A stretch of DNA of 64,000 bases from the NCBI RefSeq assembly GCF_002891295.1, contig NZ_LGUI01000001.1, forward strand, positions 248,001-312,000, in the 5' to 3' direction. Both the position numbers and the translations under genes were made by a program. Within the stretch, counting starts at the first letter, position 1. Every line of letters starts with the position of its first letter. This DNA is from Streptomyces eurocidicus (lineage in GTDB: Bacteria > Actinomycetota > Actinomycetes > Streptomycetales > Streptomycetaceae). Positions 1-64,000 of this stretch are shown in pieces. The notes below the pieces were generated by a model. It searched no databases, was not told the origin of the DNA, and was given only the letters and a program-made list of their open reading frames with translations.

Positions 1-505
1 ACTTCACGGCGAAGCAGAAGGTGATGCCCGCCTCCTCGGCCACCTCGACCACGCGGCGTGGCGTCAGGTCCAGATTGACGCCGAGCTTCTCCAGGACGTC
101 CGAGGCGCCGCTGGCGGAGGACGCGGCGCGGTTGCCGTGCTTGACGACCTTGGCTCCGGTGCCGGCGACGACGATCGAGGACATGGTGGAGATGTTGACG
201 GTCTTGGCGCCGTCGCCGCCGGTGCCCACGATGTCCACGCTGGGGCCGGGCACCTCGATGAGGTTGGCGTGCGCGTACATGGTGCGGACGAGGCCGGAGA
301 TCTCGGCGACGGTCTCGCCCTTGGCGCGCAGCGCGACCGCGAAGCCGGCGATCTGGGCGTCGGTGGCCTCGCCGCGCATGATCCGGTCCATGGCCCAGGC
401 GGTGTCGTCCGCGCTCAGGTCCACGCCGCCGAGCAGGGCCTCCAGGAGACCCGGCCAGGAGGGAGCCACCGCGCTGTCGCCGCCTGCCGGGGTCACAACG
501 TTCAT
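1..505 (-). CDS. trpD: Anthranilate phosphoribosyltransferase, partial (3' end outside window)
   Basis: Transfers phosphoribosyl from PRPP to anthranilate in tryptophan biosynthesis (cytoplasm). The start is ATG at 505 ([20 protein letters not shown]); about 168 residues are present before the left edge. The N-terminal helical domain ([20 protein letters not shown]) is followed by the PRPP-binding glycine loop [17 protein letters not shown] and the [18 protein letters not shown] segment, both diagnostic of TrpD. It lies on the same strand as qcrB but is separated from it by a strong terminator, so it is probably a separate transcript. The C-terminal half cannot be judged. Confidence 0.93.
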
Positions 506-590
506 GGTCCACGCTCCTGGTGGTCGGACTGCGAGCCGCCGCCGTCCGGGGCTCTGCCGGCTCCAGCCTATCCAGCCCCGGGAACGGCGA

Positions 591-621
591 AGAGCCCCGT
601 CCACGCGCTGGACGGGGCTCT
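591..621 (-). terminator. Hairpin terminator downstream of qcrB
   Basis: Perfect 12-bp stem AGAGCCCCGTCC / GGACGGGGCTCT around a 7-base loop, 50 bases past the qcrB stop. No U-tract, as is usual in Streptomyces. It would end the ctaE-qcrCAB transcript before trpD. Confidence 0.75.
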
Positions 622-671
622 CGCTGTGGCGATCAGCGATCAGTGGCCGGTGCGGACCGGCCGGTCGGGGA

Positions 672-2297
672 TCAGTGGTGGCCGTGGCCGCTGGTGATCT
701 CCTGGTACTCCTCCGCGGTGGGCTTGGCGATCTGCGTGCCCTCGCCGTAGAAGCCCTTCGAGAGCTTCACCCGGAGCTTCTCCGAGCCGGTGATCTTGCG
801 CTTGACACCGTTCTCGTCGACCTCGGGGCCGAGCTCGAGCGGCCTGGGCTGCTCGTGCGACGTGAGGGTGTGCAGTTCCTCCTGCGACAGCGGCTCGTGG
901 ACCTCGACGAACTCACCGTGCGGCAGGCGCTTGATGATGCCCGACTCGCGGCCGTGCAGCACCTTGTCCTTGTCGCGGCGCTGGAGGCCCATGCACATCC
1001 GGCGGGTGGCGATGAAGACCAGCGCCGGGATGACGAAGAAGCCGATCCGGACGAACCAGGTGATGGCGTTGATCGAGAGGTGGAAGTGGGTGGCCCACAG
1101 GTCGTTTCCACCACCGACCAGCATCACGAAGTACGCGGCGATCCACGCGGCGCCGAAGGCGGTGCGCGTCGGGTGGTTGCGCGGGCGGTCCAGCAGGTGG
1201 TGCTCGCGCTTGTCACCGGTGACCCAGGACTCGATGAACGGGTAGACCGCGATCGCGCCCAGGACCAGCGGGAAGATCACCAGCGGGATGAACACGCCCA
1301 GGACGAGCGTGTGGCCCCAGAGGTTGATCTCCCAGCCCGGCATGACACGGATCAGACCCTCGGCGAAGCCCATGTACCAGTCGGGCTGGGCGCCGGTGGA
1401 CACCTGGTCCGGCCGGTACGGGCCGATGGCCCAGATCGGGTTGATCGAGGCGATGGCCGCGATGGCCGCGATGATGCCGAAGACCAGGAAGAAGAAGCCA
1501 CCGGCCTTGGCCATGTAGACCGGCATCAGCGGCATGCCGACGACGTTCTTCTCGGTCCGGCCGGGGCCGGGGTACTGGGTGTGCTTGTGGTACACGACGA
1601 GGATGAGGTGCGCCACGAGCAGACCGAGCATGATGCCCGGCAGCAGCAGGACGTGGATCGAGAAGAAGCGCGGCACGAAGTCCGAGCCCGGGAACTCGCC
1701 GCCGAAGAGGAACATCGAGATGTACGTGCCGATGATCGGCACGGACAGGATCGCGCCCTCCATGAAGCGGACACCGGTGCCGGAGAGCAGGTCGTCCGGC
1801 AGGGAGTAACCGGTGAAGCCGGTGAACATGCCGAGGACGAACAGCAGGAAGCCGAACAGCCAGTTGACCTCGCGCGGCTTGCGGAAGGCACCCGTGAAGA
1901 AGACGCGCATCATGTGCACGAACATCGCCGCGAGGAAGATCAGCGCGGCCCAGTGGTGGATCTGCCGGATGAGCAGACCGCCACGGACGTCGAAGCTGAT
2001 GTTCAGGGTGGAGGCGAACGCCTCCGACATCCGCATGCCCTGCATGGGCACGTACGGGCCGTGGTAGACGACCTCGTTCATGCTCGGGTGGAAGAACAGC
2101 GTCAGATACACACCCGTGAGGATGATGATGATGAAGCTGTAGAGGCAGACCTCGCCCAGCATGAAGGACCAGTGGTCCGGGAAGATCTTGCGCATGTTGG
2201 CCTTGGCCAGGGTGTAGATACCCAGCCGGCCGTCGGCCCAGTCGGCTACCCGCTCACCCGCGGGCGCCTTGCGCCGGTTGTCCGTCGTAGTACTCAT
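672..2297 (-). CDS. qcrB: Cytochrome bc1 complex, cytochrome b subunit
   Basis: Di-heme membrane subunit of the menaquinol:cytochrome c reductase (541 aa). It oxidises menaquinol and passes electrons to QcrA/QcrC in the actinobacterial bcc-aa3 supercomplex. The sequence shows the cytochrome b core with paired-histidine helices ([28 protein letters not shown]) and several membrane spans. A soluble C-terminal extension after about residue 430 is typical of actinobacterial QcrB. The ATG at 2297 overlaps the qcrA stop by 4 bases (ATGA), showing translational coupling. Confidence 0.96.
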
Positions 2298-3352
2298 CCG
2301 CGCTCCCAGTAGGCAGGACCGACGGGCTCGGCGAAGTCGCCCATGGCCTCAAGGTAGCCCTTGTCGTTGACCTTGATCCGCAGCTGCGGAAGGGCGTGTC
2401 CGGCCGGGCCGAAGATCACGCGCCCGCCGTCGGAGAGGTCGAAGGTGGACTGGTGGCACGGGCACAGCACGTGGTGCGTCTGCTGCTCGTAGAGGCTGAT
2501 CGGGCAGCCGACGTGCGTGCAGATCTTGGAGAACGCGACGATGCCGTCGACGGACCAGTCCAGCTCGCGCTTGTCCTTGATGTTGTCCGGCTGGAGCCGG
2601 ACGATCATCAGGGCGGCCTTGGCGATCTCCTTCTGGAAATCGTGGTCCTCCTCCTTCATGCCCTCGGGCATGGCGAAGGTGAGGGAGCCGACCTGGATGT
2701 CCTCGGGCCGCAGGGGCTGGAGGGTGTTCTGGTTGACCAGCATCTTGCCCTCGGACCAGGCGGTCTTCCGGAGCTTGGTGCCCGGGAGCGGTCCGAGGTC
2801 ACGGAGCAGGACCACGCCGGAGAGCGGCAGCAGCGCGAGCGCGCCGAACATGGTGCGGCGGATCAGCGGGCGCCGGCCGATGGCCGACTCCTCGGCGCCT
2901 TCCCGGAAGTCGGCCATGACCTTGGCCTTGACCTCGGGCTCGGCCGCGATCGCGTGACGCTCGTCGGCGACCTCCACGTCCGACATCAGCGTGCGGGCCC
3001 AGTGGACCGCGCCGGCGCCGATGCAGAACAGCGCCACGCCGAGGGTGAGCCCCAGCGAGAAGTTGAGGGCGCTGATGTGGCCGATCGGGAAGACATAGAT
3101 GATCTTGTCGACCGGCAGGGTCACGTACGAGGCGATGAACCCGACCGTGGCCAGCATGGACAGCAGGAACAGGAACGCGACCGCGCGCTCGGAGCGCTTC
3201 GCGGCCCGCTCGTCGATGTCCTGGATGCGGTGCTCGTGCGGCGGCATGCCCGGGTCGGCGAACGGGTCGGCGACCTTCGTGGTCACGGCTCCGCCGTGCA
3301 CCTCGTCCTGCGTGCTCGGCAGGTTCTCTTCTGGAATGTCTTGGCTACTCAT
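2294..3352 (-). CDS. qcrA: Cytochrome bc1 complex, Rieske iron-sulfur subunit
   Basis: Rieske [2Fe-2S] subunit, 352 aa. The two cluster-binding boxes are visible: CTHVGCPIS and CPCHQSTFD. Three hydrophobic segments precede the Rieske domain; actinobacterial QcrA has three membrane helices rather than one. The start chosen is the ATG at 3352 (MSSQDIPEENLPS), which overlaps the qcrC stop by 4 bases. A longer in-frame extension to 3427 lies inside qcrC and is unlikely. It works with QcrB and QcrC. Confidence 0.95.
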   Translation of the reverse strand: MSSQDIPEENLPSTQDEVHGGAVTTKVADPFADPGMPPHEHRIQDIDERAAKRSERAVAFLFLLSMLATVGFIASYVTLPVDKIIYVFPIGHISALNFSLGLTLGVALFCIGAGAVHWARTLMSDVEVADERHAIAAEPEVKAKVMADFREGAEESAIGRRPLIRRTMFGALALLPLSGVVLLRDLGPLPGTKLRKTAWSEGKMLVNQNTLQPLRPEDIQVGSLTFAMPEGMKEEDHDFQKEIAKAALMIVRLQPDNIKDKRELDWSVDGIVAFSKICTHVGCPISLYEQQTHHVLCPCHQSTFDLSDGGRVIFGPAGHALPQLRIKVNDKGYLEAMGDFAEPVGPAYWERG

Positions 3353-4158
3353 GACTTCTTGGCCTTTGCGGTCCGGCAGGCGACCCAGATGGCGGCGGCG
3401 ATCAGCGCACCGAGACCGAAGATCCACGCGAACAGACCCTCACTGACCGGGCCGAGCCCACCCAGTTCGAGGCCGCCGGGGCTCTCCGCCTTGCTGCTGT
3501 TGACCGTGTCGAGGTACGCGATGATGTCCTTCTTGTTCTTCTCCGACATCGTCGTGTCGGGGAAGGAAGGCATGTTCTGCGGGCCGGTCTGCATGGCCTC
3601 GTAGATGTGCTTGGGGTCGATGTCCTCAAGGGTGGGGGCGTACTTGCCGTTCGAGAGGGCGCCGCCCTTACCGGTGAAGTTGTGGCACTGCGCGCAGTTG
3701 GTGCGGAAGAGCTCCCCGCCCTTGGCGATGTCCGCGCCGTCGGGGCTGTACTGCTCCTTCGACGGAACCGACGGACCGGCACCGAGGGAGGCGATGTACG
3801 CGGCGAGCTGGTCGATCTCCGCCTGGTCGTAGATCGCCTTCTTCCTCGGCGCCTGGGCGCCCTGCTGCTGCAGCGGCATACGGCCGGTGGCGACCTGGAA
3901 GTCGACGGCCGCGGCGCCCACGCCGACGAGGCTCGGGCCGTCGGTGGTGCCCTGACCGCCGGTGCCGTGGCAGCTGGCGCAGCCCACGGAATAGAGCTTT
4001 TTGCCCTCCTCGATGGCAAGGGACTGGGCGGTGTCATCGGCCTTGGCCGTGTCCGCCGGCGCGAACGCGGCGTACAGCCCCCCGGTTACCGCCAGCGCGA
4101 AGAGTAGGACGACGACCGCCGCCAGCGGATGGCGTCGTCGTGCGGAGAGCTTTTTCAC
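3349..4158 (-). CDS. qcrC: Cytochrome bc1 complex, diheme cytochrome c subunit
   Basis: 269-aa membrane-anchored diheme cytochrome cc that relays electrons directly to the aa3 oxidase, replacing soluble cytochrome c in actinobacteria. It has an N-terminal membrane anchor (HPLAAVVVLLFALAVTGGLY), two CXXCH haem c motifs (CASCH and CAQCH) with downstream Met ligand candidates, and a C-terminal membrane helix (LFAWIFGLGALIAAAIWVAC). It is the second gene of ctaE-qcrC-qcrA-qcrB, with a short gap after ctaE. Confidence 0.95.
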   Translation of the reverse strand: MKKLSARRRHPLAAVVVLLFALAVTGGLYAAFAPADTAKADDTAQSLAIEEGKKLYSVGCASCHGTGGQGTTDGPSLVGVGAAAVDFQVATGRMPLQQQGAQAPRKKAIYDQAEIDQLAAYIASLGAGPSVPSKEQYSPDGADIAKGGELFRTNCAQCHNFTGKGGALSNGKYAPTLEDIDPKHIYEAMQTGPQNMPSFPDTTMSEKNKKDIIAYLDTVNSSKAESPGGLELGGLGPVSEGLFAWIFGLGALIAAAIWVACRTAKAKKS

Positions 4159-4231
4159 GGATTACCCCGGTGTCAGGATCTTCTGCGTCGATGCGGGACT
4201 GATGGTCCGGTGCGGGACCGAAATCTTCGGG

Positions 4232-4852
4232 TTACTTGATCAAGTAGATCGTGGCGAAGAGGCCGATCCACACCACGTCGACGAAGTGCCAGTAGTAGGA
4301 CACGACAATGGCCGCCGTCGCCTGGTGGTGCGTAAACCTCTTGGCCGCGTACGTCCTGCCCAGGACCAGCAGGAAGGCGATCAGGCCGCCCGTCACATGC
4401 AGGCCGTGGAAGCCGGTCGTCAGGTAGAAGACCGAGCCGTACGGGTCGGAGGACAGGGAGAGCCCGTCCTTCTTGACCAAATCGGTGTACTCGAAGACCT
4501 GGCCGCCGATGAAGAAGGCACCCATCACGAACGTGATCACGAACCACAGGCGCAGCTTCTTCACGTCACCGCGCTCGGCGGCGAACACACCGAGCTGGCA
4601 GGTCAGTGAGGAGAGCACCAGGATCGTGGTGTTGGTCGCCGAGAACGGAAGGTTCAGCGCGGACGCCATTTCCTTCCAGTGCTCGGCACCCATGACCGAT
4701 CGCAGGGTGAAGTACATCGCGAAGAGGGCCGCGAAGAACATCAGCTCGGAACTCAGCCAGATGATGGTTCCGACGCTGGTGAGGTTCGGCCGGTTGACCG
4801 AGGGGTGCGCGTGCCCGGTATCTACTGCTGTTGCTGTCGCCACGACCGACAT
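4232..4852 (-). CDS. ctaE: Cytochrome c oxidase subunit III
   Basis: 206-aa integral membrane subunit III of the aa3-type terminal oxidase. The sequence shows five to six hydrophobic helices and family segments such as [31 protein letters not shown] and [19 protein letters not shown]. It is first in the ctaE-qcrCAB operon, as is usual in Streptomyces and Mycobacterium, while the other oxidase subunits lie about 2.5 kb upstream. The ATG at 4852 is the only well-placed start. Confidence 0.95.
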
Positions 4853-5226
4853 TATGTCGGTCGCTTATCTCGCGCTCACTCCGGGGGGTGCCGTTCGGTG
4901 TGTCAAGACCGTATGCCCTGCTCGTACGGCCCAAGGCGGGGGTCCCCCAAAGGGGGGAAGCAGACGTTCCGCAGCCCTGCCGGGGACCCGCCGAGGCCCT
5001 GGTGGGGGCCTGCCGGAACCCTGCCCGGGCCCCGGTGCGACCGCTGGTGACGGGCCGTCGGGCGGGGCCGCGGACAGATCTTTCGGGGGTGCCGGACCCT
5101 CCTCGGGCGCGGCGCGCGCGGAGTAGCATCCGCGCAGGCGGTGCCTCGGCGCACGCCTGCGCGGTCGCCCCCGCGCGCGCCGTGCCCGTGCCACAGCCGT
5201 GCCCGTCCACTCAGCCTGGAGGAACG
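4853..5226. other. Divergent intergenic region, ctaE / receiver-like gene
   Basis: 374 bases that must hold the divergent promoters of the ctaE-qcrCAB operon and the receiver-like gene. I saw no convincing -10/-35 pair and no strong inverted repeat. Open frames crossing it have no recognisable content. Confidence 0.4.
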
Positions 5227-5628
5227 ATGCAGCCGACCGCCACGGTGCTGGTCTACAGCGACGACGCGGGCACCCGCGAGCAGGTGCGGCTGGCCGCGGG
5301 CCGCCGCCCGGCGGCCGATGTGCCCGCCGTGGAGTACCTGGAGTGCGCGACGCTCCCCGCCGTCCTGGCGGCCCTGGAGGAGCGCCGGGTCGACGTGTGC
5401 GTGCTGGACGGCGAGACGGCGCCCGCGGGCGGCATGGGCGTCTGCAGGCAGCTCAAGGACGAGGTCTACCGCTGCCCGCCGGTGCTGCTGCTCATGGGGC
5501 GCCCGCAGGACGCCTGGCTGGCCACCTGGAGCCGCGCCGACGCCGCCGTGACGCACCCGCTGGACCCGGCGGTGTTCGCGGACGCCCTGGCCGGGCTGCT
5601 GCGCGGCAAGCGGCCCGTGGAAGCCTGA
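5227..5628 (+). CDS. Degenerate response-regulator receiver protein
   Basis: 133-aa stand-alone receiver-like protein with no output domain. The ATG at 5227 follows a clear GGAGG Shine-Dalgarno, so a longer upstream frame is rejected. The acidic pair (VYSDDAG) and a putative phospho-acceptor Asp (VCVLDGETAPAGG) are present. The conserved Lys after strand 5 is not: the region reads AAVTHPLDP. Phosphorylation-independent signalling is therefore possible. It sits between the two halves of the bc1/aa3 respiratory block, a placement I recall as conserved in Streptomyces. Its function is unknown. Confidence 0.75.
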   Translation: MQPTATVLVYSDDAGTREQVRLAAGRRPAADVPAVEYLECATLPAVLAALEERRVDVCVLDGETAPAGGMGVCRQLKDEVYRCPPVLLLMGRPQDAWLATWSRADAAVTHPLDPAVFADALAGLLRGKRPVEA

Positions 5629-5670
5629 GCGGGACCCGTCCCCCGGCCCCTGCCGAAACAGGCCCCGGAA

Positions 5671-5709
5671 GGACGCCGCAGCGGCCCCTGAGGGGCCGCT
5701 GCGGCGTCC
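5671..5709. terminator. Bidirectional terminator
   Basis: Perfect 18-bp stem (GGACGCCGCAGCGGCCCC and its complement) with a TGA loop. It lies between two convergent genes and can serve both. Confidence 0.85.
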
Positions 5710-5729
5710 TGCGGGCCCCCCGGCCGGGG

Positions 5730-6977
5730 CTACACCTCGGGGCGCAGCCGGGCGGCGTCGGCGGGGTTGCTGCCGTCGCGCTTGCCGGCCGCCAGGGCGC
5801 TGCCCTCGCGCCACTGCTTCCAGGGCATGTTCCAGTCCCCGAAGCCGTTGTCGAAGGGCGTCATGGTGGTGCCCGCGCTGTTGACGACCTTGACGAGGTC
5901 GCCGAGGTGGATGGTGTCGAAGAACCACTTGGCGTTGTCGGTGCTCATGCCGGTGCAGCCGTGGCTGACGTTCTCGCTGCCCTGCGAGCCCTCGGACCAC
6001 GGCGCGGCGTGCACGTACTCGCCGCTCCAGGTCACCCGGGTGGCCCAGCGGACCGGCAGGTCGTAGGAGTCCTCGCTGCCCTCGGCGATGCCGATGCTGG
6101 TGCCGCGCATGCGTACGAAGGATTCCCTGCCGAGGACCACCTTGACCCCGTTGCGGGTCGCGTAGCCCGGCTTGCCCGTGGTGACCGGGATGGAGCGGAT
6201 CTCCTTGCCGTTCCGCAGCACCGTCATGCTGTGCGCGGCGGCGTCCGTGACGGCCTCGATGCGGTCGCCGATGGTGAGCCTCACGGGCTTGGAGGAGCCG
6301 CCGTAGAGGCCGCCGGCGACCTTTATGCCGTCCAGGCCGGAGCGGACCTCGACGGTGGTGCGGGCGGGCCAGTAGTCCTTGGGCCGGTAGTGCAGGGTCC
6401 GGTTGTCCACCCAGTGCCAGGCGCCGTCCACGGCGGGCCGGGTGTCGACCTTCAGGGCCCGCTCGACGACGGCACGCGCGGCGGGGTCCTGGACGGGGGC
6501 GCTGAGCTCGGCCGTGACGGGCTGTCCGACACCGTAGGTGCCGCTCTGCGGGCCGAAGGCGACCCGGAGCAGCCGGTCGGCCGCGCTGGTGTCGAAGCCG
6601 ACCGTGCGGCGCCCCTGGAAGCCGTCCTCGTCCTCCGTGCTGACGCGGACGGTGTAGTGCGCGCCGGCCGCGAGCGCGCCGGTGCTGTGCCAGCGGCGGC
6701 CGTCGGCGTCGAGCTCGCCCTTCACAAAGCGGCCGGCGGCGTCCGTCGCGGTCACGTCGGTGATCCGGTCCGTGCCGTCGGCGGTCACCTCCAGCGGCTT
6801 GCTGGGGTCGGCCTTGCGCCCGTCCTCGGCGCCGGTGAGCGCGACCTGCCCGGTGGCGTCGTAGGGCGCGTCGGCGAGCGGGTTCGACGAGCCGCCGCAC
6901 GCGGTGGCCCCCAGCGCCACGGAGGACACCAGCATGGCGCAGAGGTGCACCACACGGCGTCGAGGAGAGTGACTCAT
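5730..6977 (-). CDS. Lipoprotein L,D-transpeptidase (YkuD family)
   Basis: 415-aa secreted enzyme that forms 3-3 cross-links in peptidoglycan. The start at 6977 (MSHSPRRRVVHLCAML) gives a lipoprotein signal with cleavage before the Cys of LGATACGG. Next comes an Ig-like N-terminal region (about residues 50-270), then the YkuD catalytic domain. The catalytic motif ends in SHGCTGM, with the upstream His in the GEYVHAAPW segment. This layout matches the mycobacterial LdtMt2 type. Apparent longer frames through 7124 lack a signal peptide and are rejected. Confidence 0.9.
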   Translation of the reverse strand: MSHSPRRRVVHLCAMLVSSVALGATACGGSSNPLADAPYDATGQVALTGAEDGRKADPSKPLEVTADGTDRITDVTATDAAGRFVKGELDADGRRWHSTGALAAGAHYTVRVSTEDEDGFQGRRTVGFDTSAADRLLRVAFGPQSGTYGVGQPVTAELSAPVQDPAARAVVERALKVDTRPAVDGAWHWVDNRTLHYRPKDYWPARTTVEVRSGLDGIKVAGGLYGGSSKPVRLTIGDRIEAVTDAAAHSMTVLRNGKEIRSIPVTTGKPGYATRNGVKVVLGRESFVRMRGTSIGIAEGSEDSYDLPVRWATRVTWSGEYVHAAPWSEGSQGSENVSHGCTGMSTDNAKWFFDTIHLGDLVKVVNSAGTTMTPFDNGFGDWNMPWKQWREGSALAAGKRDGSNPADAARLRPEV

Positions 6978-7053
6978 GGTCACACCGTAGGAAGGATCGG
7001 GGCCCTCGGCCTGCGGGGTGACTCCGAACGGGTGGCGGCCCCGGCAACGCGCC

Positions 7054-7085
7054 GGGCCCCGCACACCGGAGGGTGTGCGGGGCCC
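7054..7085 (-). terminator. Terminator after ctaF
   Basis: 14-bp perfect stem GGGCCCCGCACACC / GGTGTGCGGGGCCC with a 4-base loop, 19 bases beyond the ctaF stop. It should end the ctaC-ctaD-ctaF transcript. Confidence 0.8.
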
Positions 7086-7104
7086 GGACGGAGCGGTGCG
7101 GAAC

Positions 7105-7503
7105 CTACTGGTTCTGGTTCTCACCGCGGTAGAACTCGAACACCCAGCCGAAGAGGCCGACGGCGATGACCGGGGCGGAGAAGTACATCAGCCACCAGCC
7201 GAAGCAGATGCTCATGAAGGCGAGCGCGCCACCGATGGCCAGGGACAGCGGCTGCCAGCTGTGCGGGGCGAAGAAGCCCAGCTCGCCGGCGTCGTCGGCG
7301 ACGTCCGCGTCCTTGTTGTCCTGAGCGCCCGCGTCCACCCGGCGCGCGGTGAACGCCAGGTAGTAGCCGACCATGATGCACAGACCGAAGGCCAGGAACA
7401 GCGCGGTCGTACCCGCCGGCTCCTTCGACCACACGCCGTAGACGATCGCCATGGCGAGGACGAAGACGGCGAGCCAGATGAACATCTTGCCCTGGATCTT
7501 CAC
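7105..7503 (-). CDS. ctaF: Cytochrome c oxidase subunit IV, actinobacterial type
   Basis: 132-aa small subunit of the aa3 oxidase, found only in actinobacteria. There are four predicted hydrophobic spans, the first being [19 protein letters not shown], and short charged loops. The start is GTG at 7503, overlapping the ctaD stop by 4 bases. It is the last gene of the ctaC-ctaD-ctaF operon. Confidence 0.92.
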
Positions 7504-9224
7504 TTGCCGGCCTCCTTGCCACCCGCGAGGGCCTTGTCGGCGCCGAGGTTCTCCTCGAGCTCCAGCGCCGCGATCTCCGGGTGGTGCAGGTCGAACGCCG
7601 GGGATTCGCTACGGATCCGCGGCAGGGTGAGGAAGTTGTGCCGCGGCGGCGGGCAGGAGGTCGCCCACTCCAGCGAGCGGCCGTAGCCCCACGGGTCGTC
7701 GACCTCGACCTTCTTGCCGTACTTGGCGGTCTTCCAGACGTTGTACATGAACGGCAGGATCGACAGGCCGAGCAGGAAGGAGCTGATCGTCGAGATCGTG
7801 TTCAGCGTGGTGAAGCCGTCGGCGGCGAGGTAGTCCGCGTAACGGCGCGGCATGCCCTCGGCGCCCAGCCAGTGCTGGACCAGGAACGTGCCGTGGAAGC
7901 CCACGAACAGCGTCCAGAAGGTGATCTTGCCCAGGCGCTCGTCCAGCATCTTGCCCGTGAACTTCGGCCACCAGAAGTGGAAGCCGGAGAACATCGCGAA
8001 CACCACGGTGCCGAAGATGACGTAGTGGAAGTGCGCGACCACGAAGTACGAGTCGGAGACGTGGAAGTCCATCGGGGGCGAAGCCAGGATGACGCCGGTC
8101 AGACCACCGAAGGTGAAGGTGATCAGGAAGCCGACGGCCCAGAGCATCGGGGTCTCGAAGGACAGCGAGCCCTTCCACATGGTGCCGATCCAGTTGAAGA
8201 ACTTCACACCGGTCGGGACCGCGATCAGGAAGGTCATGAAGGAGAAGAACGGCAGCAGCACACCGCCCGTGACGTACATGTGGTGCGCCCACACCGTCAC
8301 GGACAGACCCGCGATCGAGATCGTGGCCGCGATCAGACCCCAGTAGCCGAACATCGGCTTGCGGGAGAAGACCGGGATGACCTCGGAGATGATGCCGAAG
8401 AACGGCAGCGCGATGATGTACACCTCTGGGTGGCCGAAGAACCAGAAGAGGTGCTGCCAGAGCAGTGAACCGCCGTTCGCCGCGTTGAAGATCTGGGCGC
8501 CGAACTTACGGTCCGCCTCCAGGGCGAACAGCGCGGCGGCCAGCACCGGGAAGGCCAGCAGGACCAGGACACCGGTCAGCAGGACGTTCCAGGTGAAGAT
8601 CGGCATGCGGAACATCGTCATGCCCGGGGCGCGCATGCAGATGATCGTGGTGATGAAGTTGACCGAACCGAGGATCGTGCCGAAGCCGGAGAAGGCCAGA
8701 CCCATGATCCACATGTCGGCGCCGACGCCCGGCGAGCGGACCGCGTCCGACAGCGGGGAGTAGGCGAACCAGCCGAAGTCGGCCGCACCCTGCGGGGTGA
8801 GGAAGCCGGCCACCGCGATCAGCGAGCCGAAGAGGTAGAGCCAGTAGGCGAACATGTTCAGCCGCGGGAACGCCACGTCGGGCGCGCCGATCTGCAGCGG
8901 CATGATCCAGTTCGCGAATCCGGCGAACAGCGGCGTCGCGAACATCAGCAGCATGATCGTGCCGTGCATCGTGAACGCCTGGTTGAACTGCTCGTTCGAC
9001 ATGATCTGCGTGCCGGGACGGGCGAGTTCGGCGCGCATCACGAGCGCCATCAGGCCGCCGATGCAGAAGAACGCGAACGACGTGACCAGATACATCGTGC
9101 CGATGGTCTTGTGGTCAGTGGTGGTGAGCCACTTGATCACAGTACTGCCGGGCTGCTTCTGGCGTACGGGCGGTGCTGCCGTGGCTGTCGCGGCGGCACC
9201 CTGGGGTTCGTTGAGGATGCTCAC
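7500..9224 (-). CDS. ctaD: Cytochrome c oxidase subunit I
   Basis: 574-aa catalytic subunit holding haem a and the haem a3-CuB centre. The motif [14 protein letters not shown] contains the CuB His and the cross-linked Tyr, and [10 protein letters not shown] supplies the paired CuB histidines. About twelve membrane helices are seen. The GTG at 9224 ([18 protein letters not shown]) overlaps the ctaC stop by 4 bases, so the longer in-frame extension inside ctaC is rejected. Confidence 0.97.
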
Positions 9225-10192
9225 TTGTTCTTGGTCTCCGCGTTCTTCGCGTGATCCGTCTGCGCGATACCCGCCGGCTGGTAACCGGTCTGGCCCTTGG
9301 CCGCCAGCTCCTTCAGGTGCGCCTTGTACCGCTCGGGAGAGACGACCTTCACGTTGAAGAGCATCCGGGAGTGGTCCTGGCCGCAGAGCTCGGCACACTT
9401 GCCCATGAAGGTGCCCTCCTTGTTCGGGGTCACCGTGAAGCTGTTGGTGTGGCCCGGGATGACGTCCTGCTTCATCAGGAACGGAACCACCCAGAAGGAG
9501 TGGATGACGTCCCGCGAGGTGAGGACGAACTGGACCGTCTCACCCTTGGGCAGCCACAGCGTGGGGCCCGGGTTGTTGTTCTGCGGGTTCCGGTCACCGG
9601 GGACGCCGACCTCGTAGACGCCCTCGGCGCCCTTCGGGGTCTTCTCCAGGAACCGGTCCGGGATCGCGTCGAGCTCCTTGTTCTCCCGGAGCGGCTTCGC
9701 CGGGGTCGCGGCGTTGCCGTCGACGTCCTCCATGTAGTTGAAGGCCCAGCTCCACTGGAAGCCCACCACGTTGATGACGTGCTGCGGCTTGTCCGGGTTG
9801 GTCAGGAGCTTGTTCTCGTCACGCGCGGTGAAGTAGAAGAGCACCGACACGATGATGATCGGGACCGCGGTGTACAGCGCCTCGATGGGCATGTTGTACC
9901 GGGTCTGCGGAGGAACCTCGACCTTGCTCCGGCTGCGCCGGTGGAAGATGACGCTCCAGATGATCAGGCCCCACACCAGGACGCCGACCACGAGGGCGGC
10001 GGCCCAAGAGCCCTGCCACAGGGAGAGGATCCGCGGCGCCTCTTCCGTGACGGGAGTGGGCATTCCGAGGCGGGGAAAGTCCTTATATGTGCAACCGGAG
10101 GCGGTCGCAAGGACAGCGCCCGCGGCCAGCGCCTGCAGCAGCTTCCGCCGCACCGGGCGCCGCGACGAGCGGTCGGAGCCGTTGGGACTCAC
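9221..10192 (-). CDS. ctaC: Cytochrome c oxidase subunit II
   Basis: 323-aa CuA-containing subunit that accepts electrons from QcrC. The start chosen is GTG at 10192 ([18 protein letters not shown]), with GGAAGG upstream. It gives a lipoprotein-like signal ending in ATASGC. Two transmembrane helices follow, then the cupredoxin domain with the CuA ligands [12 protein letters not shown] near residue 265. First gene of ctaC-ctaD-ctaF. Confidence 0.95.
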
Positions 10193-10559
10193 GTAGCGCC
10201 TTCCCGAGAGTCTCGCCCGTGCGACCGGCTGCGGCCGTCTCACTGGTCGGTCGCCGGCCCGCTGCGGGCAGGGGTTTGGATGTTTATGCGGACCAAACCC
10301 TACTGGACGCTATTTGGGGCCGCGCGGGGAGGGTGCCCAACGCGCCGGGCCACTCCCCGAAGGGGTGGAATACAGGGCTCCGGCGGCTATCTGGAGGACC
10401 GTCAGTGCAGCGTACGGGGGGTGCGTACGGGTGACGGGCGGAGCCGGGCGGCCCTCCCGGAAAGCACTGGACGATCTTGGGCGCGACGCCCGGCGATCCC
10501 ACGCCCCGAGAGTCCCCCGGCACCCGCCCCGGCCGCCCCGAGGGCGTTAGCGTGTCGCC
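10193..10559. other. Divergent intergenic region, ctaC / cysteine desulfurase
   Basis: 367 bases between ctaC and the desulfurase. On the minus strand a TAGGGT hexamer (complement of 10297-10302) lies about 105 bases before the ctaC start and resembles a Streptomyces -10 box. No matching -35 is obvious. No gene is supported here. Confidence 0.35.
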
Positions 10560-11966
10560 GTGCCCTACTTCGACGCCGCGTCCGCCGCCCCGCTGCACCC
10601 CGTCGCCCGCCAGGCCCTGCTGGCCTCCCTCGACGAGGGCTGGGCCGACCCCGCCCGGCTCTACCGCGAGGGCCGCCGGGCCCGGCTGCTGCTGGACGCC
10701 GCGCGCGAGGCCGCGGCGGAGGCGGTCGGCTGCCGGCCGGACGAGCTGGTGTTCACCCCATCGGGTACCCGCGCGCTGCACGACGGCATCGCGGGCGCGC
10801 TGGCCGGCCGCCGCCGGACGGGCCGCCATCTGGTGGTGTCCGCCGTCGAGCACTCGGCCGTCCTCCAGTCGGCCGCGTCGCTGGAGGCGGCCGGCGGCAC
10901 GGTGACCGAGGTCGCCGTGGACCGTACGGGCCGGGTCGCGCCCGGCTCCTACGCCGCGGCCCTGACCCCCGGTACCGCGCTCGCCGCCCTGCAGTCCGCC
11001 AACCACGAGGTGGGCACCGTGCAGCCGGTCGCCGAGGTCGCGGAGGAGTGCCGGGCGGCGGGCGTGCCGCTGCTGGTGGACGCCGCGCAGTCGCTCGGCT
11101 GGGGCCCGGTCGAGGGCGGCTGGTCGCTGCTGACCGCGAGCGCCCACAAGTGGGGCGGCCCGGCGGGGGTGGGACTGCTGGCGGTGCGCAAGGGCGTGCG
11201 CTTCGCGCCCCAGGGACCCTCGGACGAACGGGAGTCGGGGCGCGCGCCCGGCTTCCCCGACCTGCCCGGGATCGTCGCCGCGGCCGCTTCGCTGCGCGCG
11301 GTGCGGGCGGAGGCGGCGGCCGAGGCGGCCCGGCTGCGGGAGCTCGTGGAGCGGGTACGGGCCCGGGTGCCGGAGCTCGTGCCGGACGTGGAGGTGGTCG
11401 GCGACCCCGTACGGCGGCTGCCGCACCTGGTCACCTTCTCCTGCCTGTACGTCGACGGCGAGGCGCTGCTGCACGCCCTGGACCGGGCCGGGTTCTCCGT
11501 CTCGTCCGGCTCCTCGTGCACCTCCAGCACGCTGATGCCCAGCCATGTGCTGCGGGCGATGGGCGTGCTGTCGGAGGGCAACGTCCGCGTCTCGCTCCCG
11601 GCCGGGACGCGGGCCGCGGACGTGGAGGCGTTCCTCGGCGTGCTGCCGGGGGCGGTGGCCTCGGTCCGCGAGCGGCTGGGCGTCCCCCGGGAAGCGGCCG
11701 CGGCGGCCCCGTCCCCGACCGGCTCCGGCTCCGGTGCGGCGGCGGAGCTGGTCGTGGACGCGCTCGGCAAGCGGTGCCCGATCCCCGTGATCGAGCTGGC
11801 CAAGGTGATCGGGGACGTGCCGGTGGGCGGCCTGGTGACGGTGCTGTCCGACGACGAGGCGGCGCGGCTGGACGTCCCGGCGTGGTGCGGGATGCGCGAC
11901 CAGGAGTACGTGGGGGAACGCCCGGTGCCGGGCGGGACCGCGTACACGGTGCGGCGCCGCGGGTAG
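10560..11966 (+). CDS. Cysteine desulfurase - TusA sulfurtransferase fusion
   Basis: 468-aa two-domain protein. Residues 1-390 are a class V aminotransferase-fold desulfurase: PLP lysine in TASAHKWGGPAGVG, catalytic cysteine in SSGSSCTSSTLMPSH. Residues about 395-468 are a TusA/SirA domain with its persulfide motif GKRCPIPVIELAKV. The desulfurase can load a persulfide and hand it straight to the fused TusA Cys, probably for Fe-S, thiouridine or thiocofactor formation. Fe-S genes erpA and nadA lie downstream. GTG start. The fusion is recurrent in Streptomyces as I recall; which pathway it feeds is not shown. Confidence 0.9.
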   Translation: MPYFDAASAAPLHPVARQALLASLDEGWADPARLYREGRRARLLLDAAREAAAEAVGCRPDELVFTPSGTRALHDGIAGALAGRRRTGRHLVVSAVEHSAVLQSAASLEAAGGTVTEVAVDRTGRVAPGSYAAALTPGTALAALQSANHEVGTVQPVAEVAEECRAAGVPLLVDAAQSLGWGPVEGGWSLLTASAHKWGGPAGVGLLAVRKGVRFAPQGPSDERESGRAPGFPDLPGIVAAAASLRAVRAEAAAEAARLRELVERVRARVPELVPDVEVVGDPVRRLPHLVTFSCLYVDGEALLHALDRAGFSVSSGSSCTSSTLMPSHVLRAMGVLSEGNVRVSLPAGTRAADVEAFLGVLPGAVASVRERLGVPREAAAAAPSPTGSGSGAAAELVVDALGKRCPIPVIELAKVIGDVPVGGLVTVLSDDEAARLDVPAWCGMRDQEYVGERPVPGGTAYTVRRRG

Positions 11967-11984
11967 GCGGTGGCCGGGCTGACG

Positions 11985-12085
11985 CGCGGTGTCTTCAATC
12001 GCCGGACGGGCTGATTTCAGCCCGTCCGGCGATTGAGGACCGGGGTCCGGGGCGGAGCCCCGTTCGGGAAGGGGCGGGGTGGGGA
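11985..12085. repeat. Dispersed hairpin repeat, copy A
   Basis: Perfect 19-bp stem (TCAATCGCCGGACGGGCTG at 11995-12013 and its complement at 12018-12036), followed by the tail GACCGGGGTCCGGGGCGGAG and GGGAAGGGGCGGGGTGGGG. The same modules recur at 38.3 and 40.1 kb. It lies between convergent genes and can act as a terminator. Confidence 0.75.
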
Positions 12086-12131
12086 AGACCCGCCGGGCGC
12101 GCCCGGGCACGTGCGCGGACGCGCGGACGCG

Positions 12132-15177
<3,046 letters not shown>

Positions 15178-15198
15178 CCCCGGGCACACCGGGAGCGG

Positions 15199-15238
15199 AC
15201 ACGGCGAAGGCCGCGACCGTCAGGTCGCGGCCTTCGCC
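15199..15238. terminator. Bidirectional terminator
   Basis: Long perfect stem ACGGCGAAGGCCGCGACC / GGTCGCGGCCTTCGCCGT with a 4-base loop, between the convergent membrane-protein gene and erpA. Confidence 0.85.
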
Positions 15239-15257
15239 GTCGGCGTCGCGGGACTCT

Positions 15258-15614
15258 TTAGTTGAAGGAGTCGCCGCAGGCGCAGGAGCCCGTCGCGTTC
15301 GGGTTGTCGATCGTGAAGCCCTGCTTCTCGATGGTGTCGACGAAGTCGATGGAGGCGCCGCCCAGGTACGGGGCGCTCATGCGGTCGGTGACGACCTTGA
15401 CTCCGTCGAAGTCCTTGACGACGTCGCCGTCGAGCGAGCGCTCGTCGAAGAAGAGCTGGTAGCGCAGGCCGGAGCAGCCGCCGGGCTGGACGGCGACGCG
15501 CAGGGCCAGGTCCTCGCGGCCCTCCTGCTCCAGCAGGGCCTTGACCTTGGCGGCGGCGGCGTCGGACAGGAGGATGCCGTCGCTCACAGTGGTCTTCTCG
15601 TCCTGAACGGACAT
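15258..15614 (-). CDS. erpA: Iron-sulfur cluster insertion protein ErpA (A-type carrier)
   Basis: 118-aa HesB/IscA-family carrier that delivers Fe-S clusters to apo-enzymes. The three conserved cysteines are present: one in GGCSGLRYQ and two in GSCACGDSFN at the C-terminus. The start chosen is MSVQDEKTTVSDG at 15614. It is divergent from nadA, whose product needs a [4Fe-4S] cluster, so ErpA may help mature it. Confidence 0.92.
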   Translation of the reverse strand: MSVQDEKTTVSDGILLSDAAAAKVKALLEQEGREDLALRVAVQPGGCSGLRYQLFFDERSLDGDVVKDFDGVKVVTDRMSAPYLGGASIDFVDTIEKQGFTIDNPNATGSCACGDSFN

Positions 15615-15767
15615 CTGCTTCACTCCCGGGTTTGTGCGGACTGCTTGCCCTCGGCTGCAACCGCCGGTCTCCCGGATTCATTCCGGGCCTGGCGTAGTAC
15701 TTCCGCCTTTCATGCTCGCACACCGCTCGGCCGAACGGGAATGTGTCACATCGACGCAATGGCCATC

Positions 15768-15812
15768 GTCAAACTGACGTGAAGCAGTTATGATAGATAA
15801 CGTCAACTTGAC
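15768..15812. promoter_or_regulatory. Tandem GTCAA-N-TTGAC operators and promoter upstream of nadA
   Basis: Two near-palindromes, GTCAAACTGAC (15768-15778) and GTCAACTTGAC (15802-15812), start 34 bases apart. The AT-rich stretch between them contains TATGAT (15789-15794), a good -10 candidate. The layout suggests a repressor dimer at each site blocking nadA transcription. NAD-biosynthesis regulators of the NrtR or NiaR type are the obvious candidates, but I cannot assign the site to a family. Confidence 0.5.
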
Positions 15813-15859
15813 GACAAGGCCCTTTCCGGCCGTCCGCAGAAACAGAAAGGGTGCGTGAC

Positions 15860-17047
15860 GTGACCACCGCCCAGACCTTGGATTTCCAGGCTCCCTCCCC
15901 TTCGCCCCTGGCCCTCCTGCTGCTCGGCCGCGAGGCCGACCCCAGGAGTGAGCGCGGCGTGGAGTGCCCCGGCGACCTGCCGGCGGCCTCCGACCCGGAC
16001 CTGGTGGAGCGCGCCCGCGCGGCCAAGGCGAAGCTCGGCGACAAGGTCTTCGTGCTCGGCCACCACTACCAGCGCGACGAGGTCATCGAGTTCGCGGATG
16101 TCACCGGGGACTCCTTCAAGCTCGCCCGTGACGCGGCCGCCCGGCCCGACGCCGAGTACATCGTCTTCTGCGGCGTCCACTTCATGGCCGAGTCCGCGGA
16201 CATCCTGACCACCGCCGACCAGCAGGTCGTCCTGCCGGACCTGGCCGCGGGCTGCTCGATGGCCGACATGGCCACCGCCGAGCAGGTCGCCGAGTGCTGG
16301 GACGTCCTCACCGAGGCGGGCGTCGCCGGGGTGACCGTCCCCGTCTCGTATATGAACTCCTCCGCCGACATCAAGGCGTTCACGGGCAAGCACGGCGGCA
16401 CGATCTGCACCTCATCCAACGCCGAGCGCGCGCTGAACTGGGCGTTCGAGCAGGGCGAGAAGGTCCTCTTCCTCCCCGACCAGCACCTCGGCCGCAACAC
16501 GGCCGTCCGTGACATGGGGATGTCCCTGGACGACTGCGTGCTCTACAACCCGCATAAGCCGGGCGGCGGGCTGACCGCCGAGGAGCTGCGCGGCGCGAAG
16601 ATGATCCTGTGGCGCGGCCACTGCTCGGTGCACGGCCGTTTCTCGCTCGACTCCGTGAACGACGTGCGCGAGCGCATCCCGGGCGTCAATGTCCTGGTGC
16701 ACCCCGAGTGCCGGCACGAGGTCGTGGCGGCGGCGGACTACGTCGGCTCCACCGAGTACATCATCAAGACCCTGGAAGCCGCCCCGGCCGGCTCCAAGTG
16801 GGCCATCGGCACCGAGCTGAACCTGGTCCGTCGTCTGGCGAATCGATTCGCCGGTGAGGGCAAGGAGATCGTCTTCCTCGACAAGACGGTCTGCTTCTGC
16901 TCGACGATGAACCGGATCGACCTGCCGCACCTGGTGTGGGCCCTGGAGTCGCTGGCGGAGGGCAAGGTCGTCAACCGCATCGAGGTCGACCCGGAGGTGG
17001 CGAGCTTCTCGAAGCTGGCCCTGGAGCGGATGCTGGCGCTGCCGTAG
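15860..17047 (+). CDS. nadA: Quinolinate synthase
   Basis: 395-aa [4Fe-4S] enzyme that condenses iminoaspartate with dihydroxyacetone phosphate to quinolinate in de novo NAD synthesis. The substrate-site motif LGHHYQRDEVIEFAD and the cluster cysteines (FCGVHFMAES, HPECRHEV, KTVCFCSTMNR) are intact. The GTG at 15860 (VTTAQTLDFQ) is chosen because GAAAGG at 15845-15850 is correctly spaced for it and too close for the GTG at 15851. nadB and nadC are not adjacent. Two palindromes upstream suggest repression. Confidence 0.95.
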   Translation: MTTAQTLDFQAPSPSPLALLLLGREADPRSERGVECPGDLPAASDPDLVERARAAKAKLGDKVFVLGHHYQRDEVIEFADVTGDSFKLARDAAARPDAEYIVFCGVHFMAESADILTTADQQVVLPDLAAGCSMADMATAEQVAECWDVLTEAGVAGVTVPVSYMNSSADIKAFTGKHGGTICTSSNAERALNWAFEQGEKVLFLPDQHLGRNTAVRDMGMSLDDCVLYNPHKPGGGLTAEELRGAKMILWRGHCSVHGRFSLDSVNDVRERIPGVNVLVHPECRHEVVAAADYVGSTEYIIKTLEAAPAGSKWAIGTELNLVRRLANRFAGEGKEIVFLDKTVCFCSTMNRIDLPHLVWALESLAEGKVVNRIEVDPEVASFSKLALERMLALP

Positions 17048-17081
17048 CCGGTGGTCCGGGGCCCGGCCCCGGACCCCGCGC

Positions 17082-17126
17082 CCTCGGAAGCCGGGCGGGC
17101 CGACGCGGCCCGCCCGGCTTCCGAGG
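17082..17126. terminator. Bidirectional terminator after nadA
   Basis: Perfect 20-bp stem CCTCGGAAGCCGGGCGGGCC and its complement with a 5-base loop, between convergent nadA and the LuxR-type regulator. Confidence 0.85.
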
Positions 17127-17211
17127 ACACCGCGTGTCAGCGGCATGTCAGCCCGGAAGAGGGCCCGGGCGCCCGCCCCGCCACGCGGCGGACAGCGGCG
17201 GGCCGGAAGGG

Positions 17212-17925
17212 TCACTCCGCCCGCGGCCGCACCAGCCCCGACTCGTACGCGATCACCACGAGCTGCGCCCGGTCCCGCGCCCCGAGCTTGGCCATCGCCC
17301 GGTTCACATGCGTCTTCACCGTCAGCGGGCTGACGGTGAGCCGCTCGCCGATCTCGTCGTTCGACAGCCCGCCCGCCACCTGCACCAGCACCTCCCGCTC
17401 CCGGCCGGTCAGCGCCGCGAGCCGGCCGGCGCCCCGCTCCGCGCCGTCGGGGGCCGGGTCCGGCTCGCCCTGGGCGAGGAAGCGGGCGATCAGTCCCTTC
17501 GTGGCCGCGGGCGACAGCAGCGACTCGCCGGCCCGCGTGACCCGTATCGCGTTGAGCAGCTCGTCCGGCTCCGCGCCCTTGCCCAGGAAGCCGGAGGCGC
17601 CCGCGCGCAGCGACTCCACCACGTACTCGTCGACCTCGAAGGTCGTCAGCATCACCACCCGCACCTGGGAGAGCGCGGGGTCGGCGCAGATGGCACGGGT
17701 CGCGGCCAGACCGTCCGTGCCGGGCATCCGGATGTCCATCAGCACCACGTCCGGGACGAGCCGGCGGGTGAGCTCGACGGCCTGCGCGCCGTCCGCGGCC
17801 TCGCCCACCACGGTCATGTCCGGCTCCGAGTCCACCAGCACCCGGAACGCGCTGCGCAGCAGTGCCTGGTCGTCGACGAGGAGCACCCGGGCGGGGCTCA
17901 CGGGCGGGATCGCGGGATCGCTCAT
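17212..17925 (-). CDS. LuxR/NarL-family response regulator
   Basis: 237-aa DNA-binding response regulator. The receiver domain (residues about 12-130) has the DDQ acidic pair, the phospho-acceptor in DVVLMDIRMPG and the Lys in GASGFLGKGAEPDEL. The C-terminal LuxR helix-turn-helix (LTGREREVLVQVAGGLSNDEIG) is complete. The ATG at 17925 overlaps the stop of the kinase by 4 bases, so the pair is co-translated. The stimulus and targets are unknown. Confidence 0.93.
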   Translation of the reverse strand: MSDPAIPPVSPARVLLVDDQALLRSAFRVLVDSEPDMTVVGEAADGAQAVELTRRLVPDVVLMDIRMPGTDGLAATRAICADPALSQVRVVMLTTFEVDEYVVESLRAGASGFLGKGAEPDELLNAIRVTRAGESLLSPAATKGLIARFLAQGEPDPAPDGAERGAGRLAALTGREREVLVQVAGGLSNDEIGERLTVSPLTVKTHVNRAMAKLGARDRAQLVVIAYESGLVRPRAE

Positions 17926-19205
17926 GGGAGCAGCGTAGGCTCCGCCCGCCCCGGCAACGGCAGCGTGACGCGGACCTGGAAGCCCGGGGTGCCGTCGGTG
18001 CGCGGGCCCGCCTCGCAGCTGCCGCCGAGAGCCGTGGCGCGCTCGCGCATGCCGGTCAGACCGTGGCCGCCCGGCCGCTCCCCCGCCCCGGGGGGCGCTC
18101 CCGCGCCGTCGTCCAGCACGGTCAGCAGCAGCCGGTCCGTGCCGCGCAGCAGGGCGACCTCGGCGCGGGCGCCGGGCCCGGCGTGCTTGTGGACGTTGGT
18201 GAGCGCCTCCTGGAGGAGCCGGTAGGCGGTGAGGTCCACGGCGCCGGGCAGCCGGCCGACCACCGCGGCCGCCTCGGCGGGGTCCGTGCCGCCGCCGGGG
18301 CCGCCGGGCAGGGTGGAGGCCACGGTGAGCGTGACGTCCAGGCCGACGCGGGCGAACCCGTCGACGAGGTGGCCGAGGACGCCGAGGCCGGGCGCGGGCT
18401 CGGTCGGGGCCTCCGGGTCGCCGTACTGGCGCAGCAGGCCGACGGTCGCGCGCAGCTCCGACAGCGCCGAGCGGCTGGCCTCGCGGACGTGCGCGAGGGC
18501 CTCCTTGGCCTGGTCGGGGCGGCTGTCCATGATGTGCGAGGCGACCCCGGCCTGGACGTTGACCAGGGCGATGTGGTGGGCCACGACGTCGTGCAGCTCC
18601 CGGGCGATGCGCAGCCGCTCCTCGGCGACCCGGCGCCGGGCCTCCTCCTCGCGGGTGCGCTCGGCGCGTACGGCCCGCTCCTCGATCGCGGCGACGTAGG
18701 CGCGGCGGCTGCGGACGGCGTCCCCGGCGGCGCCCGCCATGCCGGTCCAGGCCAGCAGGGAGAGGTTCTCCTGGGAGTACCAGGGCGGCGCCCCGAAGAC
18801 CATGCCCCCGACGGTGAGCACGGCGACGGTGGCCGCGGCGATCCGCCAGGCCATGGGCCGCTCGGTGCGGGAGGCGACGGTGTAGAGGGCCACGACGACG
18901 GACATCGCGATCTGGGTGTGCGGGGCGGTCCCCCGGGTGCCGACGATCTCGAAGAGGGTCGCCGCCGAGGTGGCGCACAGGACCGCGCGCGGGGCCCGGC
19001 GGCGGAACACCAGGCAGGCGCAGGCGAGGAGCGCGAGCAGGACGAAGCCGGAGCCGGGCGGGTGCCGGTCGGTGTACCGGCTGACCGTGGCGCCGATCAG
19101 GACGGTGCCGAAGGTGGCGGCGGCGAGGAAGGCGTCGGCCGCGAGGGGGTGCGCGCGGAGCCAGCGGTGCGGGCGGGCGAGGCCGGTGACAGCGAGGGAG
19201 GTCAT
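17922..19205 (-). CDS. Two-component sensor histidine kinase (HisKA_3/DesK-like)
   Basis: 427-aa membrane kinase paired with the regulator it overlaps. The first 150 residues hold four to six hydrophobic helices. The dimerisation/phosphorylation box is RELHDVVAHHIALVNVQAG, with the NarL-partner type His. The ATP domain ends in GGHGLTGMRERATALGGS. The ATG at 19205 (MTSLAVTGLARPHRW) is chosen; upstream sequence in the same frame is low-complexity. It lies downstream of pspA/pspAA on the same strand. Confidence 0.92.
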   Translation of the reverse strand: MTSLAVTGLARPHRWLRAHPLAADAFLAAATFGTVLIGATVSRYTDRHPPGSGFVLLALLACACLVFRRRAPRAVLCATSAATLFEIVGTRGTAPHTQIAMSVVVALYTVASRTERPMAWRIAAATVAVLTVGGMVFGAPPWYSQENLSLLAWTGMAGAAGDAVRSRRAYVAAIEERAVRAERTREEEARRRVAEERLRIARELHDVVAHHIALVNVQAGVASHIMDSRPDQAKEALAHVREASRSALSELRATVGLLRQYGDPEAPTEPAPGLGVLGHLVDGFARVGLDVTLTVASTLPGGPGGGTDPAEAAAVVGRLPGAVDLTAYRLLQEALTNVHKHAGPGARAEVALLRGTDRLLLTVLDDGAGAPPGAGERPGGHGLTGMRERATALGGSCEAGPRTDGTPGFQVRVTLPLPGRAEPTLLP

Positions 19206-19238
19206 CGGGGTCCTCGGGGGCGGGGCGGACGAGGCGCG

Positions 19239-19273
19239 CCGGCCCCCGCCCCTCGGGAGGGACGGGGGCCGGC
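19239..19273 (-). terminator. Hairpin between pspAA and the histidine kinase
   Basis: GC-rich stem CCGGCCCCCGCCCCT / AGGGACGGGGGCCGG (one mismatch) with a CGGG loop. It ends about 33 bases before the kinase start, so it may attenuate rather than fully block read-through from pspA. Confidence 0.5.
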
Positions 19274-19420
19274 GGGTGCCGGAGTTCCATGGCAGGCCGG
19301 CCGGGCCGGGCGGTCCGTGGGGCGTGCCGAAGGGGGCGATCCGCCGGAGCGCACCGCCGGGACCGCGACGCCCGGGGGCGGTGGCGGTGGGACCGCCGTG
19401 CCCATGGCGACCGGGCCGTG

Positions 19421-19699
19421 TCAGCCGGGGATGAGCCCGTCGTCGCTCAGCATCTGCCTGACCTCGTCGAGGGAGGCGTCGGGCGCGGGCAGGATCAGCT
19501 CCGAGGGTTCCAGGGCGTCGTCCGGCAGGGGGGAGCCCAGCCGGCGCACGGCCTCGAGCAGGCTGCCGAGGGTGCGGCGGAAGCCTGCCTCGTCGCCGCC
19601 CTCCATCTCGTCCAGCAGCTCGTCGTCCAGCTTGTTGAGCTCGATGAAGTGGCTGTCGGCCAGCTTCCACTGGCCCTCCCCCATGATCCGTACGATCAT
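19421..19699 (-). CDS. pspAA: PspA-associated protein PspAA
   Basis: 92-aa partner of the actinobacterial PspA envelope-stress protein. It begins MIVRIMGEGQWKLADSHFIE, the typical PspAA opening, followed by an acidic helical stretch (LNKLDDELLDEMEGGDE). The start at 19699 is preferred to longer low-complexity extensions. It lies 160 bases after pspA on the same strand and is probably co-transcribed. Confidence 0.88.
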   Translation of the reverse strand: MIVRIMGEGQWKLADSHFIELNKLDDELLDEMEGGDEAGFRRTLGSLLEAVRRLGSPLPDDALEPSELILPAPDASLDEVRQMLSDDGLIPG

Positions 19700-19860
19700 G
19701 ACGGTCTCCCTCGGTCCGGTGCCTGTCGGCGCGCTGCTCACCATCGGTGAGTACTGCGTCTGTGGGGACTGCTCACTGCCCTGCCGGAGCCCGCTCCGGC
19801 CCGTACGCGGCCGCGGGTCCGTCACCGCGGCCCCCGCACGGTGCCGTCACCGCGGGCCGG

Positions 19861-20658
19861 TCACTGCTTGTCGAAGCGCGGCTGGTCGTGCGGCTGCGCC
19901 TGGCCGGTCTGGCCGGCGGCGCCGCCCTCGATGGCCGGCTTGGCCCCGCCGGTGCCGCCCGCGAGCTCGGCCTTCATCCGCTGGAGCTCCAGCTCCACGT
20001 CGGAGCCGCCGGAGAGGCGCTCCAGCTCGGCGGTGATGTCGTCCTTCGCGGTGCCGGTCGGGTCGTCGAGCGCGCCCGAGGCGAGCAGCTCGTCGATGGC
20101 GCCGGCGCGCGCCTGCATCTGCTGGGTCTTGTCCTCGGCCCGCTGGATGGCCAGGCCGACGTCGCCCATCTCCTCGGAGATGCCGGAGAACGCCTCGCCG
20201 ATGCGGGTCTGGGCCTGCGCGGCGGTGTAGGTGGCCTTGATCGTCTCCTTCTTGGTGCGGAAGGCGTCGACCTTGGCTTGGAGGCGCTGCGCGGCGAGGG
20301 TGAGCTTCTCCTCCTCGCCCTGGAGCGTGGTGTGCTGCGTCTCCAGGTCGCTGACCTGCTGCTGGAGGGCGGCGCGGCGGGAGAGCGCCTCGCGCGCCAG
20401 GTCCTCGCGACCGAGGGCGAGCGCCTTGCGGCCCTGGTCCTCCAGCTTGCTGGACTGCCCCTGGAGCTGGTTGAGCTGGAGCTCCAGGCGCTTGCGGGAC
20501 GTCGCCACGTCGGCGACCCCGCGGCGTACCTTCTGGAGCAGTTCGAGCTGCTTCTGGTACGAGTAGTCGAGGGTCTCGCGCGGGTCCTCGGCCCGGTCCA
20601 GGGCCTTGTTGGCCTTCGCGCGGAAAATCATTCCCATACGCTTCATGACACCGCTCAT
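19861..20658 (-). CDS. pspA: Phage-shock protein A (PspA/IM30 family)
   Basis: 265-aa peripheral membrane protein that oligomerises on stressed membranes. It has an N-terminal amphipathic helix (MSGVMKRMGMIFRAKANKAL) and a long Gln/Leu/Glu-rich coiled coil (about residues 30-210, e.g. RKRLELQLNQLQGQSSKLED). A Gly/Gln-rich tail follows, longer than in the E. coli protein. It is divergent from the DUF3043 gene and upstream of pspAA and a two-component system. Confidence 0.93.
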   Translation of the reverse strand: MSGVMKRMGMIFRAKANKALDRAEDPRETLDYSYQKQLELLQKVRRGVADVATSRKRLELQLNQLQGQSSKLEDQGRKALALGREDLAREALSRRAALQQQVSDLETQHTTLQGEEEKLTLAAQRLQAKVDAFRTKKETIKATYTAAQAQTRIGEAFSGISEEMGDVGLAIQRAEDKTQQMQARAGAIDELLASGALDDPTGTAKDDITAELERLSGGSDVELELQRMKAELAGGTGGAKPAIEGGAAGQTGQAQPHDQPRFDKQ

Positions 20659-20932
20659 GGGCCTCGGGCGCCCCCTTCTGACGGACTACGAGCTCCAGCA
20701 CATCTTGCAGACCCCACAGTAAGGGGCCCGCTTCCATTACCGCACTGTTCGGGCTCCGATGCGCTCCTCCTCCAGGACGATCAGGAGGTCGCCGCCCTCC
20801 GGCGCAAGGAGTAGAGGGCCATCAGGGGGCGGGGGTGCGGCGCCCTTCCCGTAAGGGGAACGCGCCGCCGTTGCCGGATCGTTCCCCTTGTCGCCGGTGC
20901 CCACCTGCCGTCACCCCGTACCCTTGGGTGTT

Positions 20933-21532
20933 GTGTTCCGAAGCCGTTCCACCTCCAAGGATGAGCAGGCCGCAGCCACCCAGGTGACCGCGGACCAGCC
21001 GAAGCAGCGCGACCCGCAGGCACCCAAGGGCCGCCCCACCCCCAAGCGCAGCGAGGCCAGCTCGCAGCGCCGCAGCCTGGCCGCCACGCCGGCCAACCGC
21101 AAGGAGGCCACGAAGCGCGCGCGGGACGCCCGCCGCGTGGACCTGGCCAAGCAGCGCGAGGCGCTGGCCAATGGCGACGAGCGCTTCCTGCCCGCCCGTG
21201 ACAAGGGCCCGGTCCGCCGCTTCGCGCGCGACTTCGTGGACGCGCGGTACTCGGTGGCGGAGTTCTTCCTGCCGCTCGCCGTCCTCATCCTCGTCCTGAG
21301 CATGATCAACCGTGGCGGCTTCCAGTCGTACGTGCTCCTGGCGTGGATGATCGTGATCGTCCTCATCGTGATCAACTCCGTGCTCACGGCCGTCACGCTG
21401 AAGCGCGCCCTGAAGAAGCGCTTCCCGGACGAGAACGTCCGCGGCGCCGTGCCGTACGCCCTGATGCGCACGCTCCAGATGCGCCGGCTGCGGCTGCCCA
21501 AGCCGAAGGTCAAGCGCGGGGAGAAGCCCTGA
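20933..21532 (+). CDS. DUF3043 membrane protein
   Basis: 199-aa actinobacterial protein of unknown role. A very basic, Gln/Arg/Lys-rich cytoplasmic N-terminus (residues 1-100) precedes two transmembrane helices (FFLPLAVLILVLSMIN; YVLLAWMIVIVLIVINSVL) and a basic tail. The start is GTG at 20933 (VFRSRSTSKDEQAAA). It is directly followed by a methyltransferase gene that overlaps its stop. Confidence 0.87.
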   Translation: MFRSRSTSKDEQAAATQVTADQPKQRDPQAPKGRPTPKRSEASSQRRSLAATPANRKEATKRARDARRVDLAKQREALANGDERFLPARDKGPVRRFARDFVDARYSVAEFFLPLAVLILVLSMINRGGFQSYVLLAWMIVIVLIVINSVLTAVTLKRALKKRFPDENVRGAVPYALMRTLQMRRLRLPKPKVKRGEKP

Positions 21533-22332
21533 CCGGTGCCGCCCTCGCGTCCGCCTTCGGCGGGGGCGCGGAGGGCTGGCTCCGGGGCCTGGGCGGCTTA
21601 CGGAACGCGGTCCGGCAGGAGCTGGTCGCACGCCAGCTCGACGAACAGATAGCGGCCCGCTTCCCGGTGGGCCGCCGGCTGCGGGTCCTCGACGTCGGCC
21701 CCGGCCAGGGCACCCAGGCCCTGCGGCTGGCCCGGGCGGGCCACGAGGTGACCGGCCTGGAGGCCGACCCCCGCATGGTGGCCGCCCTGCGCGAGGCGCT
21801 GACGGCCGAGCCCGAGGGCATCCGGGAGCGCGTGCGGGTGGTCGAGGGCGACGGCCGGGGCGCGGGCGCGCACTTCCTCCCCGGCTCCTTCGACGTCGTG
21901 CTGTGCCACGGCGTGCTGATGTACGTGACGGAGCCGGACCCCATGCTCGCCGGGCTGGCCCGGGTGCTCGCGCCCGGCGGCCTCCTCTCCCTGCTCGTCC
22001 GGAACGCCGACGCCCTGGCCATGCGGCCGGGGCTGGCCGGTGACTGGGGGACGGCTCTCGCGGCCTTCGACTCCCCCGCCTACACCAACCGCCTCGGCCT
22101 CACGGTCCGCGCGGACCGCAGGGAGACGCTGACGGCGACGCTCGCCGGCATCGGCGCCCCGCTGCACGCCTGGTACGGGGTGCGGGTCTTCACGGACCAG
22201 GCGGCCGACGGCCGGGAGCCCCCGGCGGGCGAGGCGCTGGACCGCCTGCTCACCGCCGAGGACCGGGCGGGCCGCACCGACCCGTACCGCGCGGTCGCGG
22301 CGCTGCTGCACCTGTGCGGTGTGCGGGGCTGA
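21529..22332 (+). CDS. SAM-dependent methyltransferase, start uncertain
   Basis: Class I methyltransferase of about 267 aa. The SAM-binding glycine loop is VLDVGPGQGTQALRLA, the acidic end of strand 2 is GLEADPRMVAAL, and the post-I motif is FDVVLCHGVLMYV. The natural N-terminus (TGAALASAFGGGAEGWLRGL) is preceded in frame by CTG at 21529, which overlaps the DUF3043 stop (CTGA). No ATG or GTG occurs in frame until 21343, deep inside the upstream gene. Either CTG is used, or one base differs from the true GTGA overlap. Substrate unknown. Confidence 0.82.
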   Translation: MTGAALASAFGGGAEGWLRGLGGLRNAVRQELVARQLDEQIAARFPVGRRLRVLDVGPGQGTQALRLARAGHEVTGLEADPRMVAALREALTAEPEGIRERVRVVEGDGRGAGAHFLPGSFDVVLCHGVLMYVTEPDPMLAGLARVLAPGGLLSLLVRNADALAMRPGLAGDWGTALAAFDSPAYTNRLGLTVRADRRETLTATLAGIGAPLHAWYGVRVFTDQAADGREPPAGEALDRLLTAEDRAGRTDPYRAVAALLHLCGVRG

Positions 22333-22440
22333 ACCGCGCGGAGCCGGGTCAGAGGCCCGGTTCGCGGTCCCCCGCCCGTACGGCGGCACCCGGCGGCTCT
22401 GGCCGGGACAGCGGGCCGGGCCGACGTGATACTCCGATAC

Positions 22441-23559
22441 ATGGACGTCTCACCCGCCCGGACGCTCCCGCGCCGGCTCCTGACCCCCGTGGCCGCCGCC
22501 GTGTGCGCGGCGGCGGCGCTGGGCGGCTGCTCCGGCGCCCCCGGTTCGTCCCCCGCCGCCTCCGGCTCCGGTGAGCGGACCGCGGCCGCCTCGCCGGCCC
22601 CCGCCGCCAGTGCCCCGCCCTCGGGGCGCGGCCCGGCCGGGGACCTCCAGTCCGCCTATCAGCGGGTCGTCAAGGACGTCCTGCCCTCCGTCGTGCAGAT
22701 CACCGCCGGGGGCAGCCTGGGCTCCGGGGTCGTCTACGACGCCAAGGGCCACGTCGTCACCAACGCGCACGTCGTCGGGGGCGCCAGGACCTTCAAGGTC
22801 ACCCTGGCCACGGGCGGCGGCACGGTCGGCGCCCGGCTGGTCGCGAGCTATCCCGAGCAGGACCTCGCCGTGGTCGTGCTCGACGACATCCCGCAGAACC
22901 TCAAGCCGGCCGCCTTCGGCGACTCCGCCAAGGTCGAGGTCGGGCAGATCGTGCTGGCCATGGGCAACCCGCTCGGCCTGTCCAGCAGCGTCACCCAGGG
23001 CATCGTCTCCGCCGTCGGCCGCACGGTCAGCGAGGGCCGGGCGGGCGGCGGCACCGGCGCGACCATCGCCAACATGGTGCAGACCTCGGCGGCCATCAAC
23101 CCCGGCAACAGCGGCGGCGCGCTGGTCGACCTGTCCGGCCGGGTCATCGGCATCCCCACGCTGGCCGCCGTCGACCCCGAGCTCGGCCAGGGCGCCGCGC
23201 CCGGCATCGGCTTCGCGATCCCGGCCGCCACGGTCCGCCGGCTCGCCGACCAGATCGTCAGGAACGGCAAGGTCACCGACTCCGGCCGGGCGGCGCTCGG
23301 CATCACCGGGCGGACGATCGTCGGCTCCGACTTCGCCCCGGCCGGCGTCGCGATCGTCGCCGTGGGGGGCGGCGGCGCCGCCGAGAAGGCCGGTCTGCGG
23401 CCCGGGGACATCCTCATCCGCCTGAACGGCACCGACCTCACGACGATGCAGTCGCTCACCGAGGCCCTGGCGGCCCTCAAGCCCGGCGACCGGGCGGAGG
23501 TGGCCTACGACCGGGACGGCACGGTCCGGACCGTGACGGTCACCCTGGGCACGCTGTGA
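22441..23559 (+). CDS. HtrA/DegP-like S1C serine protease with PDZ domain
   Basis: 372-aa lipoprotein protease for envelope protein quality control. The signal ends in ALGGCSG. A Pro/Ala/Ser linker leads to the trypsin-like domain with the catalytic triad His (VVTNAHVVGG), Asp (EQDLAVVVLDD) and Ser (INPGNSGGALVD). A PDZ domain fills about residues 275-370 (GLRPGDILIRLNGTDL). The start at 22441 is preferred, though no Shine-Dalgarno is obvious; a GTG at 22426 is also in frame. Confidence 0.92.
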   Translation: MDVSPARTLPRRLLTPVAAAVCAAAALGGCSGAPGSSPAASGSGERTAAASPAPAASAPPSGRGPAGDLQSAYQRVVKDVLPSVVQITAGGSLGSGVVYDAKGHVVTNAHVVGGARTFKVTLATGGGTVGARLVASYPEQDLAVVVLDDIPQNLKPAAFGDSAKVEVGQIVLAMGNPLGLSSSVTQGIVSAVGRTVSEGRAGGGTGATIANMVQTSAAINPGNSGGALVDLSGRVIGIPTLAAVDPELGQGAAPGIGFAIPAATVRRLADQIVRNGKVTDSGRAALGITGRTIVGSDFAPAGVAIVAVGGGGAAEKAGLRPGDILIRLNGTDLTTMQSLTEALAALKPGDRAEVAYDRDGTVRTVTVTLGTL

Positions 23560-23682
23560 GGCCGGGGCCCCGGGCCCCTTCCCCGCGCTGCCGCGCGGTG
23601 TCCCCGGCCGCCGGGCGGACCGGAATCCGGCCCGCCGGCGGTCGAGGGCATACGGGAAGGGGCGGGGCGGGGAAAGCCCCGC

Positions 23683-23892
23683 TCACGCCTCCGCGGCCGC
23701 CCGCAGGCTCATCACGTAGATCTCGCTGTCGTCCTCGAACAGCGTCACCTGCTCCGCGCCGCCGTCCAGCAGCTCCTTCCAGACCTCGCCGATCCAGGAC
23801 TCCGCGTCCCCCTGCGTGGTGAACTCCTCCGGCTCCACCGCGGGCGACGTCTCCGTCCCGTCGGCCTTCTCGAACCGCCATGCCCACACCAT
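23683..23892 (-). CDS. Small conserved hypothetical protein
   Basis: 69-aa acidic protein (MVWAWRFEKADGTETSPAVE) with a hydrophobic central part ending in DDSEIYVMSLRAAAEA. It has no signal peptide. It is convergent with the protease gene and divergent from cobU. I recall similar 65-70-residue proteins in many Streptomyces; no function is known. Confidence 0.75.
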   Translation of the reverse strand: MVWAWRFEKADGTETSPAVEPEEFTTQGDAESWIGEVWKELLDGGAEQVTLFEDDSEIYVMSLRAAAEA

Positions 23893-24006
23893 GTCCGCCT
23901 CCTGACGTCCAATCACGTGCCGTGCAGCGCAGCCTAACGGTCCACGGCGGACGAGAAAGGGTGATCCCGGCGCGCCCGCGCCCCCGGGACGCGAGACGAT
24001 CAGGGC

Positions 24007-25218
24007 GTGGAAATCACTCTCCTCGGCACCGGAGCCCCCGAAGGGCTGCCGCGCCCCGACTGCCCCTGCGCGTCCTGCGCCACCGCCTCCGGCGACGAGG
24101 CGCGGGCCGCGACCGCGCTGCTCGTCGACGGGGCGGTGCTCCTCGACCTCACCCCGGGGCCCGCGTTCGCGGCCGCCCGCGCCGGGCGGTCGATCGCCGG
24201 GGTGCGTCAGGTGCTGCTCTCGCACCCGCACGACGGGCCCGCCGTGGAGTTCCCGGCCGGGCTGCCGGCCCCGGTGCGGGTGCCCGACGGGCGCGAGCTG
24301 TCGGTGATCAGCGGGCACCGGGTGCGCGCGGTGGCCCTGGACGCGCCGGGCACCGGCTACGAGGTGACGGGCCCCGAGGGGGAACGGCTGCTGTACCTGC
24401 CGCCGGGCACGGCGCCGGCCGGGCTGTCCGCCCCGGCCGGCGGGCCGGGCTCCGGCCCGTACGACATGGTCCTGCTCGACGTGCTGGGCCGGCCGGACGC
24501 CCTGGCCCGGCTGCGCGGCGCGGGCGCGGTCACCGCGACGACCGATGTGCTCGGCGTCCATGTCGACCACGACGTACCGCCCGGCCCGGAGCTGCACCGG
24601 CGGCTGGCGGCGGCCGGGGCGCGGGCCGTGCCGGACGGTACGAGCCTGGTCGTCGGGGACTACCACGCGGTGCCGGACCTGCCGCGGCGCACGCTGGTGC
24701 TGGGCGGCGCCCGCTCGGGCAAGTCCGTGGAGGCCGAGCGGCGGCTGGAGTCCTTCCCCGACGTGCTGTACGTCGCCACCGGCGGCACCCGCGAGGGGGA
24801 CGCGGACTGGGCCGCGCGGGTCGCGCTGCACCGCGAGCGCCGGCCGGGTTCCTGGCGCACGGCCGAGACCTGCGACCTGGTCCCCCTGCTCACGGCGGAC
24901 GGCCCTCCGCTGCTGATCGACTGCCTGGCGCTGTGGCTGACGGACGCGATGGACTCCGTCGGGGCGTGGTCCGACGCCACCTGGCACGACGGCGGCGAGG
25001 AGGCGCTCGCCGCGCGGGTGGCGGAGCTGGTGGCGGCGGTCCGCGGCACCCGCCGCACGGTCGTCGCGGTGAGCAACGAGGTCGGCTCGGGCGTCGTCCC
25101 GGCCACGGCCTCCGGCCGGCGCTTCCGGGACGCGCTGGGGCGGCTGAACGTGGCGCTGGGCGCGCAGTGCGAACAGGTGGTGCTGGTGGTGGCCGGGCAG
25201 GCACTGCCCCTGCGGTGA
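24007..25218 (+). CDS. cobU: Metallo-hydrolase-like domain fused to CobU (adenosylcobinamide kinase/guanylyltransferase)
   Basis: 403-aa fusion. Residues about 1-225 are a degraded metallo-beta-lactamase-like fold (MEITLLGTGAPEGLP; VLLSHPHDG; VGDYHAV). Residues 228-403 are CobU: P-loop TLVLGGARSGKSVEAERRL, the nucleotide-binding motif YVATGGTREGDADWAAR with guanylylated-His region ALHRERRPGSWRTAET, and the closing VAVSNEVGSGVVP signature. CobU phosphorylates adenosylcobinamide and converts it to the GDP form for CobS. GTG start at 24007. cobT follows. Confidence 0.92.
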   Translation: MEITLLGTGAPEGLPRPDCPCASCATASGDEARAATALLVDGAVLLDLTPGPAFAAARAGRSIAGVRQVLLSHPHDGPAVEFPAGLPAPVRVPDGRELSVISGHRVRAVALDAPGTGYEVTGPEGERLLYLPPGTAPAGLSAPAGGPGSGPYDMVLLDVLGRPDALARLRGAGAVTATTDVLGVHVDHDVPPGPELHRRLAAAGARAVPDGTSLVVGDYHAVPDLPRRTLVLGGARSGKSVEAERRLESFPDVLYVATGGTREGDADWAARVALHRERRPGSWRTAETCDLVPLLTADGPPLLIDCLALWLTDAMDSVGAWSDATWHDGGEEALAARVAELVAAVRGTRRTVVAVSNEVGSGVVPATASGRRFRDALGRLNVALGAQCEQVVLVVAGQALPLR

Positions 25219-25745
25219 GCCGCCCGGGGCGGCTCGGGACGGCCGGGGTCTCGACCGGCGCCGTGGGGCGCGGGGCGCGGCGGGGCCGCCGGGAAAGGTC
25301 GGCGCGGGCATGCGTACGGGACGTCCGGAGCGGGCGGCACGGCAGGCCGGGGAGGCGGGAAGCTCCGGCCCGCCCCCGGGCCGGCCCGGGCGGCGCCCTC
25401 CCACTCGCAGGAGCCGCCGCGCCGCCGCGCGGTTGCGGTCGCCTGCCCGGCGGGACGACTCGGGCATCCCCGTTCCCGGCGGTGCCGGGTCCCCGCGGGT
25501 CGGCGCGCGGTCCGGGCACGTCCCGGATCCCCGACCGGCCGGCCGCCGGTCGGCGCGCGGTCCGGGCACGTCCCGGATCCCCGACCGGCCGGCCGCGGGC
25601 CGGGGCCGCGGCACACAGTGACCGGCGGCCCGGCCCCCGTCCGCCTCCCGGCCGTCCCGGGCACGGCCCGCCGGGGTTCCACCCGCCGGTCGGCGCCGGT
25701 CGGCGACATCGTGTGCCGTAACCCTCTACGGGTAGTGTTCGACGG
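25219..25745. other. Long intergenic region before cobT
   Basis: 527 bases, very GC-rich, with no credible gene. It holds a two-copy tandem repeat. I looked for cobalamin-riboswitch elements, including the B12 box, and saw none. Confidence 0.5.
25501..25600. repeat. Two-copy tandem repeat, 50-base period
   Basis: Two almost identical units, each beginning CGGCGCGCGGTCCGGGCACG (25501 and 25551) and running through TCCCGGATCCCCGACCGGCC. They differ only at the junctions. Each unit contains short inverted repeats (GGTCCGGG / CCCGGATCC). Confidence 0.8.
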
Positions 25746-26792
25746 ATGAGCGGTCTGAATCTTGATGACTTCGCGACACTGATCGAGCGCCCCGACCCCG
25801 GCACCCGGCGGGACGCCGAAGCGCGCCGGGAGCGCCTGGTGCCCCGCCCCGGTTCCCTGGGCCGGCTGGACGAGCTGGGCGAGTGGCTGGCCGCCGCCCA
25901 GGGGACGGTGCCGGTCAAGCCCGTGGAGCGGGTCACCGCGCTGGTCTTCGCGGGCGACCACGGCATCGCGCGGCTCGGCGTGTCGGGCGGCCCCGAGGCC
26001 GGTGCCGTGGCGCTCGTACGGGCCGCGCTCGACGGGGACAGCGCGGGCGCGGTGCTGGCCCGGCGGTTCGGGGCGCGGCTGCGCGTCGTCGACATGTCCG
26101 TGGACTGCGACCCGGCCGAGCTGCCCGAGGAGGTCACCCGGCACCGGGTGCGCCGCGGCTCGGGCCGGATCGACGTCGAGGACGCGCTGACCGCCGAGGA
26201 GGCGGAGGCCGCGTTCCGCGCGGGCATGGCGATCGCCGACGAGGAGGCCGACTCCGGTACGGACCTGGTGGTCCTCGGCGACCTCAGTGTGGGCGGCACC
26301 ACGGTCGCGGGCACCCTGATCGGCGCCCTGTGCGGCACCGACGCCTCCGTGGTCACCGGCCGTGGCGGCGCGGGCATCGACGACCTGGCGTGGATGCGCA
26401 AGTGCGCGGCGATCCGGGACGCGCTGCGCCGCGCCCGGCCGGTCCTCGGCGACCAGCTGCGGCTGCTGGCCGCGACCGGCGGCGCGGACTTCGCGGCCAT
26501 GACCGGCTTCCTGCTGCAGAGCGCGGTGCGCCGCACCCCCGTGGTCCTCGACGGGGTGGTCTCCGCGGCCTGCGCCCTGGTGGGTCAGCGGGTGGCGTTC
26601 CGGGCGCCCGACTGGTGGCTGGCCGGCCAGTCCAGCGGCGACCCGGCGCAGGCGAAGGCACTTGACCGGATGGCGCTCAACCCTTTGCTCGATCATGGCG
26701 TCACAGTGGGCGAGGGGACAGGGGCGCTGCTGGCTCTGCCGTTGGTACAGGCGGCCGCGGCCCTGGCGGCGGATCTCCCCGAGCGCACCTGA
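25746..26792 (+). CDS. cobT: Nicotinate-nucleotide--dimethylbenzimidazole phosphoribosyltransferase
   Basis: 348-aa enzyme that makes alpha-ribazole phosphate, the lower ligand of cobalamin. Family features seen: the N-terminal PGSLGRLDELGEWLAAAQG, VFAGDHGIARLGVS, LGDLSVGGTTVAGTLIGAL, and the catalytic-Glu end region LDHGVTVGEGTGALLALPL. Start is ATG at 25746. It acts with cobU (upstream) and cobS (about 3.3 kb downstream). Confidence 0.95.
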   Translation: MSGLNLDDFATLIERPDPGTRRDAEARRERLVPRPGSLGRLDELGEWLAAAQGTVPVKPVERVTALVFAGDHGIARLGVSGGPEAGAVALVRAALDGDSAGAVLARRFGARLRVVDMSVDCDPAELPEEVTRHRVRRGSGRIDVEDALTAEEAEAAFRAGMAIADEEADSGTDLVVLGDLSVGGTTVAGTLIGALCGTDASVVTGRGGAGIDDLAWMRKCAAIRDALRRARPVLGDQLRLLAATGGADFAAMTGFLLQSAVRRTPVVLDGVVSAACALVGQRVAFRAPDWWLAGQSSGDPAQAKALDRMALNPLLDHGVTVGEGTGALLALPLVQAAAALAADLPERT

Positions 26793-26848
26793 CGTCCCGC
26801 GTCGAGCGCCGGGCCCGTCGTAGACAGTGCCCCATATGCTCACTTTTC

Positions 26849-28615
26849 ATGGGAGAAGTCCGCTTGACTCCGGATGAAGGCGCGCGGAACGGCCTCCGGC
26901 CGCAGCGCGCCGCAGCTTTCGCCGTGTGGTACCTCCGCGTCGTCACGTTCGTCAACCTGCTCAGCGCGGTCTGGCTGTCGTTCGGCGCGGACATCCGGCG
27001 GCACAACGCGGACGAGTTCTTCACCCCGTACCTGCTGACGGCCGGCTTCGCGTCGGCGCTGTGGTCGCTGGTCATGGCGGTCACCCTGCGCCGGCGCAAG
27101 CGCGCCTCGTGGATCCTCAACCTCGCGCTGTCCGGGCTGCTCCTGCTGGTCCTGGCGTTCGCCATGTGCTTCCGCGAGTTCAACCGGCACGGGCTGAACT
27201 GGTTCTCGCTGGTGGCGACGGGCCTCTTCGTGCTGGCCCTGCTGGTGGGCCGCCGGGAGTTCTACGCCAAGGGCGACCGCTCCAACCCGCGGCTCGCCGC
27301 GCTGGTCGCGGCCGGCGGCCTGCTGGTGGCCTCGCTGGTCGCCGCCCTGCTGGTGACCGTCGCCAACGAGGCCCACGACGCGCACCGCTCGACGTTCCTG
27401 GACCGCTGGGGCTACGGCTTCATGCGCCTGGTGTCGCTGGCCGCCGACGACGGCCGCTACCCCGGCATCTCCACGCCGGGCTGGGTCGACGTCTTCATCA
27501 ACGTGATGAGCATGTGCCTGCTCCTCCTCGTGGTCTACGCGGCCTTCCGCTCCCGGCGCGCCACGGACCCGCTCACCGCGGAGGACGAGGAGCGGCTGCG
27601 GGGCCTGCTGGACCGGCACGGCGACCGCGACTCGCTGGGCTATTTCGCGCTGCGGCGCGAGAAGAGCGTCATCTGGTCCCCGTCCGGCAAGGCCGCCGTC
27701 ACCTACCGCGTCGTCGGCGGGGTCTCGCTCGCCTCGGGCGACCCGATCGGCGACCCCGAGGCGTGGCCCGGCGCCATCGAGCCCTGGCTGGCCGAGGCCC
27801 GCGAGCACGGCTGGATCCCGGCCGTCATGGGCGCGGGCGAGGAGGCCGGCACCATCTACGCCCGGCACGGCCTGGACGCCCTGGAGATCGGCGACGAGGC
27901 CATCGTGGACACCGCCGAGTTCACCCTGGACGGGCGCGCGATGCGCACCGTCCGGCAGGCGTTCAACCGGGTGAAGCGGGCCGGCTACACCGTCCGGATC
28001 CGGCGCCACGAGGACATCCCCGAGGCGGAGATGGCCGAGCTGCTGCGCCGCGCGGACGACTGGCGGGACGGCGCGACCGAGCGCGGCTTCTCCATGGCCC
28101 TCGGCCGGCTCGGCGACCCGGGCGACGGGCGCTGCGTGATGCTGGAGTGCCACGACGGCAAGGGCGAGCTGCGGGCCCTGCTGAGCTTCGTACCGTGGGG
28201 CCCCAAGGGTCTGTCGCTGGACCTGATGCGGCGCGACCGCGACTCCGAGAACGGCCTGATGGAGTTCATGGTCATCGAGCTGCTCCAGCAGGCCAGGGCG
28301 CTGGGCATCACCCAGGTGTCGCTGAACTTCGCGATGTTCCGGTCCGTCTTCGAGCGCGGCTCCAAGCTGGGCGCGGGCCCGGTGCTGCGGATGTGGCGGT
28401 CGCTGCTCAGCTTCTTCTCCCGGTGGTGGCAGATCGAGTCGCTGTACCGAGCAAATGCGAAGTACCGCCCCATCTGGGAACCTCGTTTCATGCTGTTCGA
28501 GAAGAGCAGTGACCTGTTGCGGATCGGCATCGCGAGCGCGCGGGCCGAAGGCTTCCTCGAAGCCCCCGGGCTGCCCAAGTGGCTCAACCGCAAGCATCTG
28601 GAGAGCCCGCGATGA
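26849..28615 (+). CDS. MprF-like phosphatidylglycerol lysyltransferase-domain protein (DUF2156)
   Basis: 588-aa membrane protein. The first 240 residues hold about six hydrophobic helices (e.g. LYLRVV-type opening AVWYLRVVTFVNLLSAVW; ILNLALSGLLLLVLAFAM). The C-terminal 320 residues are a GNAT-like DUF2156 domain (YFALRREKSVIWSPSGKAAV; GLSLDLMRRD; SLNFAMFRSVFERG), related to the aminoacyl-lipid synthase part of MprF. It may modify lipids with an amino acid, but the donor and acceptor are not shown. The following gene overlaps its stop by 4 bases. Confidence 0.85.
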   Translation: MGEVRLTPDEGARNGLRPQRAAAFAVWYLRVVTFVNLLSAVWLSFGADIRRHNADEFFTPYLLTAGFASALWSLVMAVTLRRRKRASWILNLALSGLLLLVLAFAMCFREFNRHGLNWFSLVATGLFVLALLVGRREFYAKGDRSNPRLAALVAAGGLLVASLVAALLVTVANEAHDAHRSTFLDRWGYGFMRLVSLAADDGRYPGISTPGWVDVFINVMSMCLLLLVVYAAFRSRRATDPLTAEDEERLRGLLDRHGDRDSLGYFALRREKSVIWSPSGKAAVTYRVVGGVSLASGDPIGDPEAWPGAIEPWLAEAREHGWIPAVMGAGEEAGTIYARHGLDALEIGDEAIVDTAEFTLDGRAMRTVRQAFNRVKRAGYTVRIRRHEDIPEAEMAELLRRADDWRDGATERGFSMALGRLGDPGDGRCVMLECHDGKGELRALLSFVPWGPKGLSLDLMRRDRDSENGLMEFMVIELLQQARALGITQVSLNFAMFRSVFERGSKLGAGPVLRMWRSLLSFFSRWWQIESLYRANAKYRPIWEPRFMLFEKSSDLLRIGIASARAEGFLEAPGLPKWLNRKHLESPR

Positions 28616-29331
28616 ACCGCGCGGCGCTGCGTCGCGCCGCACGCACCGAGTGGGGCCCGCTGGCCGGGACCATACGTCTGGCGCTCGTGACCAAAGGGCT
28701 GCGCGCCCTCCCGATGACCCTGGCGGCGGTGGCCCTGACGGCCACGTTCCAGATCGTCCAGAACCAGCCGTGGGGCTTCGAGCCGGTGCAGCGGCTCGGC
28801 TCGGTGCAGGCCCGGCTGCCCTGGTGGCTGGCGCTGTTGCGGACCCCGCTGTCGCTCTTCGTGCCCGCCCTCGACCTGCCGGTGTGGGGCGCGCTGGCGC
28901 AGATCCTGCTGGTCTTCGGGATCGCCGAGATCTGCCTGGGCAAGTGGCGCACGCTGGCCATCTCCTACGCCGCCACCCTCGCCGGGACGATGTACGCCCG
29001 GCTGGCGGTGCACATCGGGCCGGACTCCGTCCTCGGCCTGCCGTCCGAGGCCGCCAAGGTCGTCGACACCGGCCCGTCGGCGGCCGTGGTGGGCCTCGCC
29101 GTGTACGTCTCCTGGCGCTACCGCGCCTGGTTCACCTGCGGGGCCGTGTGCGCCGCCATGGCGGTCGAGGTGATCGTCAAACCCAATCTGGCGGGCAAGG
29201 AGCACATCGCGGCCGTCGCAGCGGTGCTGGCGCTCTGCGCCGCCGACGAGCTCCGCAGACGGCGCAAGCCCCGGCGGGACGTCTTCCGCTCCGGCGATCA
29301 GCGGTCGGGGGCGCCCGCCAGCAGGTCGTGA
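28612..29331 (+). CDS. Rhomboid-like integral membrane protein
   Basis: 239-aa polytopic protein with five to six hydrophobic segments and a conserved-looking GKEHIAAVAAVLALCAADEL C-terminal helix carrying a His-x-x-Ala motif, reminiscent of the last rhomboid helix. No Ser in a GxSG motif is apparent, so proteolytic activity is doubtful. The ATG at 28612 overlaps the stop of the MprF-like gene, so the two are coupled. Its 3' end overlaps the convergent gene by 34 bases. Confidence 0.72.
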   Translation: MNRAALRRAARTEWGPLAGTIRLALVTKGLRALPMTLAAVALTATFQIVQNQPWGFEPVQRLGSVQARLPWWLALLRTPLSLFVPALDLPVWGALAQILLVFGIAEICLGKWRTLAISYAATLAGTMYARLAVHIGPDSVLGLPSEAAKVVDTGPSAAVVGLAVYVSWRYRAWFTCGAVCAAMAVEVIVKPNLAGKEHIAAVAAVLALCAADELRRRRKPRRDVFRSGDQRSGAPASRS

Positions 29332-30035
29332 AGGCGGTTGCGGACGGCCTCCCAGCGGGCGTCGTGCCGGTAGGCGCGCACCCGTGCCCGGCGACGGGCC
29401 CCGGGGCGGTGCCGGTAGAACCGCCGCGCCCACGGCGACCCCGGCCGGGCCAGCCGCACCGCGCCGACGATCGCCACGAACGGCACCACACAGCCGATCA
29501 CCGCGAGCCGTGGCTTCCCCTTGGCCAGGGCGAACAGCGCGATCAGGAAGTTGATCAGCACATTGACGACCACGACGCCGCGGTCGTGCAGCTCCTCCGG
29601 GGTCAGCTCGTTCACCCCGAACGGCAGGAAGCCGGCCAGCATCAGCGTCACCAGTGCCGCCGTCAGCACCACGATCTCGACGCTCTTGCGGCCCTGCTCG
29701 GTCCAGTAGACGTCGTCCAGGTGCAGGACGAGCGCGAACTCGTCCAGCACCAGCCCGGCGCCGGTGCCGAACACCACGGCCGCCAGCGCCGCCCCGAAGC
29801 CGTGCCGGCCGGACGCCACCGCGGCGAAGCCGCCGATCACCATCAGCACGATGCCGGGCACCACATGGTGGACGTGCAGACCCCCGGGGCTGATGTTGCG
29901 GAATGGCCCCTTCCCGGCCCGGATCAGCCGGGTGATCACCCGGGTCACCAGAAAGGTCAGGACAAAGGCGGCCAGTGCCAGCAGCAGGGGCAGCTTCCCC
30001 GGCTCGACGATGTTGCGATGCAGCCACTGGCCCAT
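29298..30035 (-). CDS. Conserved integral membrane protein
   Basis: 245-aa protein with about six transmembrane helices. A His-rich loop (GGLHVHHVVPGIVLM) follows the first helix, and an acidic motif (LVLDEFALVLHLDDVYW) lies in the middle; both could bind metal. The C-terminal 50 residues are very Arg-rich and cytoplasmic. Convergent overlap with the rhomboid-like gene. I do not know a function. Confidence 0.75.
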   Translation of the reverse strand: MGQWLHRNIVEPGKLPLLLALAAFVLTFLVTRVITRLIRAGKGPFRNISPGGLHVHHVVPGIVLMVIGGFAAVASGRHGFGAALAAVVFGTGAGLVLDEFALVLHLDDVYWTEQGRKSVEIVVLTAALVTLMLAGFLPFGVNELTPEELHDRGVVVVNVLINFLIALFALAKGKPRLAVIGCVVPFVAIVGAVRLARPGSPWARRFYRHRPGARRRARVRAYRHDARWEAVRNRLHDLLAGAPDR

Positions 30036-30117
30036 GTGCCCACCCGTTCGCTAGCCCTTCCCATAGCCCTCTCACCTGCAACCTACTGTCCTGACCGGGC
30101 GGGATAGGGTGCCCGCG

Positions 30118-30914
30118 ATGACCGACACGACACCGTCCCGCCGCGCGGCGGGCGACGCCCTCCGCTTCGCCTTCGGCACGCTGACCGTGCTGCCCGTGCG
30201 CGTCACCCGCTGGGACCGCCCGGCGGCCCGCGGCGGGATGCTCGCGGCGCCCCTGGCGGGGCTGGTGGTGGGCGGCTGCACGGCCGCCGCCGGGTCGGCG
30301 CTGCTCCTGCTGGGCGCGAGCCCGGTGCTCGCCGCGGTGGCGTCCGTCGCGGTGCCCGCGGTCCTCACCCGCGCCCTTCACCTGGACGGCCTCGCGGACG
30401 TCGCCGACGGCCTGGGCAGCGGGAAGCCCGCCGAGGACGCCCTGCGGATCATGAAGCGGTCGGACATCGGCCCGTTCGGCGTCGTCACCCTGCTGCTGGT
30501 CCTGCTCGGCCAGGTCGCGGCCCTCGCCGGGGCCTACGCGGACGGGGCGCCGCGCGGCGCCGCCGCCGCGGCCGTGGCGGCGCTCGCCGCCCGCTGCTCG
30601 CTGACGCTGGCCGCCCGCGCCGGAGTGCCGCCGGCCGGCCCGAGGGCCTGGGCGCCGCGGTCGCCGGGGTGCTGTCCGCCCGTTCCGCGCTGCTGGCGGC
30701 GGCCCTGGCCACCGCCGTCGCCGCCGCCCTCGGGGCCGCCACGGGCCCGTACGGCGCGGTGCGCGCCGCCCTCGCGGTGCCGCTCGCGCTGGCCGCCGGA
30801 GAGCTGCTGCTGCGGCACTGCGTACGGCGCTTCGGCGGGGTCACCGGGGACGTCTTCGGCGCCCTCGCGGAGACCTCGGCCACCGCCGCCCTGGTCGTGC
30901 TCGCTCTCGGCTGA
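30118..30914 (+). pseudogene. cobS: Adenosylcobinamide-GDP ribazoletransferase, frameshifted
   Basis: CobS joins GDP-cobinamide to alpha-ribazole (membrane enzyme). The N-terminal two thirds from ATG 30118 read normally ([58 protein letters not shown]). After AARAGVPPA (about 30636-30645) the frame is lost. The C-terminus ([16 protein letters not shown] ... [20 protein letters not shown]) continues in the next frame and stops at 30914. Restoring one base in the CCGGCCGGCCC run rebuilds a normal protein of about 265 aa. A read error is more likely than a true pseudogene because cobU and cobT are intact. Confidence 0.88.
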
Positions 30915-31064
30915 GCGCCGGGAACGGGAATCGCCCGGTCGACAGCGCTACGTTGGGGGCCGACCCGAGCCCGGGGGGCCGTGACACCGCGGCATACGAT
31001 GCCCAGGGTGCGGCCGGCCCACCCATCGGCCGAGGAACTCAACGGAAGTAGGGACCCCACCACC

Positions 31065-32597
31065 GTGACTGCTCTGACTCTCAGCACTTCCAGTGCGGCG
31101 ACGCTCCGCGCGGACGCCATCGTCATCGGTGTGGCCAAGGGCCCCAAGGGCCCTGTCGTCGCACCCGGCGCCGAAGCCGTGGACAAGGCGTTCGACGGCA
31201 AGCTGGCCGCCGTCCTGGAGACCCTCGGCGCCACCGGCGGCGAGGGGGAGACGACCAAGCTCCCCGCCCCGTCCGGGCTCAAGGCCCCGGTCGTGCTGGC
31301 GGTCGGGCTCGGCGACGCCCCGCCCAAGGACGAGGACTTCGACCCGGAGGCGCTGCGCCGCGCCGCGGGCAGCGCGGCCCGCGCCCTGTCGGGCAGCAAG
31401 AAGGCCGGCTTCGCCCTGCCGGCGGCGGACGCCGAGTTCGCCGCGGCCGTGGCGGAGGGCGCGCTGCTCGGCGCGTACGCCTACGTCCCCGCCGGTGCGG
31501 GCGGCAAGGCCGCCGCCAAGAAGGAGGCCGACCGCGGCACCCCGCTGGCCGAGGTCGCGCTGCTGGGCGCCAAGCCCCGCGACAAGGCGGTCAAGGCCGT
31601 GGCCGAGCGCGCGGGCGTGCTGGCCGAGGAGATGAACCGCGCGCGCGACCTGATCAACATGCCGCCGAACGACCTCACCCCGAAGACCTTCACCACCGCG
31701 GCCCAGACCGTCGGCAAGGAGTTCGGCCTCAAGGTCGAGGTGCTGGACGAGAAGGCGCTGCTCAAGGGCGGCTTCGGCGGCATGATGGGCGTCGGCCAGG
31801 GCTCGGCCAACCCGCCGCGCCTGGTCCGCATCGGCTACACCCACCCCAAGGCGGAGAAGACCCTCGCCTTCGTCGGCAAGGGCATCACCTACGACTCGGG
31901 CGGCATCTCGCTCAAGCCGGCCGGCCACAACGAGACCATGAAGTGCGACATGGCCGGCGCCGCCGCCGTGTTCGCCGCGGTCGTGGCCGCCGCCCGGCTG
32001 GGCCTGCGCGTCAACGTCACCGGCTGGCTGGCCCTCGCCGAGAACATGCCCTCGGGCACCGCCACCCGCCCGGGCGACGTGCTGCGGATGTACGGCGGCA
32101 AGACCGTCGAGGTCCTCAACACCGACGCCGAGGGCCGGCTGGTCCTGGCCGACGCCCTGGTCCGCGCCTCGGAGGAGAACCCCGACGCGATCGTGGACGT
32201 CGCCACCCTCACGGGTGCCATGGTCATCGCGCTGGGCAACCGCACGTTCGGTGTACTCGGCAACGACGACGCGTTCCGCACCTCGCTGTACGAGATCGCG
32301 GAGGAGGTCGGCGAGCAGGCGTGGCCGATGCCGATCCCGAACGAGCTGCGCAAGAGCATGGACTCCCCCGTCGCGGACTTCGCCAACATCGGCGAGCGGA
32401 TGGGCAGCGCCCTGCTGGCCGGTCTGTTCCTGCGCGAGTTCGTGGGCGAGGGCATCACCTGGGCGCACCTGGACATCGCGGGCCCGGCCTTCCATGAGAG
32501 CGCGCCGTACGGCTACACCCCGAAGGGCGGTACGGGCTCCGCGGTCCGCACGCTCCTCCGGCTGGCCGAGCGCACCGCCGACGGCGACCTGGGCTGA
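31065..32597 (+). CDS. pepA: Leucyl aminopeptidase (M17)
   Basis: 510-aa cytosolic dimanganese/dizinc aminopeptidase. The catalytic C-terminal half has the metal-binding GKGITYDSGGISLKP (Lys, Asp), MKCDMAGAAAVFA, and the family signature NTDAEGRLVLADAL. The N-terminal domain is divergent, as usual. The GTG at 31065 (VTALTLSTSSAATLRAD) is chosen with GGAAG upstream; a longer frame from 30981 starts in non-conserved sequence. Confidence 0.95.
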   Translation: MTALTLSTSSAATLRADAIVIGVAKGPKGPVVAPGAEAVDKAFDGKLAAVLETLGATGGEGETTKLPAPSGLKAPVVLAVGLGDAPPKDEDFDPEALRRAAGSAARALSGSKKAGFALPAADAEFAAAVAEGALLGAYAYVPAGAGGKAAAKKEADRGTPLAEVALLGAKPRDKAVKAVAERAGVLAEEMNRARDLINMPPNDLTPKTFTTAAQTVGKEFGLKVEVLDEKALLKGGFGGMMGVGQGSANPPRLVRIGYTHPKAEKTLAFVGKGITYDSGGISLKPAGHNETMKCDMAGAAAVFAAVVAAARLGLRVNVTGWLALAENMPSGTATRPGDVLRMYGGKTVEVLNTDAEGRLVLADALVRASEENPDAIVDVATLTGAMVIALGNRTFGVLGNDDAFRTSLYEIAEEVGEQAWPMPIPNELRKSMDSPVADFANIGERMGSALLAGLFLREFVGEGITWAHLDIAGPAFHESAPYGYTPKGGTGSAVRTLLRLAERTADGDLG

Positions 32598-32606
32598 ACC
32601 CCGCCG

Positions 32607-32668
32607 CGTACGGGCCCGCCGCGGCCCGTACGTTTTGGGTGACCCCGGGTGTTTCGCCCGGGGTCACC
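32607..32668 (+). terminator. Two tandem hairpins after pepA
   Basis: CGTACGGGCC / GGCCCGTACG (32607-32632), then GGTGACCCCGGG / CCCGGGGTCACC (32638-32668). Together they form a strong double terminator between pepA and lpd. Confidence 0.8.
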
Positions 32669-32910
32669 TCGCGGACGTTCGCCCTTAACGAAATCGAGCG
32701 CGTCCTACGCGTGAGTAACCCGTGAAGGTGACGCATCAGTCGCCTCTCAGCCCGGCCCGGCGTCCCGTCGTCCGTCAACAAGTGCGAAGATGTTGTCTCG
32801 GCAGGACAGGGCCCCACTGACCCAGGGCCGAAGTAACAGCGGCCGAACAACAGCCGCCGCCCGGTCGCCCGCGACCGGGTCCGGCGTATTCCATGCATGG
32901 AGGACGTGAC

Positions 32911-34299
32911 GTGGCGAACGACGCCAGCACCGTTTTCGACCTAGTGATCCTCGGAGGCGGTAGCGGCGGTTACGCCGCTGCCCTGCGCGGAGCGCAGCTG
33001 GGTCTGGACGTCGCTCTGATCGAGAAGAACAAGCTCGGGGGCACCTGCCTGCACAACGGCTGCATCCCCACCAAGGCGCTGCTGCACGCCGGTGAGATCG
33101 CGGACCAGGCGCGCGAGGCCGCCCAGTTCGGTGTCAAGGCCACCTTCGAGGGCATCGACATCGCGGGCGTCCACAAGTACAAGGACGACGTGATCGCCGG
33201 CCTGTACAAGGGCCTGCAGGGTCTGGTCGCCTCCCGCAAGGTGACCTACATCGAGGGCGAGGGGCGTCTCTCCTCCCCGACCTCCGTCGATGTGAACGGC
33301 CAGCGCATCCAGGGCCGCCACGTCCTGCTGGCGACCGGCTCCGTGCCGAAGTCGCTGCCGGGCCTGGAGATCGACGGCAACCGCATCATCTCCTCGGACC
33401 ACGCGCTGACGCTCGACCGCGTCCCGAAGTCCGCGATCGTGCTGGGCGGCGGCGTCATCGGCGTCGAGTTCGCCTCCGCCTGGAAGTCCTTCGGGACCGA
33501 CGTCACCATCGTCGAGGGCCTCAAGCACCTCGTCCCGGTCGAGGACGAGAACAGCTCCAAGCTGCTGGAGCGCGCCTTCCGCAAGCGTGGCATCAAGTTC
33601 AACCTCGGCACCTTCTTCCAGAAGGCCGAGTACACCGCCGACGGCGTCAAGGTCACCCTGGCCGACGGCAAGGAGTTCGAGGCCGAGATCCTGCTCGTCG
33701 CCATCGGCCGCGGCCCGGTCTCCCAGGGCCTGGGCTACGAGGAGCAGGGCGTCGCGATGGACCGCGGCTATGTCCTGGTCGACGAGTACATGCAGACCAA
33801 CGTGCCGACCATCTCGGCCGTCGGCGACCTCGTCCCGACCCTCCAGCTCGCGCACGTCGGCTTCGCCGAGGGCATCCTGGTGGCGGAGCGACTGGCCGGC
33901 CTCAAGCCCGTGCCGATCGACTACGACGGCGTGCCCCGCGTGACGTACTGCCACCCCGAGGTCGCCTCCGTGGGCATCTCCGAGGCCAAGGCCAAGGAGA
34001 TCTACGGCGCGGACAAGGTCGTCGCCCTGAAGTACAACCTCGCGGGCAACGGCAAGAGCAAGATTCTCAAGACCGCGGGCGAGATCAAGCTCGTCCAGGT
34101 CAAGGACGGTGCCGTCGTCGGCGTCCACATGGTCGGCGACCGTATGGGCGAGCAGGTCGGCGAAGCCCAGCTGGTCTACAACTGGGAGGCGCTGCCGGCC
34201 GAGGTCGCGCAGCTGATCCACGCGCACCCCACGCAGAACGAGGCTCTCGGCGAGGCCCACCTGGCCCTGGCCGGCAAGCCGCTGCACGCGCACGACTAG
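32911..34299 (+). CDS. lpdA: Dihydrolipoyl dehydrogenase (E3)
   Basis: 462-aa FAD disulfide reductase that re-oxidises lipoamide in 2-oxo acid dehydrogenase complexes. It has the FAD loop DLVILGGGSGGYAAALRG, the redox-active disulfide GGTCLHNGCIPTKALL, the NAD-binding GGGVIGVEFASAW, and the C-terminal catalytic dyad HAHPTQNEALGEA. The GTG at 32911 follows GGAGG. It is 48 bases upstream of sucB, its functional partner. Confidence 0.96.
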   Translation: MANDASTVFDLVILGGGSGGYAAALRGAQLGLDVALIEKNKLGGTCLHNGCIPTKALLHAGEIADQAREAAQFGVKATFEGIDIAGVHKYKDDVIAGLYKGLQGLVASRKVTYIEGEGRLSSPTSVDVNGQRIQGRHVLLATGSVPKSLPGLEIDGNRIISSDHALTLDRVPKSAIVLGGGVIGVEFASAWKSFGTDVTIVEGLKHLVPVEDENSSKLLERAFRKRGIKFNLGTFFQKAEYTADGVKVTLADGKEFEAEILLVAIGRGPVSQGLGYEEQGVAMDRGYVLVDEYMQTNVPTISAVGDLVPTLQLAHVGFAEGILVAERLAGLKPVPIDYDGVPRVTYCHPEVASVGISEAKAKEIYGADKVVALKYNLAGNGKSKILKTAGEIKLVQVKDGAVVGVHMVGDRMGEQVGEAQLVYNWEALPAEVAQLIHAHPTQNEALGEAHLALAGKPLHAHD

Positions 34300-34347
34300 T
34301 CCCGAGCGCACCACCATCCGCACTACTCGTAAGGAGCAACCGCAACC

Positions 34348-36105
34348 ATGGCGGTTTCCGTAACACTGCCGGCGCTCGGCGAGAGCGTGTCCGAGGGCAC
34401 CGTGACCCGTTGGCTCAAGGCCGAGGGTGAGCGTGTCGAGGCCGACGAGCCGCTGCTCGAGGTCTCCACCGACAAGGTCGACACCGAGATCCCGGCCCCC
34501 GCGTCCGGCATCCTGGCCTCCATCAAGGTCGCCGAGGACGAGACGGTCGAGGTCGGCGCCGAGCTGGCCATCATCGACGACGGCACCGGCGCCCCGGCCG
34601 AGGCCCCGGCCGCCGCCGAGGCCCCCGCCGCGCCGGCCGAGGCCCCGTGGCCGAGGCTCCGGCCGCCGAGGCCCCGCCGCCCCCGTCGCCGAGGCGCCCG
34701 CCGCCCCGGCCGGTGAGGCGTCCGGCACCGACGTCGTGCTGCCCGCGCTGGGCGAGTCGGTCACCGAGGGCACCGTGACCCGCTGGCTCAAGGAGGTCGG
34801 CGAGTCCGTCGAGGCCGACGAGCCGCTGCTCGAGGTCTCCACCGACAAGGTCGACACCGAGATCCCGGCCCCGGTCTCCGGTGTGCTGCTGCAGATCGTG
34901 GTCGGCGAGGACGAGACGGCCGAGGTCGGCGCCAAGCTCGCCGTCATCGGTGCCGCCGGTGCCGCTCCGGCCCCGGCCGCCCCGGCCGCGGCTCCGGCCC
35001 CGGTCGCCGCCCCGGCTCCCGCCGCCGCCCGGCCCCGGTTGCTCCGGCTCCGGTCGCCGCTCCGGTCGCCCGGCCCCGGTCGCCACCCCGGCCCGGCTCC
35101 GGCCCCGCCGCTGCCCCGGTCGCTCCGGCTCCGGTCGCCGCTCCGGCCCCGGTCGCCCCGGCCGTCGCCGCCGCGAACGACGGCGCGTACGTCACGCCGC
35201 TGGTGCGCAAGCTCGCCGCCGAGAACGCCGTGAACCTGGCCACCGTCCAGGGCACCGGCGTGGGTGGCCGCATCCGCAAGCAGGACGTCATCGCCGCCGC
35301 CGAGGCCGCCAAGCAGGTCGCGCCGGCCCCGGCCGCCGCGCCCGCCGCCGCCCCGAAGGCCGCCGCCGTCGAGGCGTCGCCGCTGCGCGGTCAGACGGTC
35401 AAGATGACCCGCATGCGCAAGGTCATCGGCGACAACATGATGAAGGCCCTGCACGGCCAGGCGCAGCTGACCTCCGTGGTCGAGGTGGACATCACCAAGA
35501 TCATGCGGATGCGCAACAAGGCCAAGGACGCCTTCGCGCAGCGTGAGGGCGTCAAGCTCTCGCCGATGCCGTTCTTCGTCAAGGCCGCCGTCCAGGCGCT
35601 GAAGGCCCACCCGGTCGTCAACGCCCGGATCAACGACGATGAGGGCACCATCACCTACTTCGACTCCGAGAACGTCGGCATCGCCGTCGACTCGGAGAAG
35701 GGCCTGATGACCCCGGTCATCAAGGGTGCGGGTGACCTCAACATCGCGGGCATCGCCAAGAAGACCGCGGAGCTGGCCGGCAAGGTCCGCTCCAACAAGA
35801 TCACGCCGGACGACCTCGCCGGCGCGACCTTCACGATCAGCAACACCGGCTCGCGCGGTGCGCTGTTCGACACGGTCATCGTGCCCCCGAACCAGGTCGG
35901 CATCCTGGGCATCGGCGCCACCGTCAAGCGCCCGGTGGTCATCAACCACCCGGAGCTGGGCGAGACCATCGCCATCCGCGACATGACCTACCTGGCCCTG
36001 TCGTACGACCACCGTCTGGTGGACGGCGCCGACGCCGCCCGCTACCTGACGACGGTCAAGCAGCTCCTGGAGGCCGCCGAGTTCGAGGCCGAGATCGGTC
36101 TCTGA
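34348..36105 (+). pseudogene. sucB: 2-oxo acid dehydrogenase E2 (dihydrolipoamide succinyltransferase), multiple frameshifts
   Basis: E2 core of the 2-oxoglutarate (and probably pyruvate) dehydrogenase. Two lipoyl domains are visible, each with [14 protein letters not shown] carrying the lipoyl Lys. Then come a peripheral-subunit-binding domain ([19 protein letters not shown]) and the catalytic domain ending [15 protein letters not shown]. The frame is 1 for the first lipoyl domain, 2 for the second (from about 34.69 kb), and 1 again from about 35.13 kb. I can place two single-base losses in linker 1 (about 34646-34680) and four in linker 2 (about 35025-35120), all in C/G runs coding Ala-Pro repeats. 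The gene should be essential for the TCA cycle, so sequencing error is the likely cause. Confidence 0.9.
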
Positions 36106-36137
36106 GCTCCGGCTCCCCTCCCGAGCGGCACGCCGTG

Positions 36138-36188
36138 AAGGGCGCGGCCCCGGTCCCGTATCCGATACGGGCCGGGGCCGCGCCCTTT
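36138..36188. terminator. Terminator after sucB
   Basis: About 24-bp stem AAGGGCGCGGCCCCGG..TATC / GATACGGG..GCGCCCTTT (a single unpaired base), followed by TTT. It lies 33 bases after the sucB stop. Confidence 0.85.
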
Positions 36189-36276
36189 CGCGCGCCCGCG
36201 CCGGTACCGCGGCCGTGGCGGCGGAACGGCCGGGGAATAATGACGTCCGATCCCCGCTGCCCGCTAAGGAGCACCC

Positions 36277-36900
36277 ATGGCCGCACCCGTCGTGCACTCG
36301 CTGCGCGAACAGATCCGCGAGCACATCCTGGAGGGGATCGTGGGCGGACGCTGGCAGCCGGGTGAGCGCATCGTGGAGCGGCGGATCGCCGCCGAGCTGG
36401 CCGTCAGCCAGACACCGGTCCGGGAGGCGCTGCGCGAGCTGGAGTCGCTGCGGCTGATCGAGTCGGCGCCCAACAAGGGCGTCCGGGTCCGGGAGCTCAG
36501 CGCCACCGACCTCAAGGAGAGCTACCCCGTACGGGCGGGCCTGGAGCAGGTGGCCGCCGAGCTGGCGGCGGAGGCCCTGGCCGAGGACGCCTCGGCGCTG
36601 GAACCGGAGGTCGCCGCGCTCTACGGGGCCGACCGGGCCGGCGACGGGGAGGCGCAGGTGCGGCACACGGTCGCCTTCCACCGCGAGATCGTCAAGGCCG
36701 CCGGCAACTCCGTCCTGCTGCACACCTGGGAGTCGCTGGGCATCGAGGTGTGGACGACGCTGTCGATCCGCTGGCTCAGCCCGGAACCGCGCGCCCACGC
36801 GGACGACCACGCGGCGATCGTCGCGGCCTTCCGGCGGCGCGATCCGCACATCGGCGAGCTGCTGAAGACGCACGTGCTGAGCTGCGCCCCACAGGTCTGA
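36277..36900 (+). CDS. GntR-family transcriptional regulator (FadR/FCD type)
   Basis: 207-aa regulator. The N-terminal winged helix (LREQIREHILEGIVGGRWQPGERIVERRIA; SQTPVREALRELESLRLIE) is followed by an all-helical FCD effector domain with a putative metal-binding His set (HTVAFHREIVKAAGN; HADDHAAIVAAF). It sits right after sucB, as I recall for S. coelicolor SCO2182, and may control central carbon genes. The ATG at 36277 follows AAGGAG. Confidence 0.92.
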   Translation: MAAPVVHSLREQIREHILEGIVGGRWQPGERIVERRIAAELAVSQTPVREALRELESLRLIESAPNKGVRVRELSATDLKESYPVRAGLEQVAAELAAEALAEDASALEPEVAALYGADRAGDGEAQVRHTVAFHREIVKAAGNSVLLHTWESLGIEVWTTLSIRWLSPEPRAHADDHAAIVAAFRRRDPHIGELLKTHVLSCAPQV

Positions 36901-37290
36901 CGGGGCTCCGGCAGGGGCCGGACGGGGGTCCGGCAGCGGCCTGGCGAGGGCCCGGCCGTGAGGTGACCGGGGAGCGTGACCGGGATGTGACCAGGCGGCG
37001 ATCCGTCCGATATTGATCGATCATCGATCAGAGGCGTATGGTCTCTCCTGGCCGCACCCACCCGCCCTGTCCTGTGAGGTGTGCGCGGCTCTGAGGATGA
37101 CAACAGGAATCCGTGCGTCTCCATGCCCTGGCTCGGCGCACGGGTCCTGTCGTCTCCGGACCCGACGCTCCCGGACCGGTCGATCCGGGGCCGCCGGCCG
37201 CCCGGGCCGCCCCTTCCCGGGGCACGGCCCGCGCTCTCCCCTGCCCGCACACGGCACTGAACCCCCTGTCGCGGTGGGCATGATGGACCC
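36901..37290. other. Intergenic region between the GntR and WYL regulators
   Basis: 390 bases holding one striking palindrome (annotated separately) and several short frames. One is a GTG-started 56-codon frame at about 37111 (MRLHALARRTGPVV) with AGGA nearby. Its composition is proline/arginine-rich and I do not call it a gene. Confidence 0.4.
37014..37030. promoter_or_regulatory. 17-bp perfect palindromic operator candidate
   Basis: TGATCGATCATCGATCA, symmetric around a single C. It stands out as AT-balanced sequence in a GC-rich gap, between a GntR regulator and a WYL regulator. A TATGGT hexamer at about 37038-37043 could be a -10 box just downstream. The binding protein is unknown; the neighbouring GntR protein is the simplest guess. 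Confidence 0.55.
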
Positions 37291-38256
37291 ATGCGCGCAG
37301 CCCGGCTGATCACATTGGTGCTGTTGCTCCAGTCGCGGTCCTCCATGACGGGGTCCGAACTGGCGCGGCAGCTGGAAGTCTCCGAGCGCACGGTCGCCCG
37401 GGACGTCCTCGCCCTCTCCGAAGCGGGCATCCCCGTCTACGCCGACCGCGGCCGCTCCGGCGGCTACCGCCTGGTCGGCGGCTACCGCACCCGGCTGACC
37501 GGGCTGGGCCGTACCGAGGCCGAGGCCCTCTTCCTCTCGGGCGTGCCCACCGCCCTGCGCGCGATGGGCCTGGCCGACGCCGCCTCCGCCGCCCGGCTCA
37601 AGGTCTCCGCCGCCCTCCTGCCCGAGCTGGGCGACGCCTCCGCGAGCGCCGCGCAGCGCTTCCATCTGGACGCCCCCGGCTGGTGGCAGCCCGCCGACCC
37701 GCCCGAGCTGCTCCCCTCCGTCGCCGACGCCGTCTGGGACGACCGGCGGCTCACGGCTCGCTACGCCCGCCGGGACACGGAGGTGGAACGGGACCTGGAG
37801 CCGTACGGGCTGGTCCTGAAGGGCGGCGTCTGGTACCTCGCGGCCCGCACCGACAGGACCTTCCGGGTCTACCGGGTGGACCGCTTCACGGCGGTGACCG
37901 TACGGGCGGACCGTTTCGCCCGCTCGGAGGAGTTCGACCTGCCGGCCTTCTGGGAACGCCGCGCCGCGGAGTTCGCCCGGTCGATCCTCCGGGAGCGGAC
38001 CGTCCTGCGCCTGACCCCGGCGGGCGTCCGGCGACTGCCGCACGTCACGGACCGCACGGCGGCCCACGAGGCGGTGGCGGCGGCGGGCCCGCCGGACGCC
38101 CGGGGGTGGATCACCGTCACCCTGCCGGTGGAGACCTTGGAGGTGGCCTACGCCCAGCTGCTCGGCCTGGGCCCGGAGGGGGAGGTACTGGAGCCTCCGG
38201 AGCTGCGGGCGCGGTTCGCGTCGGCGGCGGCGCGGGGGGTGGAGCTGTACGGGTGA
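37291..38256 (+). CDS. YafY/WYL-domain transcriptional regulator
   Basis: 321-aa regulator. The N-terminal HTH_11 winged helix (LITLVLLLQSRSSMTGSELARQLEVSERTVARDV) with the RGRSGGYRL wing is followed by a WYL domain (ARYARRDTEVERDLEPYGLVLKGGVWYLAARTD, FRVYRVDRF) that usually senses ligands or nucleic acid. ATG at 37291. No obvious target operon is adjacent on the same strand. Confidence 0.92.
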   Translation: MRAARLITLVLLLQSRSSMTGSELARQLEVSERTVARDVLALSEAGIPVYADRGRSGGYRLVGGYRTRLTGLGRTEAEALFLSGVPTALRAMGLADAASAARLKVSAALLPELGDASASAAQRFHLDAPGWWQPADPPELLPSVADAVWDDRRLTARYARRDTEVERDLEPYGLVLKGGVWYLAARTDRTFRVYRVDRFTAVTVRADRFARSEEFDLPAFWERRAAEFARSILRERTVLRLTPAGVRRLPHVTDRTAAHEAVAAAGPPDARGWITVTLPVETLEVAYAQLLGLGPEGEVLEPPELRARFASAAARGVELYG

Positions 38257-38289
38257 GGGTGCCGACGGGTGGGGGCCGCTGCGCGGGCT

Positions 38290-38450
38290 TTTCCCCAGCC
38301 CCGCCCCTTCCCGTAACCGGGGGCTTCGCCCCCGGGCCCCCTTTCCGCGCTCCGCGCGGTGTCCTCAAACGCCGGACGGGCTGATTTTCAGCCCGTCCGG
38401 CGCTTGAGGACAATTCGGGAAGGGGCGGGGTGGGGAAAAGCCCGCGCAGC
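38290..38450. repeat. Dispersed hairpin repeat, copy B
   Basis: Stem TCAAACGCCGGACGGGCTGA (38365-38384) pairs with TCAGCCCGTCCGGCGCTTGA (38388-38407) with one mismatch. It is flanked by mirror-image tails (CCCCGCCCCTTCCCG at the left, CGGGAAGGGGCGGGGTGGGG at the right). It sits between convergent genes, as copy A does. Confidence 0.75.
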
Positions 38451-38475
38451 GGCCCCGCCCGCCGCAGGGCCACCC

Positions 38476-39408
38476 CTAGCGATACGACTCCGCCGACGCC
38501 TTCCTCCCCCCGAACACCACGTCCGCGAAATACGCAAAACAATCCGGCCGCGACCCATCCACATCATCAAAGTCGTACACCTTCGCCAACTCCCCGCTCG
38601 ACAGCGACCGCCCGCTCCACCGCCCCCGCTCCGGATCCGCGGCCAGATGCGCGACGCCCCGCCCGATGAGCCGCGGCGACTCGGCGATCGCGAAGTGCGG
38701 GCTCTTCTCGATCGCGTCCCGCCAGGTGTCCTCCGTGACGCCGAAGTGGTCGAGCATCTCCTCCGAGCGCAGGAAGCCGGGGGTGACCGACACGGCCGTG
38801 CCGCCGTACTCCGCCAGTTCCTCGGCGAGGCCGAAGGCCATCCGGATGGGGGCGTTCTTGGCCAGGTCGAAGAAGAGGTTGCCGCGGTAGGTCTTGTTGA
38901 ACTCGGCGGTCCCGTCGGTCACCTCCACCACCAGTCCCCCGGGCCGCCGGATCAGCAGCGGGAGCGCGTAGTGGCTGGTGATCGCGTGTGTCTCGACGGA
39001 GAGCCGCAGCATCCTCAGCCCCTTGTCGAGGTCGACGTCCCACACCTTGGTGTCGAACTCGATCAGGTGATCACCGCCCCAGACGTCGTTGACGAGCACG
39101 TCGAGCCGCCCCTGCTCCCGGTCGATCCGCGCCACGAGCGCCTCGACCTGCTCGCGCTCCAGATGGTCGGTGGGCACCGCGATGCCGGTGCCGCCCGCCG
39201 CCGTGACCAGTTCGGCGGTCTCCTCGATGGTCTCGGGGCGGCCGACCTCGCTGCGCCGGGCGCGCGTGGTGCGACCGGTCACGTAGACCGTCGCCCCGGC
39301 GGCGCCGAGCTCCACGGCCATGGCCCGGCCCGCGCCCCGGGTCGCCCCGGCGACCAGCGCCACCTTTCCTGCCAGCTTCCCCGCGTACGCGCTTGCGGTG
39401 GTGTCCAC
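38476..39408 (-). CDS. SDR-family oxidoreductase
   Basis: 310-aa short-chain dehydrogenase. The NAD(P) loop is VALVAGATRGAGRAMAVELG, and the following TGRTT suggests NADP preference. The usual NNAG is replaced by VNDVWGG, and the YxxxK catalytic pair is not clear (NKTYRGNLFFDLAKNA), so this is a divergent member. GTG start at 39408 (VDTTASAYAGKLAGK). Substrate unknown. Confidence 0.87.
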   Translation of the reverse strand: MDTTASAYAGKLAGKVALVAGATRGAGRAMAVELGAAGATVYVTGRTTRARRSEVGRPETIEETAELVTAAGGTGIAVPTDHLEREQVEALVARIDREQGRLDVLVNDVWGGDHLIEFDTKVWDVDLDKGLRMLRLSVETHAITSHYALPLLIRRPGGLVVEVTDGTAEFNKTYRGNLFFDLAKNAPIRMAFGLAEELAEYGGTAVSVTPGFLRSEEMLDHFGVTEDTWRDAIEKSPHFAIAESPRLIGRGVAHLAADPERGRWSGRSLSSGELAKVYDFDDVDGSRPDCFAYFADVVFGGRKASAESYR

Positions 39409-39592
39409 GCCGGTGCCCTCGTTCCCTCGGTCGTCCGTCCTTCGGTGCACGGCCGACACTGCCACCGATACCCGACATCCGCTGTCCGGATTTACGGCGG
39501 ATCCCTTTCCGGCGACGCGCCGGTAACAAGACGGCGGCATCCGGTCCGCTCCGCGTGCGGGGGCAGGTGGGAGGCACGATGCTGGTGGCGTG

Positions 39593-40111
39593 ATGGACGA
39601 GACGGAGTTCTGGGACCTCGTCGACGGTGCGCGCGAGGCCGCCGAAGGCGACGCCGAGGACCAGGCCGACCTGCTGGTCGAGGCGCTGATGCAGCTCGAC
39701 CCGGAGCGCGTGGTGGACTTCGCCCGGCATTTCGAGGCGCGCTACAACCGCGCGTACCTCTGGGACCTGTGGGGTGCCGCCGCCGTGCTGCTCAACGGCG
39801 CGAGCGACGACGCCTTCGACTTCTTCCGCTGCTGGCTGATCGGCCAGGGCCGTGAGGTCTTCGAGGGCGCGGTCCACGACCCCGACCAGCTGGCCGAGCT
39901 CCTGGAGGACTTCGACGACGAGGTCGACGGGGACGGCGAGGACCTGGGCTTCGCGGCGGACGAGGCGTACGAGCAGCTGACGGGCGCGGAGACACCGGAC
40001 CTGGGCCTGCCGAACCCACCGCCGGAGCCGCTGGGCACACTGCTGGACCTGGAGGATGAGGCGGTGCTCGCGGAGCGGTTTCCACGGCTGTGGGAGCGGT
40101 TCGGTGGGTAG
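39593..40111 (+). CDS. DUF4240 domain protein
   Basis: 172-aa acidic cytoplasmic protein starting MDETEFWDLVDGAREAAEGD. It shows the family pattern of a helical N-terminus followed by LWDLWGAAAVLLNGASDDAFDFFRCWLIGQGREVFEGAV. Such proteins are common in Streptomyces; the role is unknown, though a related fold occurs in contact-dependent immunity and polymorphic-toxin settings. No toxin gene is adjacent. Confidence 0.82.
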   Translation: MDETEFWDLVDGAREAAEGDAEDQADLLVEALMQLDPERVVDFARHFEARYNRAYLWDLWGAAAVLLNGASDDAFDFFRCWLIGQGREVFEGAVHDPDQLAELLEDFDDEVDGDGEDLGFAADEAYEQLTGAETPDLGLPNPPPEPLGTLLDLEDEAVLAERFPRLWERFGG

Positions 40112-40139
40112 GGGGTAATTTCCCCGCCCCGCCCCTTCC

Positions 40140-40322
40140 CGAATGTCCTCAAGCGCCGGACGGGCTTGATTTCGCCCGGTTCCGGGCAACCAATCAGCCC
40201 GTCTGGGGGCACCTCCCAGCGGTAGCTGGGGGAGTTTGAGGACCGGGGTCCGGGGCGGAGCCCCCCCCCGCGCGGCGGAGCCGCACATCGGATGCTGCGG
40301 GAAGGGGCGGGGTGGGGAAAAG
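40140..40322. repeat. Dispersed repeat, copy C (interrupted)
   Basis: Starts like copies A and B (GTCCTCAAGCGCCGGACGGGC). The hairpin is split by extra sequence, including GGGGGCACCTCCCAGCGGTA, before resuming TTTGAGGACCGGGGTCCGGG and the GGGAAGGGGCGGGGTGGGG tail. It lies between two genes on the same strand. Confidence 0.65.
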
Positions 40323-40387
40323 GCCCCGCGCAGCGGCACCCGCACCCGCACCCACCCCGCCCCAAACCCACCCACGACAGGACCCCC

Positions 40388-41287
40388 ATGCGAATCGCCC
40401 TCACCGGCTCCACCGGCCTCATCGGCACCGCCCTCACCCGCGACCTCGAAAAGGACGGCCACGACATCGTCCGCCTCGTCCGCCGGCCACCCCGCGCCCC
40501 CGGCGAGGTCGCCTGGGATCCCAGGAGGCAGTGGGTCGACACCGCCGGTCTCGCCGGCTGCGAGGCGGTGGTCCACCTCGCCGGCGCGGGCGTGGGCGAC
40601 CACCGCTGGACCACCACGTACAAGAAGGAGATCCGCGACAGCCGCGTCCTCGGCACCGCCGCCCTCGCCGAGGCGCTGGCCTCGCTCGACACCCCGCCCA
40701 GGGTCCTGGTGAGCGGCAGCGCGGTCGGGATCTACGGCGAGACCGGGGACCGGGTGACCGACGAGGGCGCCCCGCCGGGCACGGGGTTCCTCGCGGACGT
40801 CTGCCAGGAGTGGGAGGAGGCCGCCGCGCCCGCCGCCGAGGCGGGCGTACGGACCGTCTTCGCGCGCACCGGGCTGGTCGTCGCCCGGAGCGGCGGCGCC
40901 TGGGGCAAACTCTTCCCGCTCTTCCGGGCCGGCCTCGGCGGGCGCATCGGGGGCGGACGGCAGTACTGGAGCTTCATCGCGCTGCACGACCACGTCGCGG
41001 CGCTGCGCCATCTGCTGGCGACCGAGGACCTGACGGGCCCCGTCAATCTGACGGCCCCGCATCCGGTCACCAACCGTGAGGTCACCCGGACCATGGGGCG
41101 CGTGCTGCACCGGCCGACGCTCTTCACCGTGCCCGCGCCGGCGCTCACCCTGGCGCTCGGCGAGATGGCCTCGGACCTGCTGCGCAGTCAGCGCGTGGTG
41201 CCCCGGCGGCTGCTGGACTCCGGATTCTCGTTCGCGTACCCGCGCGTCGAGAGCGCCGTACGGGCGGCGCTGACGGACACGCGGTGA
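40388..41287 (+). CDS. TIGR01777-family NAD-dependent epimerase-like protein
   Basis: 299-aa extended-SDR protein. N-terminal MRIALTGSTGLIGTALTRDL, then VVHLAGAGVGDHRWT, the SGSAVGIYG segment with the Tyr, and the C-terminal DUF1731 part (PAPALTLALGEMASDLLRSQRVVPRRL). These match the YfcH/SulA group, whose biochemical role is unclear. In actinobacteria it is often near lipB/lipA, as here. ATG at 40388. Confidence 0.9.
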   Translation: MRIALTGSTGLIGTALTRDLEKDGHDIVRLVRRPPRAPGEVAWDPRRQWVDTAGLAGCEAVVHLAGAGVGDHRWTTTYKKEIRDSRVLGTAALAEALASLDTPPRVLVSGSAVGIYGETGDRVTDEGAPPGTGFLADVCQEWEEAAAPAAEAGVRTVFARTGLVVARSGGAWGKLFPLFRAGLGGRIGGGRQYWSFIALHDHVAALRHLLATEDLTGPVNLTAPHPVTNREVTRTMGRVLHRPTLFTVPAPALTLALGEMASDLLRSQRVVPRRLLDSGFSFAYPRVESAVRAALTDTR

Positions 41288-41459
41288 ACACGGACCGGCC
41301 ATGGCACCGGGTGACGTGCTACCGCCGTGCGACCGCGCTCTGTCCGTGCGCGACTGTTGTTGACCGAATTTCTCTCTACGGTCGAGGCAATTCGCGCATT
41401 GCCGCTGCCCGTTGAGGGCATCAGGCCCCAGAGCGAGCGGACCGACCCCGGGAGGGCAC

Positions 41460-42791
41460 GTGCTCAGCAGCGCACGCGAGACCGCACACGACGCCGACGT
41501 CGTCATCGTGGGGGCCGGTCTCGCCGGCCTCTCCGCGGCTCACCGGCTCACCACCGCGGGGGTGACGGTCACCGTCCTGGAGGCCGCCCCGTACGTGGGG
41601 GGCCGGATGACCACCGACCGGGTCGACGGCTTCCGGCTGGATCGCACGGCCCAGCTGCTCAACACCGCCTTCCCCGAGCTCCTGCGCACCCCGGGGCTCA
41701 ACGGACTCACCCTGCGCCCCTTCAGCCCCGGCGTCCTGGTCCACTCCGACGGGCGCAACCAGCGCACGGGGGAGCCGCGCGGCGGCAAGCGGGCCTTCAC
41801 CACCGCCAGGGCCTTCGCCACGGCCGCCCGCGCCTCCCGGAACGGCGGCCTCGACCAGGCGCGCCTGGGGGCCGCCCTGGCCCGGCTGGCGGCCCTGCCC
41901 GCGCACCGGGTGCTCGCCCGGCCCGACCGGGCCACCGCCGACACCCTGGCCGGGCGCGGCCTGCCGGCCCGTACGGTCGAGGGCTTCCTGCGCCCCCTGC
42001 TGGCCTCGCTGCTGTGCGACCCTGACCTCACCACGTCCAGCCGCTGCGCCGACATGGTGCTGCGCGGCTACGCCCGGGGCCGGCTGTGCCTGCCCGAGGG
42101 CGGTGCCGACACGGTGCCGGAGCTGCTGGCGGCGCTGCTGCCGCCCGGCACGGTACGGACCGGGGTGCACGCCAAGACCGCCTGCACCACCTCCGTGGGC
42201 ACCGCCGGGCACGGCGAGATCCGCTGCCGCTCGGTCGTCGTGGCCACGGGCGCGCGGGCCGCCGCCGAGCTGATCCCCGGCCTCCGGCTGCCGGGCTTCC
42301 ACCCGGTGACGGTGCTGCACCACACGGCGGACGAGCCGCCGCTGCGGGACGCCTCGCTGATCATCGCCGCGGGCCGGCACGGGCCGGTGGCGCACACCAT
42401 GGTCGCCAGTGAGGTGGACCCCTCACGGGCGCCCGACGGGCGGCCGCTGATCACCTCCACGGTGCTCGGCGCGGCGGCCGGCCTCCCGACGTCCCAGCTG
42501 GACCGTGCCGCGCGCGCCCAGCTGGCCCGGGTCTACGGCACGTCGACCACCGGCTGGCGGCTGCTCTCCGCCCACCACGACCCGGACGCGGTCCCGGCCA
42601 TGCCGGCCCCGCACGACGTACGGCGCCCGGTGCGCCTGCTGTCCGGCCTCTACGTGTGCGGTGACCACCGCGACACCAGCACGGTGCAGGGCGCGCTCTT
42701 CTCGGGCCGCCGGGCGGCCCTGGCGGTCCTGCGCGACCTGGGCGTCCGCAGCCCCCACCCGACGGAGTCGGAGGAACTCCAGGCGGCGTAG
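41460..42791 (+). CDS. FAD-dependent amine oxidase/phytoene desaturase-like oxidoreductase
   Basis: 443-aa flavoprotein. The FAD dinucleotide loop is DVVIVGAGLAGLSAAHRLTTAG, followed by the family GG motif YVGGRMTTDRVDGFRLDRTAQ. The C-terminal FAD closure is GLYVCGDHRDTSTVQGALFSGRRAA. GTG at 41460 follows GGGAGGG. Related proteins act on carotenoids or protoporphyrin, but no carotenoid genes are nearby, so the substrate is open. Confidence 0.88.
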   Translation: MLSSARETAHDADVVIVGAGLAGLSAAHRLTTAGVTVTVLEAAPYVGGRMTTDRVDGFRLDRTAQLLNTAFPELLRTPGLNGLTLRPFSPGVLVHSDGRNQRTGEPRGGKRAFTTARAFATAARASRNGGLDQARLGAALARLAALPAHRVLARPDRATADTLAGRGLPARTVEGFLRPLLASLLCDPDLTTSSRCADMVLRGYARGRLCLPEGGADTVPELLAALLPPGTVRTGVHAKTACTTSVGTAGHGEIRCRSVVVATGARAAAELIPGLRLPGFHPVTVLHHTADEPPLRDASLIIAAGRHGPVAHTMVASEVDPSRAPDGRPLITSTVLGAAAGLPTSQLDRAARAQLARVYGTSTTGWRLLSAHHDPDAVPAMPAPHDVRRPVRLLSGLYVCGDHRDTSTVQGALFSGRRAALAVLRDLGVRSPHPTESEELQAA

Positions 42792-43059
42792 GACACCGGC
42801 CCGGCCGGGGCCGGGCGCACTGCGCGCACGCGCCGGGCGGGCCGGAGGACCGGCCTGCCCGGCGCCTGGGAGCCGGGGACGGCGCCCACCCGCCCGTACG
42901 CGCCGCCGTCCGGGGTGTGGGCCGCCGCCGAGCCGGCCCGGCGAAGCCCGATGCGGTTCGGCGGCGCCCCGAAGGGGCGCGGGGAACCGCGCGACCGGCC
43001 ACGGCGCACCCGCGGATGACTCACCGGAGTTCCGGCGGAGCGCTTAGAGCGCGGAGCGC

Positions 43060-44568
43060 TCAGAGCAGCGCCACCTTCTCCCGGTAGGCCCGGACCGCCG
43101 CCGCGTCCCGGTACGGTTCCAGCCGCCGCTCGAAGTCCCGGATGTACTCCAGGGCCCGGACCGACCGCATCTCCGCCGCCTGCGCCGCCGCCTCCGCGCC
43201 GAGCGCGCACGCCTGCTCCAGCTCGCCGAGCCCCAGCCGGGCCGTGGCCAGGACCACCCGGCAGAAGAGCCGGCTGCGGGCGTACGCCTGGCTGCGCAGC
43301 TGGAGGGAGCGCTCCGCGTGCTGCGCCGCGGCCCGGTACTGCTGGAGGTCGCGGTGGCAGTGCCCGAACTCGTCCGCCAGCTGGGCCTCGTCGAAGAACC
43401 TGGCCCAGTACGGCACGTCGTCGCCCGGCCGGGAGACCTCCAGGGCCCGCTCCGCCCGCGCGAGCGACGCCGAGCAGGCCCGTACCTCGCCCAGCACGCC
43501 GTGGCCGCGCGCCTCCACCGCGTGGAGCAGCGACTGCACCACGGACGGGGCGCTCGCCCCGACGCCCTGCTGGGCGACCCGGGCCAGCTGCACCGCCTCC
43601 CGGCCGTGGCCGAGGTAGACCGCCTGCCGGCTCATGGTGACCAGCACATAGCTGCCGTAGGCGCGGTCGCCCGCCGCCTGGGCCAGCCGCAGCGCCTGGA
43701 CGAAATAGCGCTGCGCCAGACCGTGGGCGGCGATGTCGTACGAGGTCCACCCGGCGAGCCGGGTGAGGTCGGCCACGGCGGCGAACAGCCGCCGTCCCGT
43801 GGACTCGCCGTAGGTGCCGCGCAGCATCGGCTCGGCCTCGTGCTCCAGATAGCGCACGAGGGCCTGCCGGGCGTGGCCGCCGCCGTAGGCGTGGTCGAGG
43901 GTGCGGAACAGCTCCCCCACCGAGCGCAGGGCCGCGATGTCGCCCATCGAGACCCGGCCGCCGGGCCCGCGCTCGGTGTGCCGCTGACGCGGCGGGTGAC
44001 CCCGGCCCTGGGCGGGCACCCGGACGCCGCCCTCCGCGAGGGCCTGCGGCGGCGCGCCGCGGGCCACCCGCTCGTCGGCCCGGCCGATCAGCCAGTCCCG
44101 GCTGGGCACCACCAGCCCGGCCGGGGTGAAGGCGATCTTCCGGAGCTCGGTGTGGCTGCCGGAGTCCTTGCGCCACAGGCCGCTGACGATGTCAATGGCC
44201 TCCTCGGGGGACGCGGCGAATTCCAGCCCGGCGTACACCGGCGCGCACGCGTCGAGCCCGAGGTCCTGCGCGGACAGCCGTCTGCCGAGCCGCCGGGTGA
44301 AGACCTCGGCGATGAGCGCCGGGGTCGTGCCGCGCGGTTGCTGGCCGCGCAGCCAGCGGGTGACGGACGTCTTGTCGTAACGCAGGTCGAGGCCGTGCTC
44401 AAGCCCTAACTGATCGACTCGCCGAGCCAGCCCTGCGTTGGAGAAGCCCGCCTCCGCGATGAGCGCGGCTAGCTGACGGTTGGGGATGCGCTGCGGGGGT
44501 CGTTCCGTCATCAGCCTGCCGGTCTCCCTGATCGCGTTCTGGAACGGCGTGAACTTAGCGGCCGCCAT
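43060..44568 (-). CDS. HTH and TPR-type transcriptional regulator
   Basis: 502-aa regulator. The N-terminal third carries a helix-turn-helix (LAALIAEAGFSNAGLARRVDQLG; DKTSVTRWLRGQQPRG). The C-terminal 300 residues are TPR-like helices (AHGLAQRYFVQALRLAQAAGDRAYGSYVL). It resembles NsdA-type Streptomyces regulators and the one at 54.3 kb in this window. The ATG at 44568 or 44511 (MTERPPQRIPNRQLA) may be the start. It is divergent from lipB. Confidence 0.85.
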   Translation of the reverse strand: MAAAKFTPFQNAIRETGRLMTERPPQRIPNRQLAALIAEAGFSNAGLARRVDQLGLEHGLDLRYDKTSVTRWLRGQQPRGTTPALIAEVFTRRLGRRLSAQDLGLDACAPVYAGLEFAASPEEAIDIVSGLWRKDSGSHTELRKIAFTPAGLVVPSRDWLIGRADERVARGAPPQALAEGGVRVPAQGRGHPPRQRHTERGPGGRVSMGDIAALRSVGELFRTLDHAYGGGHARQALVRYLEHEAEPMLRGTYGESTGRRLFAAVADLTRLAGWTSYDIAAHGLAQRYFVQALRLAQAAGDRAYGSYVLVTMSRQAVYLGHGREAVQLARVAQQGVGASAPSVVQSLLHAVEARGHGVLGEVRACSASLARAERALEVSRPGDDVPYWARFFDEAQLADEFGHCHRDLQQYRAAAQHAERSLQLRSQAYARSRLFCRVVLATARLGLGELEQACALGAEAAAQAAEMRSVRALEYIRDFERRLEPYRDAAAVRAYREKVALL

Positions 44569-44744
44569 ACGCCCTGATCGCTACCTTCGCCCCGCATTCA
44601 TCCGATCGTGTGAGGACAGATCAAATAGGCATGGCCGGCGGTCCGGCGGGACCGGCCGCCTTCGGGGGTGCCGGCGGCCCGCCGTACAGTGGCAGGGCAA
44701 GGCCGCGAGGCCGCGAGTGTGAATAGGTTCGAAGAGGGGCTGCC

Positions 44745-45527
44745 GTGAGTGAGCTGCGCTTTGTCCACCTGGGCTTCGGGACGGACGCCGTCGAGTATCA
44801 GGAGGCATGGCAGGAGCAGCGCCGGGTCCACGCGGCCCGTTTCGCGGACGAGGTCCAGGACACCTGTCTGCTGCTGGAGCACCCGGCGGTCTACACAGCC
44901 GGACGGCGCACGGAGGCCAGCGAGCGCCCCCTGGACGGCACCCCCGTCATCGACGTGGACCGGGGCGGGAAGATCACCTGGCACGGCCCCGGTCAGCTGG
45001 TCGGCTATCCGATCCTGAAGCTGCCGCGCCCGGTCGATGTGATCGCGCACGTCCGGCGGCTGGAGGAGGCCCTGATCCTCGCCTGCGCGGACTTCGGCCT
45101 GGAGACCACCCGGGTCGAGGGGCGCAGCGGGGTGTGGGTGCTGGGCGACCCCGTCGAGGAGCGCCCCGCGGTCGGCGGTCTGTCACTGGACTTCGACCCC
45201 CGGCTGGCGGACGAGGAGTTCGACCCCCGGCTCAACGGTCCGGAGTACGCGCCGTCCAACGCCGGGCAGCGCGGCGAGGACCGCAAGCTGGCGGCGATCG
45301 GCATCCGGATCGCCAAGGGCGTCACGATGCACGGCTTCTCGCTGAACTGCGACCCGGACAACACCTGGTTCGACCGGATCGTCCCGTGCGGGATCCGCGA
45401 CGCGGGCGTGACCTCGCTCTCGAACGAGCTGGGGCGGCGGGTGAGCGTGGCCGAGGTGCTGCCGGTGGTGGAGAAGCGGCTGCGGGAGATCCTGGAGTCG
45501 GCGGAGCCGCTGCCGAGAGCCGTGTAG
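44745..45527 (+). CDS. lipB: Octanoyltransferase (lipoate biosynthesis)
   Basis: 260-aa enzyme that moves octanoyl from ACP to lipoyl domains, such as those of SucB. The family motif [20 protein letters not shown] and the catalytic Cys/Lys region ([35 protein letters not shown]) are intact. GTG at 44745 follows GAGGGG. A family-specific insertion ([19 protein letters not shown]) is present. lipA lies 215 bases downstream. Confidence 0.95.
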
Positions 45528-45742
45528 GCCGCTGCCGAGGCCCGTGCGGCGGGCGGCCGGGCGCGGGTTCGCGGCCGGGGCCCGCGGCCTTCACGGCCCG
45601 GCAGCACGGTGGGGTCTCGCCCGGGGGAATGACCTTCCCCCGCCGCGGGTTGCCCCATCCGTAACCTTCGCACGTAAACGCGTACGAATTAACGGGCGTA
45701 CCCTGGTGTTCGCCGAGGAATCGAAGTCATAGGGAGCCGGAC

Positions 45743-46708
45743 GTGTCCGCTGTCGCACCCGACGGACGCAAGATGCTGCGTTTGGAGGTCCGCAACGCCC
45801 AGACCCCCATCGAGCGCAAGCCCGAGTGGATCAAGACCCGGGCGAAGATGGGTCCCGAGTACACCGAGCTCCAGGGCCTGGTGAAGCGGGAGGGCCTGCA
45901 CACCGTCTGTCAGGAGGCGGGCTGCCCCAACATCTACGAGTGCTGGGAGGACCGGGAGGCGACGTTCCTCATCGGTGGCGACCAGTGCACCCGGCGCTGT
46001 GACTTCTGCCAGATCGACACCGGCAAGCCGCAGGCGCTGGACCGCGACGAGCCGCGCCGCGTGGGCGAGTCCGTCGTCACGATGGACCTGAACTACGCCA
46101 CGATCACCGGCGTCGCGCGCGACGACCTGGAGGACGGCGGCGCCTGGCTGTACGCGGAGACCGTGCGCCAGATCCACCAGCAGACCGCCGGCCGGGAGAG
46201 CGGCCGCACCAAGGTCGAGCTGCTGGCCCCCGACTTCAACGCGGTCCCGGAGCTGCTGCAGGAAGTCTTCGACTCCCGCCCCGAGGTCTTCGCGCACAAC
46301 GTGGAGACCGTGCCCCGGATCTTCCGGCGCATCCGCCCCGGCTTCCGCTACGAGCGCTCGCTGGAGGTGATCACCAAGGCCCGCGAGGCCGGGCTGATCA
46401 CCAAGTCCAACCTGATCCTCGGCATGGGCGAGGAGCGCGCGGAGGTCAGCGAGGCCCTGCGCGACCTGCACGAGGCCGGCTGCGAGCTGATCACGATCAC
46501 GCAGTACCTGCGCCCGTCGCCGCGGCACCACCCGGTCGAGCGCTGGGTGAAGCCGCAGGAGTTCGTGGAGCTCAAGCAGGAGGCGGACGAGATCGGCTAC
46601 GCCGGCGTCATGTCCGGCCCGCTGGTCCGCTCCTCGTACCGCGCGGGACGGCTGTACCAGCAGGCCATGGAGCGTCGCGGCGCGGCGGCGGCGAACCAGG
46701 CGGTCTGA
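45743..46708 (+). CDS. lipA: Lipoyl synthase
   Basis: 321-aa radical SAM enzyme that inserts two sulfurs into protein-bound octanoyl groups. The auxiliary-cluster cysteines are in [12 protein letters not shown] and the radical SAM cluster is in [10 protein letters not shown]. The C-terminal RSSYRAG motif, with the Ser ligand, is present. GTG at 45743 follows AGGGAG. It acts after lipB. Confidence 0.96.
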
Positions 46709-46762
46709 CCCCCCGGTCCCACCCGCCCCGGCCGGCACTGTCCGGTTCTCGCGGAGGAATTC

Positions 46763-46809
46763 GACGCGGCCGGTACCCCCACGACATCGTGGTGGGTACC
46801 GGCCGCGTC
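46763..46809 (+). terminator. Terminator after lipA
   Basis: 22-bp stem GACGCGGCCGGTACCCCCACGA with its complement, one bulged T, and a CA loop, 55 bases past the lipA stop. Confidence 0.85.
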
Positions 46810-46825
46810 AACGTTTCATAGGTGT

Positions 46826-46854
46826 TTGACCAACAGGTCATCCATTGGTAACAC
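46826..46854 (+). promoter_or_regulatory. Possible vegetative promoter for the small ORF-DUF4191 pair
   Basis: TTGACC at 46826-46831 and TAACAC at 46849-46854 are 17 bases apart, in an AT-richer stretch after the lipA terminator. This fits an HrdB-type promoter with a moderate -10. Confidence 0.4.
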
Positions 46855-46956
46855 CCTTCGGTGACGATGGGTGTACGCACCGCATCAGCGCACCACCGCA
46901 CCACCAGCCCCCCGCTGCCCTGTCACCACTTCCTTCCGCTCCGAGGAGACCACGAC

Positions 46957-47205
46957 ATGCAGCCCGCGCCGGTACGAGCCTCGTCCGCTCCGCCCACCGC
47001 CTTGCCCGCCACGCTCTCCGTACGCCCCCCGTCCGTCGGGGGTGCCCTGCGCGCGCTGGAGGGGCTGCTGATGCGTGGTGGCCAGCGCACCGCCCGCCGG
47101 AACGCCTGGACCGCGGTACTGGAGGACCGCCGCCGGGCCAAGGACCGCCGCGAGGCGCAGCACCTCCTGGAGGCCGTGGCGGCCCCTGGTCCGCAAGCGA
47201 CGTAA
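46957..47205 (+). CDS. Small conserved hypothetical protein
   Basis: 82-aa basic protein (MQPAPVRASSAPPTALPATL). It has a disordered Pro/Ala N-terminus and a basic amphipathic C-terminus (RRNAWTAVLEDRRRAKDRRE) that could bind nucleic acid. GAGGAG lies 8 bases before the ATG. It is 10 bases upstream of the DUF4191 gene, so probably co-transcribed. No function known. Confidence 0.7.
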   Translation: MQPAPVRASSAPPTALPATLSVRPPSVGGALRALEGLLMRGGQRTARRNAWTAVLEDRRRAKDRREAQHLLEAVAAPGPQAT

Positions 47206-47215
47206 ACTTCGCCGT

Positions 47216-47896
47216 ATGGCGAGGAAGGAAACATCCGAGAACCCCGGGCGACTGAAGCAGATCGCCCTGACCTACAAGATGACCAAGAAGGTCGACTCGA
47301 AGGTCGGTCTTGTCGTCGCGGCTGTGGGAATCGTCACCTTCGGTGTCCTCCTCGCGATCGGCTTCTGGATCGATCACCCGATCTACCTGGGCATCCTTGG
47401 CTTCCTGCTGGCCTTCCTCGCGATGGCGATCGTCTTCGGACGCCGCGCCGAGCACGCCGCCTTCGGGCAGCTGGAGGGCCAGCCGGGCGCCGCCGCCGCG
47501 GTCCTGGAGAACGTGGGCCGTGGCTGGACGACGACCCCGGCGGTGGCGATGAACCGCAGCCAGGACGTGGTGCACCGGGCCGTCGGCAAGGCCGGCATCG
47601 TGCTCGTCGCGGAGGGCAACCCCAACCGGGTCAAGAGCCTGCTCGCGGCCGAGAAGAAGCGCATGGCGCGGATCGTCGCGGACGTGCCGGTGCACGACAT
47701 CGTCGTGGGCGAGGCCGAGGGCCAGGTCCCGATCAAGAAGCTGCGTACGACGCTGCTCAAGCTGCCCCGGGTCCTGCCGGGCGCGCAGGTGACGATCGTC
47801 AACGACCGGCTGCGCGCACTGGGCGACCTGATGAGCAACATGCCGATCCCGAAGGGCCCGATGCCGAAGGGCATGCGGATGCCGAAGGGCCGCTGA
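47216..47896 (+). CDS. DUF4191 membrane protein
   Basis: 226-aa actinobacterial protein with two adjacent transmembrane helices (GLVVAAVGIVTFGVLLAIGFW; YLGILGFLLAFLAMAIVF). A soluble C-terminal domain ends in repeated Met-Pro-Lys-Gly units (PKGPMPKGMRMPKGR). It lies next to lipA in many actinobacteria as I recall. Role unknown. Confidence 0.88.
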   Translation: MARKETSENPGRLKQIALTYKMTKKVDSKVGLVVAAVGIVTFGVLLAIGFWIDHPIYLGILGFLLAFLAMAIVFGRRAEHAAFGQLEGQPGAAAAVLENVGRGWTTTPAVAMNRSQDVVHRAVGKAGIVLVAEGNPNRVKSLLAAEKKRMARIVADVPVHDIVVGEAEGQVPIKKLRTTLLKLPRVLPGAQVTIVNDRLRALGDLMSNMPIPKGPMPKGMRMPKGR

Positions 47897-47936
47897 GGCT
47901 CGCGGAACGGGCGAGGCACGAGATCGAGGCACGAAT

Positions 47937-47973
47937 GAGGCGGGGCGGAACCGGATCGGTTCCGCCCCGCCTC
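47937..47973. terminator. Bidirectional terminator
   Basis: Perfect 16-bp stem GAGGCGGGGCGGAACC / GGTTCCGCCCCGCCTC with a 5-base loop, between the convergent DUF4191 and RDD genes. Confidence 0.85.
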
Positions 47974-48040
47974 GTTGCGTGTGCGCCTTTCGGAGGCCCG
48001 GCTGTCGGGCCCGGCCATCGGACCCCGGTATCGGCCCCGG

Positions 48041-48535
48041 TTATCGGATCCGCACCTGCACGGCGCGGGTGAGGCGGTCGTGGAGGCCGCGGCTGTCGCG
48101 GTCCCAGATGACCGCCGGGATGACGGCGACCAGGAGCACGCTGCGCAGCAGGACACGGGGGAAGGTGAGCCGGCCGCCCGCCTCGCCGACGACCCGCAGC
48201 CCGAGCAGCCGCTTTCCGGGAGTGCAGCCGACCGTACCCACGGTGATCACACTGAGTACGAAAAAGATCAGCAGCGCCCAGTTTCCGGTCTGCTGGGGTT
48301 TCCCGTCCGACAGAAGGGCGTAGGCGATGAGCATGCACAGTGCCCAGTCGATGAAGATCGCGCCGAATCGCCGGCCGAGGGGCGCGACCGAGCCCGGCCC
48401 GCTCTCCGGCAGCCCGAGGCGCTCGCCCCGGTAACCGAAGTCGACGCCCATCTCCTCGGCGGCCGCGCGCGGCCCGGAGAGCCATGAGCCGATTGCTTGC
48501 CTGTTGTCCACCCGTCCACGGTACTGCGACCGCAT
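48041..48535 (-). CDS. RDD-family membrane protein
   Basis: 164-aa protein with three hydrophobic helices and the RDD signature (LGRRFGAIFIDWALCM; TPGKRLLGLRVVGEAGG; DRDSRGLHDRLTRAVQVRI). The ATG at 48535 (MRSQYRGRVDNRQAIG) has GGAAGGGA at good spacing. The GTG at 48511 (VDNRQAIGSW) is the alternative and may be what other genomes use. Divergent from glnA. Confidence 0.88.
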   Translation of the reverse strand: MRSQYRGRVDNRQAIGSWLSGPRAAAEEMGVDFGYRGERLGLPESGPGSVAPLGRRFGAIFIDWALCMLIAYALLSDGKPQQTGNWALLIFFVLSVITVGTVGCTPGKRLLGLRVVGEAGGRLTFPRVLLRSVLLVAVIPAVIWDRDSRGLHDRLTRAVQVRIR

Positions 48536-48609
48536 ACGTTCCCTTCCGGCCGGGTCCGCACATTCGGCGTTTCGGATCGGTCCCGACCCGGATCCGGGCA
48601 TCGGTCCGG

Positions 48610-48663
48610 TTAACCTCGGCGAAACGAATGGGTCATGCTTGAGAAATCCCGTCTCTCTAGGGT
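48610..48663 (+). promoter_or_regulatory. GlnR operator and promoter of glnA
   Basis: TTAAC-n6-GAAAC-n6-GTCAT-n6-GAAAT at 48610-48647 fits the two-tandem-site GlnR box of Streptomyces (gTnAC-n6-GaAAc, 11-base half-period). TAGGGT at 48658-48663 is a good -10, placing transcription about 90 bases before the glnA start. GlnR would activate glnA under nitrogen limitation. Confidence 0.8.
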
Positions 48664-48756
48664 CGGCGTCAGCGCGCCACACTGCATATGAACCCGCATA
48701 TGGACTGCGCCACCGAAACAACCCCGACCGCGCACGGCCGGGCTAGGAGGAGTTGG

Positions 48757-50166
48757 ATGTTCCAGAACGGCGACGACGCCAAGAAGTTCATCAAGGACGA
48801 GGACGTCAAGTTCGTCGATGTCCGCTTCTGCGACCTGCCTGGCGTGATGCAGCACTTCACGATCCCGGCGGCGGCGTTCGACCCGGCCGAGGAGCTCGCG
48901 TTCGACGGTTCGTCGATCCGCGGCTTCCAGGCCATCCACGAGTCCGACATGGCCCTGCGCGCCGATGTGAGCACCGCCCGGGTGGACCCTTTCCGCCGGG
49001 ACAAGACGCTCAACATCAATTTCTTCATCCACGACCCGATCACGGGCGAGCAGTACAGCCGTGACCCGCGCAACATCGCGAAGAAGGCCGAGGCGTACCT
49101 CGCCTCCACCGGCATCGCGGACACCGCGTACTTCGGCCCCGAGGCCGAGTTCTACGTCTTCGACAACGTCCGCTTCAACACCGCGGCGAACGAGTCCTTC
49201 TACCACATCGACTCCGAGGCCGGCGCCTGGAACACCGGTGCGGTGGAGAACAACCGCGGTTACAAGGTCCGCTACAAGGGCGGTTACTTCCCGGCCCCGC
49301 CGGTCGACCACTTCGCCGACCTGCGCGCGGAGATCTCCCTGGAGCTGGACGCGGCCGGCCTCCAGGTCGAGCGCCAGCACCACGAGGTCGGCACGGCCGG
49401 CCAGGCGGAGATCAACTACAAGTTCAACACGCTGCTCGCCGCGGCCGACGACCTGATGCTGTTCAAGTACATCGTCAAGAACGTCGCCTGGCGCAACGGC
49501 AAGACCGCGACCTTCATGCCGAAGCCGATCTTCGGCGACAACGGCTCGGGCATGCACGTCCACCAGTCGCTGTGGAGCAACGGCGAGCCCCTCTTCTACG
49601 ACGAGCAGGGCTACGCGGGCCTCTCGGACACCGCCCGCTACTACATCGGCGGCATCCTCAAGCACGCCCCGTCGCTGCTGGCCTTCACCAACCCGACGGT
49701 GAACTCCTACCACCGCCTGGTCCCCGGCTTCGAGGCCCCGGTCAACCTGGTCTACTCCCAGCGCAACCGCTCCGCCGCGATGCGCATCCCGATCACGGGC
49801 TCCAACCCGAAGGCGAAGCGCGTCGAGTTCCGCGCCCCGGACCCGTCCTCGAACCCGTACCTCGCCTTCTCGGCCCTCCTCCTGGCCGGCCTCGACGGCG
49901 TGAAGAACAAGATCGAGCCCGCCGAGCCGATCGACAAGGACCTCTACGAGCTCGCCCCCGACGAGCACGCGAGCGTCCCCCAGGTCCCGACCTCCCTCCC
50001 GGCCGTCCTCGAGGCCCTCGAGGCCGACAACGAGTACCTCCAGGCCGGCGGCGTCTTCACGTCCGACCTGATCGAGACCTGGATCGACTACAAGCGCACG
50101 CAGGAGATCGCCCCGATCCAGCTGCGCCCGCACCCGCACGAGTTCGAGATGTACTTCGACATCTAA
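48757..50166 (+). CDS. glnA: Glutamine synthetase, type I
   Basis: 469-aa dodecameric enzyme that makes glutamine from glutamate, ammonia and ATP. The N-terminal [12 protein letters not shown], substrate/metal motifs [17 protein letters not shown] and the ATP-site segment [18 protein letters not shown] are intact. The adenylylation Tyr lies in [11 protein letters not shown], so post-translational control by GlnE is expected. The ATG at 48757 follows AGGAGG. Transcriptional control by GlnR is predicted from the upstream box. Confidence 0.97.
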
Positions 50167-50486
50167 GAGCTGGCGCCTGGCGACCTGGGCGTACGTCTGA
50201 AAACCAGCTGTGACCTGCGGAAACTCTTCTCGTGAGTTCTCGTGGGTCACAGCTGTTTTCCGCCCCCTTGTACACCGCGTGTGCACCGGCCGGCTGCCTG
50301 ACCGAACGTCCCGCTCAGTGTCATGGGCCGACACCGGATCAACCGGCCGGGCTGCCGTGAGCGGGCGAGGCACGGCCACTCGGCACGCAAGTTGCATGCC
50401 AGCGTTCAAGGGATGTGCCCCCCATCAGGACGGCTCCTCTGGGAGGATGGGCGTCGTTTACAAGTAGCGGATCACATGGGGGCTAC
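50167..50486. other. Boundary intergenic region after glnA
   Basis: 320 bases. The left part holds the glnA hairpin; the right part turns AT-richer and leads into the STAND module. I saw no tRNA or convincing attachment site. Confidence 0.45.
50199..50260 (+). terminator. Long imperfect hairpin after glnA
   Basis: GAAAACCAGCTGTGACC (50199-50215) pairs with GGTCACAGCTGTTTTC (50245-50260), with one bulged G. The loop of 29 bases contains CTTCTCGTGAG and TTCTCGTGGG repeats. Probably the glnA terminator. Its position at the edge of the accessory segment is noted. Confidence 0.6.
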
Positions 50487-50906
50487 GTGGAACCGATATC
50501 AACCAGCGTTCTGTTGGCTCTCGCTGGCGGCGCCGGCGGCGAGGTCGGCCGAGAGATGTTCACCCGACTAGTCGCCCTCGTACGACGCCCGTTCCGGTCC
50601 TCTGAGGAAGCCGACGTCGTCATCACAGGTGAGGCCGAGCTCGAAGCCCTCCGTCAGTCCCCTGCCGACCCGCAGCTCGCTCAGGCGCTGGTTGCTGCCC
50701 TCGCCGAGCGTGCCGCACGCGATGCTGATTTCCATAGCCGGCTACATGCCTGGGAGAAGCAGGCCCGACAAGCGTGCACCGATCCGAGCGATGTCAGCAA
50801 CAGCATCAGCGGTGGCACGCAACATGGCCCGGTCGTCCAAGGTCGGGACATGTACAGCTTCTCCTTCTCCTCATCAGCTGCGCAGACGGATCAACGCGAG
50901 GGATGA
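50487..50906 (+). CDS. Small partner protein of STAND ATPase
   Basis: 139-aa protein. It starts with a hydrophobic Gly/Ala helix (VEPISTSVLLALAGGAGGEVG), then a helical, Ala/Glu/Arg-rich middle (EAELEALRQSPADPQLAQAL). It ends NSISGGTQHGPVVQGRDMYSF, a tail motif I recall from many actinobacterial proteins encoded beside NB-ARC/TPR genes. The GTG at 50487 has GGGGG upstream. Its stop overlaps the start of the STAND gene by 4 bases, so the two are made together. The shared V-x-QGRD motif suggests the two proteins bind the same partner or each other. Confidence 0.75.
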   Translation: MEPISTSVLLALAGGAGGEVGREMFTRLVALVRRPFRSSEEADVVITGEAELEALRQSPADPQLAQALVAALAERAARDADFHSRLHAWEKQARQACTDPSDVSNSISGGTQHGPVVQGRDMYSFSFSSSAAQTDQREG

Positions 50907-53641
50907 GTAGTTTGGAGCGCAAGCCACACACGCCCGACAATACTGTGACCAATGTAGTTTCTGACGGGCTGTTCCTCAATGCGGTTATTCAGGGACGCGA
51001 TATTACCGTCCACCTACCACGCGAGATCAGTCCGGCTTTAGCAGGGCTACCTCCCTGCTCCCCGTCCTTTTCTGGACGCGAGGAGCAGCTGCACGAGTTG
51101 ACGCGCGGCTTGGCGCCGGACCGAAGGGCACTCCCACAACTCATTCTGGGGCTCCCCGGAGTCGGAAAGACCGAAATTGCGCTGCAAGTAGCCACTCGCG
51201 CACAGCGCGATCTGGGATGGTTTACTGGCGGCGTACTGTTTACAGACATGCAAGGGTACGACGAAACCCGACACGTCACCGCTGAGCAATCCTTATCGAG
51301 CCTCCTTAGAGCTCTAGCTATTCCTCCCGAGCACATCCCCTACGGGCTGGAAGAGAGGTCGAGACTATTCCGCACCACGCTAGCAGCATATGCAAAACGT
51401 GGATGCCGAATACTTCTAGTGGTCGACAATGCGTCGTCAGCTGATCAGGTACAGCCACTACTCCCAAGTGATGCGGTTAATTCGATTCTGATCACCTCAC
51501 GCGATAATCTAGACCTCAGCGCTCGCCGACACAGCCTTGAGATCTTATCGACAACAGCATCGATCAGCCTCCTACAAAATGTTCTCACGCACACAAATGG
51601 CGTCGAGGATGTTCGAGTGAAGGAGGACCTCGGCTCTGCGGAGGAAATCGCTGACCTCTGTGGCAACCTCCCGATAGCCCTGCAGATCTGCGGCGCGCTC
51701 CTGGCTGATTTCCCCAGCCGATCACTGGCCTCGATGAAGCAAGCCCTTTCTCAGGCCCACACACGGCTCGGAATCCTTGAGCGCGGCACAAGATCGGTCA
51801 CGGCCGCATTTGATATTTCCTATCGGAGGCTCACCAAAGATCAGGCCCGCCTCTTCCGTCTAATACCAATCAATCCTGGGGCAGACATTTCGAGCAGTGC
51901 TGCGGCTCAGCTGGCCGGGATCGAAGAGTCAGCTGCTGATCGATTGCTTGAAGATCTAGCGAGGATGCACCTAGTCGAACCGGGAGATACCTGGGGCAGG
52001 TGGCGGCTCCACAACTTGATTCGCCTATATGCCGACAGTCTAAGTAGAGAGTGTCACGTTGACGACCGACGTGACCTCGCATTTGGACGACTCTTGGATT
52101 ATTATGTCCACGGTGCGCACGCCGCATCCTCGCATCTGACGCCTAATCTCACTCCTTCTCGCTGGTTCATGGGCCAGAGAGATGCACTGAGATGGCTTGA
52201 CTCGGAGCGCTCCAACCTGATCCTAGCGGTGGGGCTAGCCATAAAGACTGGAGAATACGAGGCATCGTGCGTACTCGCAAATGAACTTGCCACCTATCTG
52301 CAGCAATTCCATCACGCTGACGACTTCCTCGCGGTATCCTACGCGGCCACGAAAGCCGCCAACATGTCCGGGAATAAGACTCTGGAAGATCAAGCGATTA
52401 GTAATACCAAAAAGGCGTTGACGCAACTCAAATCACTCGAAGACGCTATTAAAGGCTTCACCACCGCGTCATCGATATTCAGCGAATCCAACGACCTGCA
52501 GTACGAGGCATCTACGCTAAGCTCAGTCGGCCACGCAATGAGCTTGACCGGCAACTTCGAGGAAGCGATTACCCACCTTACCACTTCAGCTGAACTGTAC
52601 CGCAAATTACGGCAACCAGGCCTAGAAGGACTAGCGCTCGCCAGCCTCGGAGAGGTCTTGGCTTCAGCCGGAAAGCCAGGAAAAGCAGTTGATGCATACT
52701 GCGATTCCTTGGAACTGCTCCAGCAAGCGGGTGACCTCCACGGCGTGGGTTTAGTTCTTGGGAACCTCGGCCTCACTCGACAACAAATGGACCAACCAAC
52801 CGAGGCTCTTCGGGCATTCAAGTCAGCCCTCGCAATATTTCAAGAGAGTGGCTCCAGAGCCGAAGAAGGAAAAGTCCTAAATAGCCTTGGCCTGACGCTC
52901 CAGACCCTAGGAGAATCCCGCGATGCCATTGACTGCCATTCACGCGCAATCTCAATCGCACGTGACGTGCGAGACCACGACCTAGAAGGTTCCGCTCTAG
53001 TAGACCTAGGCATCTATCTCCGATCAATTTCCCGGCTTGCGGAAGCAGCGGATGCGTTCGCTGATGCCGCCCGGGCTTTCGCTAATGTGGGCGACAACCA
53101 ACGTAAAGCAAGTGCCTTGCAAGCCGAAGGTGTCACCTTTACTTACTTGGGGCGCTATCAGGAGGCCGTGGACGCTTACTCGAAGGCTGAGTACGCCTTC
53201 CGGATAATTGGCGACGGCGCCGGAGAAGGGATGTCACTCGCCAACCGCGGTGCCGCGCTTCGGTCGTGGGGACGCTTAAGGGAATCCATTGAGGTATTGA
53301 CGGCTGCGGTCGATGTCTTGAGCCAGGCGGGCGGCAAAACACTTGCGTCCCCAGCCACCCTGCAGCTTGGTGGATCCCTGGCAGCTGCAGGCCGTAGCGC
53401 AGAGGCAGTGCAGGTATTCGCACGAGCCGCTGAGGAGTTTGCGAGAGCTGGGGATATGTTGGAGGAAGCCAAGGCCCTGCTGGCCCGCGGGATAGCCCTC
53501 CGCAGCTTGGGGCGTTTCAGTGAAGCTGCTACAGACCTCACCCACGCCATTGCAGTATTCCGTGAAGAGGGTGATAGGGAGCGTGCAACTATGGCGCGCC
53601 TGCATCTCGACGAAATTCACAAGGGGTTCTCTACCCCTTGA
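50903..53641 (+). CDS. NB-ARC/AP-ATPase STAND protein with TPR sensor
   Basis: 912-aa STAND NTPase. The N-terminal tail (NTVTNVVSDGLFLNAVIQGRD) shares the QGRD motif with the upstream partner. The NB-ARC domain (about residues 55-330) has Walker A LILGLPGVGKTEIALQVA, Walker B CRILLVVDNASS, a sensor SILITSRDNLDL and the GLPLA-like motif LCGNLPIALQICGA. After a winged-helix region, at least eight TPR repeats run from about 500 to 905 (e.g. GLEGLALASLGEVLASAGKP). Codons are visibly AT-richer than elsewhere in the window, suggesting recent transfer. Such proteins act in antiphage defence or as regulators. No separate effector domain is fused. Confidence 0.88.
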   Translation: MSSLERKPHTPDNTVTNVVSDGLFLNAVIQGRDITVHLPREISPALAGLPPCSPSFSGREEQLHELTRGLAPDRRALPQLILGLPGVGKTEIALQVATRAQRDLGWFTGGVLFTDMQGYDETRHVTAEQSLSSLLRALAIPPEHIPYGLEERSRLFRTTLAAYAKRGCRILLVVDNASSADQVQPLLPSDAVNSILITSRDNLDLSARRHSLEILSTTASISLLQNVLTHTNGVEDVRVKEDLGSAEEIADLCGNLPIALQICGALLADFPSRSLASMKQALSQAHTRLGILERGTRSVTAAFDISYRRLTKDQARLFRLIPINPGADISSSAAAQLAGIEESAADRLLEDLARMHLVEPGDTWGRWRLHNLIRLYADSLSRECHVDDRRDLAFGRLLDYYVHGAHAASSHLTPNLTPSRWFMGQRDALRWLDSERSNLILAVGLAIKTGEYEASCVLANELATYLQQFHHADDFLAVSYAATKAANMSGNKTLEDQAISNTKKALTQLKSLEDAIKGFTTASSIFSESNDLQYEASTLSSVGHAMSLTGNFEEAITHLTTSAELYRKLRQPGLEGLALASLGEVLASAGKPGKAVDAYCDSLELLQQAGDLHGVGLVLGNLGLTRQQMDQPTEALRAFKSALAIFQESGSRAEEGKVLNSLGLTLQTLGESRDAIDCHSRAISIARDVRDHDLEGSALVDLGIYLRSISRLAEAADAFADAARAFANVGDNQRKASALQAEGVTFTYLGRYQEAVDAYSKAEYAFRIIGDGAGEGMSLANRGAALRSWGRLRESIEVLTAAVDVLSQAGGKTLASPATLQLGGSLAAAGRSAEAVQVFARAAEEFARAGDMLEEAKALLARGIALRSLGRFSEAATDLTHAIAVFREEGDRERATMARLHLDEIHKGFSTP

Positions 53642-53681
53642 TAGGAGAGAACGCGCCCCTGGCGTGGGTACGACCGTGAGC

Positions 53682-53721
53682 AGTGACCGTCCTTGACACC
53701 ACTCTCGATCCAACGGTCACT
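53682..53721. terminator. Hairpin between STAND and NUDIX genes
   Basis: 9-bp stem AGTGACCGT (53682-53690) / ACGGTCACT (53713-53721) with a 22-base loop, in the convergent gap. Confidence 0.5.
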
Positions 53722-53722
53722 A

Positions 53723-54253
53723 TCACCAGCCGTCGAGCGATACTTCCGGGCCGCCTCCAAAGTAACGGTGGAGAGCGCTGGCGGTGGTGCCCACGAACTC
53801 CTCGGGGATAGTGTCCGCGTCGACCCAGCGGACCTGAGCGTGCTTGCGAGGTTCGCGGTTTTCGGGTTCGCCGATCCATTCGTGTGCGGTGAAGACGACG
53901 GTGAGGAAGCCGTTGGGGGCTTCAACGCCCCAGGCGCCATGGATGATGTGGGCGACCTTCAGCGCCTCGGGCTTCACGGTCAGACCGGTCTCCTCATGTA
54001 GCTCGCGGATAGCCGTCTCGGTAATCGGTTCGCCGGGCTCGCTCTTGCCGACCGGGAGGTCCCACAGGCCCTGGGCGAACTTGGCGTTCTCGCTGCGCTG
54101 GAGGAGGACCACGCGGTTGGTGGCCTTGTCGTGGACGATGACGGCGGCGACCAGCAGGGTCATGGATTCCAGCGCGGGCTTGAGCGCCTTGGGCTGGTCA
54201 TCGGTTGTCGGCTGAGCCACGGGGGTCCCTTCGTCGGCCGGGTTGGTGGGCAT
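53723..54253 (-). CDS. NUDIX hydrolase
   Basis: 176-aa NDP-X pyrophosphohydrolase. The NUDIX box is complete (GKSEPGEPITETAIRELHEETGL, G-x5-E-x7-REUxEExGU with U = Leu). The N-terminal 25 residues are disordered. It ends at 53723 and starts 2 bases before the stop of the HTH-TPR gene, so the two are co-transcribed. This suggests that a nucleotide-derived signal or a damaged nucleotide is part of the same pathway. Substrate unknown. Confidence 0.9.
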   Translation of the reverse strand: MPTNPADEGTPVAQPTTDDQPKALKPALESMTLLVAAVIVHDKATNRVVLLQRSENAKFAQGLWDLPVGKSEPGEPITETAIRELHEETGLTVKPEALKVAHIIHGAWGVEAPNGFLTVVFTAHEWIGEPENREPRKHAQVRWVDADTIPEEFVGTTASALHRYFGGGPEVSLDGW

Positions 54254-54254
54254 G

Positions 54255-55610
54255 TTAGGCGAGCGCCTCCCGGGCGCGGCGGGCGAGTTCGGCGGCGCCG
54301 GGCACTTTGCGCCGTTGGTACACCGCCAGGGTTGATCGGATGGAGGTGATCGCCTTGCGGGTGCGGTCGGAAGTCATGCCCTCCATCAGCGTGAGGGCCT
54401 GGTTCCAAGCGGAGACGGCCTCATCGGCGCGGGCCTGGGCGGCGAGGCTGTCGCCGAGGTCGGCGTAGGTGAGGGCGTGGACGCGCTTGTATTTCTCGGG
54501 GTCCCAGCGGACGAGCGCGTCGCGGTGTTGCTGTTCGGTGCCGACGTGATCGGCGAGGTCGGTGAGCGTACGGGCCGTGTGGCTGGCGACGGTGCCGGCG
54601 GCCGGCCCGCTGACGAGGGAGAAGCTGGGCTGGGGGCAGTCGTCGCGGAGCAGGGCGTCCTCGGCTGCGAGCAGGGCGCGGGCCGCTGCGGGCCGCTCGT
54701 CGACTGCGGCGAAGGCGCGGGCGTGGGTGATGTGGAGCAGTGCCTCGGTCTGGCCGTCGACGTGGCCGAGGCCGCGGCTGAGGGCTCCTTCGACGAGGTC
54801 GACGCAGTGGTGGGGCTGCTTGAGGCTGAGGGCCTGGTGGGCGAGGGCGCGCATCATCCAGGCGGCGTGGCCGTGCGGGTCGGCTTCGCAGGCGAGCCGG
54901 TAGCCGACCTGGTAGTAGCGCTGGGCGGCGCCTTCCTGGCCGAGGTCGTGGTGCTTCCAGCCCGCGAGGTAGGCCAGCTCGGCGACGGCGCCGAAGGCGG
55001 CGCGGCGTAAGGCGTCGGAGGGGAAGCGGGCGCGGAGCATGGGGGCGGCGGTGTCGGCAAGGTAGGCGGTGACGGTGGTGAGCCCGTGGCCACCGCCCAG
55101 GCGTTCGTCGGCCGCGCTGAACGCGGCGGTGATCTGGTGGACCACCTCGACGTCCTCCGCCCCGACCAGGGACCTACCGGTGCGTGCGCGAAGCATGCGG
55201 GCTGCGGCCTCGTGGTCGTAGGCCAGGGGCATCGCCACCCCCGCGGTGGTGAAGGCGGCCACGGCCAGGAAGCGGCGTCGCTCGACGTCGGCGCGGCCGA
55301 GGTCGGTCGCCGTGACGACGGGATCGGGGTCGTCGGGGACAGTGGCTTCGGGGTCGCGCAGGCCGATCTCGGTGAGGGTGATGGTGCGGCCGACCCTGCG
55401 TGAGAGGGCTTCCGCCAGGTAGTGGCCGGTCTGACCAGTGGGCTGCCGGGTGCCGTTCACCCAGTGGGAGATCGCCGACTTGTTGGTTTGGATGATCTCG
55501 CCGTTCTCCGCGGCGATCCGGCGCACGCCCTTGGCCAGTGCTTCGTACGTGCAACCGATCGTGTCGATGACCTCGCGCAGACGGATATTGGGTCTGCTGG
55601 TCGCCGCCAT
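54255..55610 (-). CDS. HTH-TPR regulator with internal RRRFL motif
   Basis: 451-aa regulator. The N-terminal HTH (RLREVIDTIGCTYEALAKGVRRIA; TNKSAISHWVNGTRQPTGQTG) resembles Lsr2-independent XRE-type DNA binders. Next comes a twin-Arg-like segment ERRRFLAVAAFTTAGVAMPL (about 107-126), which is internal and so not a signal peptide. The C-terminal TPR-like helices include GGGHGLTTVTAYLADTAAPMLR and LAYLAGWKHHDLGQEGAAQRYY. It is clearly related to the regulator at 43-44.6 kb. It is divergent from the operon at 55.9 kb and probably controls it. Confidence 0.87.
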   Translation of the reverse strand: MAATSRPNIRLREVIDTIGCTYEALAKGVRRIAAENGEIIQTNKSAISHWVNGTRQPTGQTGHYLAEALSRRVGRTITLTEIGLRDPEATVPDDPDPVVTATDLGRADVERRRFLAVAAFTTAGVAMPLAYDHEAAARMLRARTGRSLVGAEDVEVVHQITAAFSAADERLGGGHGLTTVTAYLADTAAPMLRARFPSDALRRAAFGAVAELAYLAGWKHHDLGQEGAAQRYYQVGYRLACEADPHGHAAWMMRALAHQALSLKQPHHCVDLVEGALSRGLGHVDGQTEALLHITHARAFAAVDERPAAARALLAAEDALLRDDCPQPSFSLVSGPAAGTVASHTARTLTDLADHVGTEQQHRDALVRWDPEKYKRVHALTYADLGDSLAAQARADEAVSAWNQALTLMEGMTSDRTRKAITSIRSTLAVYQRRKVPGAAELARRAREALA

Positions 55611-55866
55611 GACCTCCTCCGTCCTGGGGCTGTAAACCGCGTATACCGCTTGGCCTCGCCTTCACCGTACCCACTGTGCGTGACGGCCGGTTCACTTAAT
55701 CGCAGCCGCCCGGAACTGCCCGAACGCATCCTGGCTCTCCCCTTGGTCCGGCAGCTCCCTGCCCGACTGACTGGCGGCCTCTGAAGCCGTAGCGGGCCCC
55801 GGCGCCCACCAGTTGTCTCCTCGCCGTGCCGGCGGCCCGCTGCATCCATTCCCGAAGGAGACGACG

Positions 55867-56052
55867 GTGACGTACAAGTCCCGTACGACCAGCGACAGGA
55901 AGCCCCGTGGCAACTGGCTGGGCGTGACACTCGGCTGGATCTGGGCTCTCGGCACGCTCGCGGCGGACAGCAGCCTGGCCGCCATCGTGGGCCATGACCT
56001 GACCCACCGTGTGGATGGTGGCGTGGCGGTGTCGCGGCCGGAGGGCCACTGA
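55867..56052 (+). CDS. Small hydrophobic peptide (possible precursor or membrane partner)
   Basis: 61 aa. The GTG at 55867 has GAAGGAG at ideal spacing. The N-terminus is basic (VTYKSRTTSDRKPRGN), the middle hydrophobic (WLGVTLGWIWALGTLAA, one membrane span in length), and the C-terminus polar (GHDLTHRVDGGVAVSRPEGH). The next gene starts 2 bases after the stop, so it is the first gene of the operon. It has no Cys and a single Ser-Arg-Pro near the end. It may be a membrane anchor or regulatory peptide; a modified-peptide precursor is a speculative alternative. Confidence 0.6.
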   Translation: MTYKSRTTSDRKPRGNWLGVTLGWIWALGTLAADSSLAAIVGHDLTHRVDGGVAVSRPEGH

Positions 56053-56053
56053 G

Positions 56054-57220
56054 ATGGCAGGAGCATCGAGCGCCGCCCCGGCGGCCGCGGACGTCTTCGC
56101 CTACGCGGACCGGCAGATCGAGCAGGCGGCGGCCAGGCTGTGGCCGGGGGCCGTGGTGCGGCTCGGGGTGCACACGCCGAGCGTGACGGCCTACGTCCGT
56201 CGAGTTCAGGTGGATGAGCGGGCCCTGTTCGCCAAGGTCTCGCTGCTGGGCCTGTCGCTGGTGTCGGTGCTGCGAGGTACGGCCGGGGACTGGCCGCAGG
56301 TCCGGGCCGCCCAGGCGGCCTACCAGGGCTCGCCGGGCACTCTGCTGGAGCGGGAAGCCCGGGGGCTGGACATCCTGCGCGAGGAGGCCGGAGTACTGGC
56401 CTGCCGCGTCGCCGGGCTCCAGAGCGGGGTGCTGTTCACCGAGCCAGTGACGGGCCCGACGCTGGCCGACCTGCTGGCCAAGGAACCCCACCGCAGCGGT
56501 GAGCTGATGACCCGCGTCCTGGTGGAGCTGACGGGTCTCCAACGGCCCGCGGTCGCCAGGTCCGTGGACGAGGTGGCGATCGTCGAACGGGGCATTGGCC
56601 CGACCTTCCACCGCAAGTTCAACGGCATCAGCGGCCCGACCTACCTGCGTAAAGCGGGGCAGACGGGTGAAGTGCTGGCGGGCGTGGTGGGCAGACTGCG
56701 ACGGCTGCGACCGGTTCCGGCGGCCGGACGGCGGCCGGTGCTCTACGGCGACCTCAAGCCGGACCACGCGGTCTTCTCCGGTGGCCCCGAGAGCCGTCCA
56801 GTCTTCCTCGACCCGGGCCTTGCCTGCGGCCGGCCCCAGACGGATGCGGCGAAGCTGGTCTCGCGGACGGTGCTGAACCTGGTCGCCTCCCCTCCGGACC
56901 GGGCAGCGGCCAAAGCGGTTGTTGGCGGCATCGAGGTCTTCGCCGACGCGATGACCGCCGACCTCGGGCCCGACGAGCGAGCCGCATGGATCAAGCACCT
57001 GGTGGTGTTGTGGCTGATGGACACCACCAACATCCTCAGCACCTACCTGACCTGCCCGGCCGACCTGCCCTTGCCCGAGCACGCCGTCAAAATCACCCAA
57101 CAGGCGATGTCGGTGTGCACCCTGCTCGACCGCACCACCGTGAACCTGCTCGCCGGGACGGACCCGCGGGCGGTGTGGCGGCTCGCCCTGGCCGACGTGG
57201 CGAAGGCGGCCGACCGGTGA
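56054..57220 (+). CDS. APH/choline-kinase-like phosphotransferase
   Basis: 388-aa protein-kinase-fold phosphotransferase. The N-lobe contains the probable ATP Lys in ERALFAKVSLLG. The catalytic loop reads VLYGDLKPDHAVF: Asp is present, but the usual His is Tyr and the Asn is His. The metal-binding segment is FLDPGLACG (DPG instead of DFG/DWE). These changes are internally consistent with an active but unusual small-molecule kinase. The ATG is 2 bases after the small peptide, and its stop overlaps the next gene (GTGA). The substrate is not known. Confidence 0.75.
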   Translation: MAGASSAAPAAADVFAYADRQIEQAAARLWPGAVVRLGVHTPSVTAYVRRVQVDERALFAKVSLLGLSLVSVLRGTAGDWPQVRAAQAAYQGSPGTLLEREARGLDILREEAGVLACRVAGLQSGVLFTEPVTGPTLADLLAKEPHRSGELMTRVLVELTGLQRPAVARSVDEVAIVERGIGPTFHRKFNGISGPTYLRKAGQTGEVLAGVVGRLRRLRPVPAAGRRPVLYGDLKPDHAVFSGGPESRPVFLDPGLACGRPQTDAAKLVSRTVLNLVASPPDRAAAKAVVGGIEVFADAMTADLGPDERAAWIKHLVVLWLMDTTNILSTYLTCPADLPLPEHAVKITQQAMSVCTLLDRTTVNLLAGTDPRAVWRLALADVAKAADR

Positions 57221-59256
57221 CGCCGCCGCCGGTCGGCGCGGTCGGGGTGATCGGTGCCGGGGCCGTCGGCCAGAGCGTGGCCATGCTGCTGGCGGCCGGC
57301 GGCTGGTGCGAGTCCGTCCGCGTCGTCTCCCGCACCGGGCTCTCGGCCCAGGCCCTGGTGACCGATCTGGAGGACATGTGCCAGGTCACCGCCTCCTCCG
57401 TCCGGGCGGTCCACGTCACCGACGCCGGACAGCTCGCCTCCTGCGAAGCGGTGGTCGTCTGCCCACGGGGCGATTTCATCAACACTGCCCACACCGACAT
57501 CCGCATGGCCGGCCTGAACCCCAACGCCCCCGTCATCGCCGGCCTCGCGCGGAAGCTGGCCCATTACCAGGGACTCGTGGTCATGGTGACCAACCCCGTC
57601 GACGTCCTCACCCGCCTGTTCGCCGAGGTCTCCGGCTGCCCCCGCGTGTACGGGGTCGGCTCGAACACCGACACCGCCCGCTACCGCCTCACTCTTGCCC
57701 GCCTCCTGGACGTGTCCCCACAAACCGTGGACGGTCACGTGATCGGCGAGCACGGCGACCGGGCCGTGGTGTGCGCGTCGGCCACCCATGTCGGCGGCCT
57801 GCCCGTGCCGGTGCCCTTGCGGCAGGTCCGCGACGAGCTGACCGACCGTCCTCGACGGATCAACGCAGGACTGGGCCGTACCCGCTGCGGTCCAGCCGGG
57901 GCGGTGATCGCTGCCCTCCGCGCGGGCCTGGGCCTGGACGACGCGGTGACGGAGCTGTGCGTCAACCACGAGGGGAGGTGGAGGGGAATTCCGTTGCGCT
58001 TCATCGCCGGGACCCCGACCGTGTGCCTCCCCCGACTGGACGCCGCCGAGGCCCGTCAGCTGATAGCCGCCGACGCCAAGCTCCGTGATGCCTACGAGCC
58101 CCTGGCCCGCCTGTACGTCCCCGCGCAACCCTGGCAGAAGGAGAAAACCGCAGTGCCTCAGACCGCTGTCCGTATCGCCACGGCCGCCCAGGCCGCGACC
58201 GTCACCAGCAACAGCCCGGTGGTCACAGACTGGGCCCTTCGCTACTTCGGCCCCTGGTGGAATGCCATCAGCACCGCCCCGGACGCCGACGCAGCAGTGA
58301 TCGCTGACGTGAGCTCCAACCGGGTCACCGAGATCGCCCAGCGCGTGGGCGACCACTCCCACGAGGGGACCGTCTACGCGAACTCGCGCATGCTCGTCGA
58401 CCGGGACAACGACGGCACCGTGGTCGCCTCCCAGCCCGACGACAAGCTCGTCTACCAGGCCGAGCCCGGCGGGCCCCTGCGGATCTACGGGTGCGAAGAC
58501 GTTCCTGTCGCCCTGGCCGCCGCACGGCTCGCTCGCGAGGTCGTCCGCGGGCAACTCCTGGCGGACGGCTGGTCGATCCTGCACGCCTCCGCCGTCGTCC
58601 GTGACGGGCAGACCGTGCTGACCCTGGGCGACAAGGGCGCCGGGAAGACCACCACCGCCCTTCTCCTGGCCCGTGCCGGCTGGCATCTGCTGGCCAACGA
58701 CCGCGTCTTCATCCGCCGCGAGGACGACCGGCTGCGGGTTCTGCCCTGGCCCTCGGCCGCCGCCATTGGCCTGGGGCTCTTGGACGCCCTCGACTGGTAC
58801 GAGACCGTCCGCGAACGTCTCCGCAACGGCGAACAGCTCCACCCCACCCAGCACCAGAAAGTCACCGACGCCCTCCACTCCGGCAGCCGCACACCCCTGT
58901 GGAACGAGTTCGGCAAGGAGCTCAAGCCCCAGTTCTTCCCCGACCAGCTTCACTCCTGGCTCGGCCTGACCCTGGCCACCGAAGGGCACGCCACCTGCGT
59001 CCTCTTCCCCCGAATCACTCCGGATGCCGAGCTTGCTCTTCTCGACGAGAATCGCGCCGTGGCAGCCGGCGACTTCTTCACCGCGGACACGGAGGACCGC
59101 TACCCCGACATCTTCGGCCTCCTCCCTGCCGACCTCCCTGGAGTTGAGCCTCTGCTCGAACGTCTCGGCGAGCTTCCCTGGCACTCCCTGGCCTTCGGAC
59201 ACGACGTGAAGGCGAACACCGACCTCCTCAAGCGGGTCACAGAGCCGACCGCCTGA
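57217..59256 (+). CDS. Lactate/malate-dehydrogenase-like domain fused to HPr-kinase-like domain
   Basis: 679-aa single frame. Residues 1-312 are an LDH/MDH fold: Rossmann loop GVIGAGAVGQSVAML, NAD-site VTNPVDVLTRLF, GSNTDTARYRLTLA with the catalytic-type Arg, and the proton-relay His in VIGEHGDRAVVC. The specificity loop is unlike LDH or MDH (CPRGDFINTAHTDIRMAG). Residues 313-679 are HprK-like: ILHASAVVRDGQTVLTLGDKGAGKTTTALLLA (P-loop), followed by NDRVFI. At 58136-58143 AGAAGGAG sits 9 bases before GTG 58153, exactly at the domain junction and in frame. The HprK-like part may therefore also be made alone. The GTG at 57217 overlaps the kinase stop. Confidence 0.85.
   Translation: MTPPPVGAVGVIGAGAVGQSVAMLLAAGGWCESVRVVSRTGLSAQALVTDLEDMCQVTASSVRAVHVTDAGQLASCEAVVVCPRGDFINTAHTDIRMAGLNPNAPVIAGLARKLAHYQGLVVMVTNPVDVLTRLFAEVSGCPRVYGVGSNTDTARYRLTLARLLDVSPQTVDGHVIGEHGDRAVVCASATHVGGLPVPVPLRQVRDELTDRPRRINAGLGRTRCGPAGAVIAALRAGLGLDDAVTELCVNHEGRWRGIPLRFIAGTPTVCLPRLDAAEARQLIAADAKLRDAYEPLARLYVPAQPWQKEKTAVPQTAVRIATAAQAATVTSNSPVVTDWALRYFGPWWNAISTAPDADAAVIADVSSNRVTEIAQRVGDHSHEGTVYANSRMLVDRDNDGTVVASQPDDKLVYQAEPGGPLRIYGCEDVPVALAAARLAREVVRGQLLADGWSILHASAVVRDGQTVLTLGDKGAGKTTTALLLARAGWHLLANDRVFIRREDDRLRVLPWPSAAAIGLGLLDALDWYETVRERLRNGEQLHPTQHQKVTDALHSGSRTPLWNEFGKELKPQFFPDQLHSWLGLTLATEGHATCVLFPRITPDAELALLDENRAVAAGDFFTADTEDRYPDIFGLLPADLPGVEPLLERLGELPWHSLAFGHDVKANTDLLKRVTEPTA
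58136..58155 (+). promoter_or_regulatory. Internal ribosome binding site at the domain junction
   Basis: AGAAGGAG (58136-58143), 9-base spacer, then GTG (58153-58155) in frame with the fusion. It encodes QKEKTAVPQTAV within the protein. It marks either a second translation start or the relic of a former gene boundary. Confidence 0.6.
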
Positions 59257-59261
59257 ACCAG

Positions 59262-59311
59262 CGGACATCGGTGGTGGAGGTACCGCACGGTATCTCCACC
59301 ACCGATGTCCG
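59262..59311 (+). terminator. Terminator after the HprK-like gene
   Basis: 24-bp stem CGGACATCGGTGGTGGAGGT / ATCTCCACCACCGATGTCCG (plus flanking ACCG/CGGT pairs), one mismatch, 2-base loop. It starts 6 bases after the stop. Confidence 0.9.
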
Positions 59312-59414
59312 TTATCGATGTCGCCCGCGGCCGTCGGACCTTGTGCCCACCGTTGCGGCCGTAGACCGCGGCGGCACGGTGAACATGGGCGGTATGCCGC
59401 TGACAGGGCTTCGC

Positions 59415-59810
59415 TTACGTGCTGCTGACTGCGTCTGTTCGGCTGAGTGGTGATGCGCCAGTTGAGCACTTCGGCAGGACGCTCGGCAGTGTCGAGCTCT
59501 CGGGGCGGGCGCCGACTTCGCTCAGGAGGTGGCGGAGGTTGTGGCCAGCTGTCTCGGCGCGGGCCAAGGTGGTGGTGAGGGCGACCCACGCCGGGCCGGC
59601 GAGGACGCGGTCGGCGTGGTCGGGGAGGGCCACGCGAAGGTCCTGCTCGAAACGGTTGGCGATTGTGGCGCGTGGAGTGCGGTGGGCGAGATCCGCCAGG
59701 ACGGGTTTGGCGGCTTGCTGGTAGCCCGCCTGGAGGTGGCGGAAGGCTTCCTCGGCTGCTGCCGCCTGCTGCGCGTGCCCGCATTGCTGAGGGTGGCGCC
59801 GGGGGCCCGG
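59415..59810 (-). pseudogene. Remnant of a plasmid-mobilisation-type protein
   Basis: An open minus-strand frame without a start reads QQAAAAEEAFRHLQAGYQ, then DHADRVLAGPAWVALTTTLA and RAETAGHNLRHLLSEVG, and ends at 59415. The pattern of a short helix with PAW and AEAAGHD resembles C-terminal parts of actinobacterial relaxase or mobilisation proteins as I remember them. The match is weak and from memory. The N-terminus is missing, cut at the boundary with the ABC ATPase. Confidence 0.4.
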
Positions 59811-59820
59811 TGTTTTCCCG

Positions 59821-60513
59821 TTACGGCCGGCCCACGCCCGCCATGTCGCGCGCGCGGCCGTCGCGGACGATGACCTCGCGGTCGGAGTAGGCGGCGACGC
59901 GGGCCTCGTGGGTGACGAGGACGACGGCGGCGTGGGTGTCCCGGGCCGCGGCGGTGAGGAGTTCCATCACGCGTTCGCCGTTGAGGGAGTCCAGGGCGCC
60001 GGTCGGTTCGTCGGCGAAGACGACGCGTGGGGTGGTGACGAGGGCGCGGGCGACGGCGACGCGCTGGCCCTGGCCGCCGGAGACCTCGGCGGGGCGCTTG
60101 TCGCGGGCGTCGGCCACCTCCAGGCGCTCCAGCCACTCCATGGCCCGCGCCTCGGCCTTCTTCCGTTTCAGGCCGGCCAGGCGCAGCGGCAGGGCGGTGT
60201 TCTCGACGCAGGTCAGCTCGGGGACGAGGCGGCCGAACTGGAAGACGAAGCCGAACTCCCCCCGGCGCAGCGCGCTGCGCTCGGCGTCGGACATCGCCAG
60301 CAGGTCACGGCCGTCGTAGGTGACCGAGCCGGCGTCGGGGCGCACGATGCCGGCCAGGCAGTGCAGCAGCGTCGACTTGCCGGAGCCGGAGGGGCCCATG
60401 ACGGCGACGACCTCGCCGGGGTGGACGGAGAACTCCGCGCCGTCGAGGGCGGTCGTCGGCCCGTACGCCTTGCGCAGGCCGGTGGCGGCGAGGAGGGAGC
60501 CGGCCGGGGTCAT
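59821..60513 (-). CDS. ABC transporter ATP-binding protein (MacB/LolD type)
   Basis: 230-aa ATPase. Walker A is GPSGSGKSTLLHCLAG, signature is VSGGQGQRVAVARAL, and Walker B is VVFADEPTGALDS, with the H-loop VLVTHEARVA. The Q-loop VFQFGRLVPELT and the MacB-type ALDSLNGERVM fit an FtsX-type exporter. The ATG at 60513 overlaps the PadR stop by 4 bases. The FtsX-like permease expected next on this strand is absent; the remnant at 59.4-59.8 kb is there instead. Confidence 0.92.
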   Translation of the reverse strand: MTPAGSLLAATGLRKAYGPTTALDGAEFSVHPGEVVAVMGPSGSGKSTLLHCLAGIVRPDAGSVTYDGRDLLAMSDAERSALRRGEFGFVFQFGRLVPELTCVENTALPLRLAGLKRKKAEARAMEWLERLEVADARDKRPAEVSGGQGQRVAVARALVTTPRVVFADEPTGALDSLNGERVMELLTAAARDTHAAVVLVTHEARVAAYSDREVIVRDGRARDMAGVGRP

Positions 60514-61034
60514 GGGCGCACCGTCTTCCCGAGCTGGTCGAGGCGGGCGGCCGTGAGTTCCAGCCAGCGCAGATCCGCTTCGAGGTGGAAGAGGGCGTGG
60601 TCGCAGATGAGCTGGTCGGCGAGGTCGCCGGAGCGCTTGCGCTCGGTGAGGCCGCGCATCAGCCGCAGGTGCTCGGAGCGCTGGGCGTCCAGCAGCCCGG
60701 CCGCGTCGCGGCCCGTGAGCAGGGCGAGGACGACCTTGGTGTAGAGGGTCGACTGGAGGTACGGCTCGGGCTTCTCGGGCTGGACCAGCCACCGTTCGAC
60801 GTCCGTGATCCCGGCGTCGGTGATGGCGTAGCGCTTACGGTCCGGGCCTTCGCCCTGCTCGATGCCCTCGACCTCGACCAGGCCGTTCTTCAGCAGTCGC
60901 GACATGGTCGAGTAGACCTGCCCGTAGTGCAGCGGGCGGTCCTGGCCGAAGCGGGCGTCGAAGGCGCGCTTGAGGTCGTAGCCGTGGCGCGGGCCGGTCT
61001 CCAGGAGGCCGAGCAGGGTGTGTCCGATTGACAT
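60510..61034 (-). CDS. PadR-family transcriptional regulator
   Basis: 174-aa regulator with the PadR winged helix (HTLLGLLETGPRHGYDLKRAFD; YGQVYSTMSRLLKNGLVEVEG; KRYAITDAG) and a C-terminal dimerisation helix (VLALLTGRDAAGLLDAQRSEH). It is translationally coupled to the ABC ATPase and very likely represses this operon, de-repressing on binding a substrate of the exporter. Confidence 0.93.
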   Translation of the reverse strand: MSIGHTLLGLLETGPRHGYDLKRAFDARFGQDRPLHYGQVYSTMSRLLKNGLVEVEGIEQGEGPDRKRYAITDAGITDVERWLVQPEKPEPYLQSTLYTKVVLALLTGRDAAGLLDAQRSEHLRLMRGLTERKRSGDLADQLICDHALFHLEADLRWLELTAARLDQLGKTVRP

Positions 61035-61084
61035 GCGGGCAGTCTACAGAGGGGGTATACACGGGATGTATAGGTGAGCGGGCA

Positions 61085-61192
61085 CCGAGGGCCTCGCCAC
61101 CCTCCCTCAGCCGAGGGGCCTCGCCGCCTTCCACTCAGCCGAGGGACCTCGCCGTCCTCCGCTCAGCCGAGCGGCACGCCGCCTCCCCTCAG
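61085..61192. repeat. Four tandem 26-28-base repeats derived from the HAD gene end
   Basis: Units CCGAGG(G)CCTCGCC..CTCAG at 61085-61110, 61111-61138, 61139-61166 and 61167-61192. Each contains CTCAGCCGAG, which is the stop-codon end of the HAD gene (CTCGGCTGAG on its strand). They look like repeated duplications of that gene's 3' end. Confidence 0.75.
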
Positions 61193-61815
61193 CCGAGCGG
61201 CATCCCGAAGATCTCCTCCAGCCCCGCGACCGTCTCCGCCGGCGTCGTGTCCAGGAGTGCCGTCATGCCCAGGGCCCGGGCCGGGTCCAGGTTGCGGGGG
61301 GAGTCATCGACGAACACACAGGTCTCCGCCGGGAGTTCCAGGAGCTCCAGGGCCGTCCCGTAGAGCGCGGGGTCGGGTTTGCGGACGCCGTGCAGGTCGG
61401 AGAGGACCACCGCGTCGAAGCGGATCTCCAGGTCGTAGCCCCGGTACGGGTCGTGGGGCGTGCGGCCGGTGCTGTTGGAGAGGAGGGCCGTCCTGACGCC
61501 CGCGCGGCGGGCGGCGTCGACGGCGGCCAGGAGCGCGGGCTCGGGGCGGAGACCGGCCAGGACGCGGCCGAGCAGGCCCGTGGCGTCGACGCCGAGCAGG
61601 GGCGCCGTGCAGGTGTTCCACTCGGTCTGGGTGATGCGGCCGAGCTCCAGGTCCGCGTAGAGCGCGCGCCCCGCGGGGTCCTTCGTGACGACGTTCGTGA
61701 AGGCGTCGGGCGCCAGCCCCTCGCGCCGGCAGAACGCCTCGGTGGCCTCGCCGACCGGGGTCGTGAGCACCCCGCCGAAATCCACCAGCAGGCCCTGGGG
61801 CCGGGTGCGGGACAT
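61189..61815 (-). CDS. HAD-family hydrolase
   Basis: 208-aa phosphatase-like HAD-IA protein. Motif I is LLVDFGGVLTTPV (second Asp replaced by Gly, as in some HAD-IA groups), motif II LLSNSTG, motif III VRKPDPALY, and motif IV CVFVDDSPRNL. The ATG at 61815 follows AGGAGG. Phosphatase activity is uncertain because of the motif I change. No functional link to neighbours is seen. Confidence 0.9.
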   Translation of the reverse strand: MSRTRPQGLLVDFGGVLTTPVGEATEAFCRREGLAPDAFTNVVTKDPAGRALYADLELGRITQTEWNTCTAPLLGVDATGLLGRVLAGLRPEPALLAAVDAARRAGVRTALLSNSTGRTPHDPYRGYDLEIRFDAVVLSDLHGVRKPDPALYGTALELLELPAETCVFVDDSPRNLDPARALGMTALLDTTPAETVAGLEEIFGMPLG

Positions 61816-62106
61816 GGACGCCTCCTGCGGGACCCTGTGAAAAGACGACGGGCCGGGATCTCTTCCGCCGCCTTCGGTGAATGATGCGGCAGAGCGCCGC
61901 ACCTCCTCCCCGCATTTCCGAATTACCCATGGTTACAAACCGAAGTCGACCGCCTCCGTAGGGCAATTGATCACCTGAAAGCTATACGGACGTAACCGCG
62001 GCTGATTTGATGTGGACGGCTCTTTTCCCCATCCGAATCATCCGGACCATCCGAATCAGGGGTCACCCCCGCATCAGGGCTGCCCCCGTCCCCACAGGGA
62101 GATGCA

Positions 62107-63102
62107 GTGCCGATCGTCCAGCGCGCCGGAATCGCCTCCGCGCTCACCGCCGCCCTCGCGGCAGTCACCCTCACCGCCGTCGCACCTCAGCCGGCGCGGG
62201 CGGCGACAGCGTCCGGCGCCGCCGTACCGGAGTTGAAGGTGCTCACGTACAACACCTTCCTCATGAGCAAGAATCTCTACCCGAATTGGGGCCAGGACCA
62301 CCGCGCCAAGGAGATACCGGCCGCCGGATTCTTCCGTGGCAACGATGTCGTCGTTCTCCAGGAGGCGTTCGACAACGAGGCGTCGGACGCGCTGAAGGCC
62401 GGCGCCGCCGGGCAGTACCCGCACCAGACGCCGGTCGTGGGCCGGAGCAAGGACGGCTGGGACGCCACGAGCGGGAATTACTCCACCACCACGCCGGAGG
62501 ACGGCGGCGTGACGATCCTCAGCAAGTGGCCGATCGTCCGCAAGGAGCAGGTGATCTTCGCGGACGCGTGCGGCTCGGACTGGTGGTCCAACAAGGGCTT
62601 CGCCTATGTGGTGCTGGACGTCAACGGCACCAAGGTCCATCTGGTCGGCACGCACACGCAGTCCACCGACAGCGGCTGCAAGGCGGGCGAGGCGGTGGCG
62701 GACCGCGCCAAGCAGTTCCGGCAGATCGGCGCCTTCCTCGACGCCAAGAAGATCCCGGCGGGCGAGCAGGTCATGCTGGCGGGCGACCTGAACGTGGACT
62801 CCCACAGTGCCGAGTACCCCTCGATGCTCGCCAACGCCGGCCTGGAGCCCGCGAGCACCCGCGACGGGCACCCGTACTCCTTCGACACCAAGGAGAACTC
62901 CATCGCCGCCTACCGCTACCCGACGGACGGCCGCGAGGACCTCGACTACGTCCTCCACCGCAAGGGCCACGCCCGCCCCGCGACCTGGCGGAACACCGTG
63001 GTCAAGGAGGAGTCCGCGCCCTGGACCGTGTCCAGCTGGGGCAAGGACTACACGTACACCGACCTCTCGGACCACTACCCGGTGACCGCCGGTAAGAGCT
63101 GA
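62107..63102 (+). CDS. sph: Secreted sphingomyelin phosphodiesterase (endonuclease/exonuclease/phosphatase fold)
   Basis: 331-aa secreted enzyme. The signal peptide is MPIVQRAGIASALTAALAAV..ARAATA with an Ala-x-Ala cleavage site. The EEP domain (about 40-331) has the Asn of LTYNTFLMSKNLYP, metal Glu in VVLQEAFDNEAS, AGDLNVDSHSAEYP (Asp, Asn) and the terminal catalytic SDHYPVTA. This matches bacterial neutral sphingomyelinases and the Streptomyces Mg-dependent type. GTG at 62107 with GGGAG upstream. Confidence 0.92.
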   Translation: MPIVQRAGIASALTAALAAVTLTAVAPQPARAATASGAAVPELKVLTYNTFLMSKNLYPNWGQDHRAKEIPAAGFFRGNDVVVLQEAFDNEASDALKAGAAGQYPHQTPVVGRSKDGWDATSGNYSTTTPEDGGVTILSKWPIVRKEQVIFADACGSDWWSNKGFAYVVLDVNGTKVHLVGTHTQSTDSGCKAGEAVADRAKQFRQIGAFLDAKKIPAGEQVMLAGDLNVDSHSAEYPSMLANAGLEPASTRDGHPYSFDTKENSIAAYRYPTDGREDLDYVLHRKGHARPATWRNTVVKEESAPWTVSSWGKDYTYTDLSDHYPVTAGKS

Positions 63103-63121
63103 TCAACAGCGCGGGCGCTTA

Positions 63122-63150
63122 CGGTGGGCGGGCGCGGAGCCCGCCCACCG
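63122..63150 (+). terminator. Terminator after the sphingomyelinase gene
   Basis: Perfect 12-bp stem CGGTGGGCGGGC / GCCCGCCCACCG with a 5-base loop, 20 bases past the stop. Confidence 0.8.
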
Positions 63151-63244
63151 GACGCCCGGACCGCACCCCGCCGAGCACCAAGGTTCCGTATCGAGGCACC
63201 GGCCGACTCTGCTGTTCCGTCCCAGGTCATGCTTCAATAGGCGC

Positions 63245-63373
63245 ATGGCCAGCTACCAGAACACCGCGACGGGTCGCACCGACCTTGAGCCCTTCTGGCC
63301 TTCCCGTCAGCATGACGACTTCGACCGAGTGTGTTGCCGCGCGACTTCCGCGCAGGCCCACTCCCCCCGCTGA
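63245..63373 (+). CDS. Possible 42-aa small protein or leader
   Basis: ATG GCC AGC TAC frame of 42 codons (MASYQNTATGRTDLEPFWPS, then a Cys-Cys pair in DRVCCRATS). There is no Shine-Dalgarno; TTCAAT lies about 6 bases before the ATG, which would suit a leaderless transcript. It lies about 100 bases before the winged-helix gene. Support is weak. Confidence 0.3.
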   Translation: MASYQNTATGRTDLEPFWPSRQHDDFDRVCCRATSAQAHSPR

Positions 63374-63473
63374 CCCCACGTCGAAGTCAGCCGCCGGTCA
63401 CCGCACCCGGCCAACGGCCCCGCGCAACGCACGTCCATTCGACGGTCCCTCGCGCGAAAGAGCTGAGCTCTCC

Positions 63474-64000
63474 ATGACGAACCTCCGCACCCTGACCGTG
63501 CCCGCCCCGGCCCCCCAGGAGGCGCCGGCCGGTTCCCCCGCTCCGCACCCCGCCCACCGCCACCGACTCCGCGCCGTGGCCCCGGACGAGGTGCCGCCCG
63601 TCGCCGAGCTGCTGCACTCCGGCGCCGCGACATGGCTGCCCGCGCCGCAGCACACGGTCCCGACGCTGCCGGGCCAGCCGCCGATGATCGGCTATCTGGT
63701 GCTCGTACCGGCCGAGCAGCCGGCCCCCGAGCCCGCCGCCACCGAGGGGGACGCCCTGGTGAGCATCGACCCCGAGCAGCGCACCGCCCGGGTCGCGGGC
63801 CGGCTGCTGGACCTGACGTACCTGGAGTTCGAGCTCCTCGCGCACCTGGTCGCGCACCCCAACCGGGTGCACACCCGCGACCAGCTCGTACAGACCGTCT
63901 GGGGCTACGGTCACGTGGGCGACGGCCGCACCGTGGACGTCCATGTGGCCCGGCTCCGCCGCAAGATGGGCGCCGAGTACCGCGCCTCGATCGTCACCGT
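63474..64000 (+). CDS. Winged-helix (OmpR/PhoB-type) DNA-binding protein, partial
   Basis: Starts MTNLRTLTVPAPAPQEAPAG and runs past the right edge (175 residues present). The N-terminal 95 residues are Pro/Ala-rich with no receiver Asp. The OmpR-type winged helix begins about residue 105 (RVAGRLLDLTYLEFELLAHLV; DQLVQTVWGYGHVGDGRTVDVHVARLRRKM), with the recognition helix intact. It resembles Streptomyces winged-helix proteins without a phospho-receiver. The C-terminus is missing. Confidence 0.87.
   Translation, partial: MTNLRTLTVPAPAPQEAPAGSPAPHPAHRHRLRAVAPDEVPPVAELLHSGAATWLPAPQHTVPTLPGQPPMIGYLVLVPAEQPAPEPAATEGDALVSIDPEQRTARVAGRLLDLTYLEFELLAHLVAHPNRVHTRDQLVQTVWGYGHVGDGRTVDVHVARLRRKMGAEYRASIVT

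Follow-up and report, generated by a model that had tools for sequence, protein, structure and literature searches.

The described systems closest to the gene analyzed here are the L-lactate/malate dehydrogenase family (PF00056/PF02866), the HPr kinase/phosphorylases (PF07475; structures 1jb1 and 1ko7) with the HprK-related kinases A and B (TIGR04352, TIGR04355), and the ATP-dependent PEP carboxykinases (PEPCK; 1j3b and E. coli Pck). The protein encoded upstream resembles APH, choline kinase and methylthioribose kinase in its fold, and most separate relatives of the gene have the arrangement of translationally coupled ATGA/GTGA overlapping pairs. In PMC11204831, both Asp residues of the HPr kinase pair are described as highly conserved. 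Our literature searches found neither the fusion nor its operon described anywhere among the matches listed.

Layout of the fused gene

The analysis considered a 64 kb stretch of Streptomyces eurocidicus DNA (the window), in which the following features are referred to below:

54255..55610, minus strand: divergent NsdA-family TPR regulator (NF053720, 360.5 bits against a cut-off of 75)
55867..56052, plus strand: 61-codon small ORF, preceded by AAGGAG at 55855, with a hydrophobic middle
56054..57220, plus strand: protein of APH/choline-kinase/methylthioribose-kinase fold (29-sequence alignment, model, Foldseek)
57217..59256, plus strand: fused dehydrogenase::kinase gene, 679 codons (open frame; Pfam; ten distinct in-frame loci, window included)
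57217..58152, plus strand: dehydrogenase half, 312 codons (57-sequence alignment)
58136..58143, plus strand: internal Shine-Dalgarno sequence of the kinase, AGAAGGAG (inspection and comparison of branch loci)
58153..58155, plus strand: kinase start codon GTG, internal to the fused gene and in the dehydrogenase frame (11/11 branch loci)
58153..59256, plus strand: kinase-like half, 367 aa (85-sequence alignment, AlphaFold, Foldseek, VIA-align)
59260..59313, plus strand: hairpin of 25 bp immediately downstream of the fused gene (-50.3 kcal/mol, z -7.5)

Positions 57217–59256 run for 679 codons without a stop, the first part being LDH/MDH-like and the second a kinase-like half of the HprK/PEPCK superfamily. 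The earlier note had claimed a one-frame dehydrogenase-kinase fusion with an internal ribosome binding site at the junction, and the open frame, the Pfam matches and the signal at the seam show this arrangement to be real. At the seam, AGAAGGAG begins at 58136 and is followed by nine bases and then by GTG 58153, in the same frame as the dehydrogenase. On the two strands of the window, AGAAGGAG occurs 8 times and AAGGAG-N5-10-RTG 9 times, too rarely for chance to be expected to place one precisely at the domain seam. The GTG start of the fused gene itself overlaps the stop of the upstream APH-like gene (GTGA, 57217–57220).

For the first half, both Pfam models score above the gathering threshold (Ldh_1_N, 48 bits against 27; Ldh_1_C, 25.9 against 22.6), and among solved structures L-lactate and malate dehydrogenases come closest. 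With this family the half shares its fold, as judged by sequence, the catalytic His, Asp and Arg, and the GEHGD motif. Our alignment covered 57 of 76 loci (L116 and L141 were left out for their stops, along with 17 incomplete matches), and R96, D152, R155 and H179, which we take from LDH/MDH residue roles to be the catalytic Arg, Asp, Arg and His, are invariant in all 57. The half differs from L-lactate and malate dehydrogenases in its kinase-like fusion partner, in falling far below the NCBIfam LDH/MDH equivalogs (TIGR01771, 115 against 303.55 bits; TIGR01763, 68.8 against 351.85), in an altered substrate loop where R84, F87 and N89 are invariant (57/57), and in the non-acidic S38-R39. The latter residues (S38 in 53/57 and R39 in 45/57 sequences) stand where NAD enzymes carry the acidic, NAD-selecting residue and, because they replace it, NADP(H) is predicted as the cofactor that this half is likely to prefer. 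The loop residues thus bear out the proposal that the LDH specificity loop is altered while GEHGD is kept, and a new substrate appears likely.

The second half lies, by its motifs and model, within the HprK/PEPCK superfamily and fails the sequence tests of both families. HPr kinase and the HprK-related kinases are nearest by sequence, with the P-loop and the following motif aligned, but the half stays below every cut-off (PF07475, the HPr kinase C-terminal model, gives 21.8 against 33.3 bits, and HprK-related kinases B and A of NCBIfam are likewise matched below theirs), has a different N-terminal part and carries Asn in place of the first Asp. PF07475 is matched at E up to 5 in 55 of 58 kinase members. 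Across 85 sequences, the motifs are the P-loop GDKGAGKTT, H144, N182-D183 and DRYPD; the P-loop residues and D183 are conserved in 82–84 (K165 and D183 in 84 each), while 84 have N182 where the HprK motif has its first Asp. This replacement makes hydroxyl phosphorylation by the HprK mechanism doubtful, and the likeness to HPr kinase should not be taken to imply an HPr role. The AlphaFold model (mean pLDDT 94) gives a full-length alignment to ATP-dependent PEPCK, with a Z score tied with that of HprK over the C-terminal part. In comparison with ATP-dependent PEPCK, however, identity is 13%, the first ~96 residues are without counterpart and the Pfam model is not reached, PEPCK_ATP matching only 1 of 58 kinase members (E 0.05). 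A PEPCK identity by sequence profile was rejected, as no PEPCK chain is among the 28 PDB sequences listed. For PF27840, an annotation borne by many of the kinase proteins, our copy of Pfam yielded no match. Of the HprK-like domain claimed in the earlier note, the superfamily assignment thus stands, while assignment as an HPr kinase does not, given the sub-threshold PF07475 match, N182 and the PEPCK-like model alignment.

Separate relatives and the origin of the fusion

After repeats were merged, 118 kinase rows gave 94 distinct loci; the GTDB contig scan contained 66 loci. In 10 of the 94 (window included) the kinase is in frame with the dehydrogenase, in another 66 the two are separate genes, and 18 are without an LDH-like gene nearby. 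Homologues of the two halves are therefore found both fused and separate, in the latter case mostly as overlapping neighbors. With kinase starts placed by homology, 54 separate pairs overlap by 1–10 bases, 8 have gaps of 0–35 bases and 4 are arranged otherwise. One relative phase, differing from the in-frame state, is common to 62 of the 66 separate pairs; L088 counts among the 54 overlapping pairs, yet is in the kinase's own phase. Where the start was usable, separate pairs read ATGA (31), GTGA (18), GTGC (12) or ATGC (2). At the kinase start of five in-frame loci out of ten, GTGA persists: the old overlapping TGA is still present, but the shifted dehydrogenase frame passes over it unread. 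The merger thus resembles the outcome of an indel that shifted the frame past the stop. What sets the window apart from the overlapping pairs is that its first frame continues beyond the bypassed stop, with the signal of the second start still in place. We consider it very probable that an overlapping pair was fused in this branch by stop bypass; the earlier suggestion of a stop lost from a gene pair was accordingly close, although the stop was, more exactly, bypassed by a change of frame.

Within the window's Streptomyces branch, 10 of the 12 loci with DNA are in frame (window included). The two that are not are L062, from S. albireticuli, and L092, one of three S. caatingaensis copies. When aligned directly, L032 and L034 share the in-frame junction of the window. 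L033, a second handle for the L062 locus, carries one extra base and is out of frame. L089, although counted as in frame, has lost all but roughly the final 86 dehydrogenase codons; among the database proteins, several have a broken or shortened dehydrogenase or kinase half, with P0029, P0036 and P0038 changing frame inside the kinase half. Given the two out-of-frame loci and these broken proteins, strains can do without the fusion and even without the complete pair. The same counts bear on a sequencing or assembly error that removed the stop in the window strain. A single-base indel would suffice for such an error, but nine other distinct loci are in frame, including one on a complete chromosome (L086, NZ_CP031455.1), so that this strain is not alone in being fused and we reject the error as exceedingly improbable.

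The kinase tree comprised 109 rows: 85 came from the 94 loci, and 24 were fused proteins of full length from databases. The window falls within a 29-row branch in which 28 rows are fused, although this should not be read as a frequency, as 18 of the rows are database proteins chosen for being fused and L092 was filtered out. The fused label requires at least 5 changes on the tree, against a mean of 29.4 after shuffling, and none of 500 shuffles was as low. Outside the main branch, fused rows are P0031/P0032, P0034 and P0025–P0027, seen as protein sequences rather than DNA. Many of the species names in the main branch were formerly placed in Streptoverticillium.

In the sequences compared, the start signal of the kinase is present and kept: the core AAGGAG is found in 10 of the 11 branch loci compared (weakened to AAAGAG in L082), and GTG in all 11. 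The internal start that the earlier note thought able to give a free kinase domain is thus conserved. More generally, 81 of 85 kinase genes have an SD-like tetramer ahead of their start, as against 115 of 696 sampled RTG codons (16.5%). Val and Met residues can be encoded by start codons; the branch database proteins compared at the seam have Val, except for one Leu (P0022), and eight fused proteins of other lineages have Val or Met, six at the expected seam and two no more than 3 residues away (P0034, P0037). For codon conservation, we used nine sequences, leaving out L089 for its broken dehydrogenase. Here, 6 of 40 all-Val columns are GTG throughout, the seam column among them, and 4 of 654 columns end in A throughout, one being the codon before the GTG. 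With the seam column only one of 6 among 40, such conservation does little by itself to prove internal initiation and is suggestive only. On the basis of the kept signal, the internal start is probably used.

Operon, distribution and neighbors

The operon likely reads, in order, small ORF, APH-like kinase and dehydrogenase::kinase, followed by the strong hairpin at 59260..59313. This hairpin has no T tract and was not called by the terminator scan; it is likely the transcript end. For the APH-like gene, the listed ORF starts at 56009, 15 codons before ATG 56054 and, as the small ORF ends just before 56054, this ATG is the likely start. The model (pLDDT 92.5) places residues 1–19 of the longer ORF under 50. 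Its Foldseek matches are methylthioribose kinase, choline kinase and APH enzymes, and TvaE of the thioviridamide pathway ranks second in the list. What the upstream protein shares with these enzymes is the fold and the kinase Lys, Glu, Asp and Asp, presumably K76, E116, D248 and D268, all invariant in 29 sequences. It differs from them in that PF01636 remains sub-threshold (16.2 bits against a gathering score of 23.2), in that no PDB chain was found by sequence at E up to 1 and in a GDLKPxH loop that replaces the usual Asn of this fold.

Clear homologues of the small ORF were found only in the same Streptomyces branch. We also considered a widespread membrane small protein as a fourth gene, but by the same criterion such a protein was found in 5 of 59 loci and 19 of 585 control genes, and we thus claim only the branch-specific small ORF. 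The cluster of the NsdA-family regulator is present in 30 of 78 loci.

When the genus was sampled, any part of the fused query was matched in 31 of 199 genomes (E up to 1e-10; window's genome included), with several of these matching one half only and some weakly. In the family sample, the kinase half was found in 28 of 297 genomes (E up to 1e-30; window's genome included). The neighbor survey considered 80 long loci, in which at least two places are counted twice. Directly after the kinase, 10 of the 80 have a radical SAM gene and a methyltransferase of the TIGR04188 (ATP-grasp peptide) type; 2 have an ATP-grasp enzyme with a TIGR04188-type methyltransferase, and 3 an FxLD methyltransferase with a gene labeled LanB-like by eye. 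At one place (L078/L124) the ATP-grasp and methyltransferase pair lies upstream, at L105 the FxLD methyltransferase is 5 kb away, and at L117 the radical SAM gene is on the other strand. None of the five query genes was found in 61 of the 80 loci, the window included; within 45001–64000 of the window, no radical SAM gene, neither of the two methyltransferases, and no ATP-grasp or LanB-like gene was matched, and RiPP membership of the window operon was rejected on these grounds.

Surroundings were examined for 15 of the 18 loci without an LDH-like gene (L016, L057 and L143 were left out). One genome has a GpsA glycerol-3-phosphate dehydrogenase that ends at the kinase start, and four have a SAHH/GFO-type dehydrogenase of ~900 residues, cut by a contig end in one case, lying 88–129 bases before the aligned kinase start. 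At 2 of the 15 loci, an acyl-CoA dehydrogenase is found further upstream, separated from the kinase by another gene, and at 8 no dehydrogenase was recognized by eye beside the kinase. As the kinase directly follows an unrelated dehydrogenase in five genomes, a dehydrogenase-kinase pair acting together is suggested. This recurring adjacent dehydrogenase, extending in five genomes beyond the LDH type, is the best hint of joint action; the ten loci of the 15 that have no such neighbor speak against it.

Proposed function and rival readings

As the kinase's own ribosome binding site and GTG are kept within a single frame, a two-domain enzyme plus some free kinase is likely. In the reading we lean towards, which we regard as somewhat better than an even bet, a 2-oxo acid would be reduced by this enzyme and the product phosphorylated. 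One small indel in the tail of the dehydrogenase would have bypassed the stop, ribosomes translating the dehydrogenase would run on into the kinase, and the retained Shine-Dalgarno sequence would add separate kinase. The first half would carry out an NADPH-dependent reduction of the 2-oxo acid, the 2-oxo/2-hydroxy acid substrate being predicted from motifs, and the second, again by its motifs, an ATP-dependent phosphoryl transfer to the reduced product, with the upstream APH-like kinase acting in the same pathway. This reduce-then-phosphorylate chemistry, guessed from motifs and neighbors, should be treated as tentative. Since the fusion would preserve the roughly equal supply of the former stop-start overlap, it may be close to neutral.

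A stronger form of neutrality, in which the fusion is an accident without functional consequence in a decaying accessory operon, appears rather unlikely. The scattered presence described above, weak in some genomes, and the broken copies (L089 with its dehydrogenase end only, and the kinase-half frame changes of P0029, P0036 and P0038) are in its favor. Against it, pairwise dN/dS between the window and eight fused relatives (L089 left out) is well under 1 in both halves, at 0.20–0.35 for the dehydrogenase and 0.30–0.48 for the kinase; the active-site residues are conserved, and 10 of the 12 branch loci are in frame. The values for the 13 linker codons scatter from 0.15 to 0.83, which counts against the reading we lean towards.

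Other chemistry should also be considered. The dehydrogenase might oxidize a 2-hydroxy acid resembling malate, and the oxo acid might then be decarboxylated and phosphorylated to an enol phosphate by the PEPCK-like half, as a channelled MDH-PEPCK pair; this malate-to-PEP route is in our estimate improbable. We give no better chance to a RiPP tailoring module in which both kinases modify a ribosomal peptide. The radical SAM and TIGR04188-type genes at 10 of 80 loci, the two ATP-grasp pairs and three FxLD/LanB-like pairs, the position of TvaE among the Foldseek matches and the naming of HPr kinases in lasso-peptide papers among the matches listed all speak for such a module. However, 61 of the 80 loci, the window among them, lack all five query genes, the small ORF's clear homologues are confined to the branch, and radical SAM genes occur in 42 of 199 genomes, widely without the operon, with only G183:C10 and G023 among the listed places adjoining it.

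More broadly, reduction followed by phosphorylation could belong to an undescribed kinase lineage of the HprK/PEPCK superfamily that works with interchangeable NAD(P)-dependent dehydrogenases (LDH/MDH-like, GpsA-like and SAHH/GFO-like), has repeatedly been fused to the LDH-like type and makes phosphorylated hydroxy metabolites in Streptomyces, although we consider this extension speculative. The locus presents gene fusion in stepwise form, with an overlapping ancestor, a fossil stop that is no longer read, a second start that was kept and strains that have slipped back out of frame. The analysis further draws attention to an uncharacterized operon of two kinases and one dehydrogenase, whose kinase lineage stands beside unrelated dehydrogenases in some genomes. 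Should these enzymes act jointly, the operon would specify a pathway to a new phosphorylated metabolite or to a new modification.

Surroundings of the operon in the window

The probable operon, which comprises a small ORF, an APH-like kinase gene and the fused dehydrogenase-kinase gene (window 57217-59256), lies beside two divergent genes:

53723-55610, divergent from the operon: NsdA-family regulator and NUDIX hydrolase

An NsdA-like gene was found close to the operon in 30 of the 78 loci. Upstream of the NUDIX gene is an ORF of 955 codons (window 50774-53641) which, as judged by eye, has an NTPase-like start followed by TPR-like repeats. The small ORF itself (window 55867-56052, 61 codons) immediately precedes the APH-like gene, has a strong SD and is hydrophobic in its middle, with clear homologues confined to the same Streptomyces branch.

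Multiple, reduced and frame-changed copies

In S. caatingaensis, the operon or parts of it were seen on three different contigs (loci L084, L090 and L092), with the frame shifted in one copy. The S. griseocarneus 132 locus (L089) has lost most of the dehydrogenase, while the kinase frame is intact and the SD and GTG are retained. Five database proteins (P0029, P0035, P0036, P0037 and P0038) present an apparent frame change inside the kinase half, at some point between the pre-P-loop region and the PWP motif, which may reflect decay or error.

Genes flanking the kinase in other loci

Where no LDH-like dehydrogenase gene lies beside the kinase, a dehydrogenase gene of another type precedes it in some loci. 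At L147:6884-9371, ThrRS-like and GpsA-like genes come directly before the kinase, an arrangement that might be a small biosynthetic cluster carrying a spare synthetase. At L149:6573-9281, and likewise at L148, L079 and L152, the preceding gene encodes a protein of about 900 residues with SAHH-type and GFO/IDH/MocA-type Rossmann parts.

Directly 3' of the kinase, L110 (12089-13030) and nine further loci encode a radical SAM protein, Cys-rich in its C-terminal tail in those read, together with a TIGR04188-type methyltransferase. In these loci, the two genes extend the operon to a five-gene set.
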